Source: Sagittula stellata E-37 (GTDB lineage Bacteria; Pseudomonadota; Alphaproteobacteria; Rhodobacterales; Rhodobacteraceae). From it: a DNA stretch of 64,000 nucleotides. Location of the stretch: positions 62,001-126,000 of the forward strand of contig NZ_CP155731.1 in assembly GCF_039724765.1 (NCBI RefSeq), read 5' to 3'. The stretch's first letter is position 1. Each line of letters starts with the position of its first letter. Below, piece by piece: positions 1 through 64,000 of the stretch. The notes under the pieces are model-generated. The model ran no database searches. It had not been told where the DNA came from and worked only from the letters and a program-made list of their open reading frames with translations. The translations under genes and the position numbers were made by a program.

Positions 1-354
1 GTCGCAGAGGTCCCCGGCCACGGCAACCGCCGACCCGGAGGACGAGCCACCCGGAATGCGGTCGGGCCAGCGCGGGTTCACCGGCGTCCCGAAGGCCGCG
101 TTCACCCCGGTCATACCGTAGGCGAGCTCGTGCATCTTGGCCTTGCCCACGACATGGGCACCGGACGCAAGCAAATCTTCGACAACCTTCGCATGGGCCT
201 TCGCCGGGGCGCCGTCGGCCAGCGCGGCAGAGCCCGAGGCCGTGACATGCCCGGCGATGTCGATGCAGTCCTTCACCGCGACCGCCAGACCGTCAGCGGT
301 CCCGAGGTCGAGGTTTGAAACGAATGCAGAATATCGGTCCGTCGAGACGGTCAT
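1..354 (-). CDS. Amidase (amidase signature family), N-terminal part only
   Basis: The first 118 residues of an amidase-signature enzyme are visible; the gene runs off the left edge. These enzymes hydrolyse amide bonds with a Ser-cisSer-Lys triad. Lys28 lies in the VKDCIDIAG motif and is the expected catalytic lysine. The glycine/serine-rich signature GGSSSGSAVAVA is at residues 102-113 and supplies the cis-serine. The nucleophilic serine would lie beyond the window. The start is the ATG whose complement is at 352-354. The substrate cannot be told from this part. It is divergent from the SnoaL-like gene and shares a 168-bp intergenic region with a perfect palindrome, so co-regulation is plausible. 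The family call is firm; the role is open. Confidence 0.9.
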   Translation of the reverse strand, partial: MTVSTDRYSAFVSNLDLGTADGLAVAVKDCIDIAGHVTASGSAALADGAPAKAHAKVVEDLLASGAHVVGKAKMHELAYGMTGVNAAFGTPVNPRWPDRIPGGSSSGSAVAVAGDLCD

Positions 355-435
355 TGCGCTTTCCCTGTGGTTCTGGTGCCCGTCTTTGGTCGCGGGATTT
401 ACAGTAAAATTACCGCGTCATTGATCTCAGTCAAG

Positions 436-453
436 AAAATTCATGTGAATTTT
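436..453. promoter_or_regulatory. 18-bp perfect palindrome, candidate operator
   Basis: AAAATTCA-TG-TGAATTTT is a perfect inverted repeat in an AT-rich patch between the divergent amidase and SnoaL-like genes. Such dyads usually bind dimeric regulators. Its half-site (TTCAYGT) resembles stretches before tctC and before the MarR gene. Which protein binds is unknown. Confidence 0.4.
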
Positions 454-522
454 ACATTTTCCTGTCGCTCGCACAGTTTATCGGCTATTTTACGGGAATA
501 TTACCACAACAAGGAGGCTCCA

Positions 523-1086
523 ATGTCTGAGAATCAGATCGAACAGCTGCAAACCCGGATCGCGATCCTTGAGGCCGAGGCCGAGGTGCGCCGGGTTCAG
601 GCGCGCTACATGTTCCTGTGCGACACACCGAATCCCGAGTTCGGGTGCAACGACGATGCCGAGCGTATCGACCGGATCATGGAGCTGTTCGCGCCCGAAG
701 CAGTCTGGGAAGGCGTCGGCGAATACTATGACAACCAATTCGGCCGGGCCGAGGGCTGGGACGCGGTCAAGAAGCACTTTCAGGGCTTCTGGGGGGGCAA
801 GACCGATCCCGCCCTGATCCTGAACTGCCACTACCTGACGTCCGAGCAGATCCGCGTGTCTGACGACGCCATGACCGCCGAAGGCAATTGGGTGCACATG
901 CAGCCCTGGCTTTTCTCGGACGGCAAGGCGCTCTTGCGCTCGTCGCGGCTTTGGAACAGCTACCGCAAGTGCGAAGACGGCAAGTGGCGCTATACGCGCA
1001 ACCGGACGGAAAACGTCTTTGTCGCCCCCCTGCCCGCGACATGGGCGTCGGACTACCCGTCGAAATCGGTGCTGATGACGCCGTGA
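523..1086 (+). CDS. SnoaL-like / NTF2-fold protein
   Basis: A 187-residue protein with the look of a SnoaL-like (NTF2 superfamily) alpha+beta barrel. An N-terminal helix (residues 1-25) is followed by aromatic-rich, alternating strands, including NWVHMQPWLF near residue 125 and a final KWRYTRNRTENVFV segment. The family includes small cyclases, hydratases, dehydratases and non-enzymatic binding proteins, so no reaction can be assigned. The ATG at 523 was chosen because AAGGAGG lies at 511-517; the in-frame upstream stretch has low-GC non-coding composition. A strong terminator at 1113-1146 follows, so this is probably a single-gene unit. It is divergent from the amidase. Confidence 0.75.
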   Translation: MSENQIEQLQTRIAILEAEAEVRRVQARYMFLCDTPNPEFGCNDDAERIDRIMELFAPEAVWEGVGEYYDNQFGRAEGWDAVKKHFQGFWGGKTDPALILNCHYLTSEQIRVSDDAMTAEGNWVHMQPWLFSDGKALLRSSRLWNSYRKCEDGKWRYTRNRTENVFVAPLPATWASDYPSKSVLMTP

Positions 1087-1112
1087 AGACCCGACGCGCA
1101 AACGGCGCATAC

Positions 1113-1148
1113 AAAGGGTCCGGAGCTTGCAGGCCCCGGACCCTTTAT
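1113..1148 (+). terminator. Strong intrinsic terminator after the SnoaL-like gene
   Basis: An 11-bp perfect stem (AAAGGGTCCGG at 1113-1123 pairing with CCGGACCCTTT at 1136-1146) has a 12-nt loop and a T-rich 3' end. It starts 26 bp after the stop codon. Confidence 0.85.
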
Positions 1149-1291
1149 TGTATCGGAACACGCGTTTAAGGTCGCTAGACCAAGACATCCATAGAAGGAG
1201 AGTCATGCACAGAGGTCTCGATTGAACCGCAGTTTGCGGTATCGCCCGGCAGAATTGCCGGCCCTTTTTGCATGACAACTATGGAGGTCTC

Positions 1292-1744
1292 ATGGAGACC
1301 AATACCCTGACGATCCGGCCTTTTGACTGGGCCCGGGATCTTACGACCCTGTCCGACATCTGGTTTGACGCATCTCTGAAAGCGCACCCGTTCATCGGGG
1401 AACCGAGGCTGCGCGAACAGCGCAAGCAGATCGAAGACCAGTACCTTCCCAAGGCCGAAACCTGGGTTGCCTGCCTTGATGACAAGGCGGTCGGGTTCAT
1501 CAGCTTGTTGGGACACTTCGTCGGCGGGATATTCGTCGCTCCCGACTGCCACCGTCTGGGCATCGGGCGGCGGCTGATCGCGCATGCGCTGGACCTGAAG
1601 GGGGAGCTTTCCCTCGAGGTTTACACGCACAACCAACAAGCCGTCCGCTTCTACGACACACTTGGCTTTGAGGAGGTGTCACGAAGGGACAAGGATGACC
1701 TTGGGTGTCCCTTTCCCAATATCACTCTTCACGTGAAAGCCTGA
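1292..1744 (+). CDS. GNAT family N-acetyltransferase
   Basis: A 150-residue GNAT protein, the usual single-domain length, that would move an acetyl group from acetyl-CoA to an amine. The acetyl-CoA pyrophosphate loop (motif A) is RLGIGRRL at residues 88-95, after the strand GGIFVAPD. The B-motif strand and the aromatic AVRFYDTLGF at 117-126, with Tyr121 as the likely general acid, are also present. The ATG at 1292 follows GGAGGT at 1283-1288; an in-frame TTG at 1268 is less likely. It is flanked by two strong terminators, so it is probably transcribed alone. The substrate is unknown. Confidence 0.88.
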   Translation: METNTLTIRPFDWARDLTTLSDIWFDASLKAHPFIGEPRLREQRKQIEDQYLPKAETWVACLDDKAVGFISLLGHFVGGIFVAPDCHRLGIGRRLIAHALDLKGELSLEVYTHNQQAVRFYDTLGFEEVSRRDKDDLGCPFPNITLHVKA

Positions 1745-1750
1745 ACGCGC

Positions 1751-1776
1751 GCCGGGCAAAGCGCGCTTTGCCCGGC
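1751..1776. terminator. 26-bp perfect palindrome, bidirectional terminator
   Basis: GCCGGGCAAAG, CGCG, CTTTGCCCGGC form a perfect palindrome between the convergent GNAT gene (ends 1744) and aldehyde dehydrogenase gene (ends 1800). The A/T blocks inside the arms give short U runs in both directions. Position and symmetry fit a shared transcription terminator. Confidence 0.75.
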
Positions 1777-1799
1777 TCATGCCTGTCCCCACAAGTGGC

Positions 1800-3302
1800 T
1801 TAACTATAGGCGACGCAGACCGACTTGGTTTCCAGGAAATTATCCAGCGCGCCCGACCCATGCTCGCGCCCGATCCCTGACTGTTTGAAGCCGCCGAAGG
1901 GCATGTTCTGGTCAGGGATGTTGTGGCTGTTGATCCAGACCGTCCCCGCCTGCACCTTTGGCACCAGCCGCATGACGCGGTTGATGTCCCGACTCCACAA
2001 CGACGCGCCCAAGCCATATCGCACGTCGTTGGCCATCGCGATGACCTCATCCTCGGTGTCGAAGGGGGTGATCGTTGCGACCGGGCCAAAAACTTCGTCC
2101 TGCATGAGCGCCGATTGCGCCCCCGCCCCTTCGAAAAGCTGAGGCGCGACGAAATACCCGGCGTCGGGCGCCTCGCCGGACAAAAGCGGTGTCGCCCCGT
2201 CTTCGATTCCCTTGTCGATGGCGCCTTTGACATGGGCATGATGTTTGGCGCTGACCAACGGGTTGATCTGGTTCGCCGGGTCCATGCCCGGGCCGATGGG
2301 CAGGGAGGAGACGATGTTCTTGAGCACACTCACCGCCTCTTTGTAGATGCCGCGCTGGATGAACAGCCGCGCGCCCGCGCAGCAGGTCTGCCCGGCGTTG
2401 AGAAAGATCCCGATCCCGGCGGCGGGGCCCAGCAGGGACAGGTCCATGTCGTCGAACATGACCATAGGGGCCTTGCCGCCCAGTTCGAGAGTCACGGGTT
2501 TGACGTCCTGCATCGCTTGAACGCCGATTTTCTTGCCCGTCTCGGTCGAGCCGGTGAAGGTGATCTTGTTCACGCCCGGATGACGTACCAGCGCCGCGCC
2601 CACGGCTCCGCCTCCGGTCACGACATTGACGACGCCGTCGGGGAACCCGGCCTCGCGCACAAGCTCGACCAATCGCAAGGAGGTCAGCGGCGTTTCCTCA
2701 GCCGGTTTCAGCACCACCGTGCAGCCTGCCGCCAGCGCGGGCGCGATCTTCCACACGGCCATGTTCAGCGGGAAGTTCCACGGCGTGATCGCGGCCACGA
2801 CGCCGACCGGCTCCTTGCGGGTGAAGGCGGTGTATTGCGTGCCCGGCGGGATCGCGATGGACACGTCGAGCGTCTCGCCCCGGATCTTGGTGGCCCAGCC
2901 CGCCATGTAGCGGATGTATTCCGCCGAGGACATCACCTCGATCAGGCGGCTCATCATGATGGACTTGCCGTTCTCCAGCGTTTCGAGCTGCGCGAGCTCT
3001 TCGCCGTTCTCTTCGATCAGGTCGGCGAGTTTCAGCATCAGGCCGGTGCGCCCGGCACCGGACATGCTGCCCCAGGTCCCCGCCATTGTGGCACCGGCGG
3101 CAGCGACGGCGCGGTCCACATCCGCTTCGCTGGCCTCCGGCACACTAGCCAGCACCGTACCGTCGGCGGGGTTGAAGACATCGAAGCTGCCCGCTTCGCC
3201 GTCGCAGCTTGTGCCGCCGATCAGCATCTTCGGGGCTTTGAGAAAGTCGGTGACGGCAGCGGCGATGCTGCTCGGGGCCTTGTCGGGGGCGCCAATCTTC
3301 AT
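1800..3302 (-). CDS. NAD(P)-dependent aldehyde dehydrogenase
   Basis: A full-length (500 aa) ALDH-superfamily enzyme that oxidises an aldehyde to its acid. The catalytic asparagine is Asn176 in TPWNFP, the general base Glu273 is in ELGGK, and the nucleophile is Cys307 in GQTCCAG. The NAD-fold segment FTGSTETGKKIG is near residues 249-260. The overall sequence resembles the betaine-aldehyde/phenylacetaldehyde dehydrogenase branch, but specificity is not visible. The ATG at 3302 is preceded by AAGGAG. It is the last gene of the leftward operon that begins with an aminotransferase. A two-step amine to aldehyde to acid conversion is therefore a reasonable inference for the pair. Confidence 0.92.
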   Translation of the reverse strand: MKIGAPDKAPSSIAAAVTDFLKAPKMLIGGTSCDGEAGSFDVFNPADGTVLASVPEASEADVDRAVAAAGATMAGTWGSMSGAGRTGLMLKLADLIEENGEELAQLETLENGKSIMMSRLIEVMSSAEYIRYMAGWATKIRGETLDVSIAIPPGTQYTAFTRKEPVGVVAAITPWNFPLNMAVWKIAPALAAGCTVVLKPAEETPLTSLRLVELVREAGFPDGVVNVVTGGGAVGAALVRHPGVNKITFTGSTETGKKIGVQAMQDVKPVTLELGGKAPMVMFDDMDLSLLGPAAGIGIFLNAGQTCCAGARLFIQRGIYKEAVSVLKNIVSSLPIGPGMDPANQINPLVSAKHHAHVKGAIDKGIEDGATPLLSGEAPDAGYFVAPQLFEGAGAQSALMQDEVFGPVATITPFDTEDEVIAMANDVRYGLGASLWSRDINRVMRLVPKVQAGTVWINSHNIPDQNMPFGGFKQSGIGREHGSGALDNFLETKSVCVAYS

Positions 3303-3320
3303 GGTTAACTCCTTTGTGCC

Positions 3321-4826
3321 TTACGCACGCGTCTGGGGGTCTGGGGACGCCTCGGCCGACCACTCACGAACCGTGGTGCGGATGGCCTGGACGACGATGA
3401 ACAGGATGGCGAGGACGAGGATCGCGGAAATCGGGCGGCTGACGAAATCGAGCGGGCCTTCGATCCGGGCCGCGGCGGCGCGCAGTTTGACCTCCATGAT
3501 GTTGCCGAGAACCATCCCGAGGATGATCGGCACCACCGGCAGGTTCAGCCGCTTGAGGATCAGGCCGAACACGCCGAACCCGGCGGCGACCAAGCAGTCC
3601 ACGGCCGAATTGCGGAGCGAGTAGATGCCCACGAAGCTCATGATCAGGATCGCCATGCCCAGGAACCGGGTCGGCACGCGGATCAGGCGGATCAGCAGGT
3701 TTGACGACACCAGCATCCACAGGATCACGATGACATTGAGTACGATCAGCGCCAGATACAGCGCATAGACGAAGTCGAGCTGGTTCTGGAACAGCCCCGG
3801 CCCCGGCACCACGTTGTGCACGTAGAAGACCGACAGCATCATGGCGGTCAGCGCCTCGCCCGGGATCCCCAGCGCCAGCAGCGGGATCATGGCGGCGGCG
3901 GGCACGGCGTTGTTGGCGCTTTCCGAAGCGACAAGCCCCTCGGGGCTGCCCCTGCCGAAATCTTCCGGCGTCTTCGAAAAGCGCCGCGCGGTGGTGTAGC
4001 TGAGGAACTGGGCCGTGAACTCGCCCACGCCGGGGATCATGCCCATCAGCACGCCATAACTCGACCCGGTCAGCGCCACCCGCTTGAAGCCCAGCACTTC
4101 GCGGATTGCCCGGACCATGGACCCGCTGACGGGCTGCGTGTCGGGCGCGCTTTCCGGTTCGATCATCAGCGCGAAGGCCTGCGATATCGCGAAGAGGCCC
4201 AACACCACGACGATCAGGTCGAGCCCCGAGGTCAGCCAGCCCATGCCGAAGGTATAGCGCATGGTGTAGGCGACCGGCTCCATTCCGACCGATTGCAACA
4301 GGATGCCGAGGCCCGCCGTCATTCCGGCGGCGGCCATCTGGCCCTTGTGGGCGATGATCACCAGGACGATCCCGAGGAGCGCCGCGAGGAATATCTCGCG
4401 GGAGCCAAACATGGGCGCGACCTTGGCCAGGACCGGCGACAACAGGATCAGCACGAGGATGGAGAAGATGGCGGACAGGAAGCTAGCCCCGTAGGCCAGT
4501 CCAAGGGCGCGCAACGCCTGACCCTTACGCGTCATGGGATAACCATCATAGGTGCTTAGCGCATTGACCGCCGTTCCGGGTGTGTTGATCAGGATCGCGG
4601 GCAGTGAGCCGCCGTACATGCTGGACCCGTAGATCCCCAGCAGCAGGGTCAGGCCGACCAGTGGCTCCATCGAAAAGGTCGCCGGCAGCAGGATGGCGAT
4701 GGCGACCGCAGGCCCGACGCCGGGGATCGCACCGATGACGACGCCCCCGATCGAGCCGACCAGAAGCGCCGCGATGACTTGCCAGTGCATCAGGTGCCCG
4801 GCGGCGAGTGAGAGTGTGTCCAGCAT
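3321..4826 (-). CDS. tctA: Tripartite tricarboxylate transporter, large permease TctA
   Basis: A 501-residue, very hydrophobic protein of the TctA family, the large (about 12-helix) membrane subunit of secondary transporters fed by a periplasmic binding protein. The family hallmarks GAIPGVGPAV (residues 32-41) and YGGSLPAILINTPG (71-84) are intact, and a second GMIPGVGEF repeat lies in the middle of the protein. It follows tctB with only 8 bp between them and precedes the aldehyde dehydrogenase by 18 bp. It is thus in the same operon as the hydroxyquinol enzymes. The imported substrate is probably an anionic carboxylate related to that pathway; this is inferred from context only. Confidence 0.95.
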   Translation of the reverse strand: MLDTLSLAAGHLMHWQVIAALLVGSIGGVVIGAIPGVGPAVAIAILLPATFSMEPLVGLTLLLGIYGSSMYGGSLPAILINTPGTAVNALSTYDGYPMTRKGQALRALGLAYGASFLSAIFSILVLILLSPVLAKVAPMFGSREIFLAALLGIVLVIIAHKGQMAAAGMTAGLGILLQSVGMEPVAYTMRYTFGMGWLTSGLDLIVVVLGLFAISQAFALMIEPESAPDTQPVSGSMVRAIREVLGFKRVALTGSSYGVLMGMIPGVGEFTAQFLSYTTARRFSKTPEDFGRGSPEGLVASESANNAVPAAAMIPLLALGIPGEALTAMMLSVFYVHNVVPGPGLFQNQLDFVYALYLALIVLNVIVILWMLVSSNLLIRLIRVPTRFLGMAILIMSFVGIYSLRNSAVDCLVAAGFGVFGLILKRLNLPVVPIILGMVLGNIMEVKLRAAAARIEGPLDFVSRPISAILVLAILFIVVQAIRTTVREWSAEASPDPQTRA

Positions 4827-4834
4827 CTGAAGCC

Positions 4835-5374
4835 CTACAGGTTCATGATTGCAAAGCTGCGGATCGCGGGGGGCAGCAGATCATAAAGATCGCCCGCGGG
4901 AATCCGCACCCCAAGGCCCGCGCGAAACACCAGCACCACGGCCACGGCAAATCCCGCCGAGGCGAAGATCGCCCGCGGGCTGCGATAGCCCAGCCGGATT
5001 CCCAACGTAACCGACAGGATCAGCGTCGCGGGCAGGTAGCCCACGACCGGCATGACGGTGACATAAGCGACGAACCAGGCGACGAATTCCAGCGACCTGC
5101 CCCAGGCCATGACCTCTTTCAGCCGGCCGGGCAGGCGTGGGGCGTTGACCGTCGACACAAGATGCGCCAGTCCGAACAGCACCATCATGGCCACACCGAC
5201 GGCGGGCCAGAAGCCGGGCTGCGCCACAAGCTGTTTCCCGGCGGTGAAACTGGCCTCCTGCGGCAAAACCGCAGCCGCCGCGAGCGCTATGACAAAGAAG
5301 GCAACCGCAAAGACCAGGTCACCCGGCTGCCGTTCGCGACGGAACATCGCGAGGAAATTGAACACGCGTTTCAT
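4835..5374 (-). CDS. tctB: Tripartite tricarboxylate transporter, small permease TctB
   Basis: A 179-residue membrane protein with four predicted helices (around residues 20-40, 55-75, 95-125 and 135-160). This matches TctB, the poorly conserved small membrane subunit. Identity is supported mainly by position between tctC and tctA and by length. An arginine-rich N-terminus suggests a cytoplasmic start. A GC-rich hairpin lies in the 51-bp gap that separates it from tctC. Confidence 0.88.
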   Translation of the reverse strand: MKRVFNFLAMFRRERQPGDLVFAVAFFVIALAAAAVLPQEASFTAGKQLVAQPGFWPAVGVAMMVLFGLAHLVSTVNAPRLPGRLKEVMAWGRSLEFVAWFVAYVTVMPVVGYLPATLILSVTLGIRLGYRSPRAIFASAGFAVAVVLVFRAGLGVRIPAGDLYDLLPPAIRSFAIMNL

Positions 5375-5395
5375 GTGTTTGTCCGCATGGCTTGG

Positions 5396-5416
5396 GGGGC
5401 GACCCGATGCCGCCCC
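5396..5416 (-). terminator. Intercistronic hairpin between tctC and tctB
   Basis: A 6-bp GC stem (GGGGCG at 5396-5401, CGCCCC at 5411-5416) lies directly downstream of tctC and upstream of tctB, without a T tract. It more likely attenuates transcription or protects the 3' end of the binding-protein message than ends transcription outright. Similar hairpins follow four other binding-protein genes in this window. Confidence 0.4.
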
Positions 5417-5425
5417 GCCGGGGCC

Positions 5426-6364
5426 TTACTCGCCCAGGAATTCCGAGATGCGCTTCAGCGTCTCGGCATCCTTGGCCATCTGCGCATTGGACTGGTCGGC
5501 ATCCAGCCAGTAGACTTCGGCCCCGGTCTCTTCGGACAGGGTCCTTGCGTCGTCGGAGGCCATGACCTCTGCCGCAACCTTGGCGATCTTGTCGCGCACA
5601 TCCTGCGGCGTGTCCTCGTGTACGAAAAGCCCGTTCCAGGTCGAGAAATCCAGCTTCGGCTCGATCTCGCCCGCCGTCGGCACGTTTGGCAGTACCGGAA
5701 TGCGGTTGTTGGTGTCGGCCATCAGGATGGTCAGGTCGTCGAGGCAGGGACGGATCAGTTGCAGCGTCGTGTTGATGACATCCGCATCGCCCGAGGCCAG
5801 CGTGTTGCAATCCAGCGCGTCGAAGGCGGCGTCGGTTGCATAGGCGAAGTCCAGTGCCTTGGCCATGGCCAGGCTGTGACGCGCCGGGCTGGTGACAGCG
5901 CCGAAGTGGCCCAGCGTCACCGGGTTGTCGCGGGCATAGGCGGCCAGCTCGTCCATGGTCTTGTAGGGCGCGTCCCCCGCCGCCGCGAGCACGAAGGGAT
6001 AGGTGACGAAGATGCCTATCGGATCGAACGGATTGCCCTCAAGCGGCGGAATGCCGATATAGGGGCCGACCATGGGCACGTCGATGACGAAGGACCCGAC
6101 CGTGTATCCGTCGGCAGGCGCCATCGCGACCTCGACCGCGCCGGGGAAGGGCCCGCCGCCGCCGCCGGGCTTGTTCACGACGGCCGCGGGCACATCGTAG
6201 GTTTCCTGGAACTTGTCGGCAATCATCCGGGTCAGGATGTCCTCCAGATCGCCCGGGGGCCATGGCACCACGAATTCGACGGGCTTTTCCGGATATTCCG
6301 CCTGCGCCATTGCGGGGATGGCCGCCAACATGGCAATGGCGGTGGTCTTGAGTAGGTTTTTCAT
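5426..6364 (-). CDS. tctC: Tripartite tricarboxylate transporter, substrate-binding protein TctC
   Basis: A 312-residue periplasmic binding protein of the Bug/TctC family. A Sec signal peptide (residues 1-22, ending AMAQA) is followed by the family start EYPEKPVEFVVPWPPG. The loop usually rich in Gly and Asp that closes over the ligand carboxylate is changed to PWPPGDLEDI, which hints at an unusual ligand. The stretch VVNKPGGGGG near residue 65 is a normal family feature. The ATG at 6364 has GGGAGT in front of it. An AT-rich 94-bp gap with an inverted repeat precedes the gene, so it may have its own promoter inside the operon. Confidence 0.93.
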   Translation of the reverse strand: MKNLLKTTAIAMLAAIPAMAQAEYPEKPVEFVVPWPPGDLEDILTRMIADKFQETYDVPAAVVNKPGGGGGPFPGAVEVAMAPADGYTVGSFVIDVPMVGPYIGIPPLEGNPFDPIGIFVTYPFVLAAAGDAPYKTMDELAAYARDNPVTLGHFGAVTSPARHSLAMAKALDFAYATDAAFDALDCNTLASGDADVINTTLQLIRPCLDDLTILMADTNNRIPVLPNVPTAGEIEPKLDFSTWNGLFVHEDTPQDVRDKIAKVAAEVMASDDARTLSEETGAEVYWLDADQSNAQMAKDAETLKRISEFLGE

Positions 6365-6401
6365 GATTAACTCCCTGTTCGCTGTCCGTCAGTCTGTCAT
6401 T

Positions 6402-6424
6402 TTTACGTGATTTTTCACGTCATT
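6402..6424. promoter_or_regulatory. AT-rich inverted repeat upstream of tctC
   Basis: ACGTGA-TTTT-TCACGT (6405-6420) is a perfect 6-bp inverted repeat inside a T-rich stretch about 40 bp before tctC. The TTCACGT half-site recurs before the MarR gene and, with one change, in the palindrome at 436-453. A regulator site is inferred, not shown. Confidence 0.35.
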
Positions 6425-6458
6425 TTTCATTTTAAAGGGATCGCGTTTGCGTGTTTGC

Positions 6459-7304
6459 CTAAGTTGGCGGCAGCACGAAATCGTAATCGGCGCGCCACCG
6501 AACCGCGCTTTCGGCGTCCTCAGTGGCGACGAAATTCACGATCAGCGGCGCCTTGACCCCAAACACCGCGTCGCTTTCCAGATAAGAGTCTCCGGCCACG
6601 AATGTGTGGGTGATGAGCCGGGCAAAGCCGGGCGCCGAGATGAGAAAGTGCATATGTGCCGGGCGGTAGGGATGGCGCCCCAGTTGGCCCAACATCTGGC
6701 CCACAGGGCCGTCGTCGGGGATAGGATAACTGACGGGCTTGATCCCGGTGAACCAGTAACGGCCATCGTCCCCGGTTCGGAACACGCCGCGATTGTTGTG
6801 CTGCGGCTGGGTGTCCGGCTGCTGCACATCGTAGAAACCGTCCGCATTGTCGGACCAGACATCCACCGTCGCGCCCGCGATCGGGTGGCCGTCCAGATCG
6901 ACGACCCTGCCTTGGAACAGGCAGGGCTCGCCTACCCCGTCCAGCGAGATATTGGCGCCCATCTCTCGCTCCGGCACCCCGTCGACGTGGAACGGGCCGA
7001 AGACGGTAGAGGGGGTCGAGCCGGCGGGCTTGCGGTTGTTGACCGCGTCCACCAGCATCGAAACGCCCAGCACGTCCGACAGAAGGATGAATTCCTGCCG
7101 CGTGTCCGAACACATCTGGCCTGTGCGGGTGAGGAAGTCGATGGCGATCTCCCATTCGGCCTCGGTCAGGGTCACGTCCTTCACGAAGGCATGTAGGTGC
7201 TTGACCAGAGACGCCATGACCTCTGCCAGACGCGCATCGGCCTGCGGAGAGACCCGCGCGGTGACGGCCTCGACGGACCCGGTTTCGGTAAAATACTCGG
7301 TCAT
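6459..7304 (-). CDS. Hydroxyquinol 1,2-dioxygenase-type intradiol dioxygenase
   Basis: A 281-residue non-heme Fe(III) intradiol dioxygenase, expected to open 1,2,4-trihydroxybenzene between the ortho hydroxyls to give maleylacetate. The four iron ligands are visible: Tyr158 (GFYDV), Tyr193 (PVSYPIP), and His217 and His219 (RPAHMHF). The N-terminal helical dimerisation region with CSDTRQEFILLSD (65-77) is typical of the hydroxyquinol/catechol 1,2-dioxygenase group. The next gene upstream, a maleylacetate reductase, favours hydroxyquinol or a substituted hydroxyquinol over catechol. The ATG at 7304 overlaps the stop of the reductase gene (ATGA), which indicates translational coupling. Confidence 0.88.
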   Translation of the reverse strand: MTEYFTETGSVEAVTARVSPQADARLAEVMASLVKHLHAFVKDVTLTEAEWEIAIDFLTRTGQMCSDTRQEFILLSDVLGVSMLVDAVNNRKPAGSTPSTVFGPFHVDGVPEREMGANISLDGVGEPCLFQGRVVDLDGHPIAGATVDVWSDNADGFYDVQQPDTQPQHNNRGVFRTGDDGRYWFTGIKPVSYPIPDDGPVGQMLGQLGRHPYRPAHMHFLISAPGFARLITHTFVAGDSYLESDAVFGVKAPLIVNFVATEDAESAVRWRADYDFVLPPT

Positions 7305-8389
7305 GTCTTTCCCTCGCTGATCGGGGCATCGCCCGCCCACGCCCGGGCAAGCGTGGCGCGGATGGCTTCGGCCTCCAGCGGCCTTGGGTTGGGATAACGC
7401 GCCTGCATGGAAAGCTCGGTGGCGCGGTCGATGGCGTCTTCCGGCAGGTCCAGTGCCCGCAGGCTGACCGGCGCGCCCAAGTCGCGGGCCAGCGCGTGCA
7501 GTCCTGCCGCCGGATCGTCGCCCAGGATCGGTCTGAGTGCGGCCATCACCTCAGGCACCGCGGGCGCGTTATAGGCCAGTGCATGGGGCAGGATGACGGT
7601 ATGCGTCTCGGCATGGGGCAGCCCGAAGCTGCCGCCCAGCGTGTGACAAAGCTTGTGATGCAGCGCCATCCCGACATTGCCCAGACAAGTGCCGCAGAGC
7701 CAGGCACCGTAGAGCGCCGCCTCGCGCCCAGCCCCGCCCGCAGGGTCGGCGGCAATCCTTGGCAAGGCCCCCACCAGCGCGCGGATGCCTTCCAGCGCCA
7801 GCGCATCCATCACCGGGTTGCCGTTCGGCGCATACAGGGCCTCGACCGCATGGGCGATGGCGTTGATCCCCGAGGTGACGCTCATCCCGGCGGGCAGGCT
7901 GTGCGTCAGCTCGATGTCGTAGATCACCACCTCTGGCTGGATTTCGGGACCCGAGCGGGTGGTCTTCAGCCCGTCCTCGGTCTCGCCCAGGATCGGCGTC
8001 ATCTCGGACCCGGCATAGGTGGTCGGCAGGACCACCTGCGCGACTCCGGTGCGCGCGGCCAGCGCCTTGCCCAGCCCGATGGTCGAGCCGCCGCCCACCG
8101 ACACGACGCCATCCACGCCCGCGGCGGTCAAAGCGTCCAGCGCAACCTGCGTCACATCTGTGGGCGTGTGCATGGCCGCGCCGCCGAAGACGCCCACCGC
8201 CAGATCGCCCAGCCCCTGTGCGATCTCCTCGCCCATGCCTTTCTGACCGGGGGTCGTCAGGACCAGCGCGCGGGTGATCCCGGCGGCGGCCACCTCTTCG
8301 GCCAACGCGCTTCGGGTGCCCGCGCCGAACAGCACCCGCGTCGGCAGCGGGTTGAACCGAAAACTGTCGCGCGGGAGCGTTCCGATCAT
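7301..8389 (-). CDS. Maleylacetate reductase
   Basis: A 362-residue member of the iron-containing/group III alcohol dehydrogenase family, of the length usual for maleylacetate reductases. These enzymes reduce maleylacetate to 3-oxoadipate with NAD(P)H. The nucleotide-binding loop GGGSTIGLGKA is at 99-109, PTTYAGSEMT at 122-131, and the histidine-rich region HAVEALY followed by HHKLCHTLGG is present. Pairing with a hydroxyquinol-type dioxygenase in one operon is the classic arrangement of the lower hydroxyquinol pathway. The start at 8389 lies one base after the aminotransferase stop codon, and the 3' end overlaps the dioxygenase start. Confidence 0.92.
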   Translation of the reverse strand: MIGTLPRDSFRFNPLPTRVLFGAGTRSALAEEVAAAGITRALVLTTPGQKGMGEEIAQGLGDLAVGVFGGAAMHTPTDVTQVALDALTAAGVDGVVSVGGGSTIGLGKALAARTGVAQVVLPTTYAGSEMTPILGETEDGLKTTRSGPEIQPEVVIYDIELTHSLPAGMSVTSGINAIAHAVEALYAPNGNPVMDALALEGIRALVGALPRIAADPAGGAGREAALYGAWLCGTCLGNVGMALHHKLCHTLGGSFGLPHAETHTVILPHALAYNAPAVPEVMAALRPILGDDPAAGLHALARDLGAPVSLRALDLPEDAIDRATELSMQARYPNPRPLEAEAIRATLARAWAGDAPISEGKT

Positions 8390-8390
8390 G

Positions 8391-9758
8391 TCACTGCTCC
8401 GCGTCGTAACGGTCGCAGGCCTTGGTCAGCGCATCCACGATGATGTCGATCTCGGGCTCCTGGATAACCAGCGGCGGCGACAGGATGATGACCGACCCGG
8501 CCGGGCGCACGATGGCGCCTTCCTCGCGAGCATAGCCGGCGATGCGTTCGACGATCCCATTGCCCGGGTCCATCGGGCTGCGCGCGTCCTTGTCCGACAC
8601 CATGTCTAGCCCGACCATCAAGCCCTTGCCGCGCACCTCGCCGACGATGGAGCAGCGCTCGGCCAGCGGCTTCAACCCTTCCAATAGGCGCGCGCCCATC
8701 TTGGCGGCATTGCCGGGCAGGTCCTCCTGCTCGACTATGTCGAGACAAGCCAGAGCGGCGGCACAGCCGACCGGGTGCCCGGTCGAGGTGTAGCCGTGCA
8801 TGATAATGCCCGTTTCGGAGAATTCCTTGTACCAGGCATCCGCCACACGCTTGTTCAGCGCCGTCGCGCCAAGCGGCACGTAGCCCGAGGAAATCCCCTT
8901 GGCGAGACACATGATGTCGGGCTTCACGCCCCAGCCGCGCGCACCGAACATCGACCCGGAGCGCCCGAAACCGGTCACGACTTCATCGGAGATCAGCAGC
9001 ACCTCGTACTTGTCGAGCACCGCGCGCAGCTTCGGCCAGAAGCTGGCGGGCGGCACGATCACCCCGCCCGCGCCCTGCACGGGCTCCGCAATGAACGCGG
9101 CGACGGTCTGCGACCCCTGTGCCTGAATGGTGCGCTCGATCTGGGTTATCACCGCATCGGCCAGTTCCTCGGGGTCTTCGCTGTAGGGGTTGCGATAGGT
9201 CCAGGGGCTGTCGATCTGGAAACATCCGCCCAGGAGCGGCTCGTAGGCGTTGCGGTAATAGGGCGCGCCGTTCACCGAAAGGCCGCCAAAATGCACGCCG
9301 TGATAGCCCTGCTTGAGCGACAGGAACTTGGTACGCGTCGGCTGCCCCACCAGATGCCAGTACTGCCGCGCCAGCTTCAGTGCGGTCTCGACCGCGTCCG
9401 AGCCGTTGGCCGAGAACATCACCTTGGTGATCTCTTCCTCTGCGGCCATCTCGCAGACCTTGGCCGACAGCTCGATGGACGGCGCCGTGGCGGAGCCGGA
9501 GAACGAGGAATAATAGCTGATCCGGTCCATCTGTTCGACGATGGCCTGCTTAACCTCTGCGCGGTTGTGCCCGACGTTCACGTTCCAAAGGCCGCCCACG
9601 CCATCGACCAGCCGGTTGCCGTCGAGATCGGTCACGTAACAGCCGTCGCCATGGGTGATGATCTGCGGCGGATGCTCCGCGCTCATCATCGGGTGGGTCA
9701 TCGGGTGGAACTGGTGGCGCGTGTTCTCGGCGCGCAGAAAATTGTCGCGATCAAGCAT
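8391..9758 (-). CDS. Class III PLP-dependent aminotransferase
   Basis: A 455-residue omega-type aminotransferase. The PLP-binding lysine is Lys287 in CLAKGISSGYVPLGA and the PLP-nitrogen aspartate is Asp258 in ISDEV. The small-domain cofactor motif MFSANGSDAVETAL is at 114-127. Such enzymes move a terminal amine (beta-alanine, GABA, taurine, aryl-alkyl amines) to pyruvate or 2-oxoglutarate. It is the first gene of the operon that ends with an aldehyde dehydrogenase, so the product aldehyde may be oxidised there. The ATG at 9758 was chosen from a GGGAGACCCAC leader; in-frame residues upstream do not look conserved. The link between an amine and hydroxyquinol cleavage is unexplained. Confidence 0.9.
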   Translation of the reverse strand: MLDRDNFLRAENTRHQFHPMTHPMMSAEHPPQIITHGDGCYVTDLDGNRLVDGVGGLWNVNVGHNRAEVKQAIVEQMDRISYYSSFSGSATAPSIELSAKVCEMAAEEEITKVMFSANGSDAVETALKLARQYWHLVGQPTRTKFLSLKQGYHGVHFGGLSVNGAPYYRNAYEPLLGGCFQIDSPWTYRNPYSEDPEELADAVITQIERTIQAQGSQTVAAFIAEPVQGAGGVIVPPASFWPKLRAVLDKYEVLLISDEVVTGFGRSGSMFGARGWGVKPDIMCLAKGISSGYVPLGATALNKRVADAWYKEFSETGIIMHGYTSTGHPVGCAAALACLDIVEQEDLPGNAAKMGARLLEGLKPLAERCSIVGEVRGKGLMVGLDMVSDKDARSPMDPGNGIVERIAGYAREEGAIVRPAGSVIILSPPLVIQEPEIDIIVDALTKACDRYDAEQ

Positions 9759-9876
9759 GTGGGTCTCCCTTGACTGGCGATGTGGGCGGGCGGTCTTCGT
9801 CCTCCCCTTCGCCTTTGCCACAGGCTGCGGCAGAAACAGGCCCCTAACCCATTGCATTTCGCGTCACAAATCCGAT

Positions 9877-9899
9877 ACTTTACGACAAAATGGTAAAGT
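9877..9899. promoter_or_regulatory. Inverted repeat across the AraC-type regulator start codon
   Basis: ACTTTAC (9877-9883) and GTAAAGT (9893-9899) form perfect 7-bp arms around a 9-bp centre that contains the regulator's ATG at 9890. In the 131-bp divergent region this is the clearest dyad. Binding here would block or sense the regulator's own expression, and could also affect the aminotransferase promoter. Confidence 0.45.
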
Positions 9900-10975
9900 T
9901 ACCGAAAAATACACCTGGTACGCCCCAGATTGGCCCGACCCCTTTGGGCACGGCCTTTGCGGCTGTGCGGGCCTCGTTCCTGACCGCGCTGATCGACCGG
10001 TTCGAGGCGCAGGGGCGTTCGGCGCAACCGCTGCTCAACCGCACCGGAATTTCGGCCGCGCAGCTTTCGGACCCCTATGGCGCGATCCCCCTGCCCCTCT
10101 TCGTCGACTTTCTCGAAGCCGCTGCCGAGGTGTCCGGCGATCCGATCCTCGGCGCCCGCATCGGCTCTGAACTGGCGGCTGCAGACATGGGACCGGCTGG
10201 CCTGATCCTGTCGCTGAGCGCGAGCATCGAACGTGGCATGAGCCGCATCGCACGCTACGCCAACGCGCTGCAAAGCGGAACGCAAAGCCAATGGGTGCTG
10301 GACCAGGACACCTTCGTGTTTTCCTACCGGATTTCGGACAGCGCCCTCTGGCCGCGCCGACAGGATGCGGAGTTCTCCCTGTCTTCGACGACGCAGGTGA
10401 TCCGGGACAGTTTTTCGTCCCGCTTCGCACCGGTTGAAGTGCATTTCGAACATGCCGCCGGCGCGGATCCCTCTGTGCTGGAACGGCTTTTCCGGGCGCC
10501 GGTCCGCTATCGACAGCCGATCAACCGGCTGCTCGTGGCCCGACAGGATGCGGAACGGGTGCTTCGGCAGGAAGATACCGGGCTGCTTGCAGCGCTGGAG
10601 CGCCACGTGCGCGACCTCATGGGCGATGGCGACGACACGGGGACCGGCGCAGGCGGAACGGCGGAGGCGGCCCGTGCCGTCATCGACGCAAGCCTCGGCC
10701 TGTCGGTTGTCACGCTCGACCGGGTGGCGGCTGCACTCCACATGGGCCCGCGCACATTGCAACGGCGCCTGGCCGCCGAGGGCACCAGCCTGCGTGCGCT
10801 TGTCGACGACATCCGTTATCGCCGGGCGGCCCGGTTGCTTGCACTGCCCGGGGCTCGGGTGGGTCATGTCGCGCAGGCCCTCGGCTACACCGACCCGACA
10901 GCCTTCTGGCGGGCCTGGCGCGGCTGGACCGGCGAAACCCCAAGCGAAACCCGACGCAGCGTAACCTCACGATAA
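9890..10975 (+). CDS. AraC-family transcriptional regulator (OruR/ArgR-like)
   Basis: A 361-residue regulator with the arabinose-binding-like N-terminal domain found in OruR-type proteins (roughly residues 20-205) and a C-terminal AraC double helix-turn-helix (about 265-355). The second DNA-binding helix region carries HVAQALGYTDPTAFWRAWRGWTG, normal for the family. It is divergent from the aminotransferase-hydroxyquinol-TctCBA-ALDH operon, the usual place for its activator. The effector is probably the imported substrate or an early intermediate. An inverted repeat overlapping the start codon suggests autoregulation. Assignment to this operon rests on position only. Confidence 0.9.
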   Translation: MVKLPKNTPGTPQIGPTPLGTAFAAVRASFLTALIDRFEAQGRSAQPLLNRTGISAAQLSDPYGAIPLPLFVDFLEAAAEVSGDPILGARIGSELAAADMGPAGLILSLSASIERGMSRIARYANALQSGTQSQWVLDQDTFVFSYRISDSALWPRRQDAEFSLSSTTQVIRDSFSSRFAPVEVHFEHAAGADPSVLERLFRAPVRYRQPINRLLVARQDAERVLRQEDTGLLAALERHVRDLMGDGDDTGTGAGGTAEAARAVIDASLGLSVVTLDRVAAALHMGPRTLQRRLAAEGTSLRALVDDIRYRRAARLLALPGARVGHVAQALGYTDPTAFWRAWRGWTGETPSETRRSVTSR

Positions 10976-10980
10976 ACGGG

Positions 10981-10994
10981 CAAATTCACGTTAC
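10981..10994. promoter_or_regulatory. AT-rich TTCACGT motif before the MarR gene
   Basis: CAAATTCACGTTAC lies 54 bp before the MarR-type regulator, in the only AT-rich part of the gap. It matches the half-sites before tctC and at 436-453. A MarR or AraC site is possible. Confidence 0.25.
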
Positions 10995-11047
10995 AATCCA
11001 GCCCAACTTCGACATAAGGGAAGAAAACAACGGTTCCTGCCAGCCCT

Positions 11048-11500
11048 ATGATCGACGCAATAACCCATCCCAAACATTTCAAGGCCGACTGGCCCTTCTA
11101 CTGGATCAGCCAATTGAACGCGGCCTACGCCGACGCCCTTGAACGGCGCATCCGCCCCATCGGCATCGACATCCCGCGCTGGCGCGCGCTCATGAGCCTT
11201 TACGAGGATCAATATCTGTCGGTTTCCGAAATCGCTGCGTTTTCGGCGCAAAAGCTGAACACCACGACCAAGCTCATTCAGCGGATGATCAAGGACGAGA
11301 TGGTGACAACCCGCCCGCGCCCGACCGACGGGCGCGTGACAGAGGTCTGTCTGACGGAAAAAGGCGACCGGCTGCGCAAACTCGCTCTGGTTGAAGCGCG
11401 CGCGATCTATGATCTGACTTTCGCGAAAATCGACCCCGAACGTGTGGCCGAGATGAACCGGCTTATGTCCGAAATGCACACCGCGCTGCGCAAGCTTTGA
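11048..11500 (+). CDS. MarR-family transcriptional regulator
   Basis: A 150-residue winged-helix regulator of typical MarR length. Dimerisation helices at both ends flank the DNA-binding core (about residues 50-115), which includes SVSEIAAFSAQKLNTTTKLIQRM and the wing DEMVTTRPRPTDGRVTEV. MarR proteins commonly sense small aromatic acids or aryl-CoA thioesters and repress neighbouring catabolic genes. It lies between the hydroxyquinol operon's AraC-type regulator and the convergent paaZ end, so either cluster could be its target. TTCACGT-like motifs upstream of its own start and before tctC are candidate sites. Confidence 0.9.
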   Translation: MIDAITHPKHFKADWPFYWISQLNAAYADALERRIRPIGIDIPRWRALMSLYEDQYLSVSEIAAFSAQKLNTTTKLIQRMIKDEMVTTRPRPTDGRVTEVCLTEKGDRLRKLALVEARAIYDLTFAKIDPERVAEMNRLMSEMHTALRKL

Positions 11501-11596
11501 GGCGGCAGCGACAGCCTTGATTCAGTGCATCACGATCCGTTTTCGCGAGCCCTGATCCCCGCTGGCCGCGGCATCATCTGGACCGGATCGCCGGGA

Positions 11597-13666
11597 TCAC
11601 CCCTCGTCAGATAGCGGCCAGGTCTTCGCCACCATGGTCAGCACGTCGTATTCGGCAACCACTTCGCCCTTCTGGTTGGTGACCCGACAATCCCAGCGCA
11701 CTTCGCCGTATACCGTGCCTTCCCGCGGGTTGATCTGTTTGCAGGTCAGCTGCACCTGAAGACTGTCGCCGAAATAGACCGGCGTCAGGAAGCGCAGGTT
11801 GTCGACGCCGTAATTCGCCAGCACTGGACCCGGATCGGGCTGCACGAAAAGCCCCGCAGCGAAAGAGGCGATGAGGTAGCCATGCACCACGCGATCCTCG
11901 AAGAAAGGGTTCGCCTTGGCGGCGTCGCTGTCCATATGGGCGTAGAACGTGTCACCGGTGAAATGGGCGAAATGCTCGACGTCCTCCTTGGTGACCACGC
12001 GGGAATCCGTGACCAACTGGTCGCCGATGTGCAGCTCTGCCAGCGACTTGCGGAAGGGGTGCGTGCCCGTTGCTGTGGGCGCGCCAGAGACCCAGTTGCC
12101 CGTCACCGACGACAAGAGTCGCGGCGTGCCCTGCACCGCCGTGCGCATCATGAAATGCTTCACGCCGCGCATGCCGCCCATTTCTTCGCCGCCGCCCGCG
12201 CGGCCCGGCCCGCCATGCACCAGCGGCGCCAGGGGCGAGCCATGGCCGGTCGAGCTTTTGGCGCTGTCGCGGTTGCCCAGCATCACCCGCCCGTGGAAAG
12301 GTGCGAGCCCCAGCACCAGCTTCGCCGCGACATTCTCATCGTTGGTAAAGACCGATGAGACAAGCGAGCCTTTTCCCTTCATCGCCAGGGCAATCGCCTC
12401 ATCCAGCCCGTCATAGCCCATGACCGTCGCGACCGGGCCAAAGGCCTCGACCTCATGCGGCGCGGCGGCATTCATCGGATCAGCGCAGCGCAGCAGGACC
12501 GGGTTGAGGAAGGCGCCCTTGTCAGCATCGCCAGAGGCAACCGCCACGGTTTCAGGGTCGCCAAAGACGATATCGGCCTCTTTCGCGATCTCTGCGATCT
12601 TTTCGCGCACGCCGTCCCGGTCGCCGAGAGAGGCCAGCGCGCCCAGCCGGGTCTCGGCCAGATCGGGCAGACCAGCGGGCGTTTTCGCCAGCCGCTCGGA
12701 CAGGGACGCGATGACCTCCTGTTCCAGCGCTTTCGGCACGATGACGCGGCGGATCGCGGTGCATTTCTGCCCCGCCTTGGCGGTCATCTCGCGATGCACT
12801 TCCCGCACGAACAGGTCAAACTCCGGGCTGTCGGGACCGGCGTCGGGGCCAAGGATCGCCGCATTCAGGCTGTCCGCCTCCATCGTGAAACGCGTGGCGT
12901 TTTCGACAATGGCCGGATGGGTTTTCAGCTTGCGCCCGGTGGAGGCAGAGCCGGTGAAGGTCACCACATCCTGCCCGGTGACGTGGTCCAGCATGTCGCC
13001 GACCCCGCCGCAGACGATCTGCAACGCGCCGTCGGGAAGAATCCCCATCTCAAGGATGCGCCGCACGACCAGTTCGGTCACATAGGCGGTCGAGGATGCG
13101 GGCTTCACCAGGCAGGGCATCCCGGCGATCAAAGCGGGCGCGATCTTCTCCAGCATGCCCCAGACCGGGAAATTGAAGGCATTGATGTGGATCGCGATGC
13201 CGCGCATGGGCACCAGAATGTGCTGGCCGACGAATGTGCCGTCCTTGGACAGCGGCTCGACCGCACCTTCGGGGATCACCTTGGCGTTGGGCAACTCGCG
13301 CCGCGCCATCGAGGCAAAGGTCAGTAGCGTTCCGATCCCGCCGTCGATATCGGGCCAGGCGTCCTTTGGCGTGGCGCCGGTGGCAAGACTTTCGGCGTGG
13401 AACTCGTCTTTCATCTCCATCAGCCTGAGGCCGATGGATTTCAGCATCAGCGCGCGTTCATGCACGGTCAGCGCACGCAGGGCTGGGCCACCCACCGCGC
13501 GCCCCCAGTCAAGCGCGCCGCCAAAATCGAGCCCGTCGGAGCCGATATAGGCGTGCACCTCGCCGGTGGCGGCATTGGCCAGCGGCTTGCCCGCGCCCTT
13601 GCCCGTTTGCCATGCGCCCTGCACATAGCTTTCGAGACGGCGCGCGGTACGTCCGGTATCCAGCAT
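11597..13666 (-). CDS. paaZ: PaaZ: oxepin-CoA hydrolase / 3-oxo-5,6-dehydrosuberyl-CoA semialdehyde dehydrogenase
   Basis: A 689-residue fusion matching PaaZ. The N-terminal ALDH domain (about 1-525) has the catalytic Asn164 (NAFNFPVWG), Glu263 and nucleophile Cys302 (AGQKCTA). The C-terminal MaoC-like hydratase domain (about 540-689) has FAHFTGDTFYAHMD with the catalytic Asp/His pair. Family knowledge: the hydratase domain opens the oxepin-CoA ring and the ALDH domain oxidises the resulting semialdehyde. It is the last gene of the leftward paa operon, 17 bp after the ferritin-like gene. The start at 13666 (MLDTGRTARRLESY) matches usual PaaZ N-termini. Confidence 0.95.
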   Translation of the reverse strand: MLDTGRTARRLESYVQGAWQTGKGAGKPLANAATGEVHAYIGSDGLDFGGALDWGRAVGGPALRALTVHERALMLKSIGLRLMEMKDEFHAESLATGATPKDAWPDIDGGIGTLLTFASMARRELPNAKVIPEGAVEPLSKDGTFVGQHILVPMRGIAIHINAFNFPVWGMLEKIAPALIAGMPCLVKPASSTAYVTELVVRRILEMGILPDGALQIVCGGVGDMLDHVTGQDVVTFTGSASTGRKLKTHPAIVENATRFTMEADSLNAAILGPDAGPDSPEFDLFVREVHREMTAKAGQKCTAIRRVIVPKALEQEVIASLSERLAKTPAGLPDLAETRLGALASLGDRDGVREKIAEIAKEADIVFGDPETVAVASGDADKGAFLNPVLLRCADPMNAAAPHEVEAFGPVATVMGYDGLDEAIALAMKGKGSLVSSVFTNDENVAAKLVLGLAPFHGRVMLGNRDSAKSSTGHGSPLAPLVHGGPGRAGGGEEMGGMRGVKHFMMRTAVQGTPRLLSSVTGNWVSGAPTATGTHPFRKSLAELHIGDQLVTDSRVVTKEDVEHFAHFTGDTFYAHMDSDAAKANPFFEDRVVHGYLIASFAAGLFVQPDPGPVLANYGVDNLRFLTPVYFGDSLQVQLTCKQINPREGTVYGEVRWDCRVTNQKGEVVAEYDVLTMVAKTWPLSDEG

Positions 13667-13683
13667 CTGCTTGTCCTTTCGGT

Positions 13684-14436
13684 TCAAGTCAAACCGAGGG
13701 CGGAGAGCGTGCGCTCTGCCTCGGCCCGCCACGCAGTGCGCAGCGTTTCATTGTCGGTGCGGCGCAGACCCATCGCCTTGAGCCGTTCAAACCGGTCGGA
13801 CTGCGCCGGGCCAAAGGTCTCGGCCACGCGCGGCATCCAATAGGCGACCGAGGCCTTCGCCTCCTCCGTCGCGCCGATCCGCTCCAGCCCTTCGATCCCC
13901 AGTTCCATGTGCCGCCGTTCGCGGGGCAGCAGATCGCGCAGCACATCGGCCAGCGGCTGGTAGGAACAATGCGTCAGCTCACCCACTGCGTGCTGCGTGG
14001 CAAGGCCCATCAGCACATTCATAACCACCGCGTCGGTCCAGCCGGTCAGCGGATAGTGAAAGACCGACAGCCGCATGTCGCCGCCATGGCGCTTGGCCTG
14101 CAGCGTGCTGTCGCGGGCCTCGCGCGCCGCCCAGTCATGCGCCCGCTCGTAAAGCGCCGCATCGGTGCCGAAGCCCTCCATCAGGTCCAGCACCCGCTCG
14201 GCGTGGTCGGCCTTTTCCAGCGTAATGCGGCTGGCGGCGATGCGGGACTTGATGCCGGGCGCTTTGTTGATCGCGTTTGCAAAGCCCGCCGAGGCGGCAA
14301 GCTGGCTGTCGACGAAGGACGACATCAGCCGCAACAGCTCACCGCGATAGCGCGGCGGCACGTTTTCGGGCGAGGTCAGCTTGCCGCCCTGCCCCAGATA
14401 ATCGGCGAGGGTCATCGTGTCGAAATCATTCGTCAT
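13684..14436 (-). CDS. Extra phenylacetate-catabolism family ferritin-like protein
   Basis: A 250-residue mostly helical protein related to PaaA/PaaC (phenylacetic acid catabolic protein family). Possible di-iron ligands are Glu74 and His78 (LEKADHAERV) and an ExxH at Glu173-His176 (PRERRHMEL), so a metal site may remain, although spacing at the first pair is not canonical. The start ATG at 14436 overlaps the paaE stop by 11 bp. It sits between paaE and paaZ, where canonical E. coli-type operons have no such gene. It may be an accessory epoxidase subunit, a chaperone for metal loading, or an oxygenase acting on a pathway intermediate. Function unknown. Confidence 0.8.
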   Translation of the reverse strand: MTNDFDTMTLADYLGQGGKLTSPENVPPRYRGELLRLMSSFVDSQLAASAGFANAINKAPGIKSRIAASRITLEKADHAERVLDLMEGFGTDAALYERAHDWAAREARDSTLQAKRHGGDMRLSVFHYPLTGWTDAVVMNVLMGLATQHAVGELTHCSYQPLADVLRDLLPRERRHMELGIEGLERIGATEEAKASVAYWMPRVAETFGPAQSDRFERLKAMGLRRTDNETLRTAWRAEAERTLSALGLT

Positions 14437-15502
14437 AGCTGAGCACCACCTTGTCAGAGAGCGGAATGCACTGGCACGACAGCACGTATCCGGCGCGTAC
14501 CTCGTAGTCTTCGAGCGCGTGGTTGATTTCCATCTCGACCTCGCCCTCCAACACCTTGGCGCGGCAGGTCGAACAGACGCCCGCCTTGCAGGAATAGGGG
14601 GCGTCGATGTTGTGTTCGAGCGCCGCGTCCAGCACGGCAGAGCCGTCCTTGGGCATCTGGAAACTGCGGGTCGCCCCGTCGAGCGTGACCGACACCTCGC
14701 AGGTGTTGCCAGCCGTGGCGGCCTGAGCGGAGATTGCGCGTTTCCTGGCCCGGCCAGGCTGGGACGAGGCGAAAAGCTCAAACTTGATCTGCTCATCCGC
14801 CAAACCGGCCTCGCGCAGGCTTTCGGCGATGGTCAGCATCATCGGCTCCGGCCCGCAGATGAACGCAGTGTCGACCGTTTCCGCGTCGATCCAGAGGCGG
14901 AACAGCATCTCCATCTTCTCGGCATCGATGCGCCCGGTGAAGAGGTCGATGTCCTGCCCCTCGCCGTCGAGGATATGGATGATCGAGAAGCGCCCGAGAT
15001 AGGTGTTCTTCAGATCCTCCAGCTCTTCGCGGAACATGATCGAGCTGACCTGACGGTTGGCATAGACCAGCGTGAAGGTCGCCTTGGGTTCGCGCGACAG
15101 CGTCGTCTTGATGATCGACAGCACCGGCGTGATGCCGGAGCCGCCAGCGAAACCGAGGTAGGTCTTGGTGCTGTCGGGGTCGATCCGGGTAAAGAACCGG
15201 CCCTGCGGCGTCATCGCCTCCAGCGTGTCGCCCGGCTTCAGCTCTTCGTTGGCCCATGTCGAGAAGGCCCCGCCGTCGACGCGCTTGATGCCGACCTTTA
15301 GGCAGTCCTCGTCCTTACCCGCGCAGATCGAATAGGACCGGCGCAATTCGGTCCCGTCGAAGTCGCGGCGAAACGTCAGGTACTGGCCTTGGGTGAAATC
15401 GAAATGTTCCGCGTCCTCGGGGCGCGGGGTCAGCGTGAGCACGACGGCGTCGCGGGTCTCGCGCCGGATGTCGGTCACTTCGAGGGGATGGAAACGGGGC
15501 AT
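14426..15502 (-). CDS. paaE: Phenylacetyl-CoA epoxidase reductase subunit PaaE
   Basis: A 358-residue three-domain oxidoreductase. An N-terminal FAD-binding barrel has RRSYSIC at 54-60. An NAD(P)-binding domain follows, with GFAGGSGITPVLSI near 120. The C-terminal plant-type [2Fe-2S] ferredoxin has Cys305, Cys310, Cys313 and Cys343 in CX4CX2CX29C spacing. It passes electrons from NADPH to the di-iron site of PaaA. It lies downstream of paaD in the leftward operon, after a 65-bp gap. Confidence 0.96.
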   Translation of the reverse strand: MPRFHPLEVTDIRRETRDAVVLTLTPRPEDAEHFDFTQGQYLTFRRDFDGTELRRSYSICAGKDEDCLKVGIKRVDGGAFSTWANEELKPGDTLEAMTPQGRFFTRIDPDSTKTYLGFAGGSGITPVLSIIKTTLSREPKATFTLVYANRQVSSIMFREELEDLKNTYLGRFSIIHILDGEGQDIDLFTGRIDAEKMEMLFRLWIDAETVDTAFICGPEPMMLTIAESLREAGLADEQIKFELFASSQPGRARKRAISAQAATAGNTCEVSVTLDGATRSFQMPKDGSAVLDAALEHNIDAPYSCKAGVCSTCRAKVLEGEVEMEINHALEDYEVRAGYVLSCQCIPLSDKVVLSYDE

Positions 15503-15567
15503 GTCAGACCTCCTCCTGTCTGGCAGAGATGCGGTCGGGGCAGCGCCCCACGGGACCGTTCAGGCGC

Positions 15568-16089
15568 TTAGTGGCACTTGAAGTAATCGAAGGGTTCCAG
15601 GCACGCGCGGCAGCGATAGCTGGCCTTGCAGGGGGTCGAGCCGTATTGACTGACCCTCTCGGTCTCGGTCGAGCCGCAGCGGGGGCAGGCGATCAACAGA
15701 TTTGACTGGCCAGACAGGCGGGCGGCACGACCCGCGGTCATGCCGTCGGATGCCGTGCCGTCCACCGGCGGGGCGATGCCATAGGCGCGCAGCTTGTCCC
15801 GGCCCGCCTCGGTGACCCAATCGGTGGTCCAGGGGGGCGAGAGGCGGCGTTCGAGCCGAAGATCGCCGACGCCCTTTTCCCTCAGGTGGGTCTCGATCAT
15901 CAGGTCGATCACGGCGGTGGCGGGGCAGCCCGAGTAGGTGGGCGTGACGGCCACCACCAGCGTGCCGCCGTCCCAGCGCACCTCGCGCACGATACCCAGA
16001 TCCGTGACCGAGACCACGGGAATCTCAGGGTCGGGCACCTCGGAGAGCCAGTTCCACACCACATCGGTCGAAGGCAGGACCACTGTCAT
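15568..16089 (-). CDS. paaD: Phenylacetyl-CoA epoxidase assembly subunit PaaD
   Basis: A 173-residue protein with an N-terminal MIP18/SufT-like domain (DPEIPVVSVTDLG near residue 20) and a C-terminal cysteine cluster (Cys135, Cys138, Cys154, Cys160, Cys163, Cys172) able to bind zinc or an Fe-S centre. PaaD is required for an active epoxidase and is thought to act in metal or cluster assembly, not catalysis. It starts 5 bp after the paaC stop, in the same operon. Confidence 0.94.
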   Translation of the reverse strand: MTVVLPSTDVVWNWLSEVPDPEIPVVSVTDLGIVREVRWDGGTLVVAVTPTYSGCPATAVIDLMIETHLREKGVGDLRLERRLSPPWTTDWVTEAGRDKLRAYGIAPPVDGTASDGMTAGRAARLSGQSNLLIACPRCGSTETERVSQYGSTPCKASYRCRACLEPFDYFKCH

Positions 16090-16094
16090 CGGAG

Positions 16095-16949
16095 TTACCA
16101 GGTCGCGCCCGGGTAGGCGCGTTGCAGGAACTGCATCTCCGCCAGTATGTAGCCCAGATGTTCGGTGTGCCGCCCCTGCTTGCCGCCTTTCTGCGCGTCA
16201 AACCGCTGCTCCGGTTTGCGCAGCGTTGCCTCGGTCAGTACTTCGTCCACAGTCTGTTGCCAGCGCGGCAGAAGATCGGACAGCGCGGGTGCGATCCCGG
16301 CCTCGGCGACGGCCTCATCGACCGCATCCGCTGCAAACATCTCGCCGGTATAGGGCCAGAGCTTGTTGAGCGCCGCCTGCATCCTTGTGTGGCTCTCCTC
16401 CGTCCCGTCGCCCAGCCGGACCACAAGGTCGGAGGACCGCTCCAGGTGATAAGACACCTCTTTCAGCGCCTTCGCCGCGATTTCGGCCACCCGCGGGCTT
16501 GAGGATTTGGTCAGCGCCGTGAGCAGTTCGAAGTGGAAGGCATCGAACAGGAATTCCCGCATCAAGGTCACGGCCATATCGCCATTCGGCAACTCGACCA
16601 GCTTGAGGTTGCGGAACTTCATCGCGTCGCGCAGATAGGCCAGATCGTCGGCACTGCGCCCCTTGTCTTCGACCTCGGCGGCGAGACCCAGCCACATCTG
16701 CGTGTGGCCAATCAGGTCGAGCGCGGTGTTGGCAAGCGCGATGTCCTCTTCCAGCGCCGGGCCGTGCCCGCACCATTCCGAGATGCGGTGCCCGAGGATC
16801 AGGGAGTTGTCCCCCATCCGACAGAACCAGTCGAAGAAGGCCGGTTGAAGGTCCACATTCGCCAGATGCGGATCGTGCGATTGATGGGACGCGGCCTGTT
16901 TGGCGAGCGCGGCGGCGTCCGGCGTTGCGGCATTGGGAAGCGAAGGCAT
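16095..16949 (-). CDS. paaC: Phenylacetyl-CoA epoxidase structural subunit PaaC
   Basis: A 284-residue ferritin-like helical protein, the structural partner that forms the stable core with PaaA. ILGHRISEWCGHGPALEEDIALAN (51-74) and the ALDLIGHTQMWL helix (76-87) are typical; the iron site is degenerate in this subunit family. The start codon shares one base with the paaB stop (TGATG), which indicates coupling. I chose MPSLPN as the N-terminus because in-frame upstream residues are translated paaB in another frame. Confidence 0.95.
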   Translation of the reverse strand: MPSLPNAATPDAAALAKQAASHQSHDPHLANVDLQPAFFDWFCRMGDNSLILGHRISEWCGHGPALEEDIALANTALDLIGHTQMWLGLAAEVEDKGRSADDLAYLRDAMKFRNLKLVELPNGDMAVTLMREFLFDAFHFELLTALTKSSSPRVAEIAAKALKEVSYHLERSSDLVVRLGDGTEESHTRMQAALNKLWPYTGEMFAADAVDEAVAEAGIAPALSDLLPRWQQTVDEVLTEATLRKPEQRFDAQKGGKQGRHTEHLGYILAEMQFLQRAYPGATW

Positions 16950-17236
16950 CACATGTGCCCCACGTCTTCGGGAATGTCGTAGAAAGTCGGATGGCGGTAG
17001 ACCTTGCTTTCCGCCGGGTCGAACATTGGGCCTTTTTCCGACGGGCTCGACGCAGTGATCTGCGCCGACGGCACCACCCATATCGACACGCCCTCCTTGC
17101 GGCGGGTGTAGACGTCGCGGGCGTTGCGGATCGCCATCTCGGCATCCGGCGCGTGCAGGGAGCCCACGTGACGGTGGTTCAACCCATGCTGGCCCCGGAT
17201 GAAAACCTCCCAGAGCGGCCATTCTTTTCTGGTCAT
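16949..17236 (-). CDS. paaB: Phenylacetyl-CoA epoxidase subunit PaaB
   Basis: A 95-residue protein of exactly the usual PaaB size, with EWPLWEVFIRGQHGLNHRHV at the N-terminus, a family hallmark. PaaB bridges the PaaA/PaaC heterotetramers in the epoxidase. The ATG at 17236 is preceded by GGAGATG within GGGAGGAGATGAC. It sits between paaA (24-bp gap) and paaC (1-base overlap). Confidence 0.96.
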   Translation of the reverse strand: MTRKEWPLWEVFIRGQHGLNHRHVGSLHAPDAEMAIRNARDVYTRRKEGVSIWVVPSAQITASSPSEKGPMFDPAESKVYRHPTFYDIPEDVGHM

Positions 17237-17260
17237 GTCATCTCCTCCCAATCTGACCGA

Positions 17261-18247
17261 TCACTCGGCGGCCATCCGGCGCGCCGCGGCCTTGTCGGCA
17301 TAGGCGGTCAGTCCGTCGCGGAACCATTCGCCTTCGTCCCAGGCCTTTTGGCGTGCGCCGAGGCGTTCCTCGTTGCAGGGGCCGTTGCCCTTGATCACCT
17401 CGAAAAACTCGGACCAGTCCGGTTCGGCGAAATCGTAGCCGCCCTTGTCCTCGTTCCACTTGAGGGTCTCGTCAGGCACGGTCAGGCCGAGATATTCGGC
17501 TTGCGGCACCGTCTCGTCGACGAATTTCTGGCGCAACTCGTCATTGGTGTTCATCTTGATCTTCCAGGCCATCGACTGCGCCGAATGCACCGACTCCGCG
17601 TCGGAGGGGCCGAACATCATCAGCGCCGGGAACCAGAAGCGGTTGAGCGCGTCCTGCGCCATTTCCTTCTGCTCCGGGGTGCCGTTCGCCATTTTCATCA
17701 TGATCGCGTAGCCCTGCCGCTGGTGGAAGCTTTCCTCCTTGCAGATGCGGATCATCGCGCGGGAATACGGCCCGTATGAGGTGCGCTGAAGCGGCACCTG
17801 GTTCATGATCGCCGCGCCGTCAACCAGCCAGCCGACCGCGCCCATATCGGCCCAGGTCAGCGTGGGATAGTTGAAGATCGACGAATATTTCATGTTCCCC
17901 GACAACAGCTTTTCGGTCAGCTCGTCGCGGGTGACGCCCAGCGTCTCGGCGGCGGAATAAAGATAAAGCCCGTGTCCCGCCTCGTCCTGCACCTTGGCCA
18001 GCAGGATCGCCTTGCGCTCCAGCGTGGGGGCCCGGGTGATCCAGTTGCCCTCGGGCAGCTGGCCGACAATTTCGGAATGGGCGTGCTGGCCGATTTGACG
18101 GATCAGCGTCTTGCGGTAGCCCTCGGGCATCCACTCCTTGGGCTCGATCTTCTCGTTCCGGTCGACCCGCTCCTGAAAGGCGCGCTCCTCGGGGCTCATC
18201 TCATCAAGAGATTTCATGCCTTCCGACTTTACCATCTGTGCGTACAT
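17261..18247 (-). CDS. paaA: Phenylacetyl-CoA epoxidase catalytic subunit PaaA
   Basis: A 328-residue ferritin-like di-iron oxygenase subunit that epoxidises phenylacetyl-CoA across C1-C2 of the ring. The iron-binding motifs are present: Glu59 (HSEI), Glu89-x-x-His92 (DEAGH) and Glu172-x-x-His175 (EESFH). Length and N-terminus agree with the family. It is the first gene of the leftward paaABCDE operon. The 337 bp upstream contain a thiolase-gene scrap and a TetR-like dyad. PaaK (ligase) and the beta-oxidation genes paaFGHJ are not in the window, so the pathway must be completed elsewhere. Confidence 0.97.
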
Positions 18248-18269
18248 GATCGTTCCTCCTGATGATACC

Positions 18270-18368
18270 TTAGGTCCGTTCCGGGATCATGGCGATCCCC
18301 TGCCCGACGCCCATACTTTTGGTGCACACGCCACGTCGGCCGCCGGTTCGCTGCACTTGAAGCACCCT
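18270..18368 (-). pseudogene. Remnant of an acetyl-CoA acyltransferase (PaaJ/PcaF-type thiolase) C-terminus
   Basis: On the minus strand the 32 codons before the TAA at 18270-18272 read QVQRTGGRRGVCTKSMGVGQ followed by GIAMIPERT. Thiolases of the 3-oxoadipyl-CoA type end with a very similar stretch: the active-site motif CxGxGQG, then I/V-A-x-x-x-ER-V. The active-site cysteine position reads Ser (KSMGVGQG instead of MCxGVGQG). Upstream codons show no match to the preceding conserved NxxGGAIALGHP region. It therefore looks like the decayed 3' end of a paaJ/pcaF gene that once lay before paaA. The comparison is from memory; a protein search would settle it. Confidence 0.6.
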
Positions 18369-18514
18369 GTTAAAGCCGGTCGAGCGCTCGCCTGCCAAGC
18401 AGGTACGCCATGGCGATGACCACATCCGCCAACCGGATGTGCGTGTTAAGGCGCAAATGAATGCCTTGGACATTCGCGTTTCCTCCCCGGCCGTTCAGCT
18501 CTTGCACAAAACCC

Positions 18515-18526
18515 GACCGCTCGGTC
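18515..18526. promoter_or_regulatory. GACCG-CT-CGGTC dyad upstream of paaA
   Basis: A perfect 5-bp dyad with a 2-bp spacer in the paaX-paaA intergenic region. TetR-family regulators of aryl- and acyl-CoA catabolism often use operators of this form. It may be the old operator for the lost thiolase gene, or a live site for paaA. Confidence 0.35.
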
Positions 18527-18584
18527 ATGTTTTAGCACTCAATGCAGCACGTGTTAAGAGGAAACATGGCGATCCGTGTAATGT

Positions 18585-19472
18585 TTAAACAAGGACCTCA
18601 GCCCGATCCCAGGCGGCGGCCTCGCTCTCCAACCTGGCCAAGCGCCGCTCCGTTTCGTCGGTTCGCGAGGACAAAGCACCGTTATCGTTGAGAAATGTTT
18701 CCCCGACAAATTCGTCGGCCATGGCGGACAGGCCAAGGTAGACGGTCACGAACAACCGCCGCGCCCGCTCTGCTGGCCAGTCGGTCGGGCAGGCCCCACG
18801 TGGCAGTCCCGGATCTTTCAGCGCAGCGTGACGGTAGTCGTGAACGAGTCGGAGCCGACGGGCCAACGCCTCTTCCGGCGAAAGGGACGACACAGTGCCC
18901 CGCCCGTCCAACAGGCTCTGGTGACGTTCGAGAAACGCCTCGTAAGCGCGCGCGACATCGTCGAGCGCCCATTTCTCCCGTGCCAAGGACCGAAGGTCGC
19001 CATGCGCACCGATCTGCTCCGCACGCATGAGAACGCCATCGACGGGCGCCACGTCGTCCCGGTTGGGCGCGATGGCGACCGTCGGCGACAGGCGCATCCA
19101 AGGAGGGGGAAGATCTCCCGCCCCGGTCAGGCTCAGCAGCCAATCCCTCGCATCTGGTGACGGCAGAAACAGCAGCCTGGCCGCTTCGCGAAATTCTTCG
19201 CGGGCGCTCTCGGACAAATGGTAATAACTCTTGCGGCCAATCCGTACACCCTCCAGGTTTCCCGAGGCCACGAGGCGTGAGACCGCGGTGCGCACCAGTG
19301 TCTCGTTCAGCCCGTGCCTGCCGCAACATTCGATCAAGGTGCCGATCCAGAGCGCACCGCCGCGCGGTTCGACCACATCGCCATAAATCGTCACTATGAA
19401 GGCAGGGGCGCGCGGCACATCGCGCAACAGCGTGTCCTGTATCGCTGTATGCTCTCCGGATAGAGTGTTCAT
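18585..19472 (-). CDS. paaX: PaaX-family phenylacetyl-CoA-responsive repressor
   Basis: A 295-residue protein with the PaaX layout. It has an N-terminal winged helix (about 25-100, with ALWIGTLIECCGRHGLNETLVRTAVSRL), a central linker, and a C-terminal PaaX domain with helical ends. PaaX represses paa operons and is released by phenylacetyl-CoA. It lies immediately upstream of paaA and points the same way, so it may be co-transcribed with the operon it controls. A 14-bp palindrome at 19592-19605 and an inverted repeat at 19538-19575 lie before its start. Confidence 0.92.
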   Translation of the reverse strand: MNTLSGEHTAIQDTLLRDVPRAPAFIVTIYGDVVEPRGGALWIGTLIECCGRHGLNETLVRTAVSRLVASGNLEGVRIGRKSYYHLSESAREEFREAARLLFLPSPDARDWLLSLTGAGDLPPPWMRLSPTVAIAPNRDDVAPVDGVLMRAEQIGAHGDLRSLAREKWALDDVARAYEAFLERHQSLLDGRGTVSSLSPEEALARRLRLVHDYRHAALKDPGLPRGACPTDWPAERARRLFVTVYLGLSAMADEFVGETFLNDNGALSSRTDETERRLARLESEAAAWDRAEVLV

Positions 19473-19537
19473 CGCTTGCTCCCACGGCCAACAAGTCTGC
19501 TCACAAGCAGACAGGACGCAGGGTATCGCAGCTTTTC

Positions 19538-19575
19538 CGGCACAACAAACGCGAAGCGTCTTTGTTTCTGTGCCG
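19538..19575. promoter_or_regulatory. 38-bp interrupted inverted repeat upstream of paaX
   Basis: CGGCACA (19538-19544) pairs with TGTGCCG (19569-19575). Inner ACAAA/TTTGT and CGC/GCG blocks extend the symmetry. It lies 66-103 bp before the paaX start, where an autoregulatory operator or an RNA hairpin in the leader could be. Confidence 0.35.
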
Positions 19576-19591
19576 CTTTTGCCGTCTTTTG

Positions 19592-19605
19592 TCCGAACGT
19601 TCGGA
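19592..19605. promoter_or_regulatory. 14-bp perfect palindrome upstream of paaX
   Basis: TCCGAACGTTCGGA is a perfect palindrome 120 bp before the paaX start codon, suited to a dimeric repressor such as a TetR-type protein or PaaX. Confidence 0.35.
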
Positions 19606-19750
19606 TCGACTGGCGCACGTGTCCACCATTTGCGAAGCTGGACGTGAGATCCGATTGCGGCCTGTCGGTCAAGCTGGGCACGAACTTTGCCGCCCTCTTC
19701 GCGGCGAGTGTCGAATGCCCCCGGGCGTGCCGTTGAAATGACGGCAAGCA

Positions 19751-19807
19751 GGGAGCTCTGCCCCCGCTCCTTCGGAGCCCCCCGAGGTATTTGCCACCAA
19801 GATGAAG
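19751..19807 (-). repeat. Rhodobacteraceae-type terminator-associated repeat after catB
   Basis: Read on the minus strand, downstream of the catB stop, the order is: CTTCATCTTGG, a CAAATACCTCGGGGGG block, a GCTCC-GAA-GGAGC hairpin, and a GGGGGCAGAGCTCC tail. I recall closely similar elements at gene 3' ends in many Rhodobacteraceae genomes. Only one copy is in this window. Termination of catA-catB transcription is the likely role. Confidence 0.5.
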
Positions 19808-19835
19808 AGGCAGGAGCTGCGCTTGCGCTGGTGGG

Positions 19836-21008
19836 TCAGTGCTTGCGGGTGGCCGCGTCGAGCGCGTCGGTGTCGACGGTGATGCCAAGGCCCGGGCCTT
19901 TGGGTGTCTCGATGTGGAAGTCGCGGTAGGCGATGCCGCTGGCGGTCAGGTCGCGCTGCAGGATCGAAGGACCGAAGTGTTCGCAGCCCCATTCCAGCGC
20001 GGGCAGGGTGGCGAAGACGGCAAGGTGGGCCGCGGCACCGATGCCGGATTCGAGCAGGCATCCGCCGTAAAGTTCCAGCCCGAAGGCGCCGGCGACGGCG
20101 GCAGCGCGCTTCATCTCCTGCAGGCCGCCGGATTTCACCAGCTTGAGCGAGTAGACGGAGCCTGTTGCGGCCACGGCGTTCTGCACGAGGTCCTGCGTGG
20201 AAAAGGCGGCCTCGTCGGTCATGATCGGGATCGGGCTGCGCTGCGCTACACGGGCGGTGGCGTGCAGAAGGCCGGGCTTCAGCGGCTGTTCGATCAGCGC
20301 GATACCCATCTCGGCGAGTTCCGGCACGTATCTTATGAACGTGGCCTCCGACCATCCCTGGTTGATGTCGACGACCATTTCGGTGCCTGCGGGCATGGCC
20401 GACATGATGCGGCGCAGGCGGATCATGTCCTCGCGCGGCTCATGGAAGCCCAGCTTGATCTTGAAGCGGCGGTGCAGGCGGGCATCGAGCTTGGCCTTCG
20501 CCTCTTCGATCTCCTGCTCGGCGTCTCCGGAGGCGAGGGCCCAGAGCACTTCGATCCGGTCGCGGACGGCGCCGCCGAGGAAGGCGGTGGCAGGCAGGTC
20601 GAGTGCCTTGCCCGCAGCGTCGTAGAGCGCCCCCTCGACAGCGGCACGGGCGGAGGTGTTGCGGCTGACCGCCTTCTTCATCTTCAGCGCGTTCAGTTCG
20701 AAGTCGAGCGCGGAGCCATCCAGCAGAGCGGGGGCCAGGTAGGTGTCGATGTTGGCCTTGATCGCTTCCACGCTTTCCTCGGACCAGCGCGGGCCGCCCA
20801 GGGTGCTGGCTTCGCCGTAGCCCGTCGTGCCGTCGGCCAGCATCGCCTCGACGATGACAAAGGACTGATGGGTGAGTTCGGTGTTCGACAGCTTGTGTCG
20901 CCGGGTCGTGACGCAGTCGACGATGCGCGTCCGGATCGCCTTGATGGCGGTGCCGCGGACGGTCGCGCCGCCAAGGTCTACCACCGCTGCCGTGCGGGAT
21001 GCGCTCAT
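19836..21008 (-). CDS. catB: Muconate cycloisomerase
   Basis: A 390-residue enolase-superfamily enzyme of the muconate-lactonising group. The catalytic lysine pair is Lys183-x-Lys185 (FKIKLG). The metal ligands are Asp214 (VVDINQGW), Glu240 (IEQPL) and Asp265 (TDEAAF), and the second-barrel-side base is Lys289. It converts cis,cis-muconate to muconolactone. The first 20 residues are an unusual extension before the family start; a start at Met57 would remove the capping domain and is excluded. It follows catA in the same direction (94-bp gap). A chloromuconate or other substituted-muconate preference cannot be excluded. Confidence 0.85.
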   Translation of the reverse strand: MSASRTAAVVDLGGATVRGTAIKAIRTRIVDCVTTRRHKLSNTELTHQSFVIVEAMLADGTTGYGEASTLGGPRWSEESVEAIKANIDTYLAPALLDGSALDFELNALKMKKAVSRNTSARAAVEGALYDAAGKALDLPATAFLGGAVRDRIEVLWALASGDAEQEIEEAKAKLDARLHRRFKIKLGFHEPREDMIRLRRIMSAMPAGTEMVVDINQGWSEATFIRYVPELAEMGIALIEQPLKPGLLHATARVAQRSPIPIMTDEAAFSTQDLVQNAVAATGSVYSLKLVKSGGLQEMKRAAAVAGAFGLELYGGCLLESGIGAAAHLAVFATLPALEWGCEHFGPSILQRDLTASGIAYRDFHIETPKGPGLGITVDTDALDAATRKH

Positions 21009-21102
21009 GTCCGGGGTCCTGTCGTCGTCGGTGAGTTGAATGGGGGATTGCAGTCGGAAATGGCCCGCGCGACGACGGTTGACCGCCGCGCGGGGGAAGG
21101 CG

Positions 21103-21972
21103 TCACTCGGCAGCCATGGCCAGTTTCTGGTCGGCCATCACAAAGTCGAACTGCACGTAGAGGTCCGTGTCATGCCCGGCGTCCGCCTTGCGGAATTCGC
21201 CGATCAGGTTCTCTTTCACGGCGAACACGGAGTCGTTGTCGAGGTAGTCGGAGGAGGCATCATAGATCTGCGACACGAGCGGACGGTAACCCTCCTTGCT
21301 GACCCAGAAGTGGATGTGGCCCGGGCGCATGGTGTGGTGGCCCATGTAAGCGATCATCTCGCCCGCGGTCCAATCAGAGGGGATCGGGTAAGGCACGGGA
21401 CGGATCGCACGGCAGGCGTAATAGCCGTTTTCGTCTGTCTCGAAGCGGCCACGCAGGTTGTAGTCCGGCTGATCCGGGTCGTGGTTCTCATAAAGACCGT
21501 TCGGCGCGTCTTCCCAGATGTCGATGATCGCGCCGGCGATCGGGCTGCCGGAGGCGTCCTTGACGTAGCCCTCGATGAAGACCGTTTCCTCGTTGTCGAA
21601 ATGCTTCTGCACGATGGAGGCGCCATGCGGCAGGACCGGAGCGTTCTCGCGGAAGAAGGGGCCAAGCACGGTGCCGGTGGTTTCGCCGTTGGGCGTGGGG
21701 TTCGACAGCATGTCGCACAGCACCTCCACGCCGAGGATGTCGCCCAGCAGGATGAACTCCTGCCGCTTGTCGGAGCACACGGCACCGGCGCGGGCGAGGA
21801 AGTCGCAGGCCTGCATGAATTCGCCGTGCGTCAGGTTCACTTCCTTGCAGAAGCCGTGCAGGTGCTTGACCAGTGCGGTCATGATTTCCTTCTGGCGGGC
21901 GGGAATGTCGCTGCTGGCACCGATGGCGTCTACAACGACGTCGGTGACGTTCTCTACGGTCACGTTGCGCAT
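21103..21972 (-). CDS. catA: Catechol/hydroxyquinol 1,2-dioxygenase (intradiol)
   Basis: A 289-residue intradiol dioxygenase with iron ligands Tyr161 (GLYENHD), Tyr195 (PVPYPIP), His219 and His221 (RPGHIHF). It cleaves catechol, or a hydroxylated or halogenated catechol, to the matching muconate. The neighbouring cycloisomerase argues for catechol-type cleavage. Its N-terminal half (CSDKRQEFILLGD at 66-78) closely resembles the dioxygenase at 6459-7304, so it is probably from the same subgroup and the catA name is tentative. The ATG at 21972 is preceded by GGAGGAGGACC. A divergent two-gene operon lies upstream. Confidence 0.82.
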   Translation of the reverse strand: MRNVTVENVTDVVVDAIGASSDIPARQKEIMTALVKHLHGFCKEVNLTHGEFMQACDFLARAGAVCSDKRQEFILLGDILGVEVLCDMLSNPTPNGETTGTVLGPFFRENAPVLPHGASIVQKHFDNEETVFIEGYVKDASGSPIAGAIIDIWEDAPNGLYENHDPDQPDYNLRGRFETDENGYYACRAIRPVPYPIPSDWTAGEMIAYMGHHTMRPGHIHFWVSKEGYRPLVSQIYDASSDYLDNDSVFAVKENLIGEFRKADAGHDTDLYVQFDFVMADQKLAMAAE

Positions 21973-22220
21973 TGGGGTCCTCCTCCTCTTGCGTCTTTCG
22001 GAGCGGCGGTGTGCCGGGGTATCTCGTTGGGCGAATGTGCACTCTGGCCGGGCGTCGGGGAAGCCGGCAGCCGGGTATCGGGCGATATCGAAAAGGTCTT
22101 GGGCCTGTCGCATTGGCGGGTATCGCGTCATACCTTTCGGCTGTCCGTCCTTCGCGTCATTCTGCGCGCGACCGAACGCGAACCGGACAGGCCCCGTCGG
22201 AGCCGGACAGAGGAGAAACC

Positions 22221-22595
22221 ATGCACGAAACGCTGGCACGGATCAGGGCAGAGCTTGAGCGCAGCCCGCACCTTCATCGCCTGGGCGCCCTGTTTTCGGA
22301 AACCGTCCTGCTGAAGGTCAACGGGCAGGAGTATTACCTGGTGTTCGAGAAGGGCCGCATCGACCGCATCGTTGAAGGACCGTCGAAGAAGACGCCTTAT
22401 CGCTTCGGCTTTCTGACGGATACGGAGGCGCTGAGCGCCTTCTGGACCGCGCGGCCCGCGCCGGGATTCCACGACATCTTTGCCATGGTGAAGATCGGCC
22501 GGGCGGAGATCGTCGGCGATATGCTCTGCCTCGTGAAGAACCTGCGCTTCTTCAAGGAGGTCCTGGCCCTCGGACGTGAAGGAGTTCCGGCATGA
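22221..22595 (+). CDS. Small SCP2-like protein of unknown function
   Basis: A 124-residue protein I cannot name. Its pattern resembles a sterol-carrier-protein-2-like fold. A strand pair LLKVNGQEYYLVFEKGRI (residues 33-50) leads to a polar turn and RFGFLTDTEALSAFW. A second module follows with MVKIGRAEIVGDMLCLVKNL (about 90-109), where SCP2 proteins carry a conserved G-x-I-x-G-D. SCP2 folds bind hydrophobic ligands. The start has GAGGAG at 22211-22216. It overlaps the alpha/beta hydrolase by 4 bp and is divergent from catA, so it probably works on a ring-cleavage product or its ligand. It could fill a missing step such as muconolactone isomerisation, but nothing in the sequence proves this. 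Confidence 0.7.
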   Translation: MHETLARIRAELERSPHLHRLGALFSETVLLKVNGQEYYLVFEKGRIDRIVEGPSKKTPYRFGFLTDTEALSAFWTARPAPGFHDIFAMVKIGRAEIVGDMLCLVKNLRFFKEVLALGREGVPA

Positions 22596-23449
22596 TTGAG
22601 CCGATTTGCGGACGCTACGTGACGGTGGAGATCGCGGGCCGGAACCAGCGCATCTATTTCGAGGAAGCGGGCCAGGGGCAGCCGGTGCTGTGCCTGCACA
22701 CCGCCGGGTCGGACACGCGCCAGTGGCGGCACATCCTGAACGATGCGGAGATCACCGCGTCGCACCGAATCATCGCCTTCGACATGCCGTGGCACGGCAA
22801 GTCACTGCCACCCGAAGGCTTCCAGACCGAGGAATACCTGCTGACGACCGAGGTCTACATGCAGACCGTTCTTGCGGTGGCGAAGGCGCTGGAGCTGGAG
22901 AAGCCGGTGCTGGCGGGGGTGTCGATGGGCGGGCGGATCGCACTGCAACTGGCGGTGCACCACCCGGAGACCTTCTCGGCCTTCCTGGCCATCGAGGCGT
23001 CGGATTTCCAGCCGGCCTGGTACGACATCGACTGGTTCCACCGCCCCGACGCAGATGGCGGAGAGATGGGCGCGGCGCTGGTGTCGACCAATATTTCCCC
23101 GTATGCGCCGCTGGCGGAGCGCTGGAACACCTTGTGGATGTTCATGCAGTCAGGCCCGGGAGTCTTCCGGGGCGACCTGTCCTTCTACACCCAGGACGAC
23201 AGTCTGGTGGGGCAGTTGCACCGGATCGACACGACGCGGACGCCGGTGCATTTCATCGTCGGAGCCTATGACTTCACCTGCACGCCGGAGGATGCGAAGC
23301 GCACCGCCGACCAGATCCCGGGGGCAACGCTTTCCGTGATGGAAGAAGTGGGGCATTTCCCGATGAGCGAGCACCCGGATGGCTTTCGCCCGTTCTTTAT
23401 CGATGGGCTGGCGCGCGTGGCGGGCGAACGGGCAGCCGCTGCGGAGTAG
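22592..23449 (+). CDS. Alpha/beta hydrolase, candidate ring-cleavage product or enol-lactone hydrolase
   Basis: A 285-residue alpha/beta hydrolase with nucleophile Ser111 (GVSMGG), Asp227 (GAYDFTC) and His255 (EVGHFPM) as the triad and an HTAGS oxyanion loop near 36-40. The length fits 3-oxoadipate enol-lactonases and meta-cleavage hydrolases. Next to catA and catB, an enol-lactonase (CatD/PcaD role) is the simplest inference. It is translationally coupled to the SCP2-like gene (ATGA at 22592-22595) and followed by a good terminator at 23481-23507. Confidence 0.85.
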   Translation: MIEPICGRYVTVEIAGRNQRIYFEEAGQGQPVLCLHTAGSDTRQWRHILNDAEITASHRIIAFDMPWHGKSLPPEGFQTEEYLLTTEVYMQTVLAVAKALELEKPVLAGVSMGGRIALQLAVHHPETFSAFLAIEASDFQPAWYDIDWFHRPDADGGEMGAALVSTNISPYAPLAERWNTLWMFMQSGPGVFRGDLSFYTQDDSLVGQLHRIDTTRTPVHFIVGAYDFTCTPEDAKRTADQIPGATLSVMEEVGHFPMSEHPDGFRPFFIDGLARVAGERAAAAE

Positions 23450-23480
23450 ACGGACGACAGCCCTACGCGCCCTGCGCGAG

Positions 23481-23507
23481 AGCGGCCCGCTTTTGGGGCC
23501 GCTTTTT
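23481..23507 (+). terminator. Intrinsic terminator after the alpha/beta hydrolase
   Basis: AGCGGCC (23481-23487) and GGCCGCT (23497-23503) form a 7-bp stem with a 9-nt loop followed by TTTT. It ends the rightward SCP2-hydrolase operon. Confidence 0.85.
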
Positions 23508-23588
23508 CGTTGGAGCCTTGGGGACGTGGCATGACGCCGTTGCCATCGTGCGCGCTGCGGGGTTACCGATCGGCGCGCACGGCAAGCG

Positions 23589-24074
23589 TCAATCGGCCAG
23601 ACCGCCGAACTTGCCGCCATGAAAAAGGAGAGGGCGGGCCTCCGTCGCGCGTTCAAGCCGCGTCACCTGCCCGATGAACAGCACGTGATCCCCGGCTTCC
23701 ACGTCCTGCGCCACGTCGCACACGAACACCGACGCGGCGCCCGGCACAACCGGCATGCCATCCGTTTCGACGAACGGGTCGGCGTGGTCCGGGTCGAAGC
23801 GCCCGGCGAAGTGCATGGCCAGCTTTTCCATCTCGTCGGAGAGGATGCTGACGGCATAGCGGCCAGAGGCGCGCACCTTGTCCAGAAGCCTGCACTTTCG
23901 GTCCAGCGATATGGCGATCATCGGCGGGTCCAGCGACACCGACATGAAGGCGTTGGCGGTCATGCCGTGGTCGCCATCGGCAGTACGGGTGGAAATCACC
24001 GTCACGCCGGTGGCGAAGGCGCCGCAGGCGTCGCGCAGTTCGCGGGGGTCGATGTGATCGAAGCGCACATTCAT
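23589..24074 (-). CDS. Flavin reductase of a two-component monooxygenase (HpaC family)
   Basis: A 161-residue flavin reductase-domain protein. The family start GAFATGVTVIST (residues 18-29) and GMTANAFMSVSLDPPMIAIS (37-56) are clear; the latter contacts the flavin. It would reduce FAD with NADH and hand FADH2 to the oxygenase encoded at the head of the same operon. The start codon overlaps the stop of the FAD synthetase-like gene (ATGA), so synthesis of the two is coupled. Confidence 0.9.
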   Translation of the reverse strand: MNVRFDHIDPRELRDACGAFATGVTVISTRTADGDHGMTANAFMSVSLDPPMIAISLDRKCRLLDKVRASGRYAVSILSDEMEKLAMHFAGRFDPDHADPFVETDGMPVVPGAASVFVCDVAQDVEAGDHVLFIGQVTRLERATEARPLLFHGGKFGGLAD

Positions 24075-24685
24075 GGCGTCGTCTCCTCGAATCTGAGGTC
24101 TTGGGTCAGCATCCGCCCGGTCAGAAAGGCGGCGCTCTCGAAAGGGCCTTGCAGGGCGCGGGCCTCTGTCAGTCTCCCGCTTGCACGTAGGGCGCGAATG
24201 CGCGTGGACGAGACGGTCTCACCCGCTGCGCAGATCACCGGTTGCGCAATGTTAACCTTGAAATGGTGCGACAATAGGGCGGTGTCGCCGGATTGCCGGT
24301 GGCCGAACCTGAAGTCCGCACCGACGTGTATTGTCCGGGGGTTGAGCCGGGCGAGATCGCTCAGGAACCTGTCGGCGCTTCGACCCGCATAGAGACGGTC
24401 GAAGCGGGCGACCACGATCATGTCGGGGCCGAGCCGGGCAATGCGTGCCAGCTTTTCCTCCAGCGGGCAAAGCTGCGCGGCGCGACCGAAGACGACCTTG
24501 GGCGGCGGATCGAATGTCCAGACGACAGAGGCCGTCTGCGCCGCCCGTGCCTCGGCCACGGCGCCGCGGATCAGCGCCTGGTGCCCGCGATGGACGCCGT
24601 CGAAGGCGCCAATGGCCATGACGCAGGCGGGCAGAGCCGCCTGCTCGTCTGTCACGATGCGTGTCTGTGCTGCCTGGAAATCCAT
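24071..24685 (-). CDS. Stand-alone FAD synthetase (RibF N-terminal) domain
   Basis: A 204-residue protein equal to the N-terminal adenylyltransferase half of bifunctional RibF. The nucleotide-binding motif GAFDGVHRGH is at 26-35, with HVGADFRFGHRQSGD near 141-155 and the family's SSTRIRALRASG near 170. The C-terminal riboflavin kinase domain is absent; RibF is normally about 310 residues. It should form FAD from FMN and ATP. Its position between the HpaB-type oxygenase and the flavin reductase suggests a dedicated FAD supply for that enzyme pair. A housekeeping ribF presumably exists elsewhere. Confidence 0.82.
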   Translation of the reverse strand: MDFQAAQTRIVTDEQAALPACVMAIGAFDGVHRGHQALIRGAVAEARAAQTASVVWTFDPPPKVVFGRAAQLCPLEEKLARIARLGPDMIVVARFDRLYAGRSADRFLSDLARLNPRTIHVGADFRFGHRQSGDTALLSHHFKVNIAQPVICAAGETVSSTRIRALRASGRLTEARALQGPFESAAFLTGRMLTQDLRFEETTP

Positions 24686-24744
24686 GATGCCCCCTTTCCG
24701 GCCAAGTGCGGCCCGCCAGGTTCGGCGGACCGCGCCCGGGAGGA

Positions 24745-26295
24745 TTACTGGAAGCCGCCCTTGAGGCGGTTCACGTCCCATGGGTTGATCATGTCGGCCA
24801 CGTTCCAGCCGTCGATGCCGTATTCCGACATGTACTCTTCGACGAGGTTCTGCATCATCTCCATCTCGCCGGTCGCCTGCGCGGTCAGCATGGTCTCGAT
24901 GCGGATGTTCTCGTAGTTGCCGGCGTAGTTGCTTTCGTACAGTTCGTGCCGCCCGCCGAACTCGGACCCCATCGCATCCCAGAGAAGCTTCAGCAGCTTC
25001 ACCCGATCCACGGCGACCATACCGTTCGAGCCGCGCACGAAACGGTCGATGTAGGGGCGGATCTCCTCGGAGCCGAAGTCCATGGCCGAGGACGGCAGGT
25101 AGATCAGACCCGACGCCACGTGGCGCTCGATCAGCTCCTTGATGCGGCTGTAGGCCATGGGCGCAAAGACCCGGTAGGCGAGGCCATAGTTGACGTTGGG
25201 CAGGACGTAGCCGCCGGTGCCTTCCCACGGCACGGGGGATTTGACCATCGCGTCGGACAGGCCCCAGAACAGGTTGCGCCAGGCGATGACCTCTCCCACG
25301 GCGGTCTGCGGGCCCCGGAACACGCCCGAGCCGGTCGCCTCCAGTGCCTTGGCGAAGAGGCCCGAGATGAAGTCCAGCTTGACCGCCAGGCGCGTCACGC
25401 CATGCAGAGTGAACCTCGGGATGAAGCCCGACGCCGGGAAGAAGGCATTGATCTTCTCCACGTCACCGTAGATGAAGATGTTCTCCCACGGCACCAGCAC
25501 CTTGTCGAACACGAGGATGCTGTCGTTCTCGTCCAGGCGGCTCGACAGCGGGTAGTCGAAGGGCGTGCCCATGACAGCCGCGTTCAGCTCGTAGGACGAA
25601 CGTGAGATCAACTTGACCCCTTCGCTGTCCATCGGCGCGGTGAAGATCAGGGCGAACTTCTTCTCCTTTATCGGGATGCCGTAGTGGGCAATGAAGTTGT
25701 AGTGCGTCAGCGCCGAGCCGGTGGCGACCACCTTCGCCCCAGACACGATCAGGCCCGCGTCGGTTTCCTTCTCCACCTGCATGTAGACATCGCCGGTTTC
25801 CTCGATGGGCAGGTGGCGGTCGATCGGCGGGTTGACGATGGCGTGGTTCCAGTAGTCCAGCCGCTCTTGCGTGCGCGCGTACCACATCTTCGCGTTCTCG
25901 GCGTATTCACCGTAGAAGGCGGAGTTCGCGCCGAGTGTGCCGAGGAAGGCCGCCTTGTAGTCCGGCGCCCGGCCCATCCAGCCATTGGCCACGCGCTGCG
26001 TCTCGGCGATGGCATCACGGCCTGCGATCAGGTCTTCCGCCGACTTCGGCCCCATGAAGAACGGATGCGTCCAGCCGCCCGATCCGGTGTCGGTGGGGCG
26101 CCCCAGCGTATCCTTCTGTTCGTTCAGCCTGTCGTACCAGCGCGCCACCATGCGCGAAGAATTGCGGAATGCCGGGTGCTTCGTGACGTCCTTGACGCGC
26201 TCGCCATGGATATAGACGCAACGTCCGTCCTGAAGGCTTTCGAGAAATTCGGCGCCGGTGTAGGGCGCGGTGCCTTGTGTCGTTTGGTCTTTCAT
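24745..26295 (-). CDS. HpaB-family FADH2-dependent aromatic monooxygenase
   Basis: A 516-residue oxygenase component of the 4-hydroxyphenylacetate 3-hydroxylase family, close to the usual 520. An acyl-CoA dehydrogenase-like core carries the conserved [21 protein letters not shown] and [20 protein letters not shown] segments (split near residue 310). It inserts oxygen ortho or para to a phenolic OH using FADH2 from the flavin reductase. Relatives also act on chlorophenols, nitrophenols and pyoluteorin-like rings, so the substrate is open. It is the first gene of a three-gene leftward operon with an IclR regulator divergent. A catechol or hydroxyquinol product would suit the nearby dioxygenases. 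RBS GGGAGG precedes the ATG at 26295. Confidence 0.9.
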
Positions 26296-26373
26296 CTTGT
26301 CCTCCCTTGGTCCCGTCCGGAAAGTGCTGATCGGGTTGGGGGCCATGAGATGTCAAATCCGGGATTACCTAAA

Positions 26374-26389
26374 GGTATCGAACAATACC
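26374..26389. promoter_or_regulatory. GGTAT-N6-ATACC dyad in the HpaB/IclR divergent region
   Basis: A perfect 5-bp inverted repeat with 6-bp spacer in the 154-bp region between the divergent oxygenase and IclR genes. The region also holds a nearby CCGG-AATTA-CCGG block. It is a plausible IclR operator controlling both directions. Confidence 0.4.
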
Positions 26390-26449
26390 GTGCTTTTTTC
26401 CGGAATTACCGGATAGCTTGAATTTGAGATCATTCTTGAAGGGCGCGAC

Positions 26450-27187
26450 ATGGGGACTATCCGGAAAGTTGGGAACATCATGCGGCTGTTTTCCGAAAAG
26501 GAGCCCGAGCTTGGCCTGTCGGACATCGCACGACGGATGAACCTGTCGACCAGCGGAACGCACGATCTGATGGACGGGCTGCGCAAGATCGGGATGGTGC
26601 AGCGAGTCTCGCGGGGGCGGTACAGGCTGGGGCCGATGATCGCCTCGCTCTACCGGGTGCTGATCGACACGTCCGCGCTGGTGGATACCGCTAGGCCAAC
26701 GCTGGAGCGGTTGGTGGAGGATTACGGCGAAACGGTGCACCTGACGGTGCTGGACCGCTCGCGACTGGTGGTGGCGGATGCCATCGAGGGCAGCAAGGCG
26801 CTGCGGGTGGCGCGCGACATTCTCGACGACCTCGACGCGCACGAGACGCCCGTGGGGATGTTGCACCTGTCGGTCGCCGGGAAAGCGCGGCAGGAAGCCT
26901 ATTTCGCCGACCACGCCACCGCGCGCACGCCGCTGCTGCCGCCGGACCGGCGCGAGGCTGACCTGGCAGCGATGGCCGACAACGGCTTTGCTGCGGGTCC
27001 CGTCGCGACGGAACGGGACGTCATTTGCACGGCGGCCTTGCTGCGCAACCACACGGAGATCCCCTTTGCCGCAGTCAGCCTGTGCATTCCGAAGGCGCGT
27101 TTCGATGAACAGCCGAGGGCCTTCCGGACGATCTGCCAGACGGCGGCGGCCCGGATCAGCGCCGATCTTGGATCGTGCGATGTATGA
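26450..27187 (+). CDS. IclR-family transcriptional regulator
   Basis: A 245-residue regulator with an N-terminal winged helix (about 5-68; LGLSDIARRMNLSTSGTHDLMDGL) and a C-terminal IclR effector domain (about 75-240). IclR proteins such as PcaU, PobR and CatR-type regulators commonly control aromatic ring degradation. It is divergent from the HpaB-type monooxygenase operon, its most likely target. The ATG at 26450 follows GAAGGG. The dyad at 26374-26389 is the best candidate operator. Confidence 0.9.
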   Translation: MGTIRKVGNIMRLFSEKEPELGLSDIARRMNLSTSGTHDLMDGLRKIGMVQRVSRGRYRLGPMIASLYRVLIDTSALVDTARPTLERLVEDYGETVHLTVLDRSRLVVADAIEGSKALRVARDILDDLDAHETPVGMLHLSVAGKARQEAYFADHATARTPLLPPDRREADLAAMADNGFAAGPVATERDVICTAALLRNHTEIPFAAVSLCIPKARFDEQPRAFRTICQTAAARISADLGSCDV

Positions 27188-27498
27188 TGAAAAAGCTGCA
27201 CTTCGAGGGATTGGCGGAACGATCGCGGGTGGGTGCGGCCTGTCCCGCGTCCGCCTGAAGCGATGATATCGATTCTCCCAGCACCCTCCGCGTGCGTTGA
27301 AAAAGTCATGCCCGTCCGCATCTGACGACACGACCGATCTGCCTGACGGCTTTGGGTTTTGTCCGCCCGCATTGCTGTTTGACGGCTTGGAAAAATGCGT
27401 CGCATGCTCTCCAATTGTGGAGTATAGTTGACTGCTGTGTACTGATTCCGACCTTATGCGTGGACAAGAACAAATCAAACAACACAGGGAAAAACGTC
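27188..27498. other. Intergenic region before the first dipeptide ABC operon (311 bp)
   Basis: No gene is visible. The 3' part is AT-richer and holds the CTCCAATTGTGGAG dyad and the TTGTGGAGTATAG motif, so the operon promoter is likely around 27380-27450. The leader to the start codon at 27499 includes an A-rich stretch and AGGG. Confidence 0.55.
27415..27427. promoter_or_regulatory. Candidate IclR-type site TTGTGGAGTATAG upstream of the ABC operon
   Basis: This 13-mer matches CTGTGGAATACTG at 35245-35257 at 10 of 13 positions. The second copy lies between the IclR regulator and the SelA-like gene. The overlapping CTCCA-ATTG-TGGAG dyad adds symmetry. A shared regulator for both transcription units is inferred. 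Confidence 0.4.
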
Positions 27499-28998
27499 AT
27501 GATCCACCGTACCAGACTCTTCCTGACCGCCGCCGCCACGGCGCTTCTCGCCGCGCCGCTGAGCGCCGAGACGATTGATGTGGCCATCATCGGCGAGCCG
27601 GACACCTTCGATCCGATGGTGTCCACGAAGGACGTCGTCAGCATCGTCACGCAACACTTCGTGGAAACGCTCTATACCTTCGACGACACATGGTCTGTCG
27701 TACCGCTGTTGGCCGCCGGCATGCCGGAGATCAGCGAGGACGGCCTGACCTATGTCATCCCGCTGCGCGAAGGCGTGACCTTCCACGATGGGTCGTCCAT
27801 GGACAGCGCCGACGTTAAGGCCTCGCTCGATCGCTGGCTGGAGGTCGCGAGCCGGGGCAAGGCGATTGCGGACAAGGTGTCGTCGGTCGAAGCCACCGGC
27901 CCGAACGAGATCACCCTGACGCTTTCGGCGCCCTACGCGCCGCTGATGTCGCTGCTGGCCTTCTCGAATTCCGCCGCCGCGATCTACCCCGAAGAGATCA
28001 TCGCGCCCGAGATCGAGACGGTTATCGGTACGGGTCCGTACAAACTTGAGGCGCACCAGCCCGACCAGTACACCCAGCTTGTCCGCTTCGGCGGCTACAC
28101 CCAGCCGACAGGTGCCGCCGAACGCGCGCAGACGCCGGACGAGATCCGCTTCATCCCGGTGCCCGACGGCAATACCCGGGTCGAGGGGCTGCTTTCCGGC
28201 CAGTTCGCCTATGCCGACGGGCTGTCGACCGAGGCCTACGACCGCATCGCGGAGGCCGCCGGAGCAGAGCCAGTGCTGCTGGAGCCGTTCGGCTGGCCGG
28301 TCTTTGCGATCAACCACAAGAAGGGCCTGATGACAGACCTCAACATCCGCAAGGCAGTGCAGGCCGCCCTGCCCTTCGACGACATGCTCTTTGCCGCCTT
28401 CGGGGACGAGAAGTTCTTCCAGACCGACGGCGCGATGTATCCCGAGGGATGGGCATGGCGGACAGATGCCGGTGTCGAGCTGTACAACCAGAACGACCAG
28501 GAGAAAGCCAAGGGCTATCTCGAAGAGGCTGGCTATGACGGATCGCCGCTGCGCATCCTGACCTCGCGCCAGTACGAGTTCCACTACCAGATGGCCGAGG
28601 TCGCCCGCATGGCGCTGGAGATGGCAGGGTTCACGGTGGAAATGGACGTCGTGGACTGGGCGACGCTGGCACAGAACCGGGACAACCCGGACCTCTGGGA
28701 CATCTACATCACCCACTCGCCCTTCCTGCCGGAGCCGGCGCTGACCTCGTCCTTCTTTGCAACGGCGCGCGAAGGCTGGAACAATCCGGAGAAGAACGCG
28801 ATCCTCGACCGCTTCACCTCCGAAAGCGATCCGGAAAAGCGCAAGGCGGTCTTTGCCGAACTGCAGAAAATCGTGCTGGAAGACGTGGGCCTGATCAAGG
28901 TCGGCAACTTCAACGCGCTGCAAGGCAAAGCCGCGGGTCTCGAAGGTGTCACGCCCTCGCCGTGGCCGGCCTTCTGGAACGCGAAGCTGGCCGAGTGA
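27499..28998 (+). CDS. ABC transporter substrate-binding protein, family 5 (dipeptide/oligopeptide type)
   Basis: A 499-residue periplasmic binding protein of the DppA/OppA family. A signal peptide (1-23, ending PLSA) is followed by the family start DVAIIGEPDTFDPMVST. The conserved LREGVTFHDG block is near residue 93. Family 5 proteins bind peptides, but also nickel, sugars or opines. The downstream operon carries an amidohydrolase, so the ligand is probably an N-acylated or peptide-like amine. The ATG at 27499 was chosen as it opens the signal peptide; upstream in-frame codons are non-conserved. A strong hairpin follows before the permease gene. Confidence 0.94.
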   Translation: MIHRTRLFLTAAATALLAAPLSAETIDVAIIGEPDTFDPMVSTKDVVSIVTQHFVETLYTFDDTWSVVPLLAAGMPEISEDGLTYVIPLREGVTFHDGSSMDSADVKASLDRWLEVASRGKAIADKVSSVEATGPNEITLTLSAPYAPLMSLLAFSNSAAAIYPEEIIAPEIETVIGTGPYKLEAHQPDQYTQLVRFGGYTQPTGAAERAQTPDEIRFIPVPDGNTRVEGLLSGQFAYADGLSTEAYDRIAEAAGAEPVLLEPFGWPVFAINHKKGLMTDLNIRKAVQAALPFDDMLFAAFGDEKFFQTDGAMYPEGWAWRTDAGVELYNQNDQEKAKGYLEEAGYDGSPLRILTSRQYEFHYQMAEVARMALEMAGFTVEMDVVDWATLAQNRDNPDLWDIYITHSPFLPEPALTSSFFATAREGWNNPEKNAILDRFTSESDPEKRKAVFAELQKIVLEDVGLIKVGNFNALQGKAAGLEGVTPSPWPAFWNAKLAE

Positions 28999-29012
28999 CC
29001 TGACTGACAATC

Positions 29013-29036
29013 GACCGGTCCCCTGCGGGGCCGGTC
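29013..29036 (+). terminator. Intercistronic hairpin after the binding-protein gene
   Basis: GACCGG plus CCCC pairs with GGGG plus CCGGTC around a TGC loop (one bulged T). It lies 15 bp after the stop and has no T tract. It probably stabilises the binding-protein transcript or limits read-through into the permease genes. Confidence 0.5.
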
Positions 29037-29057
29037 AACCAGCCGGAACAAGAACAC

Positions 29058-29999
29058 ATGCGCAGATATCTGGCCAACCGCTTCGCAGGCATGATCGTGG
29101 TGATCTTTCTCGTGCTCACCATCGCCTTCGTGCTCGTCCGCCTCGCGCCGGGCGATCCGGCAAGCCTCATGCTCGGTCCCGACGCCACGCCGGAAGAAGT
29201 CGATGATCTGCGCGTGCGGCTTGGCCTCGACCGGCCGATTGCCGTGCAATACTTTACCTTCCTGACCAACGCCGTGCAGGGCGATCTCGGGACCTCTCTG
29301 TTTTTCGACCAGCCGGTCGTACAGGTGCTGGGCGACCGCGCGGAGCCTTCGATCTTCCTCGCGCTCTTCTCGCTGGTGGTGGCGCTGGCCATCGCGACAC
29401 CCATAGGCATCTGGGCGGCCTACAGGCGCGGGTCGGCCGGGGACCAGATATCCGTCACGTCGGCCATGCTTGCCGCCTCGGTGCCGTCCTTTCTGACCGG
29501 CCTCCTGTTTCAGCGGTTCCTGGCCACGGACCTGGGGTGGTTCCCGGTGTCGGGCTACGGCGGTCCGGACGCCGGATTTGCCGAGCGCATGGGCTACCTG
29601 ATCCTGCCGGCCATTACTCTGGGCATCACGAACTCTGCGCTGATCCTGCGCTTCACACGCGCGTCGATGCTGGACATCCTGGGCGAGGACTACGTGCGCA
29701 CGGCCCGCGCCAAGGGCATGACCGAACGCCGCGTGGTCCTGCGCCACGCCCTGAAGAACGCGGGCATTCCCATCATCACCGTGGTCGGCCTGACCTTCGC
29801 GCTGCTGGTGTCCGGTGCGGTGGTGACAGAACGGGTGTTCAACCTTCCCGGCATGGGCAACCTCGTGGTCAACGCAGTCCTGCGAAGGGATTATCCCGTG
29901 ATCCAGGGAACGCTGATCGTGGTTGCGGCACTCTACGTGCTGGTGAACCTCGCCACCGATCTCCTTTACCTCGTCGTCGACAAACGGGTGAAATACTGA
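29058..29999 (+). CDS. ABC transporter permease, DppB type
   Basis: A 313-residue inner-membrane permease with an N-terminal helix (residues 8-30), five more helices, and the cytoplasmic EAA-like coupling motif around DYVRTARAKGMTERR (about 212-226) that docks on the ATPase. N-terminus MRRYLANRFAGM is standard for DppB homologues. Its stop codon overlaps the next permease start by one base (TGATG). Confidence 0.94.
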   Translation: MRRYLANRFAGMIVVIFLVLTIAFVLVRLAPGDPASLMLGPDATPEEVDDLRVRLGLDRPIAVQYFTFLTNAVQGDLGTSLFFDQPVVQVLGDRAEPSIFLALFSLVVALAIATPIGIWAAYRRGSAGDQISVTSAMLAASVPSFLTGLLFQRFLATDLGWFPVSGYGGPDAGFAERMGYLILPAITLGITNSALILRFTRASMLDILGEDYVRTARAKGMTERRVVLRHALKNAGIPIITVVGLTFALLVSGAVVTERVFNLPGMGNLVVNAVLRRDYPVIQGTLIVVAALYVLVNLATDLLYLVVDKRVKY

Positions 30000-30859
30000 T
30001 GAGCGGTTCCGTCTCCGAAGCGCCCCCGGGGCTCCTGCGTCAACTCTCGGCGCGCCCGTCCGTCATGGCTGCACTGGTCGTATTCCTCCTGATCGTGCTC
30101 GCCTGTTTTCTGCTGCCGTTGCTGGGGATCACGGATATCGGCGGCATGTCCGTGCGCAACCGTCTGTCGGCCCCGGGGACAAATGGCTACGCGTTCGGAG
30201 CCGACGCCTTCGGGCGCGACCTGCTCGGGCGCCTGCTTGTCGCGGGTCAGGCGTCGCTGGCCATCGGGCTCGGAGTTGCGATCCTGTCCACGCTGCTCGG
30301 CGTGATACTTGGTCTTGTCGCAGGGTTCTTCCGCAAGCTCGACACCGCACTGTCGCGGTTGATCGACGCGATGATGGCCTTCCCGGACATCCTGCTAGCG
30401 CTGTCGCTCGTGGCGATCTTTGGCGGGACCATGGGCAACGTCATCCTCGCGCTTTCTATCGTCTATACACCCCGTATCGCACGCATCGTGCGCGCCTCGA
30501 CCCTCGTCATACGGGAGTTGCCCTTCGTAGAGGCGGCCCGGGCGCTTGGCACCGGCACACCCGCGATCATGCTGACCCACGTGCTGCGCAACATCCTCTC
30601 GCCGATCCTCGTGCAGGCCACCTTCATCTTCGCCTATGCCATGCTGGCGGAGGCCGGCCTCAGCTTCCTCGGCGTCGGCGTCGATCCGAAGACGCCGACC
30701 TGGGGCATCATGGTCAACGAGGGGCGGCAGTACATCGACAACGCCTTCTTCCTCATTCTCTTCCCGGGCATCGCCATCGCCCTTTCCGTCCTCTCGCTCC
30801 AAATCGTCGGAGACGGCCTGCGCGATGCACTCGATCCCAGACTTTCCAAGGAGACCTGA
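29999..30859 (+). CDS. ABC transporter permease, DppC type
   Basis: A 286-residue second permease of the dipeptide transporter. A long N-terminal helix (23-45) is followed by the periplasmic segment with FGADAFGRDLLGRLL near 65-79, a DppC hallmark, and the EAA loop FVEAARALGTG. It forms the membrane channel with the upstream DppB-type subunit. The start at 29999 overlaps the preceding stop. A 3-bp gap separates it from the amidohydrolase gene. Confidence 0.94.
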   Translation: MSGSVSEAPPGLLRQLSARPSVMAALVVFLLIVLACFLLPLLGITDIGGMSVRNRLSAPGTNGYAFGADAFGRDLLGRLLVAGQASLAIGLGVAILSTLLGVILGLVAGFFRKLDTALSRLIDAMMAFPDILLALSLVAIFGGTMGNVILALSIVYTPRIARIVRASTLVIRELPFVEAARALGTGTPAIMLTHVLRNILSPILVQATFIFAYAMLAEAGLSFLGVGVDPKTPTWGIMVNEGRQYIDNAFFLILFPGIAIALSVLSLQIVGDGLRDALDPRLSKET

Positions 30860-30862
30860 CTC

Positions 30863-31978
30863 ATGGCGCTCACCCTGACCAATTTTCGGGCCACGGGCTT
30901 CGACCATGTGCCGGAGGCGATACACATCGCCGATGACGGCACCGTGGCGGCCTCTGCACCGGACGACGCGGAGGTCCTGGACCTCGGCGGCGCATTCCTC
31001 AGCCCCGGCTGGTGCGATCTGCACGTCCACGTCTGGCACGGCGGCACCGACATCTCGATCCGTGCCACCGAGGCGGGCCGCCCCACCGGCGTGACCGCCA
31101 TGGCCGACGCTGGCAGTGCGGGCGAGGCGAGTTTTCACGGGCTGCGCGAATACGTCATCGAGCCGCACGCTGAGACCATCAAGGCGTTCCTGAACATCGG
31201 GTCGATCGGGCTTGTGGCCTGCAACCGCGTGCCGGAACTGATCGACTGGCGCTCCATCGACATCGACCGCACGCTTGCCGTGATCGAAGCCAACCGCGAC
31301 GTGATCTGCGGCGTCAAGGTGCGCGCCTCCGGGGTGATCGTCGGATCGTGGGGCATCACGCCGGCCAAGATCGCCAAGCGCGTGGCCGAAATGACGAAAC
31401 TGCCGCTGATGGTGCACGTGGGCGAACCGCCCCCGCTGATCGACGAGGTGTTCGAACTGCTCACGCCGGGCGATATCGTGACCCACTGCTTCAACGGCAA
31501 GGCCGCCGGTTCCATCCGCGACACCGAGGCGCTCTTTGCCATGGCGCAGGACATGGCGGAGCGCGGCATCCTCATGGACATCGGCCACGGCGGCGCGTCG
31601 TTCAACTTCAAGACCGCGCGCGACTCCATCGCCGACGGCCTGCGGCCCTTCTCGATCTCCACCGACCTGCACAAGCATTCGATGGAGAGCCCGGTCTACG
31701 ACATGGCGACGACGCTGTCGAAACTGCTCGCCGTGGGCCTGCCGTTCGACGACGTGGTGGAGGCTTCGACCAATGCCCCGCGCTCGGTGCTGGGCCTGTC
31801 CGGCAAGGACGGGCTGACTCCGGGGATGCGCGCGGATTTCACCGTCTTCGACCTGGAGGACTGCGCCATCAATGTGCTCGACAGCCAGGGAAATGCGATG
31901 GTGATGGACAAGGTCTTTGAACCGCGCGGCACCGTGCTGGGCTGCGATTTCCAGCAGGCGGCGCGCAGGCTCCCATGA
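30863..31978 (+). CDS. cog3964-type amidohydrolase/deacylase
   Basis: A 371-residue metal-dependent amidohydrolase often misnamed dihydroorotase. The metal ligands are visible: His54-x-His56 (DLHVH), a Lys152 that can be carboxylated (GVKVRASG), His185 (VHVGEP), His208 (THCFNG) and Asp268 (STDLHKH). Characterised cog3964 members (for example Atu3266) hydrolyse acetyl-(R)-mandelate and are thought to remove acyl groups from D-configured compounds. It lies between the permease and ATPase genes of the ABC transporter, with its stop overlapping the ATPase start. It therefore most likely processes the imported ligand in the cytoplasm. Confidence 0.85.
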
Positions 31979-32970
31979 CCGCACCGATCCTCACCGTCGA
32001 CGGGCTGACCGTCGCCTTCGGCAAGGGGCGGCGCGAACTGACCGCCCTGCGCGACGTCAGCTTCAGCCTTGCACGCGGGCAGACGCTGGCGCTGGTGGGC
32101 GAAAGCGGCTCGGGCAAGTCGGTGACGTCGCTTGCGCTGATGGGGCTTTTGCCGCCGTCGGGCCGGGTCGTGTCGGGGACCATGCGCTTCACCGCGCGGG
32201 ATGGGGTGACGCACGACCTGGACACGCTGACCCCGGCGCAGCGGCGCGCCCTGCGCGGGCCCGGCATGTCGATGATCTTCCAGGAGCCGATGAGCTCGCT
32301 CAATCCCCTGTTCACCGTCGGCGATCAGGTGGGCGAGATGCTGCTCCTGCATGAGGGAACCGACCGACAGGCGATCCGCAAGCGGACCATCGAGATGCTG
32401 GACCTGGTGGAAATCCCCGGAGCGGCGCAACGGGTGGATACCTATCCGCACGAACTTTCGGGCGGAATGCGGCAGCGGGTGATGATCGCCATGGCGATGA
32501 TCTGCAACCCGGCGCTGCTGATCGCGGATGAGCCGACCACCGCGCTCGACGTGACGATCCAGGCGCAGATCCTCGACCTGATGCGCCGGCTGCAGAAGGA
32601 CATGGACATGACGATCCTGTTCATCACCCACGACATGGGCGTCGTGGCCGAAATGGCCGATGAGGTGGCGGTCATGTACTCCGGCACCGTGGTCGAACAG
32701 GCGAACGTGGATGCGCTGTTCGATGCGCCGCGCCACCCCTACACGCAGGGTCTGCTGCACTCGATCCCGCACCCCGACCCGTCCGTGCAGGAGCGCCTCG
32801 TGCCGATCCCCGGGTCTGTACCGCCGCTCTCCGCCCGCCCGCCTGGCTGTGCCTTTGCGCCACGCTGCGCCCATGCGCGGCCCGCCTGCGCGTCGCCGGT
32901 CCCGCTGGAAATCAAGGCACCCGGCCACCTGTCCGCCTGCATCCTGTCCCACGCGGGAGAAGCTGCATGA
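31975..32970 (+). CDS. ABC transporter ATP-binding protein, DppD type
   Basis: A 331-residue ATPase with Walker A GESGSGKS at 42-49, signature LSGGMRQRV near 160, Walker [13 protein letters not shown] near 180, and the C-terminal oligopeptide-transporter extension with clustered cysteines ([14 protein letters not shown]), which in this family can hold an Fe-S cluster. Start overlaps the amidohydrolase stop and the end overlaps the next ATPase (ATGA both times), indicating one translationally coupled unit. Confidence 0.95.
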
Positions 32971-33926
32971 CCCCGCTCGTCAGCCTGCGCAGTCTCACCA
33001 AGCGCTTCCAGACCGGCTCCGGAACCGTCCACGCGGTCGAGGACGTGTCGCTGGACATCCCCAAGGGCGCGATCATGGGGCTTGTCGGCGAAAGCGGCTC
33101 CGGCAAGACCACTCTGGGCCGGACGCTGCTGCGGCTGGTGGAGCCGACGTCCGGACAAGTGATCTTTGACGGTCAGGACATCACGGCCCTGCCTCCCGCC
33201 GAAATGCGCCAGATGCGGCGCCGGATGCAGATCATCTTCCAGGACCCGGTGTCTTCGCTCAATCCGCGCCTGAAGGTCGGTGAACTTGTCGCCGAAGGGC
33301 TGAAGGCCTTCGACATCGGCAGCCGGCGCGAGCGGCGCGACCGCGTGGCCGCCCTGCTGGAAGAAGTCGGCCTCTCGCCGGATCACATGGACCGCTATCC
33401 GCATGCCTTCTCTGGCGGCCAGCGTCAGCGGATCGGCATCGCCCGCACCCTCGCGCTCGAACCGGAGTTCATCGTGGCGGACGAAAGCGTCTCGGCGCTC
33501 GATGTCTCGATCCAGGCGCAGGTGCTGAACCTGCTGCTCGACCTGCGGGAGAAGCGCAACCTGACCATGCTGTTCATCGCACATGACCTGTCCGTGGTGA
33601 ATTACCTGTGCGACCAGGTGGCGGTGATGTATCTCGGTCGGCTGATGGAGGTGGGGCCGGTCTCCGAGGTCCATCGCGCCTCCGGCCACCCTTATACCCG
33701 TGCGCTCAATTCCGCGATCCCGTTGCCCGACCCGCGCGCGCACCGCGACCGGGTCGCGTTGCAGGGTGACATACCAAGCCCGCTGTCGCCGCCCTCGGGC
33801 TGCGTCTTCCGCACACGCTGTGCCTTTGCGGCCGAAACATGCGCGCAAGGCACGCCGGAGGCCCATGCCTTCGCCCCCGATCACCTGACCTATTGCAAGA
33901 TTCCCGAGGTACGACATGTCCAGTGA
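32967..33926 (+). CDS. ABC transporter ATP-binding protein, DppF type
   Basis: A 319-residue ATPase partner of the upstream protein. Walker A GESGSGKT is near 40-47, signature FSGGQRQRIGIARTLA near 151, Walker B FIVADESVSALD, and the C-terminal cysteine-containing extension CVFRTRCAFAAETC is present. It completes a full binding-protein, two-permease, two-ATPase dipeptide-type importer. The last 11 bp overlap the RidA gene. Confidence 0.95.
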   Translation: MTPLVSLRSLTKRFQTGSGTVHAVEDVSLDIPKGAIMGLVGESGSGKTTLGRTLLRLVEPTSGQVIFDGQDITALPPAEMRQMRRRMQIIFQDPVSSLNPRLKVGELVAEGLKAFDIGSRRERRDRVAALLEEVGLSPDHMDRYPHAFSGGQRQRIGIARTLALEPEFIVADESVSALDVSIQAQVLNLLLDLREKRNLTMLFIAHDLSVVNYLCDQVAVMYLGRLMEVGPVSEVHRASGHPYTRALNSAIPLPDPRAHRDRVALQGDIPSPLSPPSGCVFRTRCAFAAETCAQGTPEAHAFAPDHLTYCKIPEVRHVQ

Positions 33927-34437
33927 CCCTGCCACCCTCTCCGCAAACCGTGCAGAGGAGACGCCGGAGTCCCGCCTCCGTACCCTCGGTCTGACGCTCC
34001 CCACCCGCGCGCCGACCCCCATCGGCGCCTTCACCAACGTGCGCGAAGTGGCGGGGATGGTCTACGTCTCCGGGCAAGGTCCGGTCGAGGCGGATGGCAC
34101 GCTCCTGCGCGGCAAGGTGGGCTCGGAAGTGACCGCAGAAGAAGCGCGCAAACATGCCCGCCTCGTCGCGGTCAATATTCTCGCGGCGCTGCGCGACCAG
34201 CTCGGATCGCTCGACCGGGTGAAGGGCGTGGTGAAACTACTTGGCATGGTGAATGCCGTCCCGGACTTCGAACGCCACCCCTTCGTGATCGACGGCGCGT
34301 CGGATCTGCTGGGTGCGGTCTTCGGTCCGTCAGGTGTGCATGCGCGCTCTGCCTTCGGCGTGGGGTCCCTGCCCAACCGGATCACGGTCGAGATCGAGGC
34401 GATCTTCGAACTGGCGCCGGAACAGGGTCAGCCGTGA
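33916..34437 (+). CDS. RidA (YjgF/YER057c) family protein, enamine/imine deaminase
   Basis: A 173-residue RidA-superfamily protein, longer than the usual 130 by an N-terminal extension. VREVAGMVYVSGQGPVEADG (about 43-62) is the conserved ligand-site strand. SVGSLPNRITVEIEAIF-like C-terminal strands are present, but the arginine typical of true RidA (in PARxxV) is replaced by the LPNRITVEIEA form, where Arg is kept in PNR. RidA enzymes hydrolyse reactive 2-aminoacrylate-type enamines released by PLP lyases. Co-transcription with the transporter and closeness to a SelA-like PLP enzyme fit this role. The 3' end overlaps the convergent IclR gene by 10 bp. Confidence 0.85.
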   Translation: MSSDPATLSANRAEETPESRLRTLGLTLPTRAPTPIGAFTNVREVAGMVYVSGQGPVEADGTLLRGKVGSEVTAEEARKHARLVAVNILAALRDQLGSLDRVKGVVKLLGMVNAVPDFERHPFVIDGASDLLGAVFGPSGVHARSAFGVGSLPNRITVEIEAIFELAPEQGQP

Positions 34438-35210
34438 CGCAGGCCGAGCGCCTTTTCGACGTCCCGGGCCGCCGTCCGCACTTCGCGCGCCACCATCTCG
34501 AACTTCTCTTCCACCCGGTGCTTGGGCATCACCACGGACAGGGTCAGCCGGCATTCGCCGTCGAAGTCCCGGATGGGTGCGGCGATGCAGGCGACCTGGT
34601 CTTCCGACGTGTCGATCTGCACCGAAAGCCCGTCGAGGAAATCCTTCCGGCTGATGTCCGACAGGCGCACTGGATCGGTCTCGGCCAGCCCGGTGGAAGA
34701 GGGCCGCGCACAGGCACGGAACACCTCAAGCCGCTTGGCGTCGGGCAGGTGCCCGACCAGCAGCCGTCCCGAAGCCGTCCAGTTCAGCGGCACCCGTGTG
34801 CCAACGTCGGATGTGACGCGAAACGGCCCGGCAGAACCCTCTGCCATGGCCACGACCTGCATCATGCCTTCGTCGCGTGCGCAGATCTGCACCATCTCGC
34901 GGACACGTTCGTTCAACGCGAACATCGCCCGCTCCGCCTCGCCGAAGGCGTTCATCCGGGCACGGTAGGTCAGCCCGTAACGCATCAACCTCGGCCCGAG
35001 CCAGACGCGTTCGTCCGACGTCCGCGACAGCATCGCGCGCTCGATCAGTTCGTCGACCACCTTGTAGACCGTCGAAGGCGGCGCGCCGCTGGCCTTAGCC
35101 AGCTCATAGCCCGTCATCGGCGCATGCCGCTCGGTCAGGATGTCGAGGATCTGCAACGCGCGGTCGATCCCGCTGGTACGGGTGCGGCGCGGTTCGGGTG
35201 TGTCGCTCAT
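34428..35210 (-). CDS. IclR-family transcriptional regulator
   Basis: A 260-residue regulator with an IclR winged helix (about 15-75; MTGYELAKASGAPPSTVYKVVDEL) and a C-terminal effector-binding domain (80-255). It is divergent from the SelA-like gene and convergent with RidA, so it sits inside the putative amino-compound catabolic locus. Matching TGTGGA(A/G)TA motifs lie in its own divergent region and before the ABC operon, which suggests it controls both. I chose the ATG at 35210, with GGAG nearby; a Met four codons upstream is also possible. Confidence 0.9.
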   Translation of the reverse strand: MSDTPEPRRTRTSGIDRALQILDILTERHAPMTGYELAKASGAPPSTVYKVVDELIERAMLSRTSDERVWLGPRLMRYGLTYRARMNAFGEAERAMFALNERVREMVQICARDEGMMQVVAMAEGSAGPFRVTSDVGTRVPLNWTASGRLLVGHLPDAKRLEVFRACARPSSTGLAETDPVRLSDISRKDFLDGLSVQIDTSEDQVACIAAPIRDFDGECRLTLSVVMPKHRVEEKFEMVAREVRTAARDVEKALGLRHG

Positions 35211-35244
35211 ACGGATCTCCATGACAGGGGACTACAAATCATAA

Positions 35245-35257
35245 CTGTGGAATACTG
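35245..35257. promoter_or_regulatory. Candidate IclR-type site CTGTGGAATACTG
   Basis: Located in the 68-bp region between the divergent IclR and SelA-like genes. It matches the motif at 27415-27427. In this short gap it would cover both promoters. Confidence 0.4.
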
Positions 35258-35278
35258 CGCAAGGTGAAAGGGTCTCCC

Positions 35279-36496
35279 ATGCGGAAAAACGAAGAATACG
35301 GTGTCGATTGGAACTGGCACGACGCCAACGGATTGGATCGCGTTGTGAACGTCTCCGGGACGATGACATCCTTGGGCGGATCGGTGACAAGCGCGCGGGT
35401 GGCCGAGGCCACGGCCGCTGTGATGCCGCGCTTCGTCAAGATGCACGATCTGCAGGCGCGCGCGTCCGAGACCATTGCGAAACTCACCGGCGCCGAGGCC
35501 GGATTCCTGACGGCTTCAGCCAGTGCCGGGATCACGCTGGCCATCGCGGGATGCCTCACCGGACTTGACCCCGCGAAAGTCGAGGCACTGCCGCTGGAGC
35601 CCGGTCCGGACAATGGTGTTGCGGTGCAGATGGGGCATCTGTGTGAATACGGCGCACCCGTCGCGCAGGCCGTGGCGCTCGCGGGTGGCAAGCTGCACAT
35701 CGTGGGCCAATCGACCCTGACCCGCGACTACCAGCTTGAAGCCGCGCTCGAAGGCGCCTGTGCCGCGCTTTATGTGGTCTCGCATCACGTGGTCGACTAC
35801 GGGATGATGCCGCTCGACCGTTTCGTGGAGATCTGCCACGCGAAGGGCGTCCCGGTGATCGTCGATGCCGCCTCCGAGTACGACCTGGCCGGCATGCTGG
35901 CCAAGGGCGCCGATATCGCGATCTATTCGGGGCACAAGTTCCTGAGCGGTCCGACCTCCGGCATCGTCGCCGGGCGGCGCGACCTCGTGCGGGCGGCCTA
36001 CCTGCAAAACATCGGGATCGGGCGCGGCATGAAGATCGGCAAGGAGAGCATCGCAGGCGCCATCGCCGCAATGCAGCAATGGCTGGAGCGCGACCATGCC
36101 GCCGTCCGGGCCGAGGAAACACGGGCATTGGAGATGTGGCAGGCGGCCTGCGCCTTGCCCGGCATCACCGCCCTGCCCCTGCCGGACCCCACCGACAACC
36201 CGCTCGAACGCCTGCGCGTCTTCGTCGATCCGGTTGTGGCCGGGGCCTCTGCGGCACAATTCGCCGTCGCCTTCGGACGGCTGGACCCGCCTATCGTCGT
36301 CCGGGGCCACGAGGTCGAGAAAGGTTACTTCGACCTCGACCCCTGCAATCTCACGCCGGGACAGGCCGAACTGGTCCGCGATGCGCTGCCGCAAGTCCTG
36401 TCGACCCCGGCAGAGGCGGCGAAGATAGACCAGCGCGCCGCCCTGTCCGACACGCGCAACGGCGGCACGCAATCCTACCTGGACTGGCTCGCCTGA
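35279..36496 (+). CDS. SelA-like PLP-dependent lyase/transferase
   Basis: A 405-residue PLP enzyme of the SelA/D-glucosaminate-6-phosphate ammonia-lyase-like group. The Schiff-base lysine is Lys220 (IYSGHKFLSGPTSG) and the PLP-N1 aspartate is Asp196 (VIVDAASEYDL). N-terminal VVNVSGTMTSLGGS (23-36) is the family start. Homologues co-occur with cog3964 amidohydrolases (the EF0837/EF0839-type pairing), as here. They are thought to catalyse alpha,beta-elimination on D-amino acid-like substrates. A released enamine would be a RidA substrate. It is divergent from the IclR gene. Substrate unknown. Confidence 0.85.
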   Translation: MRKNEEYGVDWNWHDANGLDRVVNVSGTMTSLGGSVTSARVAEATAAVMPRFVKMHDLQARASETIAKLTGAEAGFLTASASAGITLAIAGCLTGLDPAKVEALPLEPGPDNGVAVQMGHLCEYGAPVAQAVALAGGKLHIVGQSTLTRDYQLEAALEGACAALYVVSHHVVDYGMMPLDRFVEICHAKGVPVIVDAASEYDLAGMLAKGADIAIYSGHKFLSGPTSGIVAGRRDLVRAAYLQNIGIGRGMKIGKESIAGAIAAMQQWLERDHAAVRAEETRALEMWQAACALPGITALPLPDPTDNPLERLRVFVDPVVAGASAAQFAVAFGRLDPPIVVRGHEVEKGYFDLDPCNLTPGQAELVRDALPQVLSTPAEAAKIDQRAALSDTRNGGTQSYLDWLA

Positions 36497-36649
36497 ACCG
36501 GTTCCGGCAAGTCGCCCAAGGCCCGCACCGGGCACGGCAATGTCGTTTCGATGTTGTCGTGACCCGACCGGTGGCAGCCCCCAGGCAACCGTCCGTCCAG
36601 ACGCCCCCCATCCTGCAACACCTGTTCTCCCTGGCCTCAAGGCCAAGGA

Positions 36650-37336
36650 TCAGGCAAGCGGATCGGTGCGGGAAAGCTCGTCGATGGCATCCGCGCGGAT
36701 CGACGTGATGTGTTTGCCCAGCACGTCGTTCACCGTCGCCCAGTCCCCTTGCCGCAACCCTTCCACGATCGCGACGTGCTGGTCGAAGCTGTCTTCGCGG
36801 CGCTGCTTGAAACGGGCGTTGAGCGCGGTGCGGATCGTGGCGATACGCGCCTCGACCAGATGGAAAGCGTTCTGCACAAGGCTGTTGCCGCAATGGTCGA
36901 AGAACAGGTTGTGGAACTCGGTGTCGATGCGGACATATCCGATCTCGTCGGCCGCCAGCATCCGTTCGCGCATTCGGGCCACCGCATCGTCGAGCGCGGC
37001 GAGGAAACGCTCCCGGTCGGCATCCATGGACAGCCGCAACGCTTCTCGTTCCAACATCAGGCGATAATCGCAGATTTCGCCCACCTCTTCGGCGGTCGGC
37101 ACGAAGACGAAGCTGCCGCGCTTCGGTTTGATCGTGACAAGGCCGGTGAACTGCAAGGCGTTGAGGGCATCGCGGACCGGCGAGCGGCTGACCCCGAAGG
37201 CCGTCGCCAGCTTGTCCTCCGAGATGTTCTCACCGAAGGCGAAATGCCCGTCGATGATCGCCTGACGCAGACGCTCGACCACGATTTCGGTCAGCGTCTT
37301 GGGCGTTTCGATCTGCATCCCGGGTCTTGCGGGCAT
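36650..37336 (-). CDS. GntR-family regulator, FadR subfamily (FCD domain)
   Basis: A 228-residue regulator with an N-terminal winged helix (about 10-75; SEDKLATAFGVSRSPVRDALNAL) and a C-terminal FCD domain (about 85-215) whose Asp, His, His metal-site pattern is suggested by DTEFHNLFFDHCGN and a later QHVAIVEGL. FCD proteins usually bind small organic acids. It is the last gene of the leftward TRAP operon (78-bp gap from the aldolase). It should control that operon. Met7 is an alternative start at 37318. Confidence 0.9.
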   Translation of the reverse strand: MPARPGMQIETPKTLTEIVVERLRQAIIDGHFAFGENISEDKLATAFGVSRSPVRDALNALQFTGLVTIKPKRGSFVFVPTAEEVGEICDYRLMLEREALRLSMDADRERFLAALDDAVARMRERMLAADEIGYVRIDTEFHNLFFDHCGNSLVQNAFHLVEARIATIRTALNARFKQRREDSFDQHVAIVEGLRQGDWATVNDVLGKHITSIRADAIDELSRTDPLA

Positions 37337-37413
37337 CTGGCGGGCTGTCCTTCTGGGCTTGTTTCGGGGTCTCGCCGTCTTATCACGGCGGACCCCCTGC
37401 GCAAAAGCGCGGT

Positions 37414-38232
37414 TCAGTAACGACCGGGGGCCGCGGCGATGCCAGCCACGTCGAGTCCGAGTTCGGCATCGCGCGCGGCGGCGGCGGCGCGGATACCGTC
37501 GACAAGCAGGGATACCTCGTTCACCCCTGCCACCAGCCCAAAGCCCTTCTGCCGCAGGATCGCGAAGTTGCGCCCGCCGCCCGGAACGGTGGCAAGCAGC
37601 TTGCCCGCGCCCAGCACCTTCGCCTCGACCTCGGCATAAGCCGCCTGCGGCGTGGCGTGGTCCATGTCCTCGATGTGGCCCAGCGTCGCGGCAAGGTCGT
37701 TCGGCCCGAGGAACACCCCGTCGATCCCATCGACCCCGGCGATCTCTGCAATCGCCGACACGCTCTCCGGCGTCTCGCATTGCACGAAGACCAGCACATC
37801 CTCGTTCGCTGTCCGCAAAGCGTAGTCCGGACGCGTGCCATAGTCCGAACCGCGCACGATGGGCGCCGCGTAGCCCCGTCCGATCCCACCCGTGCCGCGC
37901 ACGGGGTAATGGCACGAGCGCGCGATCTGCCGGGCCTGTTCGACGGTGTTCACCATCGGCACGACGAGCGAACGGAAACCGCGGTCGAGCACCTTCTTCA
38001 GCACGGTGTCGGTGCCGTCCGGCACCCGCAGGATCACCTCGCCGCCCGCGGCCTCGACGGCACGCGCCACGGACACCCAGGTTTCCAGGTCACCAATGCC
38101 ATGCTCGCCGTCGATCAGCACCACGGGCCAGCCGTGCCGCACGAGGATTTCCGCGATATCGGGGCAGCCAAGTTCGGCCCAGGCGGCGGTGATGAACTCG
38201 CCGTCGAGAAGGCGGGATTTCAGGGCGTTCAT
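37414..38232 (-). CDS. HpcH/HpaI-family class II aldolase
   Basis: A 272-residue aldolase of the HpcH/HpaI (2,4-dihydroxyhept-2-ene-1,7-dioate / 2-dehydro-3-deoxyglucarate aldolase) family. Conserved features are DGEHGIGDLE (about 41-50), the substrate-phosphate/carboxylate loop near RGTGGIGRGYAAP, metal-binding Glu in VQCETPESV, and GPNDLAATLG. These enzymes cleave 4-hydroxy-2-oxo acids to pyruvate and an aldehyde. The start overlaps the FAD-oxidase stop (ATGA). It probably carries out the last cleavage in the pathway fed by the TRAP transporter. Confidence 0.88.
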   Translation of the reverse strand: MNALKSRLLDGEFITAAWAELGCPDIAEILVRHGWPVVLIDGEHGIGDLETWVSVARAVEAAGGEVILRVPDGTDTVLKKVLDRGFRSLVVPMVNTVEQARQIARSCHYPVRGTGGIGRGYAAPIVRGSDYGTRPDYALRTANEDVLVFVQCETPESVSAIAEIAGVDGIDGVFLGPNDLAATLGHIEDMDHATPQAAYAEVEAKVLGAGKLLATVPGGGRNFAILRQKGFGLVAGVNEVSLLVDGIRAAAAARDAELGLDVAGIAAAPGRY

Positions 38233-39644
38233 TTCAGGTCTCCAGTAGGGGTGTCGATGACTTTCCCCGGATTGAGCAGGCCCGCCGGGTCGAGCGCGGC
38301 CTTGATGCGGGCCATAAGCGCCAGCTCCTCGGCGGAGCGTGTATAGGGCAGGTAGGGTTTCTTCAGAAGGCCGATGCCGTGTTCGGCCGAGATCGTACCC
38401 CTGAAGTCCCGCACCGTGGCATAGACGATGCTGCTGATGCGGTCCATCGGTTGCTCTTTCACCGCGCGGTCCAGCGCCACGATGTGCAGGTTGCCGTCGC
38501 CGATATGGCCGTAATAAACGCTGAGCGCCTCTGGCATCGCCTCAACCAGCCGCGACCGGCAGGCGTCGGCGAAGGCGTCCATGGACGTGACAGGCAGGCC
38601 GATGTCGTAGGCGCAATGCGGGCCGAGGCGCGTCATGAATTCCGCGCAGGCATCGCGCACGTCCCAGAAGCGCTGCACGTCCGACAGGCTTTGGCTGATG
38701 GCGGCGTCCTCCAGCAGGCCGGCCTCGTAGACCCGCTCGATCCAGGACATGAAACGCGGGCCGTCGATCTCTTCGTCCAGTCCTTGCGTCTCCAGCAGGA
38801 CGTAGAACGCATGCTTCCCCTCAAGTGGCGAGCGGGTGCCCACCGTCTCTGTCACCACCTGCCAGTAATCGGGCCACATGACCTCGAAGGCCGACAGCAT
38901 CGGACCCAGCCCGCGCCGGGCCTCGGCCAGCAGGTTGACCACGTCGTCGTAGGACCCCAGCCCGCAGAGCGCCGCGTTCACGCAGCCGGGCTTGGGATGC
39001 ATCCGCAACACCGCGCGAGTGACGATGCCCAGCGTGCCCTCCGATCCGATAAAGAGCTGTTTCAGATCGTAGCCCGCGTTGTTCTTCAGCATCTTGTTCA
39101 GGCCGCTGACCAGCGTCCCGTCCGGCAACACGTATTCGAGGCCGAGGATCATCTCTCGCGTCATGCCGTAGCGGATCACCCGGTTGCCGCCCGCATTGGT
39201 GCCGATATTGCCGCCGATCAGGCAGGAGCCGCGCGCGCCAAGGTCCAGAGGGATGAAGAACCCGGCCTCGTCGGCGGCCTTCTGGATCACCTCCAGCGGC
39301 GTGCCCGCGCGGACCGTCATGGTGGAACTGGCCGGGTCGATCTCTTCGATCCCGTTGAACCGTTCGAGCGAGATCATCACTGCGCCGTCGATGGGATGCC
39401 CGCCGCCGGCAAGTCCGGTCAGACCGCCCTGCGGCACCATGGCAACGCCCGCCTCGGCACAAAGACGCACCGCCTCTGCCACGGCCTCCGGCGTGTCCGG
39501 GCGCAGCACCGCCAGCGGGGTCACATTCGCGAGGAAGGACGTGTCGTGCAGGTTGCGCGCCGGGATGTCGTCACCGGCCAGTAGCGCCGGGCCTGGAAAG
39601 GCTGACGCGAGGCGGGCGAGGAGAGAGTCAGTGTCGAGCGGCAT
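38229..39644 (-). CDS. FAD-linked D-2-hydroxyacid dehydrogenase (GlcD/D-lactate dehydrogenase family)
   Basis: A 471-residue VAO-type flavoprotein. The FAD-binding PCMH domain (about 35-215) has PQGGLTGLAGG and GGNIGTNAGGNRVIRYG. The C-terminal substrate domain ends with HGIGLLKKPYL, whose His and Glu/Lys act in hydride transfer in this family. It oxidises a D-2-hydroxy acid (lactate, glycolate, malate or 2-hydroxyglutarate are known substrates) to the 2-oxo acid. Within a TRAP operon the substrate is probably the imported hydroxyacid or its dehydrogenation product. Confidence 0.92.
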   Translation of the reverse strand: MPLDTDSLLARLASAFPGPALLAGDDIPARNLHDTSFLANVTPLAVLRPDTPEAVAEAVRLCAEAGVAMVPQGGLTGLAGGGHPIDGAVMISLERFNGIEEIDPASSTMTVRAGTPLEVIQKAADEAGFFIPLDLGARGSCLIGGNIGTNAGGNRVIRYGMTREMILGLEYVLPDGTLVSGLNKMLKNNAGYDLKQLFIGSEGTLGIVTRAVLRMHPKPGCVNAALCGLGSYDDVVNLLAEARRGLGPMLSAFEVMWPDYWQVVTETVGTRSPLEGKHAFYVLLETQGLDEEIDGPRFMSWIERVYEAGLLEDAAISQSLSDVQRFWDVRDACAEFMTRLGPHCAYDIGLPVTSMDAFADACRSRLVEAMPEALSVYYGHIGDGNLHIVALDRAVKEQPMDRISSIVYATVRDFRGTISAEHGIGLLKKPYLPYTRSAEELALMARIKAALDPAGLLNPGKVIDTPTGDLK

Positions 39645-39669
39645 GAGCGTGCGATCCTAGAAGTTGGGT

Positions 39670-39704
39670 GGACCGGCGCGCACGGGAGGAGCACGCACCG
39701 GTCC
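39670..39704 (-). terminator. Intercistronic hairpin downstream of dctP
   Basis: GGACCGG (39670-39676) pairs with CCGGTCC (39698-39704) around a 21-nt loop. It lies between dctP and the FAD-oxidase gene, with no T tract. Position matches hairpins after other binding-protein genes here. Confidence 0.4.
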
Positions 39705-39722
39705 GTAGTCGCCCGTGAGGGC

Positions 39723-40727
39723 TTAGTTGCGAATCTTGGCCAGCTCTTCGGTCAGCCGGTCGAAATTCTCTTTGCCGACCGAGTCCATCGAGGTCTCGTA
39801 GACCGGAGCCACCAGTTCGCGCAGTTTCGCCATCTCGTCGGCGGGCATCTCGGAGATTTCCATGCCTTCGGAGGTCAGCTTTTCGGCGGATTCACCCACC
39901 GCAGCGCGCGACCGTTCGATCTGTGCGTCGCGGGCGCTTTCCGCACAGGAGCGGATCAGCGCCTGTTCGTCGCCGTTCAGGCTGTCCCAGACCCCCTTGT
40001 TCACGAGAACCGGGTTCGGCGAATAAGCGTGGCGCGTCAGGGTCAGGTACTTCTGCACCTCGTAGAACTTCGTCGCCTCGATCAGCGGCAGCGGGTTTTC
40101 CTGCCCGTCCACGGCGCCGGTTTCGAGCGCGGTGAACACCTCGCCGAACGCCATCGGCACCGGGTTCGCGCCCAGACGGCGGAAGGTGTCGAGGAAGATC
40201 GGGTTCTGCATCACGCGGAAGTTCAGACCTTCGAAGTCCGACACGGCCTTGATCGGGTGCTTGGAGTTGGTGGCGTTGCGGAAACCGTTTTCCCACATGG
40301 ACAGCATCACAAGGTCATGCTGCGGCATCTTCTCTGCCACGTAGTCGAAAAACGGGCCGGTCATGATCGCGTCGACCTCGGCGTCGTTCTCGAACATGAA
40401 GGGCAGGGTGAACACGCCAAGCGCCGGTTCGATGCCCGCGATTGCGGCGGAACCGGTCACGACCATCTCGATCGAACCCGAACGGGTCGCCTGCGTCGCA
40501 TCGGCATCGTCGCCAAGCTGGCCGGAGTAGAAGCCGCGAAGCTTCATCTTGCCGTCCGAACCTTCTTCCATGCAGGTCGACATGGCCTCGATGCCGGTGG
40601 CGATCGGGTGATCCTTGGCCGCGCCGCTCGAAATCTTGAACGTGTGCTTGCCATACTCGGCGGCGAGCGCCGGTGTCGTGAACGCGGTGGCGCAGAGCGC
40701 CATGGCCACAAGGGTCTTCAGTTTCAT
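39723..40727 (-). CDS. dctP: TRAP transporter substrate-binding protein DctP
   Basis: A 334-residue periplasmic TRAP binding protein. It has a signal peptide (1-22, ending PALA) and the DctP core. FRVMQNPIFLDTFRRLGANPVPMAFGEVFTAL-like residues 150-180 contain the Arg that grips a carboxylate and the NP-P motif of the family. GAVDGQENPL follows near 185. Typical ligands are small carboxylic acids. It precedes the FAD oxidase gene and follows dctM by 53 bp. Confidence 0.94.
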   Translation of the reverse strand: MKLKTLVAMALCATAFTTPALAAEYGKHTFKISSGAAKDHPIATGIEAMSTCMEEGSDGKMKLRGFYSGQLGDDADATQATRSGSIEMVVTGSAAIAGIEPALGVFTLPFMFENDAEVDAIMTGPFFDYVAEKMPQHDLVMLSMWENGFRNATNSKHPIKAVSDFEGLNFRVMQNPIFLDTFRRLGANPVPMAFGEVFTALETGAVDGQENPLPLIEATKFYEVQKYLTLTRHAYSPNPVLVNKGVWDSLNGDEQALIRSCAESARDAQIERSRAAVGESAEKLTSEGMEISEMPADEMAKLRELVAPVYETSMDSVGKENFDRLTEELAKIRN

Positions 40728-40780
40728 TGTCAGTCTCCTCCTTTGTATTTCTTGTATACGGGTCTGTCGCCGCCCTTGGG

Positions 40781-42058
40781 TCAGCGCAGCCAGTTCAGCG
40801 GTCCGAGAACGAGTTGCGGGAAGATCACCAGCAGGGCGAGCACGACGATCTGCGCGAACAGGAATGGCGCCGCCCCCTTGGCGACCTTGTGCAAAGGCAC
40901 GCCCGACACGCCCGCCGAAACGCTGAGCACGATGCCCACGGGCGGCGTCACGAGGCCGATGGCGCAGTTGATGACAAAGAGCACGCCGAAGTAGATCGGA
41001 TCGATCCCCGCTTCCTCCACCACCGGCAGCAGCACGGGGGCAAGGATCAGGATCGTCGGACCCATGTCCAGCATCGTTCCGATCATCAGCACCAGCGCCA
41101 TGATCACGATCAGCAGCAGCGTCGGGCTATCCACCAACGGGCCGACAAGGTCGAGCACGATGCCCGACAGGTCCGCCAGAGTGATGAACCAGGCCGTCGC
41201 CAGGGCCGCCGCCGCCAGCATCATCACCACCGCCGTGGTCAGCGCGGCGTCGCGGAAGACCCGGAACAACTGGTTCACCTTCAGTTCGCGGTGAACGACC
41301 ATCCCGACGAAGATGGCGTAGACGGCGGCGATCACGGCGGCCTCGGTCGGGGTGACCACGCCGAAGCGGATGCCGCCGAGAATGATCACCGGCATCCCCA
41401 GCGACCAGAGCGCATGGCGCGTCTCGCGCAGCCGGACGCCCCAGCCCTGACGCGGCTGCGGCGCCACGTTGTCGCGCCGCGCCACGATGAGCCAGGCAAT
41501 GATGGCGCCCACGCCCATCATGATCCCGGGCACGATACCCGCCATGAACAGCTGCGTGATCGACAGGTTGGTCGCCACGGCAAAGACGATGTAGGCGATG
41601 GAGGGCGGGATGATCGGGGCAATGACGCCGCCCGAGGCCATGAGACCTACCGAGCGTGCCTCGTCATGGCCGGATTCCTTCATCATCGGCAGCATGATCG
41701 CGATCAGCGCGGCGCTGTCGGCGGCAGCGGAGCCCGACAAAGACGCCAGGATGATCGCGGCGAAGATCGCCACCACGCCCAGCCCGCCGCGCACGTGCCC
41801 GACGAAAGCCATGGCAAAACCGATGATCCGCTTGGACATGCCGCCCGCGTTCATCAACTCTCCGGCAAGCAGGAAGAACGGGATCGCCAGAAGCGAGAAG
41901 TTGTTCGCGCCCACGACCATGCGCTGCGACACGACTTGCGGGTCGAAGAGGTCCATCTGGAAGCCCATCACGGCAGCGCAGATCAGCAGCGCGAAGGCGA
42001 CCGGAACGCCGATGCAGAGCGTGACGCCCAAAGTGACAATGAACAGGACCAGGGTCAT
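40781..42058 (-). CDS. dctM: TRAP transporter large permease DctM
   Basis: A 425-residue membrane protein with about 12 helices. It is the DctM subunit that uses a sodium gradient for uptake. The conserved AIPFFLLAGELMNAGGMSKR, SGSAAADSAALIAIMLP and IPPSIAYIVFAVATN-type segments are present. Its start overlaps the dctQ stop by 4 bp (ATGA). Confidence 0.95.
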   Translation of the reverse strand: MTLVLFIVTLGVTLCIGVPVAFALLICAAVMGFQMDLFDPQVVSQRMVVGANNFSLLAIPFFLLAGELMNAGGMSKRIIGFAMAFVGHVRGGLGVVAIFAAIILASLSGSAAADSAALIAIMLPMMKESGHDEARSVGLMASGGVIAPIIPPSIAYIVFAVATNLSITQLFMAGIVPGIMMGVGAIIAWLIVARRDNVAPQPRQGWGVRLRETRHALWSLGMPVIILGGIRFGVVTPTEAAVIAAVYAIFVGMVVHRELKVNQLFRVFRDAALTTAVVMMLAAAALATAWFITLADLSGIVLDLVGPLVDSPTLLLIVIMALVLMIGTMLDMGPTILILAPVLLPVVEEAGIDPIYFGVLFVINCAIGLVTPPVGIVLSVSAGVSGVPLHKVAKGAAPFLFAQIVVLALLVIFPQLVLGPLNWLR

Positions 42059-42555
42059 TCTGTCACCTCACGGCTCGATTGCGGCAGATCCGTCAGGCGG
42101 CCGGTGGCGTATCCGAGCATCCGCAGCCCGGCCATCAGCCCGATCAGCGCAGACATCGGGATCAGTACGCCGAAGACCCAGATCATCGACATGCGCGTGA
42201 CGGGCGCGATGTTGGTGGCGTTGACATGGAACTGCTGCAATGTGCCGACGAGGATCATGATGCAGACCGCAAGGACCAGCCCGTTCGCCAGCGTCAGGAG
42301 CAGGCGACGCATCGGAGTGTTCACGGTCGTCACCACCAGGTCAAAGCCCATGTGCATGTTGTGGCGCATCGCCACGATGGCGCCGAGGAAGATCAGCCAG
42401 ACGAAGAAGAAGCGCGACAGCTCCTCGCTGATGTCGATGCCGGAGCCGAAGCCATAGCGCAGGACGACGTTGGCAAAGACCATGATCGTCATGCCCGCCA
42501 GCAGCAGCACCAGCAGCACTTCCAACGCCTTGAAGAATCCGTCGATCAGTTTCAC
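42055..42555 (-). CDS. dctQ: TRAP transporter small permease DctQ
   Basis: A 166-residue four-helix membrane protein. MVFANVVLRYGFG (about 24-36) and EELSRFFFVWLIFLGA (44-59) are the DctQ hallmarks. The start is a GTG at 42555 that overlaps the SDR stop (GTGA), the only start consistent with the family N-terminus. Confidence 0.92.
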   Translation of the reverse strand: MKLIDGFFKALEVLLVLLLAGMTIMVFANVVLRYGFGSGIDISEELSRFFFVWLIFLGAIVAMRHNMHMGFDLVVTTVNTPMRRLLLTLANGLVLAVCIMILVGTLQQFHVNATNIAPVTRMSMIWVFGVLIPMSALIGLMAGLRMLGYATGRLTDLPQSSREVTE

Positions 42556-43259
42556 CGCCGTCCTCCCGCAACCCTGATGGTTTCGCCTGTCACATAGGGC
42601 GCATCGAACAGCAGCCATTCGGCGGTGCCCGCCACTTCGTCCGCGGCGCCAAGCCGACCCAGCGGGATGCCCTCTGCCGCCTGAGCGCGGGCATCCGGCG
42701 CCGTCATGACTGCATCCTGGATCGGCGTGTCGATGATGCCCGGGGCCAGCGCGTTGACCCTCAGATCGGGCGCAAAGTCCCGCGCCATCGCCCGCGTCAA
42801 CGCCATGATCGCAGCCTTCGACGCTCCGTAGGCTGCAAACCCCGGGGCGCCGCCATTCTCTCCCGCGATGGAAGAGAGGTTCACGATGCCCGACTGCGGA
42901 TGCGAAACACGCGCCTTCAGGAAGGCCTGGGTCACCATCATCAATCCGACCACGTTCACGTCGAAGATCCCTTGCAGGTGCTCCGCGTCGAGCGCGCCCC
43001 ACTCCATGCGCTGCCCGAGGATGCCGGCGTTGTTCACCAGGTGCGTGACCCCGTCCAGCGGGGCCCCCGCGATGGCGGCCGCGTCCGAGACATCGACCAC
43101 CGAGGTCTCGACGGCTGCGCCGAGCTCTGCCTGCGCCGCCGTCAGGGCCGCGCCGGAAATGTCCCACAGGATCGCCCGTGCGCCGCGCGCCACGACCCGC
43201 CGCGCCACGGCAAGCCCGATGCCGGAGCCGGCCCCGGTTATGAGAACCGTCGCGTTCAT
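42552..43259 (-). CDS. Short-chain dehydrogenase/reductase
   Basis: A 235-residue classical SDR. The cofactor loop GAGSGIG is at 9-15, NNAG at 76-79, catalytic Ser near 130, Tyr144 and Lys148 (YGASK), and PGII near 175. Asp33 after the second strand (LWDIS) points to NAD rather than NADP. It probably oxidises or reduces a hydroxy/oxo acid in the TRAP operon's pathway. It overlaps its neighbours on both sides by 4 bp, so it is tightly coupled. Confidence 0.92.
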   Translation of the reverse strand: MNATVLITGAGSGIGLAVARRVVARGARAILWDISGAALTAAQAELGAAVETSVVDVSDAAAIAGAPLDGVTHLVNNAGILGQRMEWGALDAEHLQGIFDVNVVGLMMVTQAFLKARVSHPQSGIVNLSSIAGENGGAPGFAAYGASKAAIMALTRAMARDFAPDLRVNALAPGIIDTPIQDAVMTAPDARAQAAEGIPLGRLGAADEVAGTAEWLLFDAPYVTGETIRVAGGRR

Positions 43260-44113
43260 TCGCCGTGCCGGTGGGCAAAGGCCTGATGAGCCGCAAGATC
43301 GACGACATCGCAGAATTCCGCGTAGGTCAGCGCGTCGCCGCCGCCTGCAAGGCCGGTGCTCTTGAGCCGTGACAGCGCGGTTGCGCTGGCCTGCGCCGCC
43401 GTGAACAGCGTCGTGACGGCATACATCACGATGGAAAAGCCCATGCCCTGCACGTCCTCGACCGACAGCGACGCGGCATCCGTGCCATCGACCAGGCTCA
43501 GCACTTTCGGTCCTTCGACGCGGCGGGCAATCGCCTCGACCTCGGCGCGGGTCTTCACCCCGTCGACAAACACAAGGTCCGTGCCCGCATCCTGATACCG
43601 GGCCGCGCGTGCCACCGCCTCGTCGATACCCAGAGGCTGCAGCGCGTCGGTGCGCCCGATGATGAGGATATCGCCCGTGCCGCGCGCCTCGACGGCGGCT
43701 TTCAGGCGGTGCGCGCCTTCTTCGGCAGCCACGAGCCTGACGCCTGACAACTGGCCGCAGCGCTTGGGGGAAAGCTGATCCTCGATATGCAGAGCGGCGA
43801 CGCCACCCTGCATGTATTCCTCTACGGTGCGGGCCACGTTCAGCGCGCCGCCATAGCCGGTGTCGGCATCCGCGATGACGGGGATATCCACCGCGCGCAC
43901 CATGGCGCGGGCATGATCTGCCATTTCCGTCTGGGTCATCAGGCCGAGGTCGGGCTTGCCCAGCCGGACCGCCGTCGCGCCAAGTCCCGTCATGTAGACC
44001 GCGTCGAATCCCTGCCCCTGCACCAAACGTGCCGTGAGGGCATCCGGCGCGCCTGGCGCCACTGTGAACAGGCCTTTGTCCAGCCTTGTCCGCAACATAT
44101 TCTCGCGGGTCAT
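43256..44113 (-). CDS. Isocitrate lyase/PEP mutase family protein (oxaloacetate decarboxylase- or methylisocitrate lyase-like)
   Basis: A 285-residue TIM-barrel enzyme of the ICL/PEP mutase superfamily. The metal-binding DADTGYG is at 82-88 and IEDQLSPKRCG at 110-120. The active-site loop reads K-R-C-G-Q, where lyases have K-K/R-C-G-H, so the usual catalytic histidine is Gln121. Members cleave C-C bonds next to a carboxylate (isocitrate, methylisocitrate, dimethylmalate) or decarboxylate oxaloacetate. It is the first gene of the TRAP operon. RBS GGGAGGAGAC precedes the ATG at 44113. Reaction open. Confidence 0.88.
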   Translation of the reverse strand: MTRENMLRTRLDKGLFTVAPGAPDALTARLVQGQGFDAVYMTGLGATAVRLGKPDLGLMTQTEMADHARAMVRAVDIPVIADADTGYGGALNVARTVEEYMQGGVAALHIEDQLSPKRCGQLSGVRLVAAEEGAHRLKAAVEARGTGDILIIGRTDALQPLGIDEAVARAARYQDAGTDLVFVDGVKTRAEVEAIARRVEGPKVLSLVDGTDAASLSVEDVQGMGFSIVMYAVTTLFTAAQASATALSRLKSTGLAGGGDALTYAEFCDVVDLAAHQAFAHRHGE

Positions 44114-44173
44114 TCTGTCTCCTCCCGGGCTTGAACGACCTCCTCTGCCGCTCGCCCTCCGTTTTGTGATGTT

Positions 44174-44199
44174 TAACATGTTACGTGTGACATATGTCA
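44174..44199. promoter_or_regulatory. Tandem palindromes upstream of the TRAP operon
   Basis: TAACATGTTA (44174-44183, perfect) and TGACATATGTCA (44188-44199, perfect) have centres 15 bp apart, 61-86 bp before the first gene. FCD-type GntR repressors use short palindromes of this kind. The GntR regulator at the end of the operon is the prime candidate. Confidence 0.5.
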
Positions 44200-44452
44200 A
44201 TAGCCGAGCGTGAACCACGCTGTTCCGCCATGGTTTTCAGCGCGACGTGGGCGATGGAGGGATGAGAAGCTGTAGATCGCCGATTGCATGCGCCCGCGCC
44301 AGAAGCGTGCGGCCGGCGTCTCGTCGGGGGCGGAGCGGAGTGGGCGTGTTGCCCGGCGGGTCGCTGATTCCGCCGACCAGCCCAGGAAGCAAACCGCCAC
44401 GACGGTTCGGCGGTCACCAAATGTTCGGTTTGTCCGCCATCCCGAAGCCCCC

Positions 44453-44476
44453 GGCCAAGCGCCGGAGGCCTTGGCC
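44453..44476 (-). terminator. Hairpin downstream of the methyltransferase
   Basis: GGCCAAG (44453-44459) and CTTGGCC (44470-44476) form a 7-bp stem 10 bp after the methyltransferase stop. No T run follows on the minus strand, so termination strength is uncertain. Confidence 0.4.
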
Positions 44477-44485
44477 CATCTGCGT

Positions 44486-45241
44486 TCAGTCGCCTTCGGG
44501 TTTGGATGCCCGGATCAGGTAGCGATGCTCGGACCGTCGCAGCAACGACTTGCGCCAGCCCAATGCCGCCCTTTGGGCGCGATGGACCGGGCCCAGCCGC
44601 GTGTCCGTCCGCAGATCCGTGAAACCAGCCGTGGCCAGCAGCTTGGATACCGCGTCCGCCCGGGCGCCTTGCGAAAAATGCACGCGTTGAAGGATCTCGC
44701 GGTGGCGATCCATGCGCCCATGATCGACCGCCCTGCCGCGCAAGAGCCAGCGGGCAAGCAGCCCCTTGCGGACGAAATCACCGTCCACCAGCAACAGTGT
44801 GCCCCCCGGCGCAAGCACCCGGTGCCATTCGGCAAACGCTGCCTCTGGATCCACAAGGGTCCAGACGAGGTGCCGGGTGACGATCACGTCCACACTCTCG
44901 GACGGCAACATGGTCCGTTCGGCATCCGCCTGCAGGAAGGTCACGTCCGGCAGTTTTTGCCGCGCCCGTTCCAGCATCGGTTCGGCCCAGTCGAGCCCCG
45001 TCACGTCGAACCCAAGACCCCTGCACAGGCGGGAAACCTCCCCCGTTCCACAGGCCAGATCCAGAAGCCGCCGACCATTCGCCGGGCCGAGATGCCTGCG
45101 AAACAGCGTCTCCCAGGCGGCCATCTCGGCGCCGTCCTCGATTCTGTGGCCCGGCTCGTCGTCGAAGGTCGGAGCACGGTCGGACCAGTAGTCGCGGATC
45201 TCGTCGCGTATGTCGCGATTGCCATGGGGATGGATGTTCAT
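44486..45241 (-). CDS. Class I SAM-dependent methyltransferase
   Basis: A 251-residue methyltransferase. SAM motif I is LLDLACGTGEVS (59-70), motif II has the acidic residue in VTGLDWAEPM, and the post-I region FLQADAERTMLP and motif RVLAPGGTLLLVDGD follow. The acceptor is not visible. It is divergent from the siderophore-type ABC operon across a 123-bp gap with an iron box, so both could be iron-regulated. The enzyme could modify the transported ligand or metal complex; this is inference. Confidence 0.88.
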   Translation of the reverse strand: MNIHPHGNRDIRDEIRDYWSDRAPTFDDEPGHRIEDGAEMAAWETLFRRHLGPANGRRLLDLACGTGEVSRLCRGLGFDVTGLDWAEPMLERARQKLPDVTFLQADAERTMLPSESVDVIVTRHLVWTLVDPEAAFAEWHRVLAPGGTLLLVDGDFVRKGLLARWLLRGRAVDHGRMDRHREILQRVHFSQGARADAVSKLLATAGFTDLRTDTRLGPVHRAQRAALGWRKSLLRRSEHRYLIRASKPEGD

Positions 45242-45314
45242 TGCGCCTCTCGACGTTGCCTGGCCCGGGTCTCGATTAGTAGATCAATTTTGTCAACTTA
45301 TATCTTGACTAAAA

Positions 45315-45329
45315 TGATTGGATAAATCA
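45315..45329. promoter_or_regulatory. IRO-type iron box (TGA-N9-TCA)
   Basis: TGATTGGATAAATCA has the exact TGA-N9-TCA form of the iron-rhodo box bound by RirA in alphaproteobacteria. It is the core of a wider ATGATT-N5-AATCAT dyad. It lies 36 bp before the binding-protein start. An iron-dependent repressor site is the likely role. Confidence 0.55.
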
Positions 45330-45364
45330 TCCCCGGGGGCAATTCACGAAGCGAGGAAGCGAAT

Positions 45365-46498
45365 ATGACCCTGAAACAGATGCTTGGCCTCACCGCGCTG
45401 GCGGTCCTGCCCGCCATTCAGGCGGCAGCCGATCCCATCACCGTGACCGATATCGTCGGGCGCGAGGTCACGCTGGACGGTCCCGCCGACCGCGTGATCC
45501 TTGGCGAAGGGCGGCAGATTTTCTTTGCCGCCGTTCTGGACGGCGACGACCCGTTCAAGCGCGTCGTCGGCTGGCGCGACGACCTGCTGCAGGCGGCCCC
45601 GGAAAGCTACGAGATGTACGCCGAGAAGTTTCCCCAGCTCACGGACATCCCGACCTTCGGCGGCTTCAAGGACGGCACCTTCGACATCGAACAGGCCGTG
45701 TCGCTGCAGCCTGACGTGATGATCCTGAACCTGGAGGCCAAGGCCGCCACCGATGAAGCGGGCTACGAGGAAAAGCTGGCCAAGGTCGGCATCCCGATCG
45801 TCTACGTCGACTTCCGCGAAAAACCGTTCGAGCACACCGCCCAGTCCATGCAGATCATCGGCGAGCTCTTCGGCAAGGAGGAACGCGCGGCAGAGTTCAA
45901 CGCCTTCTACGACGCGCAGATGGCCCGCGTGACGGACGTGATCGGTGCGCAGGAAGATCTCGACCGTCCGCTGGTGTTCGTCGAACGCGCCGGCGGCTAC
46001 TCCGAGGATTGCTGCATGTCCTTCGGCCACGGCAACTTCGGCACCTACGTCGAGCTGGCCGGGGGCGAAAACATGGCCAAGCCCTTCATCCCCGGGACCT
46101 TCGGCACGATCAATGCCGAACAGGTGATCGCATCGGACCCCGACCAGATCGTTGTCACCGGTGGCAACTGGGACGCCTACGTTCCCGGCGGTGCGTGGAT
46201 CGGCGTCGGCCCCGGGTCCGACGAGGCCGAGGCACGCGCGAAACTTGCCGCGCTGATGGAACGCCCCGGCTTTACCGGCGTCAAGGCGGTGGAAGACGGA
46301 CAGGTGCACGCGATCTGGCACCAGTTCTACAACAACCCATACAGCTTTATCGCCGTGCAGCGGCTGGCGACCTGGCTGCATCCCGACCTGTTCCCCGACC
46401 TCGATCCCGAGGCGACGCTGGTCGAATTGCACGAGCGTTTCCTGCCGGTCGACTACCGCCCGGGCTACTGGGTGTCGCTGGACGCATCCACAAACTGA
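45365..46498 (+). CDS. ABC transporter substrate-binding protein, siderophore/heme/cobalamin type
   Basis: A 377-residue Fe3+-hydroxamate/cobalamin-type periplasmic binding protein. A signal peptide (1-22, AIQAAA) is followed by the family start ITVTDIVGREVTLDGPADRVI. The two lobes share a long helix, with the DVMILNLEAK and DQIVVTGG strands opening each lobe. A PGFTGVKAVEDGQVHAIW element near 300 is typical. Ligand could be a ferric siderophore, heme or cobalamin. The iron box upstream favours an iron source. The first of a three-gene operon. Confidence 0.9.
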   Translation: MTLKQMLGLTALAVLPAIQAAADPITVTDIVGREVTLDGPADRVILGEGRQIFFAAVLDGDDPFKRVVGWRDDLLQAAPESYEMYAEKFPQLTDIPTFGGFKDGTFDIEQAVSLQPDVMILNLEAKAATDEAGYEEKLAKVGIPIVYVDFREKPFEHTAQSMQIIGELFGKEERAAEFNAFYDAQMARVTDVIGAQEDLDRPLVFVERAGGYSEDCCMSFGHGNFGTYVELAGGENMAKPFIPGTFGTINAEQVIASDPDQIVVTGGNWDAYVPGGAWIGVGPGSDEAEARAKLAALMERPGFTGVKAVEDGQVHAIWHQFYNNPYSFIAVQRLATWLHPDLFPDLDPEATLVELHERFLPVDYRPGYWVSLDASTN

Positions 46499-46504
46499 CC
46501 TGAC

Positions 46505-46526
46505 GGGGTGGCCTGCGGGCCACCCC
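46505..46526 (+). terminator. Intercistronic hairpin after the iron-type binding-protein gene
   Basis: A 9-bp perfect stem (GGGGTGGCC / GGCCACCCC) with a TGCG tetraloop starts 7 bp after the stop codon and ends 17 bp before the next start. No T tract follows. It is likely a transcript stabiliser or attenuator. Confidence 0.55.
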
Positions 46527-46543
46527 CAACTTGCGGAGGTTGC

Positions 46544-47605
46544 ATGGCTGCGCTCTCGACGGATACCCCAACACATGCCGCCAGCTATCGCGGGCTGGTC
46601 GCCCGGCGGATCGCGATCCTTGCCGGGTTGACCGTTCTTCTTGTGCTGTCGCTGGCAATAGATGTGTCGCTTGGCCCGGCGCGCTACGATGTGCTGAACG
46701 TGCTGCACACGATCCTCGCGCCCGGCTCGGCCGACCTGCAGATGCGCGTCGTGGTCTGGGACATCCGGATGCCCATGGCGATGCTGGCGATTGTCGTCGG
46801 CGCCAGCCTGTCGCTGGCGGGCGCCCAGATGCAGACCATCCTCGCAAATCCGCTGGCCAGTCCCTTCACGCTGGGCCTGTCCGCAGCGGCCAGCTTCGGT
46901 GCGGCACTGGCAATGGTGCTTGGGGTCGCGCTTTTTCCGGCGGCCATCGCGCTGATGGTGCCGATCAACGCCTTCGCCATGGCCATGGCGGCATCCCTGC
47001 TGATCTTCGGCCTGTCGACGATGCGCGGCGTAACCGTGGAAACCATCGTTCTTCTCGGCATCGCGCTGGTCTTCAGCTTCAACGCGGCGCTGGCGCTGCT
47101 GCAGTACTTCGCCTCCGAACAGGCTCTGTCGGCGGTTGTCTTCTGGACCATGGGCAGCCTGACCAAGGCCACCTGGCCCAAAGTCGCCGTCGTGGCTTCG
47201 ATCCTGCTGATCTGCACGCCGCTGTTCGCGCGCCGGGCCTGGGCGCTGACCGCCATCCGATTGGGCGAGACCCGCGCAGCGGCCATGGGCGTGCCCGTCA
47301 AGCGCCTGCGGCTGGAGGCCTTGTTCCTCGTGTCGCTGCTGGCCGCCGTGCCCGTTTCGTTTGTCGGCACCATCGGCTTCATCGGCATCGTCGGCCCGCA
47401 CGTCGCGCGGCTGCTGCTGGGGGAAGACCAGCGTTTCTTTCTGCCCGGCGCGATGTTGTCGGGTGCGCTGATCCTGTCCGCGACCTCCGTTCTGTCGAAG
47501 GCGATCCTTCCCGGCGCGGTCCTGCCCATCGGCATCATCACCGCACTGGTCGGCGTGCCGTTCTTTGCCGCACTGATCCTGACGAAAGGCCGCAAGTCAT
47601 GGTAA
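46544..47605 (+). CDS. ABC transporter permease, FecCD type
   Basis: A 353-residue permease of the FecCD/BtuC family with about ten helices. IVVGASLSLAGAQMQTILANPLASPFTLGLSAAASFGA-like residues (about 83-120) and FVGTIGFIGIVGPHVARLLLG (about 270-290) are strongly conserved hallmarks. The ATG at 46544 follows CGGAGGT at 46533-46539. The 3' end overlaps the ATPase gene by 7 bp. Confidence 0.95.
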   Translation: MAALSTDTPTHAASYRGLVARRIAILAGLTVLLVLSLAIDVSLGPARYDVLNVLHTILAPGSADLQMRVVVWDIRMPMAMLAIVVGASLSLAGAQMQTILANPLASPFTLGLSAAASFGAALAMVLGVALFPAAIALMVPINAFAMAMAASLLIFGLSTMRGVTVETIVLLGIALVFSFNAALALLQYFASEQALSAVVFWTMGSLTKATWPKVAVVASILLICTPLFARRAWALTAIRLGETRAAAMGVPVKRLRLEALFLVSLLAAVPVSFVGTIGFIGIVGPHVARLLLGEDQRFFLPGAMLSGALILSATSVLSKAILPGAVLPIGIITALVGVPFFAALILTKGRKSW

Positions 47606-48369
47606 GTCTCGCCCTCGACCGCGTCGGCGCCCGCTACGGACGGCGCCAGATCCTTGACGATGTCTCGACACCCATGATCGAAGGCGGCGCCCTGACCGCG
47701 CTGGTCGGGGCAAACGCGGCCGGCAAGTCCACCCTGTTCCGCCGCATCGCAGGGCAGTTGCATGGCCCCGGCACTGTCCGTCTGACCGGCGCGGGTGACG
47801 ACGACCTGCGCTACATGCCGCAGGACACCGCCATGAGCGCGGCGCTGACGGTCTACGAATCCATCATCCTCGCGCTGAAGCAGGGGGGCGGAAGCTGGCG
47901 CCTGTCTGCCGCGGAACTGGCCGCCGTCGACGATGTGCTGCGCCGCTTCAGCGTAGAGCATCTGGCCCACAGGCAGCTTCCGGAACTCTCGGGTGGCCAG
48001 CGACAGGCGGTCAGCGTCGCCCAGACTCTGGTCACGCGGCCCAAGGTCGTCCTGATGGACGAACCGACATCCGCGCTGGATCTTTACCGGCAGTACGAAG
48101 TGCTGGAAGCGCTCAACCGCTACGCGGAAGACACCGGCGCGGTGGTCATTCTCGCGCTGCACGACCTCAACCAGGTGATGCGCGCCTGCACGACGGTGAT
48201 GGCCCTCGCCGGGGGACGCATCCTTGCCACCGGACCGACGTTGGAGGTTCTGACACCGGACTTGATCGGCAAGCTCTACGGCATCGACACCCGGGTAGAG
48301 CGGTGTTCGCGCGGCTGTCCGATGATGATCGTCGACGGCCCGTCCCACACGGCAGCGACCGCGTCCTGA
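47599..48369 (+). CDS. ABC transporter ATP-binding protein, FepC/FecE type
   Basis: A 256-residue ATPase with Walker A GANAAGKST (a GPNGSGKST variant) near 36-44, signature LSGGQRQAVSVAQTL near 132, Walker B VVLMDEPTSALD and the His switch LALHDLNQVM. It pairs with the FecCD-type permease to drive metal-chelate uptake. The C-terminus carries a small cysteine pair (ERCSRGCPMM), unusual and of unknown use. It ends the operon. Confidence 0.93.
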   Translation: MVSLALDRVGARYGRRQILDDVSTPMIEGGALTALVGANAAGKSTLFRRIAGQLHGPGTVRLTGAGDDDLRYMPQDTAMSAALTVYESIILALKQGGGSWRLSAAELAAVDDVLRRFSVEHLAHRQLPELSGGQRQAVSVAQTLVTRPKVVLMDEPTSALDLYRQYEVLEALNRYAEDTGAVVILALHDLNQVMRACTTVMALAGGRILATGPTLEVLTPDLIGKLYGIDTRVERCSRGCPMMIVDGPSHTAATAS

Positions 48370-48735
48370 CGTTGTTGAGCGTCCCGTCCGGCCCGGCAAA
48401 GCCACCGGCATCGAGGATCGGGGAACCTTCGCGCCGGTCGGGACCGGACAGGGCCTTGGCTGGGGCTTGACCTAGAGGGCATGTGGCCGTGGGTCTCGGC
48501 CACATCGCAGGACACACCGCCGATCCGGTCGGCAAGTCCTTCGCGCCCTCCTCCAGCCGCTCGGCACGCTCTCCGACGTCCCGCATCGTCAGCAGATCGT
48601 CCTCGACCTCGCTGCGTTCGATTGGCACGGCCAGAAGGCAAAGCTGGATGACGTGGGCACGAAAGGGGCGTCAATCGCGCGGCCATGGGTCCCGCACCCA
48701 CCCAAGACGCCCGGGTATCGGTCAGGCAAGGACGG
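48370..48735. other. Intergenic region between convergent genes (366 bp)
   Basis: It lies between the ABC ATPase (ends 48369) and nagA (ends 48736), which converge. A 9-bp hairpin is at 48481-48505. Several reading frames stay open here; one on the plus strand (about 48540-48660) has a faintly protein-like composition, but I recognise no family. A decayed gene is possible. Confidence 0.5.
48481..48505. terminator. 9-bp hairpin between convergent operons
   Basis: ATGTGGCCG (48481-48489) pairs perfectly with CGGCCACAT (48497-48505) around a 7-nt loop. Position between convergent genes fits a terminator, but there is no clear T tract. Confidence 0.4.
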
Positions 48736-49842
48736 TCAGAGCGGGACGAAGCGTCCGTCCGCGTCCAGACGGATGCCGTCGAAACGGTCGCCGGACCGCA
48801 ACAGGCCCGCGTTCCCCGGTGTCCTGAGCAACCGTGCCGGCAGGCAGGTGGCCATGGCCAGCGCCCGGATGCGCGGCACACCGATCCCGTCCAACACCTT
48901 CAGCGCGGTCGGCATGTCGAGGTCGGCCCCGGCGAGCGTCCCGTCCTCCAGCGTCAGCCGACCGTCGCGGCGCAGCACGCGCCGTCCGTTCAGGACGTAC
49001 TCCGTGATGTCGGACCCCACCGGCGGCATGGCGTCTGTCACAAGGAACAGCGCCCCCTTCTCCTTGTGGGCGTTCAACGCGATGCGCAGCGCGGCGGTGT
49101 GGACGTGGATGCCGTCTGCGATGATCCCGGCAGACACGTCGGGCCGGTCCAGGATCGCCCCCACCATGCCCGGCGCGCGGTTGCCCATCTGGCTCATGGC
49201 GTTGAACAGGTGGGTGGCGCAGCGCACGCCCGCGTCGAAGTAGGCGCAGGCGGTCTCGTAGCTGCAATCGGAATGGCCCAGCGACAGGATCACCCCGGCG
49301 CGCAACAGCCGCCGCACCAGGTCGAGCGGCACCGACTCCGGCGCGATGGTCACCTTCAGGTTCGGCAATCGGGCGGCGGCGTCGGCCAGCACTTCGGCGT
49401 CGGCCTCTGTCATCGGCCTGATCAGGGCAGGATCGTGTGCGCCCTTGCGGGCCAGCGACAGGTGCGGCCCTTCAAGGTGCAACCCGACGATGCCAGGAAC
49501 GGCCTGCGCCACGGCCTGCGCCACGGCGTCGATGGCGGCGCGCACCTTGTCGGGCGTGTCGGTGATAAGCGTCGGCAAGATGTGCGTGGTGCCGGTGCGG
49601 GCGTGCGCCTCCGCGATGGTGCGCAGTCCTTCGACAGTGGTCTCTTCGTTGAACAGAACGCCGCCGCCGCCATTGACCTGCAGGTCCACGAAACCGGGCA
49701 GGATCGTGCCATCGAGGCGCTCGGCCTCCGGCGCGTCCTTCAGGTGTACGATGGCCCTGAGCCGCCCGTCCTCTACCGCCAGCGCGTGTTCGGTCAGGTG
49801 GCGGACGCCGTCGAAAATGTCGGGGGCATGCAGGTAGCGCAT
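48736..49842 (-). CDS. nagA: N-acetylglucosamine-6-phosphate deacetylase
   Basis: A 368-residue NagA of the amidohydrolase superfamily that converts GlcNAc-6-P to GlcN-6-P and acetate. The first metal motif is the NagA-type DLQVNGGGGVLF rather than HxH. Metal and substrate residues appear in LEGPHLS, LGHSDC, ATHLFNAM and the catalytic Asp in VTDAMPPVG. The start shares one base with the stop of the SIS gene (TGATG). It is the last gene of a leftward amino-sugar operon. Confidence 0.95.
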   Translation of the reverse strand: MRYLHAPDIFDGVRHLTEHALAVEDGRLRAIVHLKDAPEAERLDGTILPGFVDLQVNGGGGVLFNEETTVEGLRTIAEAHARTGTTHILPTLITDTPDKVRAAIDAVAQAVAQAVPGIVGLHLEGPHLSLARKGAHDPALIRPMTEADAEVLADAAARLPNLKVTIAPESVPLDLVRRLLRAGVILSLGHSDCSYETACAYFDAGVRCATHLFNAMSQMGNRAPGMVGAILDRPDVSAGIIADGIHVHTAALRIALNAHKEKGALFLVTDAMPPVGSDITEYVLNGRRVLRRDGRLTLEDGTLAGADLDMPTALKVLDGIGVPRIRALAMATCLPARLLRTPGNAGLLRSGDRFDGIRLDADGRFVPL

Positions 49843-50867
49843 CACGTGGTCTCCGTCACCTTGCGCAGGTGGCGCGGCGCATCCGGGTTCACCCCGCGCG
49901 CCACGGCAACCTGTTCCACCATCGCATAGAACGACGCGATCAGCGAGATCGGGTCGGTCAGCGGATGTCCCGTGCGCACCGCAGGCAGCGCCGTTGCGGT
50001 AGTGGCCTTGCGCGAGGTGGTGAACACCTTGGCGCCCTTGGCGGCCACCTGCTCCGCCACGTCGATCAGCGCGCTCTGGGCCGCGTCCTGCACAGCCAGC
50101 GCGATCACCGGGAAACCCCGCTCGACGATGCTGACCGGACCGTGCAGCACCTCCGCCGAGGAATAGCTTTCGGCATGAAGCTGGCACGTCTCCTTGAACT
50201 TCAGCGCCGCCTCGTTCGAGAAGGCAAAGACCGGCCCGCGCCCGAGGCAATAGAGCGAGTCTGTCGTCTGCAACTCTGCGGCAAGCGGCGACCAGTCGGC
50301 GGCAACGGCATCGGCCAGGGCCTGCGGCAAGCCATGGATGGCGGCCCTCAGCAGGTCGTCCTGCACCAGTTCCGCCAGCAGCCAGACGCCCGCGATCGCC
50401 GAGTTCACGAAAGTCTTCGTGGCCGCGACCGACAGCTCGGGCCCGGCGTGCAGCGCAAGCGCGTGGTCCGAAACCTCTGCCAGCCGCGAGTCGAGGTGGT
50501 TCGTCAGCCCGACCGTCAGCGCGCCCTCCTCCTGCATCATCCGCACCATGGCGACGATGTCCGGGCTCATCCCCGATTGCGAGACGGCAAGGCAGGCGGC
50601 GCCCTTCACCTTCAGCCGCGCGCCGTAGATCGACGCGACAGACGGCCCGACAGAGGCAACGGGCAAACCGGCCAAGATCTCCGCCACGTATTTGAAGTAG
50701 GTCGCGGCATGGTCCGACGACCCCCGCGCCACGGTGACGAAGAACGCCGGATCGCGCGCGCGCAGCGCCTCGGCCGCGCCCCGGATCGCGTCGCCACCAT
50801 GGGTCAGCAGCCGCTCCACCGCGTCGGGGATTTCCAGCACTTCGCGCCGCATGTGGGTTTCGGTCAT
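49842..50867 (-). CDS. SIS-domain glucosamine-6-phosphate deaminase/isomerase (NagB-II / AgaS-like)
   Basis: A 341-residue protein with two SIS domains, like the isomerase half of GlmS without the glutaminase. The first SIS (about 35-165) has VARGSSDHAATYFKY and SVSQSGMSPDIVA-type phosphate-loop serines (AVSQSGMS). The second (about 195-330) has CLGRGPVFAFSNEAALKFKE and the HGPVSIV loop. In gamma- and alphaproteobacterial N-acetylhexosamine operons such proteins act as GlcN-6-P deaminase (NagB-II). It is coupled by overlap to nagA and to the GntR gene. Confidence 0.88.
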   Translation of the reverse strand: MTETHMRREVLEIPDAVERLLTHGGDAIRGAAEALRARDPAFFVTVARGSSDHAATYFKYVAEILAGLPVASVGPSVASIYGARLKVKGAACLAVSQSGMSPDIVAMVRMMQEEGALTVGLTNHLDSRLAEVSDHALALHAGPELSVAATKTFVNSAIAGVWLLAELVQDDLLRAAIHGLPQALADAVAADWSPLAAELQTTDSLYCLGRGPVFAFSNEAALKFKETCQLHAESYSSAEVLHGPVSIVERGFPVIALAVQDAAQSALIDVAEQVAAKGAKVFTTSRKATTATALPAVRTGHPLTDPISLIASFYAMVEQVAVARGVNPDAPRHLRKVTETT

Positions 50868-51628
50868 CGGTCTTCCTTCTGAAGGCGCAGTTGGGCGACG
50901 AAGGTATAGGCATCGCCGCGATAGAGGGATTGGGTGAATTCGCAGACCCGCCCGGAGGCAAGGCTGGAGGTCCGTTCGATCCGCAGCCCGGCGCTTCCGG
51001 GCGCCAGGTCCAGAAGCGCGGCGTCCGGCCCGTCGACGATGACGGCGGTGATCTTCTGCAACGCCACCACCGGGCGCGTGCCATGGGCGTCGAGCACGGC
51101 GTAAAGCGACTGGGTGACCTCCAGCGGGTTCGGCAGGATGTCGGTCGGAAGCGAGGCGCGCTCGATCGCCATGGGCGCCCCGTCGGCCAGCCGAAGCCGC
51201 GCGATGCGGGCGACGGAATCGCCGTCCTTCAGCGAAAGCGCGTCCACCTCTTCCGGGGTCGGCATGAAGAACCCGCGCTCCAGCCATTGTACGGTGACGC
51301 TCATGCCGCGGCGGGCCATGTCCTCGGTAAACGAGGTGAGGCGCGACAGGGTCTGGTTCACCTTCGCCGGTGTCGAGGCCACGAAAGAGCCGGACCCCTG
51401 CCGCTGCACGATCCGGCCCTCGTCCACCAGCGACTGGATCGCCTTGCGCACGGTGACGCGGCTGAACTCCGTGATCGTGGCGATCTCGCGCTCGGGCGGC
51501 AGCGGGCTGCCCGGGGCCAGAAGCCCGCCGTCCACACCTTCGGACAGGCGGTTGCGCAGTTGCAGATAGCGCGGGCCGGCCTCGGGCCTGTACCAGTCGT
51601 GCGGCTTCAGGAAGTCGACCACGCTCAT
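50864..51628 (-). CDS. GntR-family regulator with UTRA domain (NagR/NagQ-like)
   Basis: A 254-residue regulator: N-terminal winged helix (about 18-85; PPEREIATITEFSRVTVRKAIQSL) and C-terminal UTRA ligand domain (about 105-245). UTRA proteins near nag genes sense GlcNAc-6-P or GlcN-6-P. It lies inside the leftward amino-sugar operon, overlapping both neighbours by 4 bp. GGTATT-repeat elements in the nagK/murQ divergent region are its probable operators. Confidence 0.92.
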   Translation of the reverse strand: MSVVDFLKPHDWYRPEAGPRYLQLRNRLSEGVDGGLLAPGSPLPPEREIATITEFSRVTVRKAIQSLVDEGRIVQRQGSGSFVASTPAKVNQTLSRLTSFTEDMARRGMSVTVQWLERGFFMPTPEEVDALSLKDGDSVARIARLRLADGAPMAIERASLPTDILPNPLEVTQSLYAVLDAHGTRPVVALQKITAVIVDGPDAALLDLAPGSAGLRIERTSSLASGRVCEFTQSLYRGDAYTFVAQLRLQKEDR

Positions 51629-52500
51629 GCCGGGACCCTCCGGGCCAGCGCCAGCGCCCCGTCCAGCGCACTGCCCTTGGGCGGGATCAGCACCATGTCG
51701 TCGAGGTAGCGCGCGTAATGCACCCCCACCCCGCCGGTCAGGCACAACGGTTCGTCCGCGCGGTGCCCCAACCCGTCGAGCGCAAACCGCAGGAACGTCG
51801 CGCCCTGCCACATCAGCGACAGACCCGCGCTGTCCCCGGCCTTCGCGGCCTCCACGATGCGCGGGGCGTAGGCTGCATAATCATGCGCAAGCGCGCGGCG
51901 GCCAAACGCGACAAGACCCGGCGGCCCGCCCAGCTCTTCCAGCACGGCGCGCATCAGCGGCGACTCCGCCACCAGCCCGTCGCTGACGTGCAGGGCCAGC
52001 TTCATAAGCTCGTGTCCCAGCCATGCGCCCGACGCCTGATCCGACAACTGGAACCCCCAGCCGCCGACGCTGCGCGATGCATCCCCGGCCTGACGGGCAA
52101 AGAAACTGCCGGTGCCGATGGCGGCCAGCGACCCGTCCTGCGGCCCCAGCGCCCCGGCCAGCATGGTGTCGCTGTCCTCCGTCACGGTGACCCGGCGCAG
52201 CGGCAGAGCCCTGGCCACACGGTCGCCCACCTCGGCCGAGATCACCCCGGCCAGCCCCGCGTGCGCGGGCATCCCGGCCAGATCGGCAACCGCTACGCCC
52301 GCACCCGCGCAGGCGATGTCGAGCGCCGCGCACAGGTGGCGAATCGTGCCGTCGAAATCGGTGGTGGCATTGGCGGGTCCGCCCTCGCCCCTGCCAAGAA
52401 TGACGCCGGAGGCATCGCAGATCGCGACCCGACAGCCGCTTCCGCCGCCGTCCAGTCCGATCGCAAAGGGTGTGGGTGCCTCCGTCATGGCGAAAGGCAT
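51625..52500 (-). CDS. BadF/BadG-type amino-sugar kinase (GlcNAc/MurNAc kinase-like)
   Basis: A 291-residue kinase of the ASKHA fold, BadF/BadG/BcrA/BcrD ATPase family. The phosphate-1 loop GLDGGGSGCRVA (about 15-26), the second phosphate loop AAIGTGSFFA (about 130-139) and adenosine motif CLTGGVGVHYA (about 250) are present. Family members phosphorylate GlcNAc, glucosamine or, as with MurK of Clostridium, both GlcNAc and MurNAc. Being divergent from the MurQ-like gene makes a MurNAc-active kinase attractive. The start could also be Met5 (52488). Confidence 0.85.
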   Translation of the reverse strand: MPFAMTEAPTPFAIGLDGGGSGCRVAICDASGVILGRGEGGPANATTDFDGTIRHLCAALDIACAGAGVAVADLAGMPAHAGLAGVISAEVGDRVARALPLRRVTVTEDSDTMLAGALGPQDGSLAAIGTGSFFARQAGDASRSVGGWGFQLSDQASGAWLGHELMKLALHVSDGLVAESPLMRAVLEELGGPPGLVAFGRRALAHDYAAYAPRIVEAAKAGDSAGLSLMWQGATFLRFALDGLGHRADEPLCLTGGVGVHYARYLDDMVLIPPKGSALDGALALARRVPA

Positions 52501-52530
52501 ACCATGAGGCCGCACACATGCAAACACCAA

Positions 52531-52545
52531 AACAATACCAATACC
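52531..52545 (-). promoter_or_regulatory. Candidate amino-sugar regulator operator, kinase side
   Basis: On the minus strand this reads GGTATTGGTATTGTT: two direct GGTATT units. The AACAATACC core is exactly inverted as GGTATTGTT at 52594-52602. I remember GGTATT-repeat sites as the type used by NagQ/GntR regulators. It lies 31-45 bp before the kinase start. Confidence 0.5.
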
Positions 52546-52584
52546 CGCATTTTTGTACCCGATGACACCAATAGAAAAGAGCTC

Positions 52585-52612
52585 TTGCTTAAAGGTATTG
52601 TTTAGGTATGGT
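52585..52612 (+). promoter_or_regulatory. Candidate murQ promoter with embedded operator
   Basis: TTGCTT (52585-52590) and TATGGT (52607-52612), 16 bp apart, form a sigma70-like promoter. GGTATTGTTTAGGTATGG (52594-52611) fills the spacer and the -10, with two GGTAT units. A bound GntR protein would block RNA polymerase. Confidence 0.45.
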
Positions 52613-52651
52613 CTTGGGAAACTGCCAACCGACTCACCGAAGGCTGCCGCC

Positions 52652-53518
52652 ATGACCTCCATCGACGCCCTGCGCCCTGATGCGGCCTTGCGCACCATGC
52701 TGGATGCGCAGACCGAGGCCGCGCGCGCCGTCGGGAGCGCCCTGCCCGGGATCGAAGAGGCCGCGCACCGTATGGCGGAAACCCTGCGCAACGGCGGCAC
52801 CGTGGTCTATGCCGCCGCCGGAAGCTCTGGCCTGATGGCGCTGGCGGACGCCTGCGAACTGCCCGGCACCTTTGGAATCGACCCGGCCCGCGTGCGCATT
52901 GCCATGGCGGGCGGCATTCCCACCGACGCGCGGATGCCCGGCCATACCGAAGACGACACCGCCGAAGCGGAGGCCGTGGCCGCCAGCATGACACCCGGCG
53001 ACCTGCTGATCGCCATCTCCGCCTCCGGCACCACGCCGCAGGCTCTGGCGCTGACGCGGGCCGCTCAGGCGAAGGGCATCGCCACGGTCGGCGTCGCCAA
53101 CACGCCCGGAAGCGCGCTCCTGGCCGTTGCCGACACCGCCATCGCGCTGCCCACACCGCCCGAGGTGGTCGAGGGCTCCACCCGGCTTGGCGCCGGCACC
53201 GCGCAGAAGATCGCGCTCAACATGGTCTCCACCCTCGCAGGGGTCCTGCTGGGTCATGTCCACGACGGCATGATGGTCAACCTGCGGCCCGACAACATCA
53301 AGCTGCGCGCCCGGGCCGAGACCATCGTCGCCCGCATCGCAGGGGTGCAGCCCGACGCCGCCCGCACTGCGCTGGAGGCCACCGCATACGACGTGAAACC
53401 GGCCGTCCTCGTGGCGCTGGGGCACGATCCCGAAGACGCCCGCCGCATCCTGGATGCCCACGGGCAAAACCTGCGGCAGGCGCTGCAGGCCGAAACACCC
53501 AAAACCAGAAGAGCCTGA
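52652..53518 (+). CDS. murQ: MurQ-like N-acetylmuramic acid 6-phosphate etherase (SIS domain)
   Basis: A 288-residue SIS-domain protein of the MurQ family, which splits MurNAc-6-P into GlcNAc-6-P and D-lactate. The sugar-phosphate loop VVYAAAGSSGLMALADACELPGTFG (split around residues 50-74) and the second signature VVEGSTRLGAGTAQKIALN (about 171-189) are close to canonical. ISASGTTPQAL is the phosphate-binding serine loop. The ATG at 52652 fits the candidate promoter, but in-frame codons before it (LPTDSPKAAA) also resemble the MurQ N-terminus; a TTG at 52598 is possible. It is the first gene of an operon of more than 11 kb. Confidence 0.88.
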   Translation: MTSIDALRPDAALRTMLDAQTEAARAVGSALPGIEEAAHRMAETLRNGGTVVYAAAGSSGLMALADACELPGTFGIDPARVRIAMAGGIPTDARMPGHTEDDTAEAEAVAASMTPGDLLIAISASGTTPQALALTRAAQAKGIATVGVANTPGSALLAVADTAIALPTPPEVVEGSTRLGAGTAQKIALNMVSTLAGVLLGHVHDGMMVNLRPDNIKLRARAETIVARIAGVQPDAARTALEATAYDVKPAVLVALGHDPEDARRILDAHGQNLRQALQAETPKTRRA

Positions 53519-53551
53519 CACAAGGCCTTTTCCAACAAGGAGAGAAAGACA

Positions 53552-54799
53552 ATGACGAAGACACTCAAAGGCGCCCTCCTGCTCAGCGTGCTCGGCACCG
53601 GCGCATGGGCGCAGGACGTCACGCTGACCATCGAGAGCTGGCGCAACGACGACCTGAAGATCTGGCAGGACGAAATCATCCCGGCCTTCGAGGCCGAGCA
53701 TCCCGGCATCAAGCTGAACTTCACCCCCTCCGCCCCGGCGGAATATAACGCCATCCTGAACTCCAAGCTGGATGCGGGATCGGCCGGCGACATCATCACC
53801 TGCCGCCCCTTCGACGCGTCGCTTGCGCTGTACGAAGGCGGCAAGCTGGCCGACCTGTCGGACCTCGAAGGCATGTCGAACTTCTCCGACGTGGCCAAAT
53901 CCGCGTGGGTCACCGACGACGGCGAACATCCCTTCTGCGTGCCGATGGGCGCCGTGATCCACGGCTTCATCTACAACAAGGAGATCTTCGAGGAGCTGGG
54001 TCTGGAAGAGCCGACCACCGTGGCGGAATTCTACGACGTCCTGGACAAGATCAAGGAAGACGGCACCTACACCCCGATGGCGATGGGCACCAACGACCAG
54101 TGGGAAGCCGCGACCATGGGCTACCAGAACATCGGCCCGACCTACTGGAAGGGTGAGGAAGGCCGCACTGCGCTGATCTCGGGCGACGCAAAGCTGAACG
54201 ACCCGCAGTTCACCGAGGTCTTCACCGAACTGGCGAAGTGGGGCGACTACCTCGGCGACGGTTTCGAGGCGCAGACCTACCCCGACAGCCAGAACGTCTT
54301 TACCCTTGGCCGCGCCGCGATCTATCCGGCGGGTTCGTGGGAAGTGTCGGGCTTCAACAACCTCGCCGACTTCGAGATGGGGGCCTTCCCGCCGCCGGTC
54401 GCAGCCGAAGGCGACACCTGCTACATCTCCGACCACACCGACATCGGCATCGGCATGAACGCCGCGACCGAACACCCGGAAGAGGCCAAGACCTTCCTGA
54501 ACTGGGTGGCGTCGCCGGAATTCTCCAAGATCTTCGCCAACGCGCTGCCGGGCTTCTACCCGCTGGCCTCCGAACCGGTAGAGATCACCGACCCGCTGGC
54601 GGCAGAGTTCGCAAGCTGGCGCGACCAGTGCGAAAGCACGATCCGGTCCTCCTACCAGATCCTGTCGCGCGGCACGCCGAACCTCGAAAACGAGCTGTGG
54701 AACGCCTCCGCCGCCGTGATCAAGGGTACGGAGACGCCGGAAGAGGCGGCCAACCGTCTCCAGGAAGGCCTGGCCTCCTGGTACGAGAACCAGCAGTAA
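53552..54799 (+). CDS. ABC transporter substrate-binding protein, carbohydrate family 1
   Basis: A 415-residue periplasmic sugar-binding protein with a signal peptide (1-20, GAWA) and a type-1 extracellular solute-binding fold: QDVTLTIESWRNDD start, AVIHGFIYNKEIFEELGLEEP hinge region (split here as two segments), and ending NRLQEGLASWYENQQ. The ligand, by context, is an amino sugar such as GlcNAc, MurNAc or a disaccharide. RBS AAGGAGAG precedes the ATG. A GC-rich hairpin follows. Confidence 0.93.
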   Translation: MTKTLKGALLLSVLGTGAWAQDVTLTIESWRNDDLKIWQDEIIPAFEAEHPGIKLNFTPSAPAEYNAILNSKLDAGSAGDIITCRPFDASLALYEGGKLADLSDLEGMSNFSDVAKSAWVTDDGEHPFCVPMGAVIHGFIYNKEIFEELGLEEPTTVAEFYDVLDKIKEDGTYTPMAMGTNDQWEAATMGYQNIGPTYWKGEEGRTALISGDAKLNDPQFTEVFTELAKWGDYLGDGFEAQTYPDSQNVFTLGRAAIYPAGSWEVSGFNNLADFEMGAFPPPVAAEGDTCYISDHTDIGIGMNAATEHPEEAKTFLNWVASPEFSKIFANALPGFYPLASEPVEITDPLAAEFASWRDQCESTIRSSYQILSRGTPNLENELWNASAAVIKGTETPEEAANRLQEGLASWYENQQ

Positions 54800-54808
54800 G
54801 CTGGCCCC

Positions 54809-54832
54809 GGCCGGGCGCGACACCGCCCGGCC
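54809..54832 (+). terminator. Intercistronic hairpin after the sugar-binding protein gene
   Basis: GGCCGGGC (54809-54816) and GCCCGGCC (54825-54832) form an 8-bp stem 9 bp after the stop codon. No T tract. It parallels the hairpins after other binding-protein genes. Confidence 0.55.
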
Positions 54833-54894
54833 ACCTCCGACCCGCCGGGCGCCTGACGCCCGATCCTTTCCCCCGACAGACGAGGTGAAAGCCC

Positions 54895-55803
54895 ATGGGC
54901 CGCATCCGATGGCATGTCGTCGTGTTCCTCGCCCCAGCGGTGCTGGTCTACACGGCCGTGATGATCTTCCCGCTGTTCGACACCCTGCGCCTGGCGCTGT
55001 TCAACGCCGAGGACAAGGCGCGCATCTTCGTCGGGCTCGCCAATTTCAAGCGCCTGTTCCTTGACCCGATCTGGTCCGAACAGTTCTGGAACGCGCTGGC
55101 GAACAACTTCTGGTTCTTCCTGATCCACATGCTGGTGCAGAACCCCATCGGCATTGCGCTGGCGGCCCTGCTGTCCTCGCCGAAACTGCGGTTCGCCGCG
55201 CTTTATCGCACCGCGATCTTCGTCCCCACCATCCTCAGCTTCGTCATCGTCGGCTTCGCGTGGAAGCTGATCCTCTCGCCGATCTGGGGCATCGCTCCGT
55301 CGATGCTGGACGCCGTCGGGCTGAAGTCGCTGTTCGCACCGTGGCTGGGCAAGGAGGAATACGCCCTGACCACGCTGGCGCTGATCTCCGTCTGGCAGTT
55401 CGTCGGCATCCCGATGATGCTGATCTACGCCGCCCTCCTGTCGATCCCCGAAGAGATCCTGGAGGCGGGCGAGGTCGACGGCATCACCGGCCTCTCGGCC
55501 TTCTGGAAGATCAAGCTGCCGCTGATCCTGCCCTCGATCGGGATCATCTCGATCCTGACATTCGTCGGCAACTTCAACGCCTTCGACCTGATCTATGCCG
55601 CACAGGGCGCACTTGCCGGGCCGGACTTCTCCACCGACATCCTTGGCACCTTCATGTACCGCACCTTCTTCGGATTCCAGTTGCAGCTTGGCGATCCCTA
55701 CATGGGGTCCGCCATCGCCTCCGCGATGTTCGGGATCATCCTGATCGGGGTCTGCATCTACCTGTTCGGCATCCAGCGGCGCCTGCGCCACTACCAGTTC
55801 TGA
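54895..55803 (+). CDS. ABC sugar transporter permease, MalF/UgpA type
   Basis: A 302-residue permease with six helices. The N-terminal PAVLVYTAVMIFPLFDTLRLALF helix (split at residue 25) and the EAA coupling loop IPEEILEAGEVDGITG (about 185-200) are typical of carbohydrate uptake permeases. It forms a heterodimer with the next gene product, 10 bp downstream. Confidence 0.94.
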   Translation: MGRIRWHVVVFLAPAVLVYTAVMIFPLFDTLRLALFNAEDKARIFVGLANFKRLFLDPIWSEQFWNALANNFWFFLIHMLVQNPIGIALAALLSSPKLRFAALYRTAIFVPTILSFVIVGFAWKLILSPIWGIAPSMLDAVGLKSLFAPWLGKEEYALTTLALISVWQFVGIPMMLIYAALLSIPEEILEAGEVDGITGLSAFWKIKLPLILPSIGIISILTFVGNFNAFDLIYAAQGALAGPDFSTDILGTFMYRTFFGFQLQLGDPYMGSAIASAMFGIILIGVCIYLFGIQRRLRHYQF

Positions 55804-55813
55804 GGGGAAGGTC

Positions 55814-56650
55814 ATGTCCACACGCCGCATCACCCCGAACCTGTTCGCCATGCACGGCGCGCTGATCCTCTACGTTCTGATCGCGCTGTTTCCGGTCTTC
55901 GTGATCGTCGTCAACAGCTTCAAGAGCCGCCGCGCCATTTTCCGCGAACCGCTGGCGCTGCCCAACGGCGACAGCTTCTCGCTGGTGGGTTACGAGACGG
56001 TGCTCAAGCAGGGCGACTTCTTCCTCTACTTCCAGAACTCCTTTGTCGTCACAGTGGCGTCGCTGTTCTTCATCCTGCTTTTCGGGGCCATGGCCGCCTT
56101 CGCGCTGGCCGAGTACCGCTTCAAGGGCAGCACGGTCATGGCGCTTTACCTCGCGCTGGGGATCATGATCCCGATCCGCATCGGCACCGTCGCCATCCTG
56201 GAAATGATGGTCTCCACCGGGCTGGTGAACACGCTTTGGGCGCTGATCCTCGTCTATACCGCGCAGGGGCTGCCGCTCGCCGTCTTCATCCTGTCGGAGT
56301 TCATGAAGGGCGTTTCCGACGACCTCAAGAACGCGGGCCGGATCGACGGGCTCAGCGAATACGCGATCTTCTTCCGCCTCGTGCTGCCGCTGGTCCGTCC
56401 GGCGCTCGCCACCGTGGCGGTGTTCAACATGATCCCGATCTGGAACGACCTCTGGTTCCCGCTCATCCTCGCCCCGGCGGAGGAGGTGAAGACCCTCACG
56501 CTCGGCAGCCAGGTCTTCATCGGGCAGTTCGTGACCGACTGGAACGCGGTGCTCTCCGCGCTTTCGATGGCGATCCTGCCGGTCATGGTCCTTTACGTCA
56601 TCTTCTCGCGGCAACTGATCCGCGGCATCACCTCAGGGGCCGTCAAATGA
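55814..56650 (+). CDS. ABC sugar transporter permease, MalG/UgpE type
   Basis: A 278-residue permease of the MalG group: N-terminal helix (13-35), conserved FKSRRAIF element after it, and the EAA loop VSDDLKNAGRIDGLSE (about 171-186). The C-terminus FSRQLIRGITSGAVK is the usual ending. Its stop overlaps the oxidoreductase start by 4 bp. Confidence 0.95.
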   Translation: MSTRRITPNLFAMHGALILYVLIALFPVFVIVVNSFKSRRAIFREPLALPNGDSFSLVGYETVLKQGDFFLYFQNSFVVTVASLFFILLFGAMAAFALAEYRFKGSTVMALYLALGIMIPIRIGTVAILEMMVSTGLVNTLWALILVYTAQGLPLAVFILSEFMKGVSDDLKNAGRIDGLSEYAIFFRLVLPLVRPALATVAVFNMIPIWNDLWFPLILAPAEEVKTLTLGSQVFIGQFVTDWNAVLSALSMAILPVMVLYVIFSRQLIRGITSGAVK

Positions 56651-57665
56651 AGGTACTCATCGCGGGCCTCGGCAACATGGGTTTCTCCCATACCATGGCC
56701 CATCACGCACACCCGGACAGCGAGATCGTCGGCATCGTCAAACGCTCGCCCGACGCCGATCCCCGCCTGCCCTACCCGGTGTTCACCGACTTCCACGCCG
56801 CCCTCGCGGACACGCAGCCGGATCTCGTGGTCGTCGCCACCTACACCGACACGCACGCCGAATACGCCATCGCCGCGATGGAGGCGGGCGCCCATGTCTT
56901 CGTCGAGAAACCGCTGGCCCTGACCGTCACCGACGCCCGCCGCGTGACCGAAACGGCGACCCGCCTGAACCGCAAGCTGGTCGTGGGCTACATCCTGCGC
57001 CACCACCCGTCATGGGTGCGGCTGATCGACGAGGCGAAGGCGCTTGGCGGCCCTTACGTCTTCCGACTGAACCTCAACCAGCAGTCAGAGGGCGCGACGT
57101 GGGACACCCACAAGGCGCTGATGCAGACGACCTCCCCCATCGTGGACTGCGGCGTGCACTACGTCGACGTGATGTGTCAGATCTGCGGATCGCGGCCCGT
57201 GCAGGTCACCGGCATCGGCCTGCGCCTCTCGGACGAAATCCCCGAGGACATGTACAACTACGGCCAGCTTCAGGTCCGGTTCGAGGATGGCTCCGTCGGC
57301 TGGTATGAAGCCGGCTGGGGCCCGATGATGTCCGAAACCGCCTTCTTCGTGAAGGACGTGGTCAGCCCCAACGGCGCCGTGTCGATCAAGGACGCCGACA
57401 AGGGCGACAGCGATTCCGTCGACGGACACACCCGCGTCGGCGCGCTTCTGGTGCACCGGCCCGGCGACGACAGGCTGATCGACCTGCCCGACGAACCCGG
57501 CCACCAGCAGCTTTGCGATGCCGAACAGGCCTTCCTGATCGAGGCCATCCGGAACGACACCGATCTCACCCGCCACATGCAGGAGGCGGTGGACAGCCTT
57601 GCGATATGCCTTGCCGCCGACCTCTCCATCCGCACCGGCCAACCCGTCAGACCGGGAGACGTGAC

Positions 57666-57669
<4 letters not shown>
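56647..57669 (+). CDS. Gfo/Idh/MocA-family oxidoreductase
   Basis: A 340-residue NAD(P)-dependent sugar or inositol dehydrogenase-like protein. The Rossmann loop GLGNMGFSH is at 7-15, EKPLALTVTDA near 93-103 holds the catalytic lysine, and CGVHYVDVMCQ near 168-178 holds the substrate-site His/Asp. It lies between the permease and ATPase genes of the sugar transporter, overlapping both neighbours by 4 bp. It probably oxidises the imported sugar or sugar acid. It is not part of the canonical MurNAc route, so it may widen the sugar range of the locus. Confidence 0.9.
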
Positions 57670-58654
<985 letters not shown>

Positions 58655-58658
<4 letters not shown>

Positions 58659-59113
58659 CCCTGACGATCCGCCCCGCCACCCGCGCCGATCTTCCAACGC
58701 TCATCGCGCTCTATGCCGACGACGGACTGGGCAAGAACCGCGACGGGGGCGCGGTGGACGACGCCTACCTTCAGGCCTTCGAAGCAATCGACAAGGACCC
58801 CAACCACGTGCTTGCCGTGGGCGAAGAGGGGCAGGAAATCGTGGCCACCCTCCTCCTGTCCTTCCTCCCCGGCCTGTCGCGGCACGGCGCATGGCGCGCC
58901 CAGATCGAGGCGATGCGCGTCTCCTCCGCCCGGCGCGGTGAGGGCCTTGGCCGCAAGATGCTCGAATGGGCGGTTGCAGAAGCGAAACGCCGGAATTGTC
59001 GTCTCTTGCAGTTGACGTCCGACCGTCAAAGGGACGACGCTCATCGCTTCTACGAGCGTGCGGGCTTCACGCCCTCGCACCTCGGTTTCAAAATGACACT
59101 GGAGACAGAATGA
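58655..59113 (+). CDS. GNAT family N-acetyltransferase
   Basis: A 152-residue GNAT protein. The acetyl-CoA loop is RRGEGLGRKML near 94-104, preceded by the strand QIEAMRVSS. The conserved Tyr of AHRFYERAGF is near 134. The start is a GTG at 58655 that overlaps the ATPase stop (GTGA); no in-frame ATG nearby would keep motif structure. Lying inside an amino-sugar/peptide uptake operon, it may acetylate an amino sugar or a D-amino acid to detoxify or channel it. Substrate unknown. Confidence 0.88.
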
Positions 59114-60159
59114 CCAACTTCCCGGTCTTCGACGGCCACAACGATCTGGTGCTGCGCCTGTTGCGCGGCGACGTCACGGCGCAAGGGGTGGCCGAGGGCC
59201 TCGACAGCGGCCACATCGACAAGCCCCGCGCGGTCAAGGGCGGCTTCGGCGGCGGCTTCTTCGCGATCTTCGTCCCCTCCCCCGGCAACAAGGCCGTGCG
59301 CTACGAAGAGATGGTGAAGCCGGAATACGACATTCCCCTGCCCGACCCGGTGCCGGAGAACGAGGCGCTCGACTGGACGACTCGCGGCTTCGATGCGCTC
59401 GACGACCTCGCCGCGGCAGGCGCCGTGACGCTTTGCCGGACCGCCGACGACATCGCGGCCGCCCTGCCTAAGCCCGAAATGGCCGCCGTCGCCCACATCG
59501 AAGGCGCGGAGGCCGTCGACCGCGACTTTGCCCGCCTGCACGAATGGCACGCGCGGGGCCTGCGCTCCCTCGGGCCGGTCTGGAGCAGGCCCACCGTCTG
59601 GGGCGACGGCGTCCCCTTCCGCTTCCCCTCGTCGCCCGACACGGGCCCCGGCCTGACCGGCGCCGGCAAAGCGCTGGTGCGCGAGTGCAACGCGTTGAAG
59701 ATCATGATCGACCTGTCGCACCTGAACGAGAAGGGCATGGACGACGTGGCCGCGATCAGCGACGCGCCGCTGGTCGCGACGCATTCCAACGCCCACGCCA
59801 TCTCGCCGCATGCCCGCAACCTCACCGACCGGCAGCTTCACATGATCCGTGAAAGTGACGGAATGGTGGGCATCAACTTCGCCAGCGCATTTCTCAGGCC
59901 CGACGGCCGCATGGAGTCGGACTTCGGGCTTGACATAATGCTCCGACATTTTGACCATTTGGTCGAAACCCTGGGCGAGGATCGCGTCGGCCTGGGATCG
60001 GACTTCGACGGCGCGCTTGTGCCCGACCCGATCCGCGACATCGCAGGGCTGCCCAATCTTCTGGCAGCGCTGAAGGACCACGGCGTCGACGACGATCTCA
60101 TGGCCAGGGTGACGCACCGGAACTGGTTGCGAGTCCTGCGCAAGACATGGAGCAACTGA
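59110..60159 (+). CDS. Membrane dipeptidase-like peptidase (M19, renal dipeptidase family)
   Basis: A 349-residue zinc dipeptidase of family M19. Metal ligands are His10-x-Asp12 (FDGHND), Glu131 (AHIEGAE), His204 (DLSHLN) and His225 (ATHSNAH), with Asp in GLGSDFDGA as a further site. There is no signal peptide, so it acts in the cytoplasm. M19 enzymes hydrolyse dipeptides, including those with a C-terminal D-residue. This suits peptides released from peptidoglycan stems. The ATG overlaps the GNAT stop (ATGA). It precedes a dipeptide ABC transporter by 42 bp. Confidence 0.92.
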   Translation: MTNFPVFDGHNDLVLRLLRGDVTAQGVAEGLDSGHIDKPRAVKGGFGGGFFAIFVPSPGNKAVRYEEMVKPEYDIPLPDPVPENEALDWTTRGFDALDDLAAAGAVTLCRTADDIAAALPKPEMAAVAHIEGAEAVDRDFARLHEWHARGLRSLGPVWSRPTVWGDGVPFRFPSSPDTGPGLTGAGKALVRECNALKIMIDLSHLNEKGMDDVAAISDAPLVATHSNAHAISPHARNLTDRQLHMIRESDGMVGINFASAFLRPDGRMESDFGLDIMLRHFDHLVETLGEDRVGLGSDFDGALVPDPIRDIAGLPNLLAALKDHGVDDDLMARVTHRNWLRVLRKTWSN

Positions 60160-60201
60160 CCGGTAACCAAGAACAAAGACAACAACAGGGAGTAAACTAA
60201 A

Positions 60202-61797
60202 ATGAAAACCAACTTCACGGCGGCCGTGGTGGCCGCGATCGTGGCCTTGGGCACAGCCGCCCCGGTCATGGCGGAAACCCCGCCGAACATGCTGGTGATC
60301 GCGAACCGCATCGACGACATCAAAACCTTCGATCCGGCGGAAAGCTTCGAGTTCGCGGGCGCCGACGTGTCGCGCAACGTCTACGAAAAGCTGGTGAACT
60401 TCGATCCGCTCGACCTCGACGCCGGCTACATGCCGCAGCTTGCCGAAAGCTGGGAGATCTCCGAAGACGGCAAGACCATCACCTTCACCATGGCCGAGGG
60501 GCACGTGTTCTCGTCCGGCAACCCGGTGACGGCCAAGGACGCGGAATTCTCGCTCCGCCGCGCGGTGCTGCTCGACAAGACGCCCTCGTTCATCCTGACG
60601 CAGTTCGGCTTTACCGCCGATAACGTCGAGGAGACCATCAAGGCGACCGACGACAAGACGCTCGTCCTGACCCTGGACAAGCCCTACGCGCTGTCCTTCG
60701 TGCTGAACTGCCTGACCGCCACCATCGGTGGCATCGTCGACATGGAAACCGCCATGGCCAACGAGGCCGACGGTGACATGGGCAGCGAATGGCTGCGCAC
60801 CAACACCTCAGGTTCCGGCCCCTACAAGGTCGTGGACTGGAAGCCGAACGAAAGCGTCCTGATGGACCTCAACCCCAACTATCACGGCGAGAAGCCGGCG
60901 ATGGAGCGGGTGATCGTCCAGCACATCCAGGAATCCGCCACCCAGCGGCTTCAGCTCGAACGCGGCGACATCGACGTTGCCCGCAACCTCTCGCCCGAGG
61001 ACGTGGCGGGCCTGGCCGATGTCGAGGGCGTCAAGGTCGTCGACGAACTGCGTGGCCGCCTGATGTACTGGTCCGCGAACCAGAAGGTCGAGATGCTGAC
61101 AGACCCGAAAGTGCTGGACGCGCTCAAGTACGCCGTCGACTACGACGGCATGTCCGGCTCCTTCCTGAATGGCCAGTACACCGTGCACCAGGCCTTCCTG
61201 CCGCTGACTTTCCTCGGCGCGCTGGAAGACAAGCCCTACAGCTTCGACATGGACGCCGCCAAGGCCGCCATGGCGGAATCCGGCTTCCCGGACTGCGGAC
61301 CGATCAAGATCTCCGTGCGCGACGCGCAGGAACGTCTGGATATCGCGCAATCGCTGCAGAACACCTGGGGCCAGCTCGGCTGCGACGTGGAACTGATCGT
61401 CGGCACCGGTGCGCAGACGCTCGACCGCTACCGCGCGCGCGAGCATGACATCTACCTCGGCGCCTGGGGCCCGGACTATCCGGACCCGAACACCAACGCC
61501 GGCACCTTCGCCCTGAACCCCGACAACGCCGACGAGGCCGGCAACACCGGCTACCTCGCATGGCGGAACGCCTGGGATCCGGGCGCGATGAATGACGAGA
61601 CTCTGGCCGCCGTCGTCGAGAACGACACCGACAAACGCCGCGAGATGTATCTCGAACTTCAGCGCGAGCACCAGAAGGTCAGCCCCTTCGGCGTGATGTT
61701 CCAGCAGATCGAACAGAACGGCATGGGCGCGAGCGTCGAGAACTTCGTCGCAGGCGGCGCGACCACCGCGGTCTCTTACTGGGTCATCACCAAGTAA
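60202..61797 (+). CDS. ABC transporter substrate-binding protein, family 5 (dipeptide type)
   Basis: A 531-residue periplasmic binding protein of the DppA family with a signal peptide (1-23, APVMA). PPNMLVIANRIDDIKTFDPA opens the mature part, and conserved TFTMAEGHVFSSGNPVTAKD and SPFGVMFQQIEQ elements follow. RBS GGGAGT precedes the ATG. Unlike the other binding-protein genes here, no intercistronic hairpin follows; its stop shares a base with the permease start. Ligands are probably short peptides, including muropeptide-derived ones. Confidence 0.94.
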   Translation: MKTNFTAAVVAAIVALGTAAPVMAETPPNMLVIANRIDDIKTFDPAESFEFAGADVSRNVYEKLVNFDPLDLDAGYMPQLAESWEISEDGKTITFTMAEGHVFSSGNPVTAKDAEFSLRRAVLLDKTPSFILTQFGFTADNVEETIKATDDKTLVLTLDKPYALSFVLNCLTATIGGIVDMETAMANEADGDMGSEWLRTNTSGSGPYKVVDWKPNESVLMDLNPNYHGEKPAMERVIVQHIQESATQRLQLERGDIDVARNLSPEDVAGLADVEGVKVVDELRGRLMYWSANQKVEMLTDPKVLDALKYAVDYDGMSGSFLNGQYTVHQAFLPLTFLGALEDKPYSFDMDAAKAAMAESGFPDCGPIKISVRDAQERLDIAQSLQNTWGQLGCDVELIVGTGAQTLDRYRAREHDIYLGAWGPDYPDPNTNAGTFALNPDNADEAGNTGYLAWRNAWDPGAMNDETLAAVVENDTDKRREMYLELQREHQKVSPFGVMFQQIEQNGMGASVENFVAGGATTAVSYWVITK

Positions 61798-62852
61798 TGA
61801 CCGACACCAGCACTGGAGAAGGACGGCAGATGCCGTCCTTCCCCCCATGGGCCAAGAAGACCCTGGGGACCGTAGCCACCGTTGCCGCGACCATCCTCGG
61901 TCTGCTCTTCGTGACCTTCATGATCGGCCGGGTGATGCCGATCGACCCCGTTCTGGCCGTCATCGGCGAACGGGCGACACAGGCGCAATACAACGCCACC
62001 TATCTCGAACTCGGACTCGACAAGCCGCTGCTGGTGCAGTTCGGCATCTACGTGAACGACGTGCTGCACGGCGACCTCGGACGGTCGATCCGCACCGGGC
62101 AGGAAGTCACCACCGACATCGCCCGCGTCTTTCCCGCGACACTGGAACTGGCCACACTCGGCACGCTGCTCGGCGTCGTGCTCGGCGTGCCGCTGGGGGT
62201 CATCGCCGCCGTCAAGCGCGGAAGCTGGATCGACCAGCTCGCCCGGTTCGTCGGCCTCATCGGGTATTCCATGCCGATCTTCTGGCTGGGCCTCGTCGGC
62301 CTTCTGGTGTTCTACGGCATCCTGGGCTGGGTCGCGGGCCCCGGACGGCTCGGCATCTTCTACCAGGGCATCGTCGAACCGATCACCGGCATGCTGCTGA
62401 TCGACTCGGCGCTACGCGGCGAATGGACCGTGTTCAAGGACGCCTTTTCGCACATCATCCTGCCCGCCTCGCTGCTGGGCTACTACTCCATGGCCTACAT
62501 CAGCCGCATGACCCGATCCTTCATGCTGGAGCAACTGAACTCCGAATACGTGACCACCGCCCGCGTGAAGGGCCTGTCCGAACGCAAGGTGATCTGGGGC
62601 CATGCCTTCCGCAACATCCGCATCCAGCTGGTGACGGTGATCGCTCTGGCCTACGCCAATCTGCTCGAAGGCTCCGTGCTGACGGAAATCATCTTCGCCT
62701 GGCCCGGCATCGGCCAGTACATCACCACCTCGCTGCTCGCCAACGACATGAACTCCGTGCTCGGCGGCACCATCGTGATCGGCACCATCTTCGTGGGCAT
62801 CAACATCTTCTCCGACCTGCTCTACCGCTTCTTCGATCCGAGGGCCAAATGA
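61797..62852 (+). CDS. ABC transporter permease, DppB type
   Basis: A 351-residue permease, longer than usual because of a 17-residue polar N-terminal extension before the first helix and an inserted loop near GWVAGPGRLGIFYQG. The EAA loop reads SEYVTTARVKGLSERK. The start ATG at 61797 overlaps the preceding TAA by one base. An alternative start at Met11 (61827) would shorten the polar extension. Confidence 0.93.
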   Translation: MTDTSTGEGRQMPSFPPWAKKTLGTVATVAATILGLLFVTFMIGRVMPIDPVLAVIGERATQAQYNATYLELGLDKPLLVQFGIYVNDVLHGDLGRSIRTGQEVTTDIARVFPATLELATLGTLLGVVLGVPLGVIAAVKRGSWIDQLARFVGLIGYSMPIFWLGLVGLLVFYGILGWVAGPGRLGIFYQGIVEPITGMLLIDSALRGEWTVFKDAFSHIILPASLLGYYSMAYISRMTRSFMLEQLNSEYVTTARVKGLSERKVIWGHAFRNIRIQLVTVIALAYANLLEGSVLTEIIFAWPGIGQYITTSLLANDMNSVLGGTIVIGTIFVGINIFSDLLYRFFDPRAK

Positions 62853-63760
62853 CCGACACGACCCTCCGCGCATGGCTCCTGAGCGACGAGCCGACCTCCC
62901 GCCGGCAGGCCCGCTTCTCGTCGTGGTACAAGGGCTGGCTGACCTTCCGGTCGAACCCGCTGGCGATGCTGGGCCTGATCGTGCTGGTGGTGCTGATCCT
63001 CGCCGCGATCTTCGCACCGCTGCTGGCGACGGACGATCCCTTTGCCCAGGACCTCGGCGCGCGCCTGCTTGCACCCGGAGAGCAGGGCCACATCTTCGGC
63101 ACCGACAGCCTGGGCCGCGACATCTATTCCCGCCTGCTCTACGGCGCGCGGATCTCGCTCTACATCGTGCTGCTCGTCGCCATGGTGGCGCCGCTCGTCG
63201 GGCTGATCATGGGCACCGTTTCGGGCTATGCGGGCGGCTGGGTGGACGTGATCCTGATGCGGATCACCGACATCTTCCTCGCCTTCCCGCGGCTGATCCT
63301 CGCGCTGGCTTTCGTCGCCGCCCTCGGCGCAGGGATCGAGAACGCGGTGCTGGCGATCTCGCTCACCGCCTGGCCGCCCTACGCCCGCATTGCCCGGGCC
63401 GAAACGCTGACCATCCGCAACTCCGACTACATCCACGCCGTCCGCCTGCAGGGCGCGGGACCGTTCCGCATCGTCACCAAACACATCTGGCCGCTCTGCA
63501 TCTCGTCGCTGGTGATCCGGGTGACGCTCGACATGGCGGGCATCATCCTGACCGCCGCAGGTCTGGGCTTCCTCGGGCTCGGCGCGCAGCCGCCCTCGCC
63601 GGAATGGGGGGCGATGATCTCCGAAGGGCGCAAGTACATCCTCGATTACTGGTGGGTCGCCACGATCCCCGGCATCGCGATCTTCGCCATCTCGCTCGCC
63701 TTCAACCTGCTGGGCGACGGCCTGCGCGACGTGCTCGACCCGAAGGAGGGCAACACATGA
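62849..63760 (+). CDS. ABC transporter permease, DppC type
   Basis: A 303-residue second permease: N-terminal helix about 37-60, HIFGTDSLGRDIYSRLLYGA near 87-106 (DppC hallmark), EAA loop YIHAVRLQGAGP. Start and stop overlap adjacent genes by 4 bp, so the dipeptide operon is tightly coupled. Confidence 0.95.
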   Translation: MTDTTLRAWLLSDEPTSRRQARFSSWYKGWLTFRSNPLAMLGLIVLVVLILAAIFAPLLATDDPFAQDLGARLLAPGEQGHIFGTDSLGRDIYSRLLYGARISLYIVLLVAMVAPLVGLIMGTVSGYAGGWVDVILMRITDIFLAFPRLILALAFVAALGAGIENAVLAISLTAWPPYARIARAETLTIRNSDYIHAVRLQGAGPFRIVTKHIWPLCISSLVIRVTLDMAGIILTAAGLGFLGLGAQPPSPEWGAMISEGRKYILDYWWVATIPGIAIFAISLAFNLLGDGLRDVLDPKEGNT

Positions 63761-64000
63761 CCGAAGCGCCCCTGCTCGACGTCGAAAACCTCTGGGTGAA
63801 GTTCCACACCCGCACAGGCATCGTCGATGCCGTGCGCGGCATCTCCTTCACGCTCGGCCGCGAACGGCTGGGCATCGTCGGCGAAAGCGGCTCGGGCAAG
63901 TCGATGACCGGCCGCGCCGTCCTGCGTCTGATCCACCCGCCGGGCCAGGTGACCGCCGACAAGCTGCAGGTGCACGGCGAGGACGTCATGACCATGCCGG
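63757..64000 (+). CDS. ABC transporter ATP-binding protein, DppD type (N-terminal part)
   Basis: The first 81 residues of a dipeptide-transporter ATPase are visible before the window ends. Walker A is GESGSGKS (about 42-49), after a DppD-type start LDVENLWVKFHT. The start overlaps the permease stop by 4 bp. The remaining domains and the expected DppF gene lie beyond the window. Confidence 0.92.
   Translation, partial: MTEAPLLDVENLWVKFHTRTGIVDAVRGISFTLGRERLGIVGESGSGKSMTGRAVLRLIHPPGQVTADKLQVHGEDVMTMP

Follow-up and report, generated by a model that had tools for sequence, protein, structure and literature searches.

The question raised by the far end of the window (the whole stretch of 64,000 nucleotides of Sagittula stellata E-37 DNA considered in the current analysis) is why genes for amino-sugar catabolism and for dipeptide uptake stand in one run of closely packed genes. 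Seventeen genes form a divergent pair of operons here, on a plasmid of this marine bacterium, with an amino-sugar part of ten genes spread over both arms, followed by genes for a GNAT acetyltransferase, an M19 dipeptidase and a dppABCDF-type importer. The start codons of the two operons are separated by 163 nt, and 4-nt overlaps occur at nine of the 16 gene steps. The gaps are -4, -4 and -1 nt in the left operon and 33, 95, 10, -4, -4, -4, -4, 42, 32, -4, -4 and -4 nt in the right operon. Since Sagittula sp. MA-2 and P11 have the 17 genes in the same order, the arrangement is not a matter of chance. An earlier note on this DNA had named genes that have all been found at the locus by NCBIfam and Pfam matches, and had read them as a dual salvage locus for peptidoglycan fragments. 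We consider it rather probable that two nutrient modules which elsewhere stand alone have been fused at this plasmid-borne locus, a dipeptide operon having been captured by the regulator of an amino-sugar operon.

The left operon, on the reverse strand, encodes the GlcNAc-6-P deacetylase NagA (48736..49842; TIGR00221, 261 bits against a cut-off of 226), a NagB-II-like GlcN-6-P deaminase with two SIS domains (49842..50867; PDB 3fj1, 431 bits), which stays below the NagB-II equivalog cut-off (NF046059, 290 against 430 bits), a GntR/UTRA regulator (50864..51628; PF00392 and PF07702) and a BadF-type amino-sugar kinase (51625..52488; PF01869). The top curated and PDB matches of the kinase are GlcNAc kinases in a comparison outside which MurK lay (1zc6, a GlcNAc kinase, 105 bits; 8zo3, a MurNAc/GlcNAc kinase, 42 bits). 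It is labelled as NagK-like only, because it misses the NagK equivalog cut-off (NF046058, 145 against 370 bits).

On the forward strand, the sugar module continues with the gene of a MurQ-like protein and an ABC importer comprising a nagT-like sugar-binding protein (53552..54799; PF01547), two permeases (54895..55803 and 55814..56650) and an ATPase of UgpC/MalK type (57666..58658; NF008653, 432.8 bits against a cut-off of 432), with a Gfo/Idh/MocA oxidoreductase gene preceding the ATPase. By locus numbers, this order of binding protein, permease, permease, one gene and ATPase is also that of nagTUVW (SPO1835 and SPO1837-1839), the GlcNAc importer of Ruegeria pomeroyi (PMC10130141), a member of the same taxonomic order. 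On gene order, the importer would thus correspond to nagTUVW and its binding protein to SPO1839, the mutant of which showed growth reduced by 78% and GlcNAc drawdown reduced by 93% (PMC10130141). GlcNAc is the best-supported substrate because of this match. Among the strains compared in that study the GlcNAc transporter was confined to close relatives of R. pomeroyi, and the pooled screen of the same study missed it (PMC10130141). The published account, in its part on this transporter, covers only GlcNAc and, unlike the present locus, names no peptide genes (PMC10130141).

The sugar half alone is not new and represents a widespread block. With presence defined by hits of at least 30% and at least 60 bits, 62 of 80 related loci carry the full set of ten genes. 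Behind the block, M19, GNAT and Dpp genes were found in none of the 80, at least 2 kb being present there in 67 of the 74 loci that bear the ATPase gene. Sinorhizobium meliloti Ak57 has the same ten-gene divergon including murQ and Gfo/Idh, but IS elements and RND efflux genes border it, and dipeptidase and Dpp genes are absent from the 24.8-kb stretch. In Chelatococcus sp. CO-6, GntR and BadF genes divergent from MurQ, SIS and NagA genes adjoin opp/dpp-type ABC genes; the peptide transporter is, however, on the opposite side, and M19 and sugar ABC genes are unannotated in the 14.9-kb stretch.

The MurQ-like protein (52652..53518), a putative MurNAc-6-P etherase, has the SIS fold of MurQ and passes the cut-off of the NCBIfam subfamily PRK05441 (277 against 168 bits), but misses that of the equivalog TIGR00274 (179.5 against 302 bits). 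The catalytic residues of E. coli MurQ, Glu83 and Glu114, both have counterparts here, E69 and E100, which do not vary among 12 sequences compared or among the block members (85 of 85). The Arg of the GTSGR loop is retained in all seven MurQs compared from outside the block and lost within it (Leu in 83/85, Phe in 2/85). The motif reads AGSS[GA][LF]M in 84/84 block members as against AGTSGR in 3/3 AnmK-linked MurQs; the Chelatococcus protein, unlike those of the block, also has AGTSGR. The motif change and the missed equivalog cut-off favour a reading in which the protein no longer works as an etherase and acts on another phosphosugar or regulates the kinase in the manner of GKRP. A relative of MurQ, NagS, is a GlcNAc-6-P dehydratase (PMC12680351), which points the same way; we nevertheless judge this departure unlikely. 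The proposal of a MurK-like kinase and a MurQ etherase stands as far as the gene families go, the top matches of the kinase being GlcNAc kinases and the MurQ equivalog cut-off being missed. The wider version of the earlier note, a complete peptidoglycan salvage locus with MurNAc as its main sugar, appears improbable: the substrate reported for the matching importer is GlcNAc and not MurNAc (PMC10130141), and of five proteins measured, conservation is lowest in the kinase and MurQ (34/287 and 61/288 positions at 95%).

The Gfo/Idh/MocA oxidoreductase (56647..57669; PF01408 and PF22725, with fold matches) had been regarded as an unexplained odd part. Instead, it accompanies the sugar block almost without exception, being present in 69 of the 74 ATPase-bearing loci. 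NAD-dependent sulfoquinovosidase folds are among its fold matches, and RgNanOx and YjhC act on 2,7-anhydro-sialic acid. By analogy with these enzymes, it could be conceived as an NAD-dependent, redox-neutral enzyme that opens an amino sugar imported in anhydro or glycosidic form, ahead of the kinase, with 1,6-anhydro-MurNAc/GlcNAc or a GlcNAc disaccharide as candidate substrates, the Sagittula block having then captured the matching peptide route under one regulator. We give this very little credence. If true, the sugar block would handle peptidoglycan sugars by itself, with no need of AnmK or NagZ.

The peptide half is an operon in its own right, spread across the family. It consists of the GNAT gene (58655..59113; PF00583), which has a GTG start and overlaps the ATPase gene by 4 nt, the M19 dipeptidase gene (59110..60159; PF01244 cut-off passed over the whole domain with 304 bits; PDB 3ly0/3fdg, 417-419 bits), and genes for a dipeptide-type binding protein of the SBP_bac_5 family (60202..61797; PF00496), a DppB-type permease (61830..62852), a DppC-type permease with a D,D-dipeptide permease as top NCBIfam match (62849..63760; NF007376, 300 bits against a cut-off of 434) and a DppD-type ATPase (63757..64000 in the window), all on the forward strand. 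As Dpp equivalog cut-offs are missed (DppA 100/1005 bits; DppB, NF008161, 261/590 bits), the importer is assigned by sequence to the peptide/nickel type only. M19 lies immediately 5' of dppABCDF in 29 of 31 related peptide loci, a divergent LysR gene is found at 15/31, and NagA, BadF, MurQ and the sugar-binding protein in 0/31 of these stretches. The GNAT, left unexplained before, goes with the peptide module: it occurs in three of the 31 separate loci, each time right before M19. In S. salina a PF01177 racemase gene lies 1 nt 3' of dppF, a point in favour of our main reading; such a gene is found in only 2/31 peptide loci and is absent from the window. Among the 17 genes none encodes a D-lactate dehydrogenase, NagZ, amidase or LD-peptidase, which counts against that reading.

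In E. coli, ddpXABCDF likewise joins a dipeptidase and a dipeptide ABC importer in a single operon, but DdpX is of VanX type whereas the dipeptidase here is M19, and the E. coli operon is without sugar genes. ABC import also serves peptidoglycan recycling in Agrobacterium, where YejBEF-YepA, reported to be conserved in Rhodobacterales, takes up whole muropeptides (PMC9790009), unlike the putative dipeptide importer considered here. In the present genome, a full-length YejB match of 535 bits is located away from the locus, on another contig (C1).

Each half is thus ordinary and the join is unusual, as a comparison of gene neighbourhoods, which had been proposed earlier, makes clear. The fusion is absent from the 80 related sugar loci and the 31 related peptide loci, in agreement with the view that so tight a coupling is unusual, and was seen in three Sagittula strains alone, where plasmids or a plasmid-like contig carry it. 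Among four Sagittula genomes, two have the fused form, one has the modules on different contigs and one has neither at the cut-offs used. At the DNA level, homology to the sugar locus of S. salina, in which the modules are unfused, extends to about 58639, and that to its separate peptide locus sets in at about 58660, which places the fusion point at 58639..58660. The join sequence is identical in the window, P11 and MA-2, and the three fused strains represent one event. Neither module needs the other, since the peptide module stands apart at 30 other loci besides that of S. salina.

These features leave room for a GlcNAc block, serving chitin or necromass, behind which a dipeptide operon landed by chance on a plasmid, the two being co-transcribed with no shared substrate logic. 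The modules are normally separate, a single join event is seen, the importer resembles a GlcNAc importer in gene order, and the genome is rich in Opp/Dpp-type permeases (the YejB model gave 25 matches, of which some are pieces of a single gene). We regard this as possible but doubtful, for three strains have preserved the join and the reading frames (window against P11, dS 0.17-0.41 and dN/dS at most 0.22), and purifying selection acts on every one of the 17 genes (dN/dS 0.02-0.22). The modules also co-occur above expectation, with kinship ignored, in 14 of 197 genomes, the own genome left out (odds ratio 4.0, P 0.0014), and in 19/197 with a looser peptide marker (odds ratio 3.1, P 0.0026). 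In two genome-size strata P is 0.07 and 0.05, and 0.004 by stratified permutation, for 120 genomes drawn non-randomly. In one genome, both modules share a contig at a distance of about 15 kb.

The fusion of two standalone modules is also consistent with the divergent promoter region (52489..52651). When 79 promoter regions, that of the window included, are aligned, the consensus retains GGTATT-type direct repeats, and the operator-like site AAAGGTATTGTTTAGGTAT (52591..52609, forward strand) is the single such site in the 5.29-Mb genome at up to three mismatches. It is a putative GntR-type operator, to which the GntR protein is predicted to bind. In the Sagittula lineage the peptide module would have been set in register behind the sugar ATPase, because of which GntR at this site should control both halves; joined so exactly, the modules are probably switched on together. 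The left operon and the genes from murQ to the ATPase would import an amino sugar, mainly GlcNAc and perhaps MurNAc as well, which the BadF kinase would phosphorylate; the MurQ-like enzyme may strip lactate from MurNAc-6-P, and NagA and NagB-II would carry the product to fructose-6-P. GNAT, M19 and DppABCDF would form a second module importing dipeptides, probably including L,D-dipeptides, for cleavage in the cytoplasm, and amino sugars would induce this salvage through GntR. The likely purpose would be to scavenge debris that contains both sugars and peptides, for example peptidoglycan. Of the dual salvage proposal, the gene roles and families hold; peptidoglycan is a presumed substrate, GlcNAc being better supported by the nagTUVW gene order.

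The locus offers a clean natural case of two catabolic modules brought under one putative regulator by an exact fusion on a plasmid, and as the unfused state is kept in a sister species, cause and effect are testable within one genus. It also highlights two proteins of an amino-sugar locus that is common among marine and rhizobial bacteria, the Arg-less MurQ subfamily and the well conserved Gfo/Idh. The right operon extends 1.4 kb beyond the window, DppD ending at 64620 and DppF occupying 64617-65369 in extended coordinates, and is followed by a convergent gene that is purU in relatives.

All the genes listed in the earlier note have been found in the window with the roles assigned to them there. 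The right operon comprises 13 genes, namely murQ, a five-gene sugar importer section including a Gfo/Idh oxidoreductase, GNAT, the M19 dipeptidase and five dpp genes, and extends 1369 bases past the window edge; overlaps of 4 nt occur at 9 of the 16 gene steps. The locus had been interpreted as an unusual coupling of amino sugar and stem peptide salvage. This interpretation is half right, in that the two halves are ordinary modules and their fusion is what is unusual. Gene neighbourhoods in relatives, which the note had proposed to compare, have the halves separate outside the fused Sagittula strains (80 sugar and 31 peptide loci).

When genome contigs were searched for the MurQ-like protein, 439 relatives came up, of which the best 80 were kept and examined. 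All the ten genes of the sugar block (the left operon with NagA, SIS-domain deaminase, GntR and BadF kinase, and murQ to the sugar ABC ATPase) are present in 62 of these 80; this half is a known block. The gene order matches in Ruegeria TM1040, S. meliloti Ak57 and, without the kinase, Paracoccus AK26. Directly behind the Paracoccus block lies a convergent peptide-type ABC operon (L096:11810-17078), a second, independent case of sugar-type and peptide-type import lying close together. In Ruegeria TM1040, DgcN/DgcA (N-acetyl-D-Glu genes; L094:27666-28792) follow the block at a distance of about 8 kb. A locus filed as Nocardioides marinus DP1N28-1, an actinobacterium (L086), has the alphaproteobacterial sugar block, its permeases reaching identities of 89%, which reflects either a recent transfer or a contaminated assembly.

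Some of the incomplete sugar loci among the 80 are cut at contig ends and five (L016, L034, L039, L064 and L090) are without Gfo/Idh, whose place in 69 of the 74 loci with an ATPase is between the permease and ATPase genes. These five natural deletions are useful toward finding its role. Conservation was measured for five proteins and is greatest in Gfo/Idh (150 of 340 positions conserved at 95%, followed by SIS with 107/341, NagA with 91/368, MurQ with 61/288 and the kinase with 34/287), although identity is higher for the permeases. Comparisons of the Gfo/Idh sequence and fold do not point to a particular substrate.

The peptide half is an operon of its own that occurs across the family. Of 198 family genomes, 50 have the DppA marker (E-value 1e-150), 31 of them, the present one included, at 61% identity or more. 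The 31 peptide loci inspected come from the other 30 of these genomes together with S. salina (L152), the 19 genomes below 61% being outside the set. M19 lies immediately upstream of dppABCDF in 29 of the 31, the exceptions being L183, with M19 after DppF, and L168, whose contig ends without M19. A divergent LysR gene accompanies 15 of the loci, GNAT three and an Asp/Glu/hydantoin racemase two. NagA, BadF, MurQ and the sugar-binding protein were sought in the 31 fetched stretches and found in none; the contig of one genome (G001) also has the sugar marker, about 15 kb from the peptide locus and beyond the fetched stretch. The M19 proteins share 54-79% identity with that of the window (28 unbroken genes among the 29), which itself matches a solved M19 dipeptidase structure with 419 bits. 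The M19 gene of one standalone operon (L173, genome G184) has an internal TAG stop.

The sugar marker occurs in 45 of 198 genomes, the peptide marker (at least 61%) in 31 and both in 15. With the present genome excluded and kinship ignored, both occur in 14 of 197 (odds ratio 4.0, P 0.0014), or in 19 of 197 when all 50 peptide genomes are counted (3.1, P 0.0026). Stratification by size, for the 120 genomes with a listed size, among which M19-positive ones are over-represented, gave P 0.074 for small and 0.050 for large genomes and 0.004 by stratified permutation, kinship again ignored.

Among four Sagittula genomes compared, the fused state is found in the present one and in G200, which is letter-identical to the P11 plasmid across the 14 kb compared. 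Sagittula salina (G199) has the two blocks on different contigs, sugar on C39 and peptide on C81, and with the cut-offs applied G198 showed neither block. At the DNA level the window is homologous to the S. salina sugar locus up to about 58639 and to the S. salina peptide locus from about 58660. At this join GNAT opens with a GTG codon, in a 4-nt overlap with the stop of the ATPase gene. The window, P11 and MA-2 have identical letters here, and the fusion is so far a single event in three strains. Values of dN/dS between the window and P11 are 0.024-0.215 for the 17 genes, the highest being murQ (0.215), GNAT (0.143) and DppD (0.130).

The 183-kb contig C3 of the 5.29-Mb genome, whose positions 62001-126000 form the window, appears plasmid-like since it encodes a Rep3-type initiator. 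In the nearest named relatives, Sagittula sp. MA-2 and P11, the locus is on plasmids of about 110 kb, and M19 above 60% occurs in 2 of 359 plasmid records, both Sagittula plasmids. An iron- or cobalamin-type ABC importer (45365-48369) adjoins nagA on the opposite strand. P11 and MA-2 (L093, L165) carry between these genes and nagA seven extra genes, absent from 48369-48736 of the window; among them are a lyase, a LysR regulator and another peptide-type ABC importer that has two binding proteins.

Alignment of 79 divergent regions, that of the window among them, gives a consensus with a site near the murQ start, AAGGTATT..At.GGTATt, and a mirrored copy by the kinase start; a second method recovered the same repeat. 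In the window the right copy is kept (52591-52609) and the left one is degenerate. GntR presumably binds at this site. The site is found once genome-wide within 3 mismatches (reversed control, none), so at that stringency the peptide half carries no further copy. The two halves are presumably co-transcribed. A hairpin of -42 kcal/mol, computed without a shuffle control, is predicted in the 95-nt gap between the binding protein and permease genes.

An R. pomeroyi study (PMC10130141) describes the importer nagTUVW as SPO1835 and SPO1837-1839 and reports that an SPO1839 mutant grew far less on GlcNAc and drew down far less of it. The sugar importer is likely to be its orthologue because the gene order agrees, including the skipped number SPO1836 at the position of Gfo/Idh. 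Against this, the same study confines the GlcNAc transporter to close R. pomeroyi relatives, whereas the sugar block is widespread, and reports that a pooled screen failed to recover the transporter, its mutants being enriched, for which the authors invoke cross-feeding.

Apart from the MurQ-like protein, the genome has no strong MurQ match (next match, 28 bits); AnmK and one GH3 gene are located on contig C1. The predicted structure of the MurQ-like protein (pLDDT 92) ranks MurQ structures at the top, and both catalytic Glu residues are retained in 85 of 85 block members. All 7 MurQs compared from outside the block have a conserved Arg at a position where 83 block members have Leu and 2 have Phe, and the MurQ-like protein misses the TIGR00274 cut-off. 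It is probably an etherase of a distinct subfamily. A compact candidate locus for genuine MurNAc utilisation lies on a Sphingobium plasmid (L161:1038-12837), with genes for BadF kinase, D-lactate dehydrogenase, NagA, SIS, MurQ, GntR and a permease, together with dacB.
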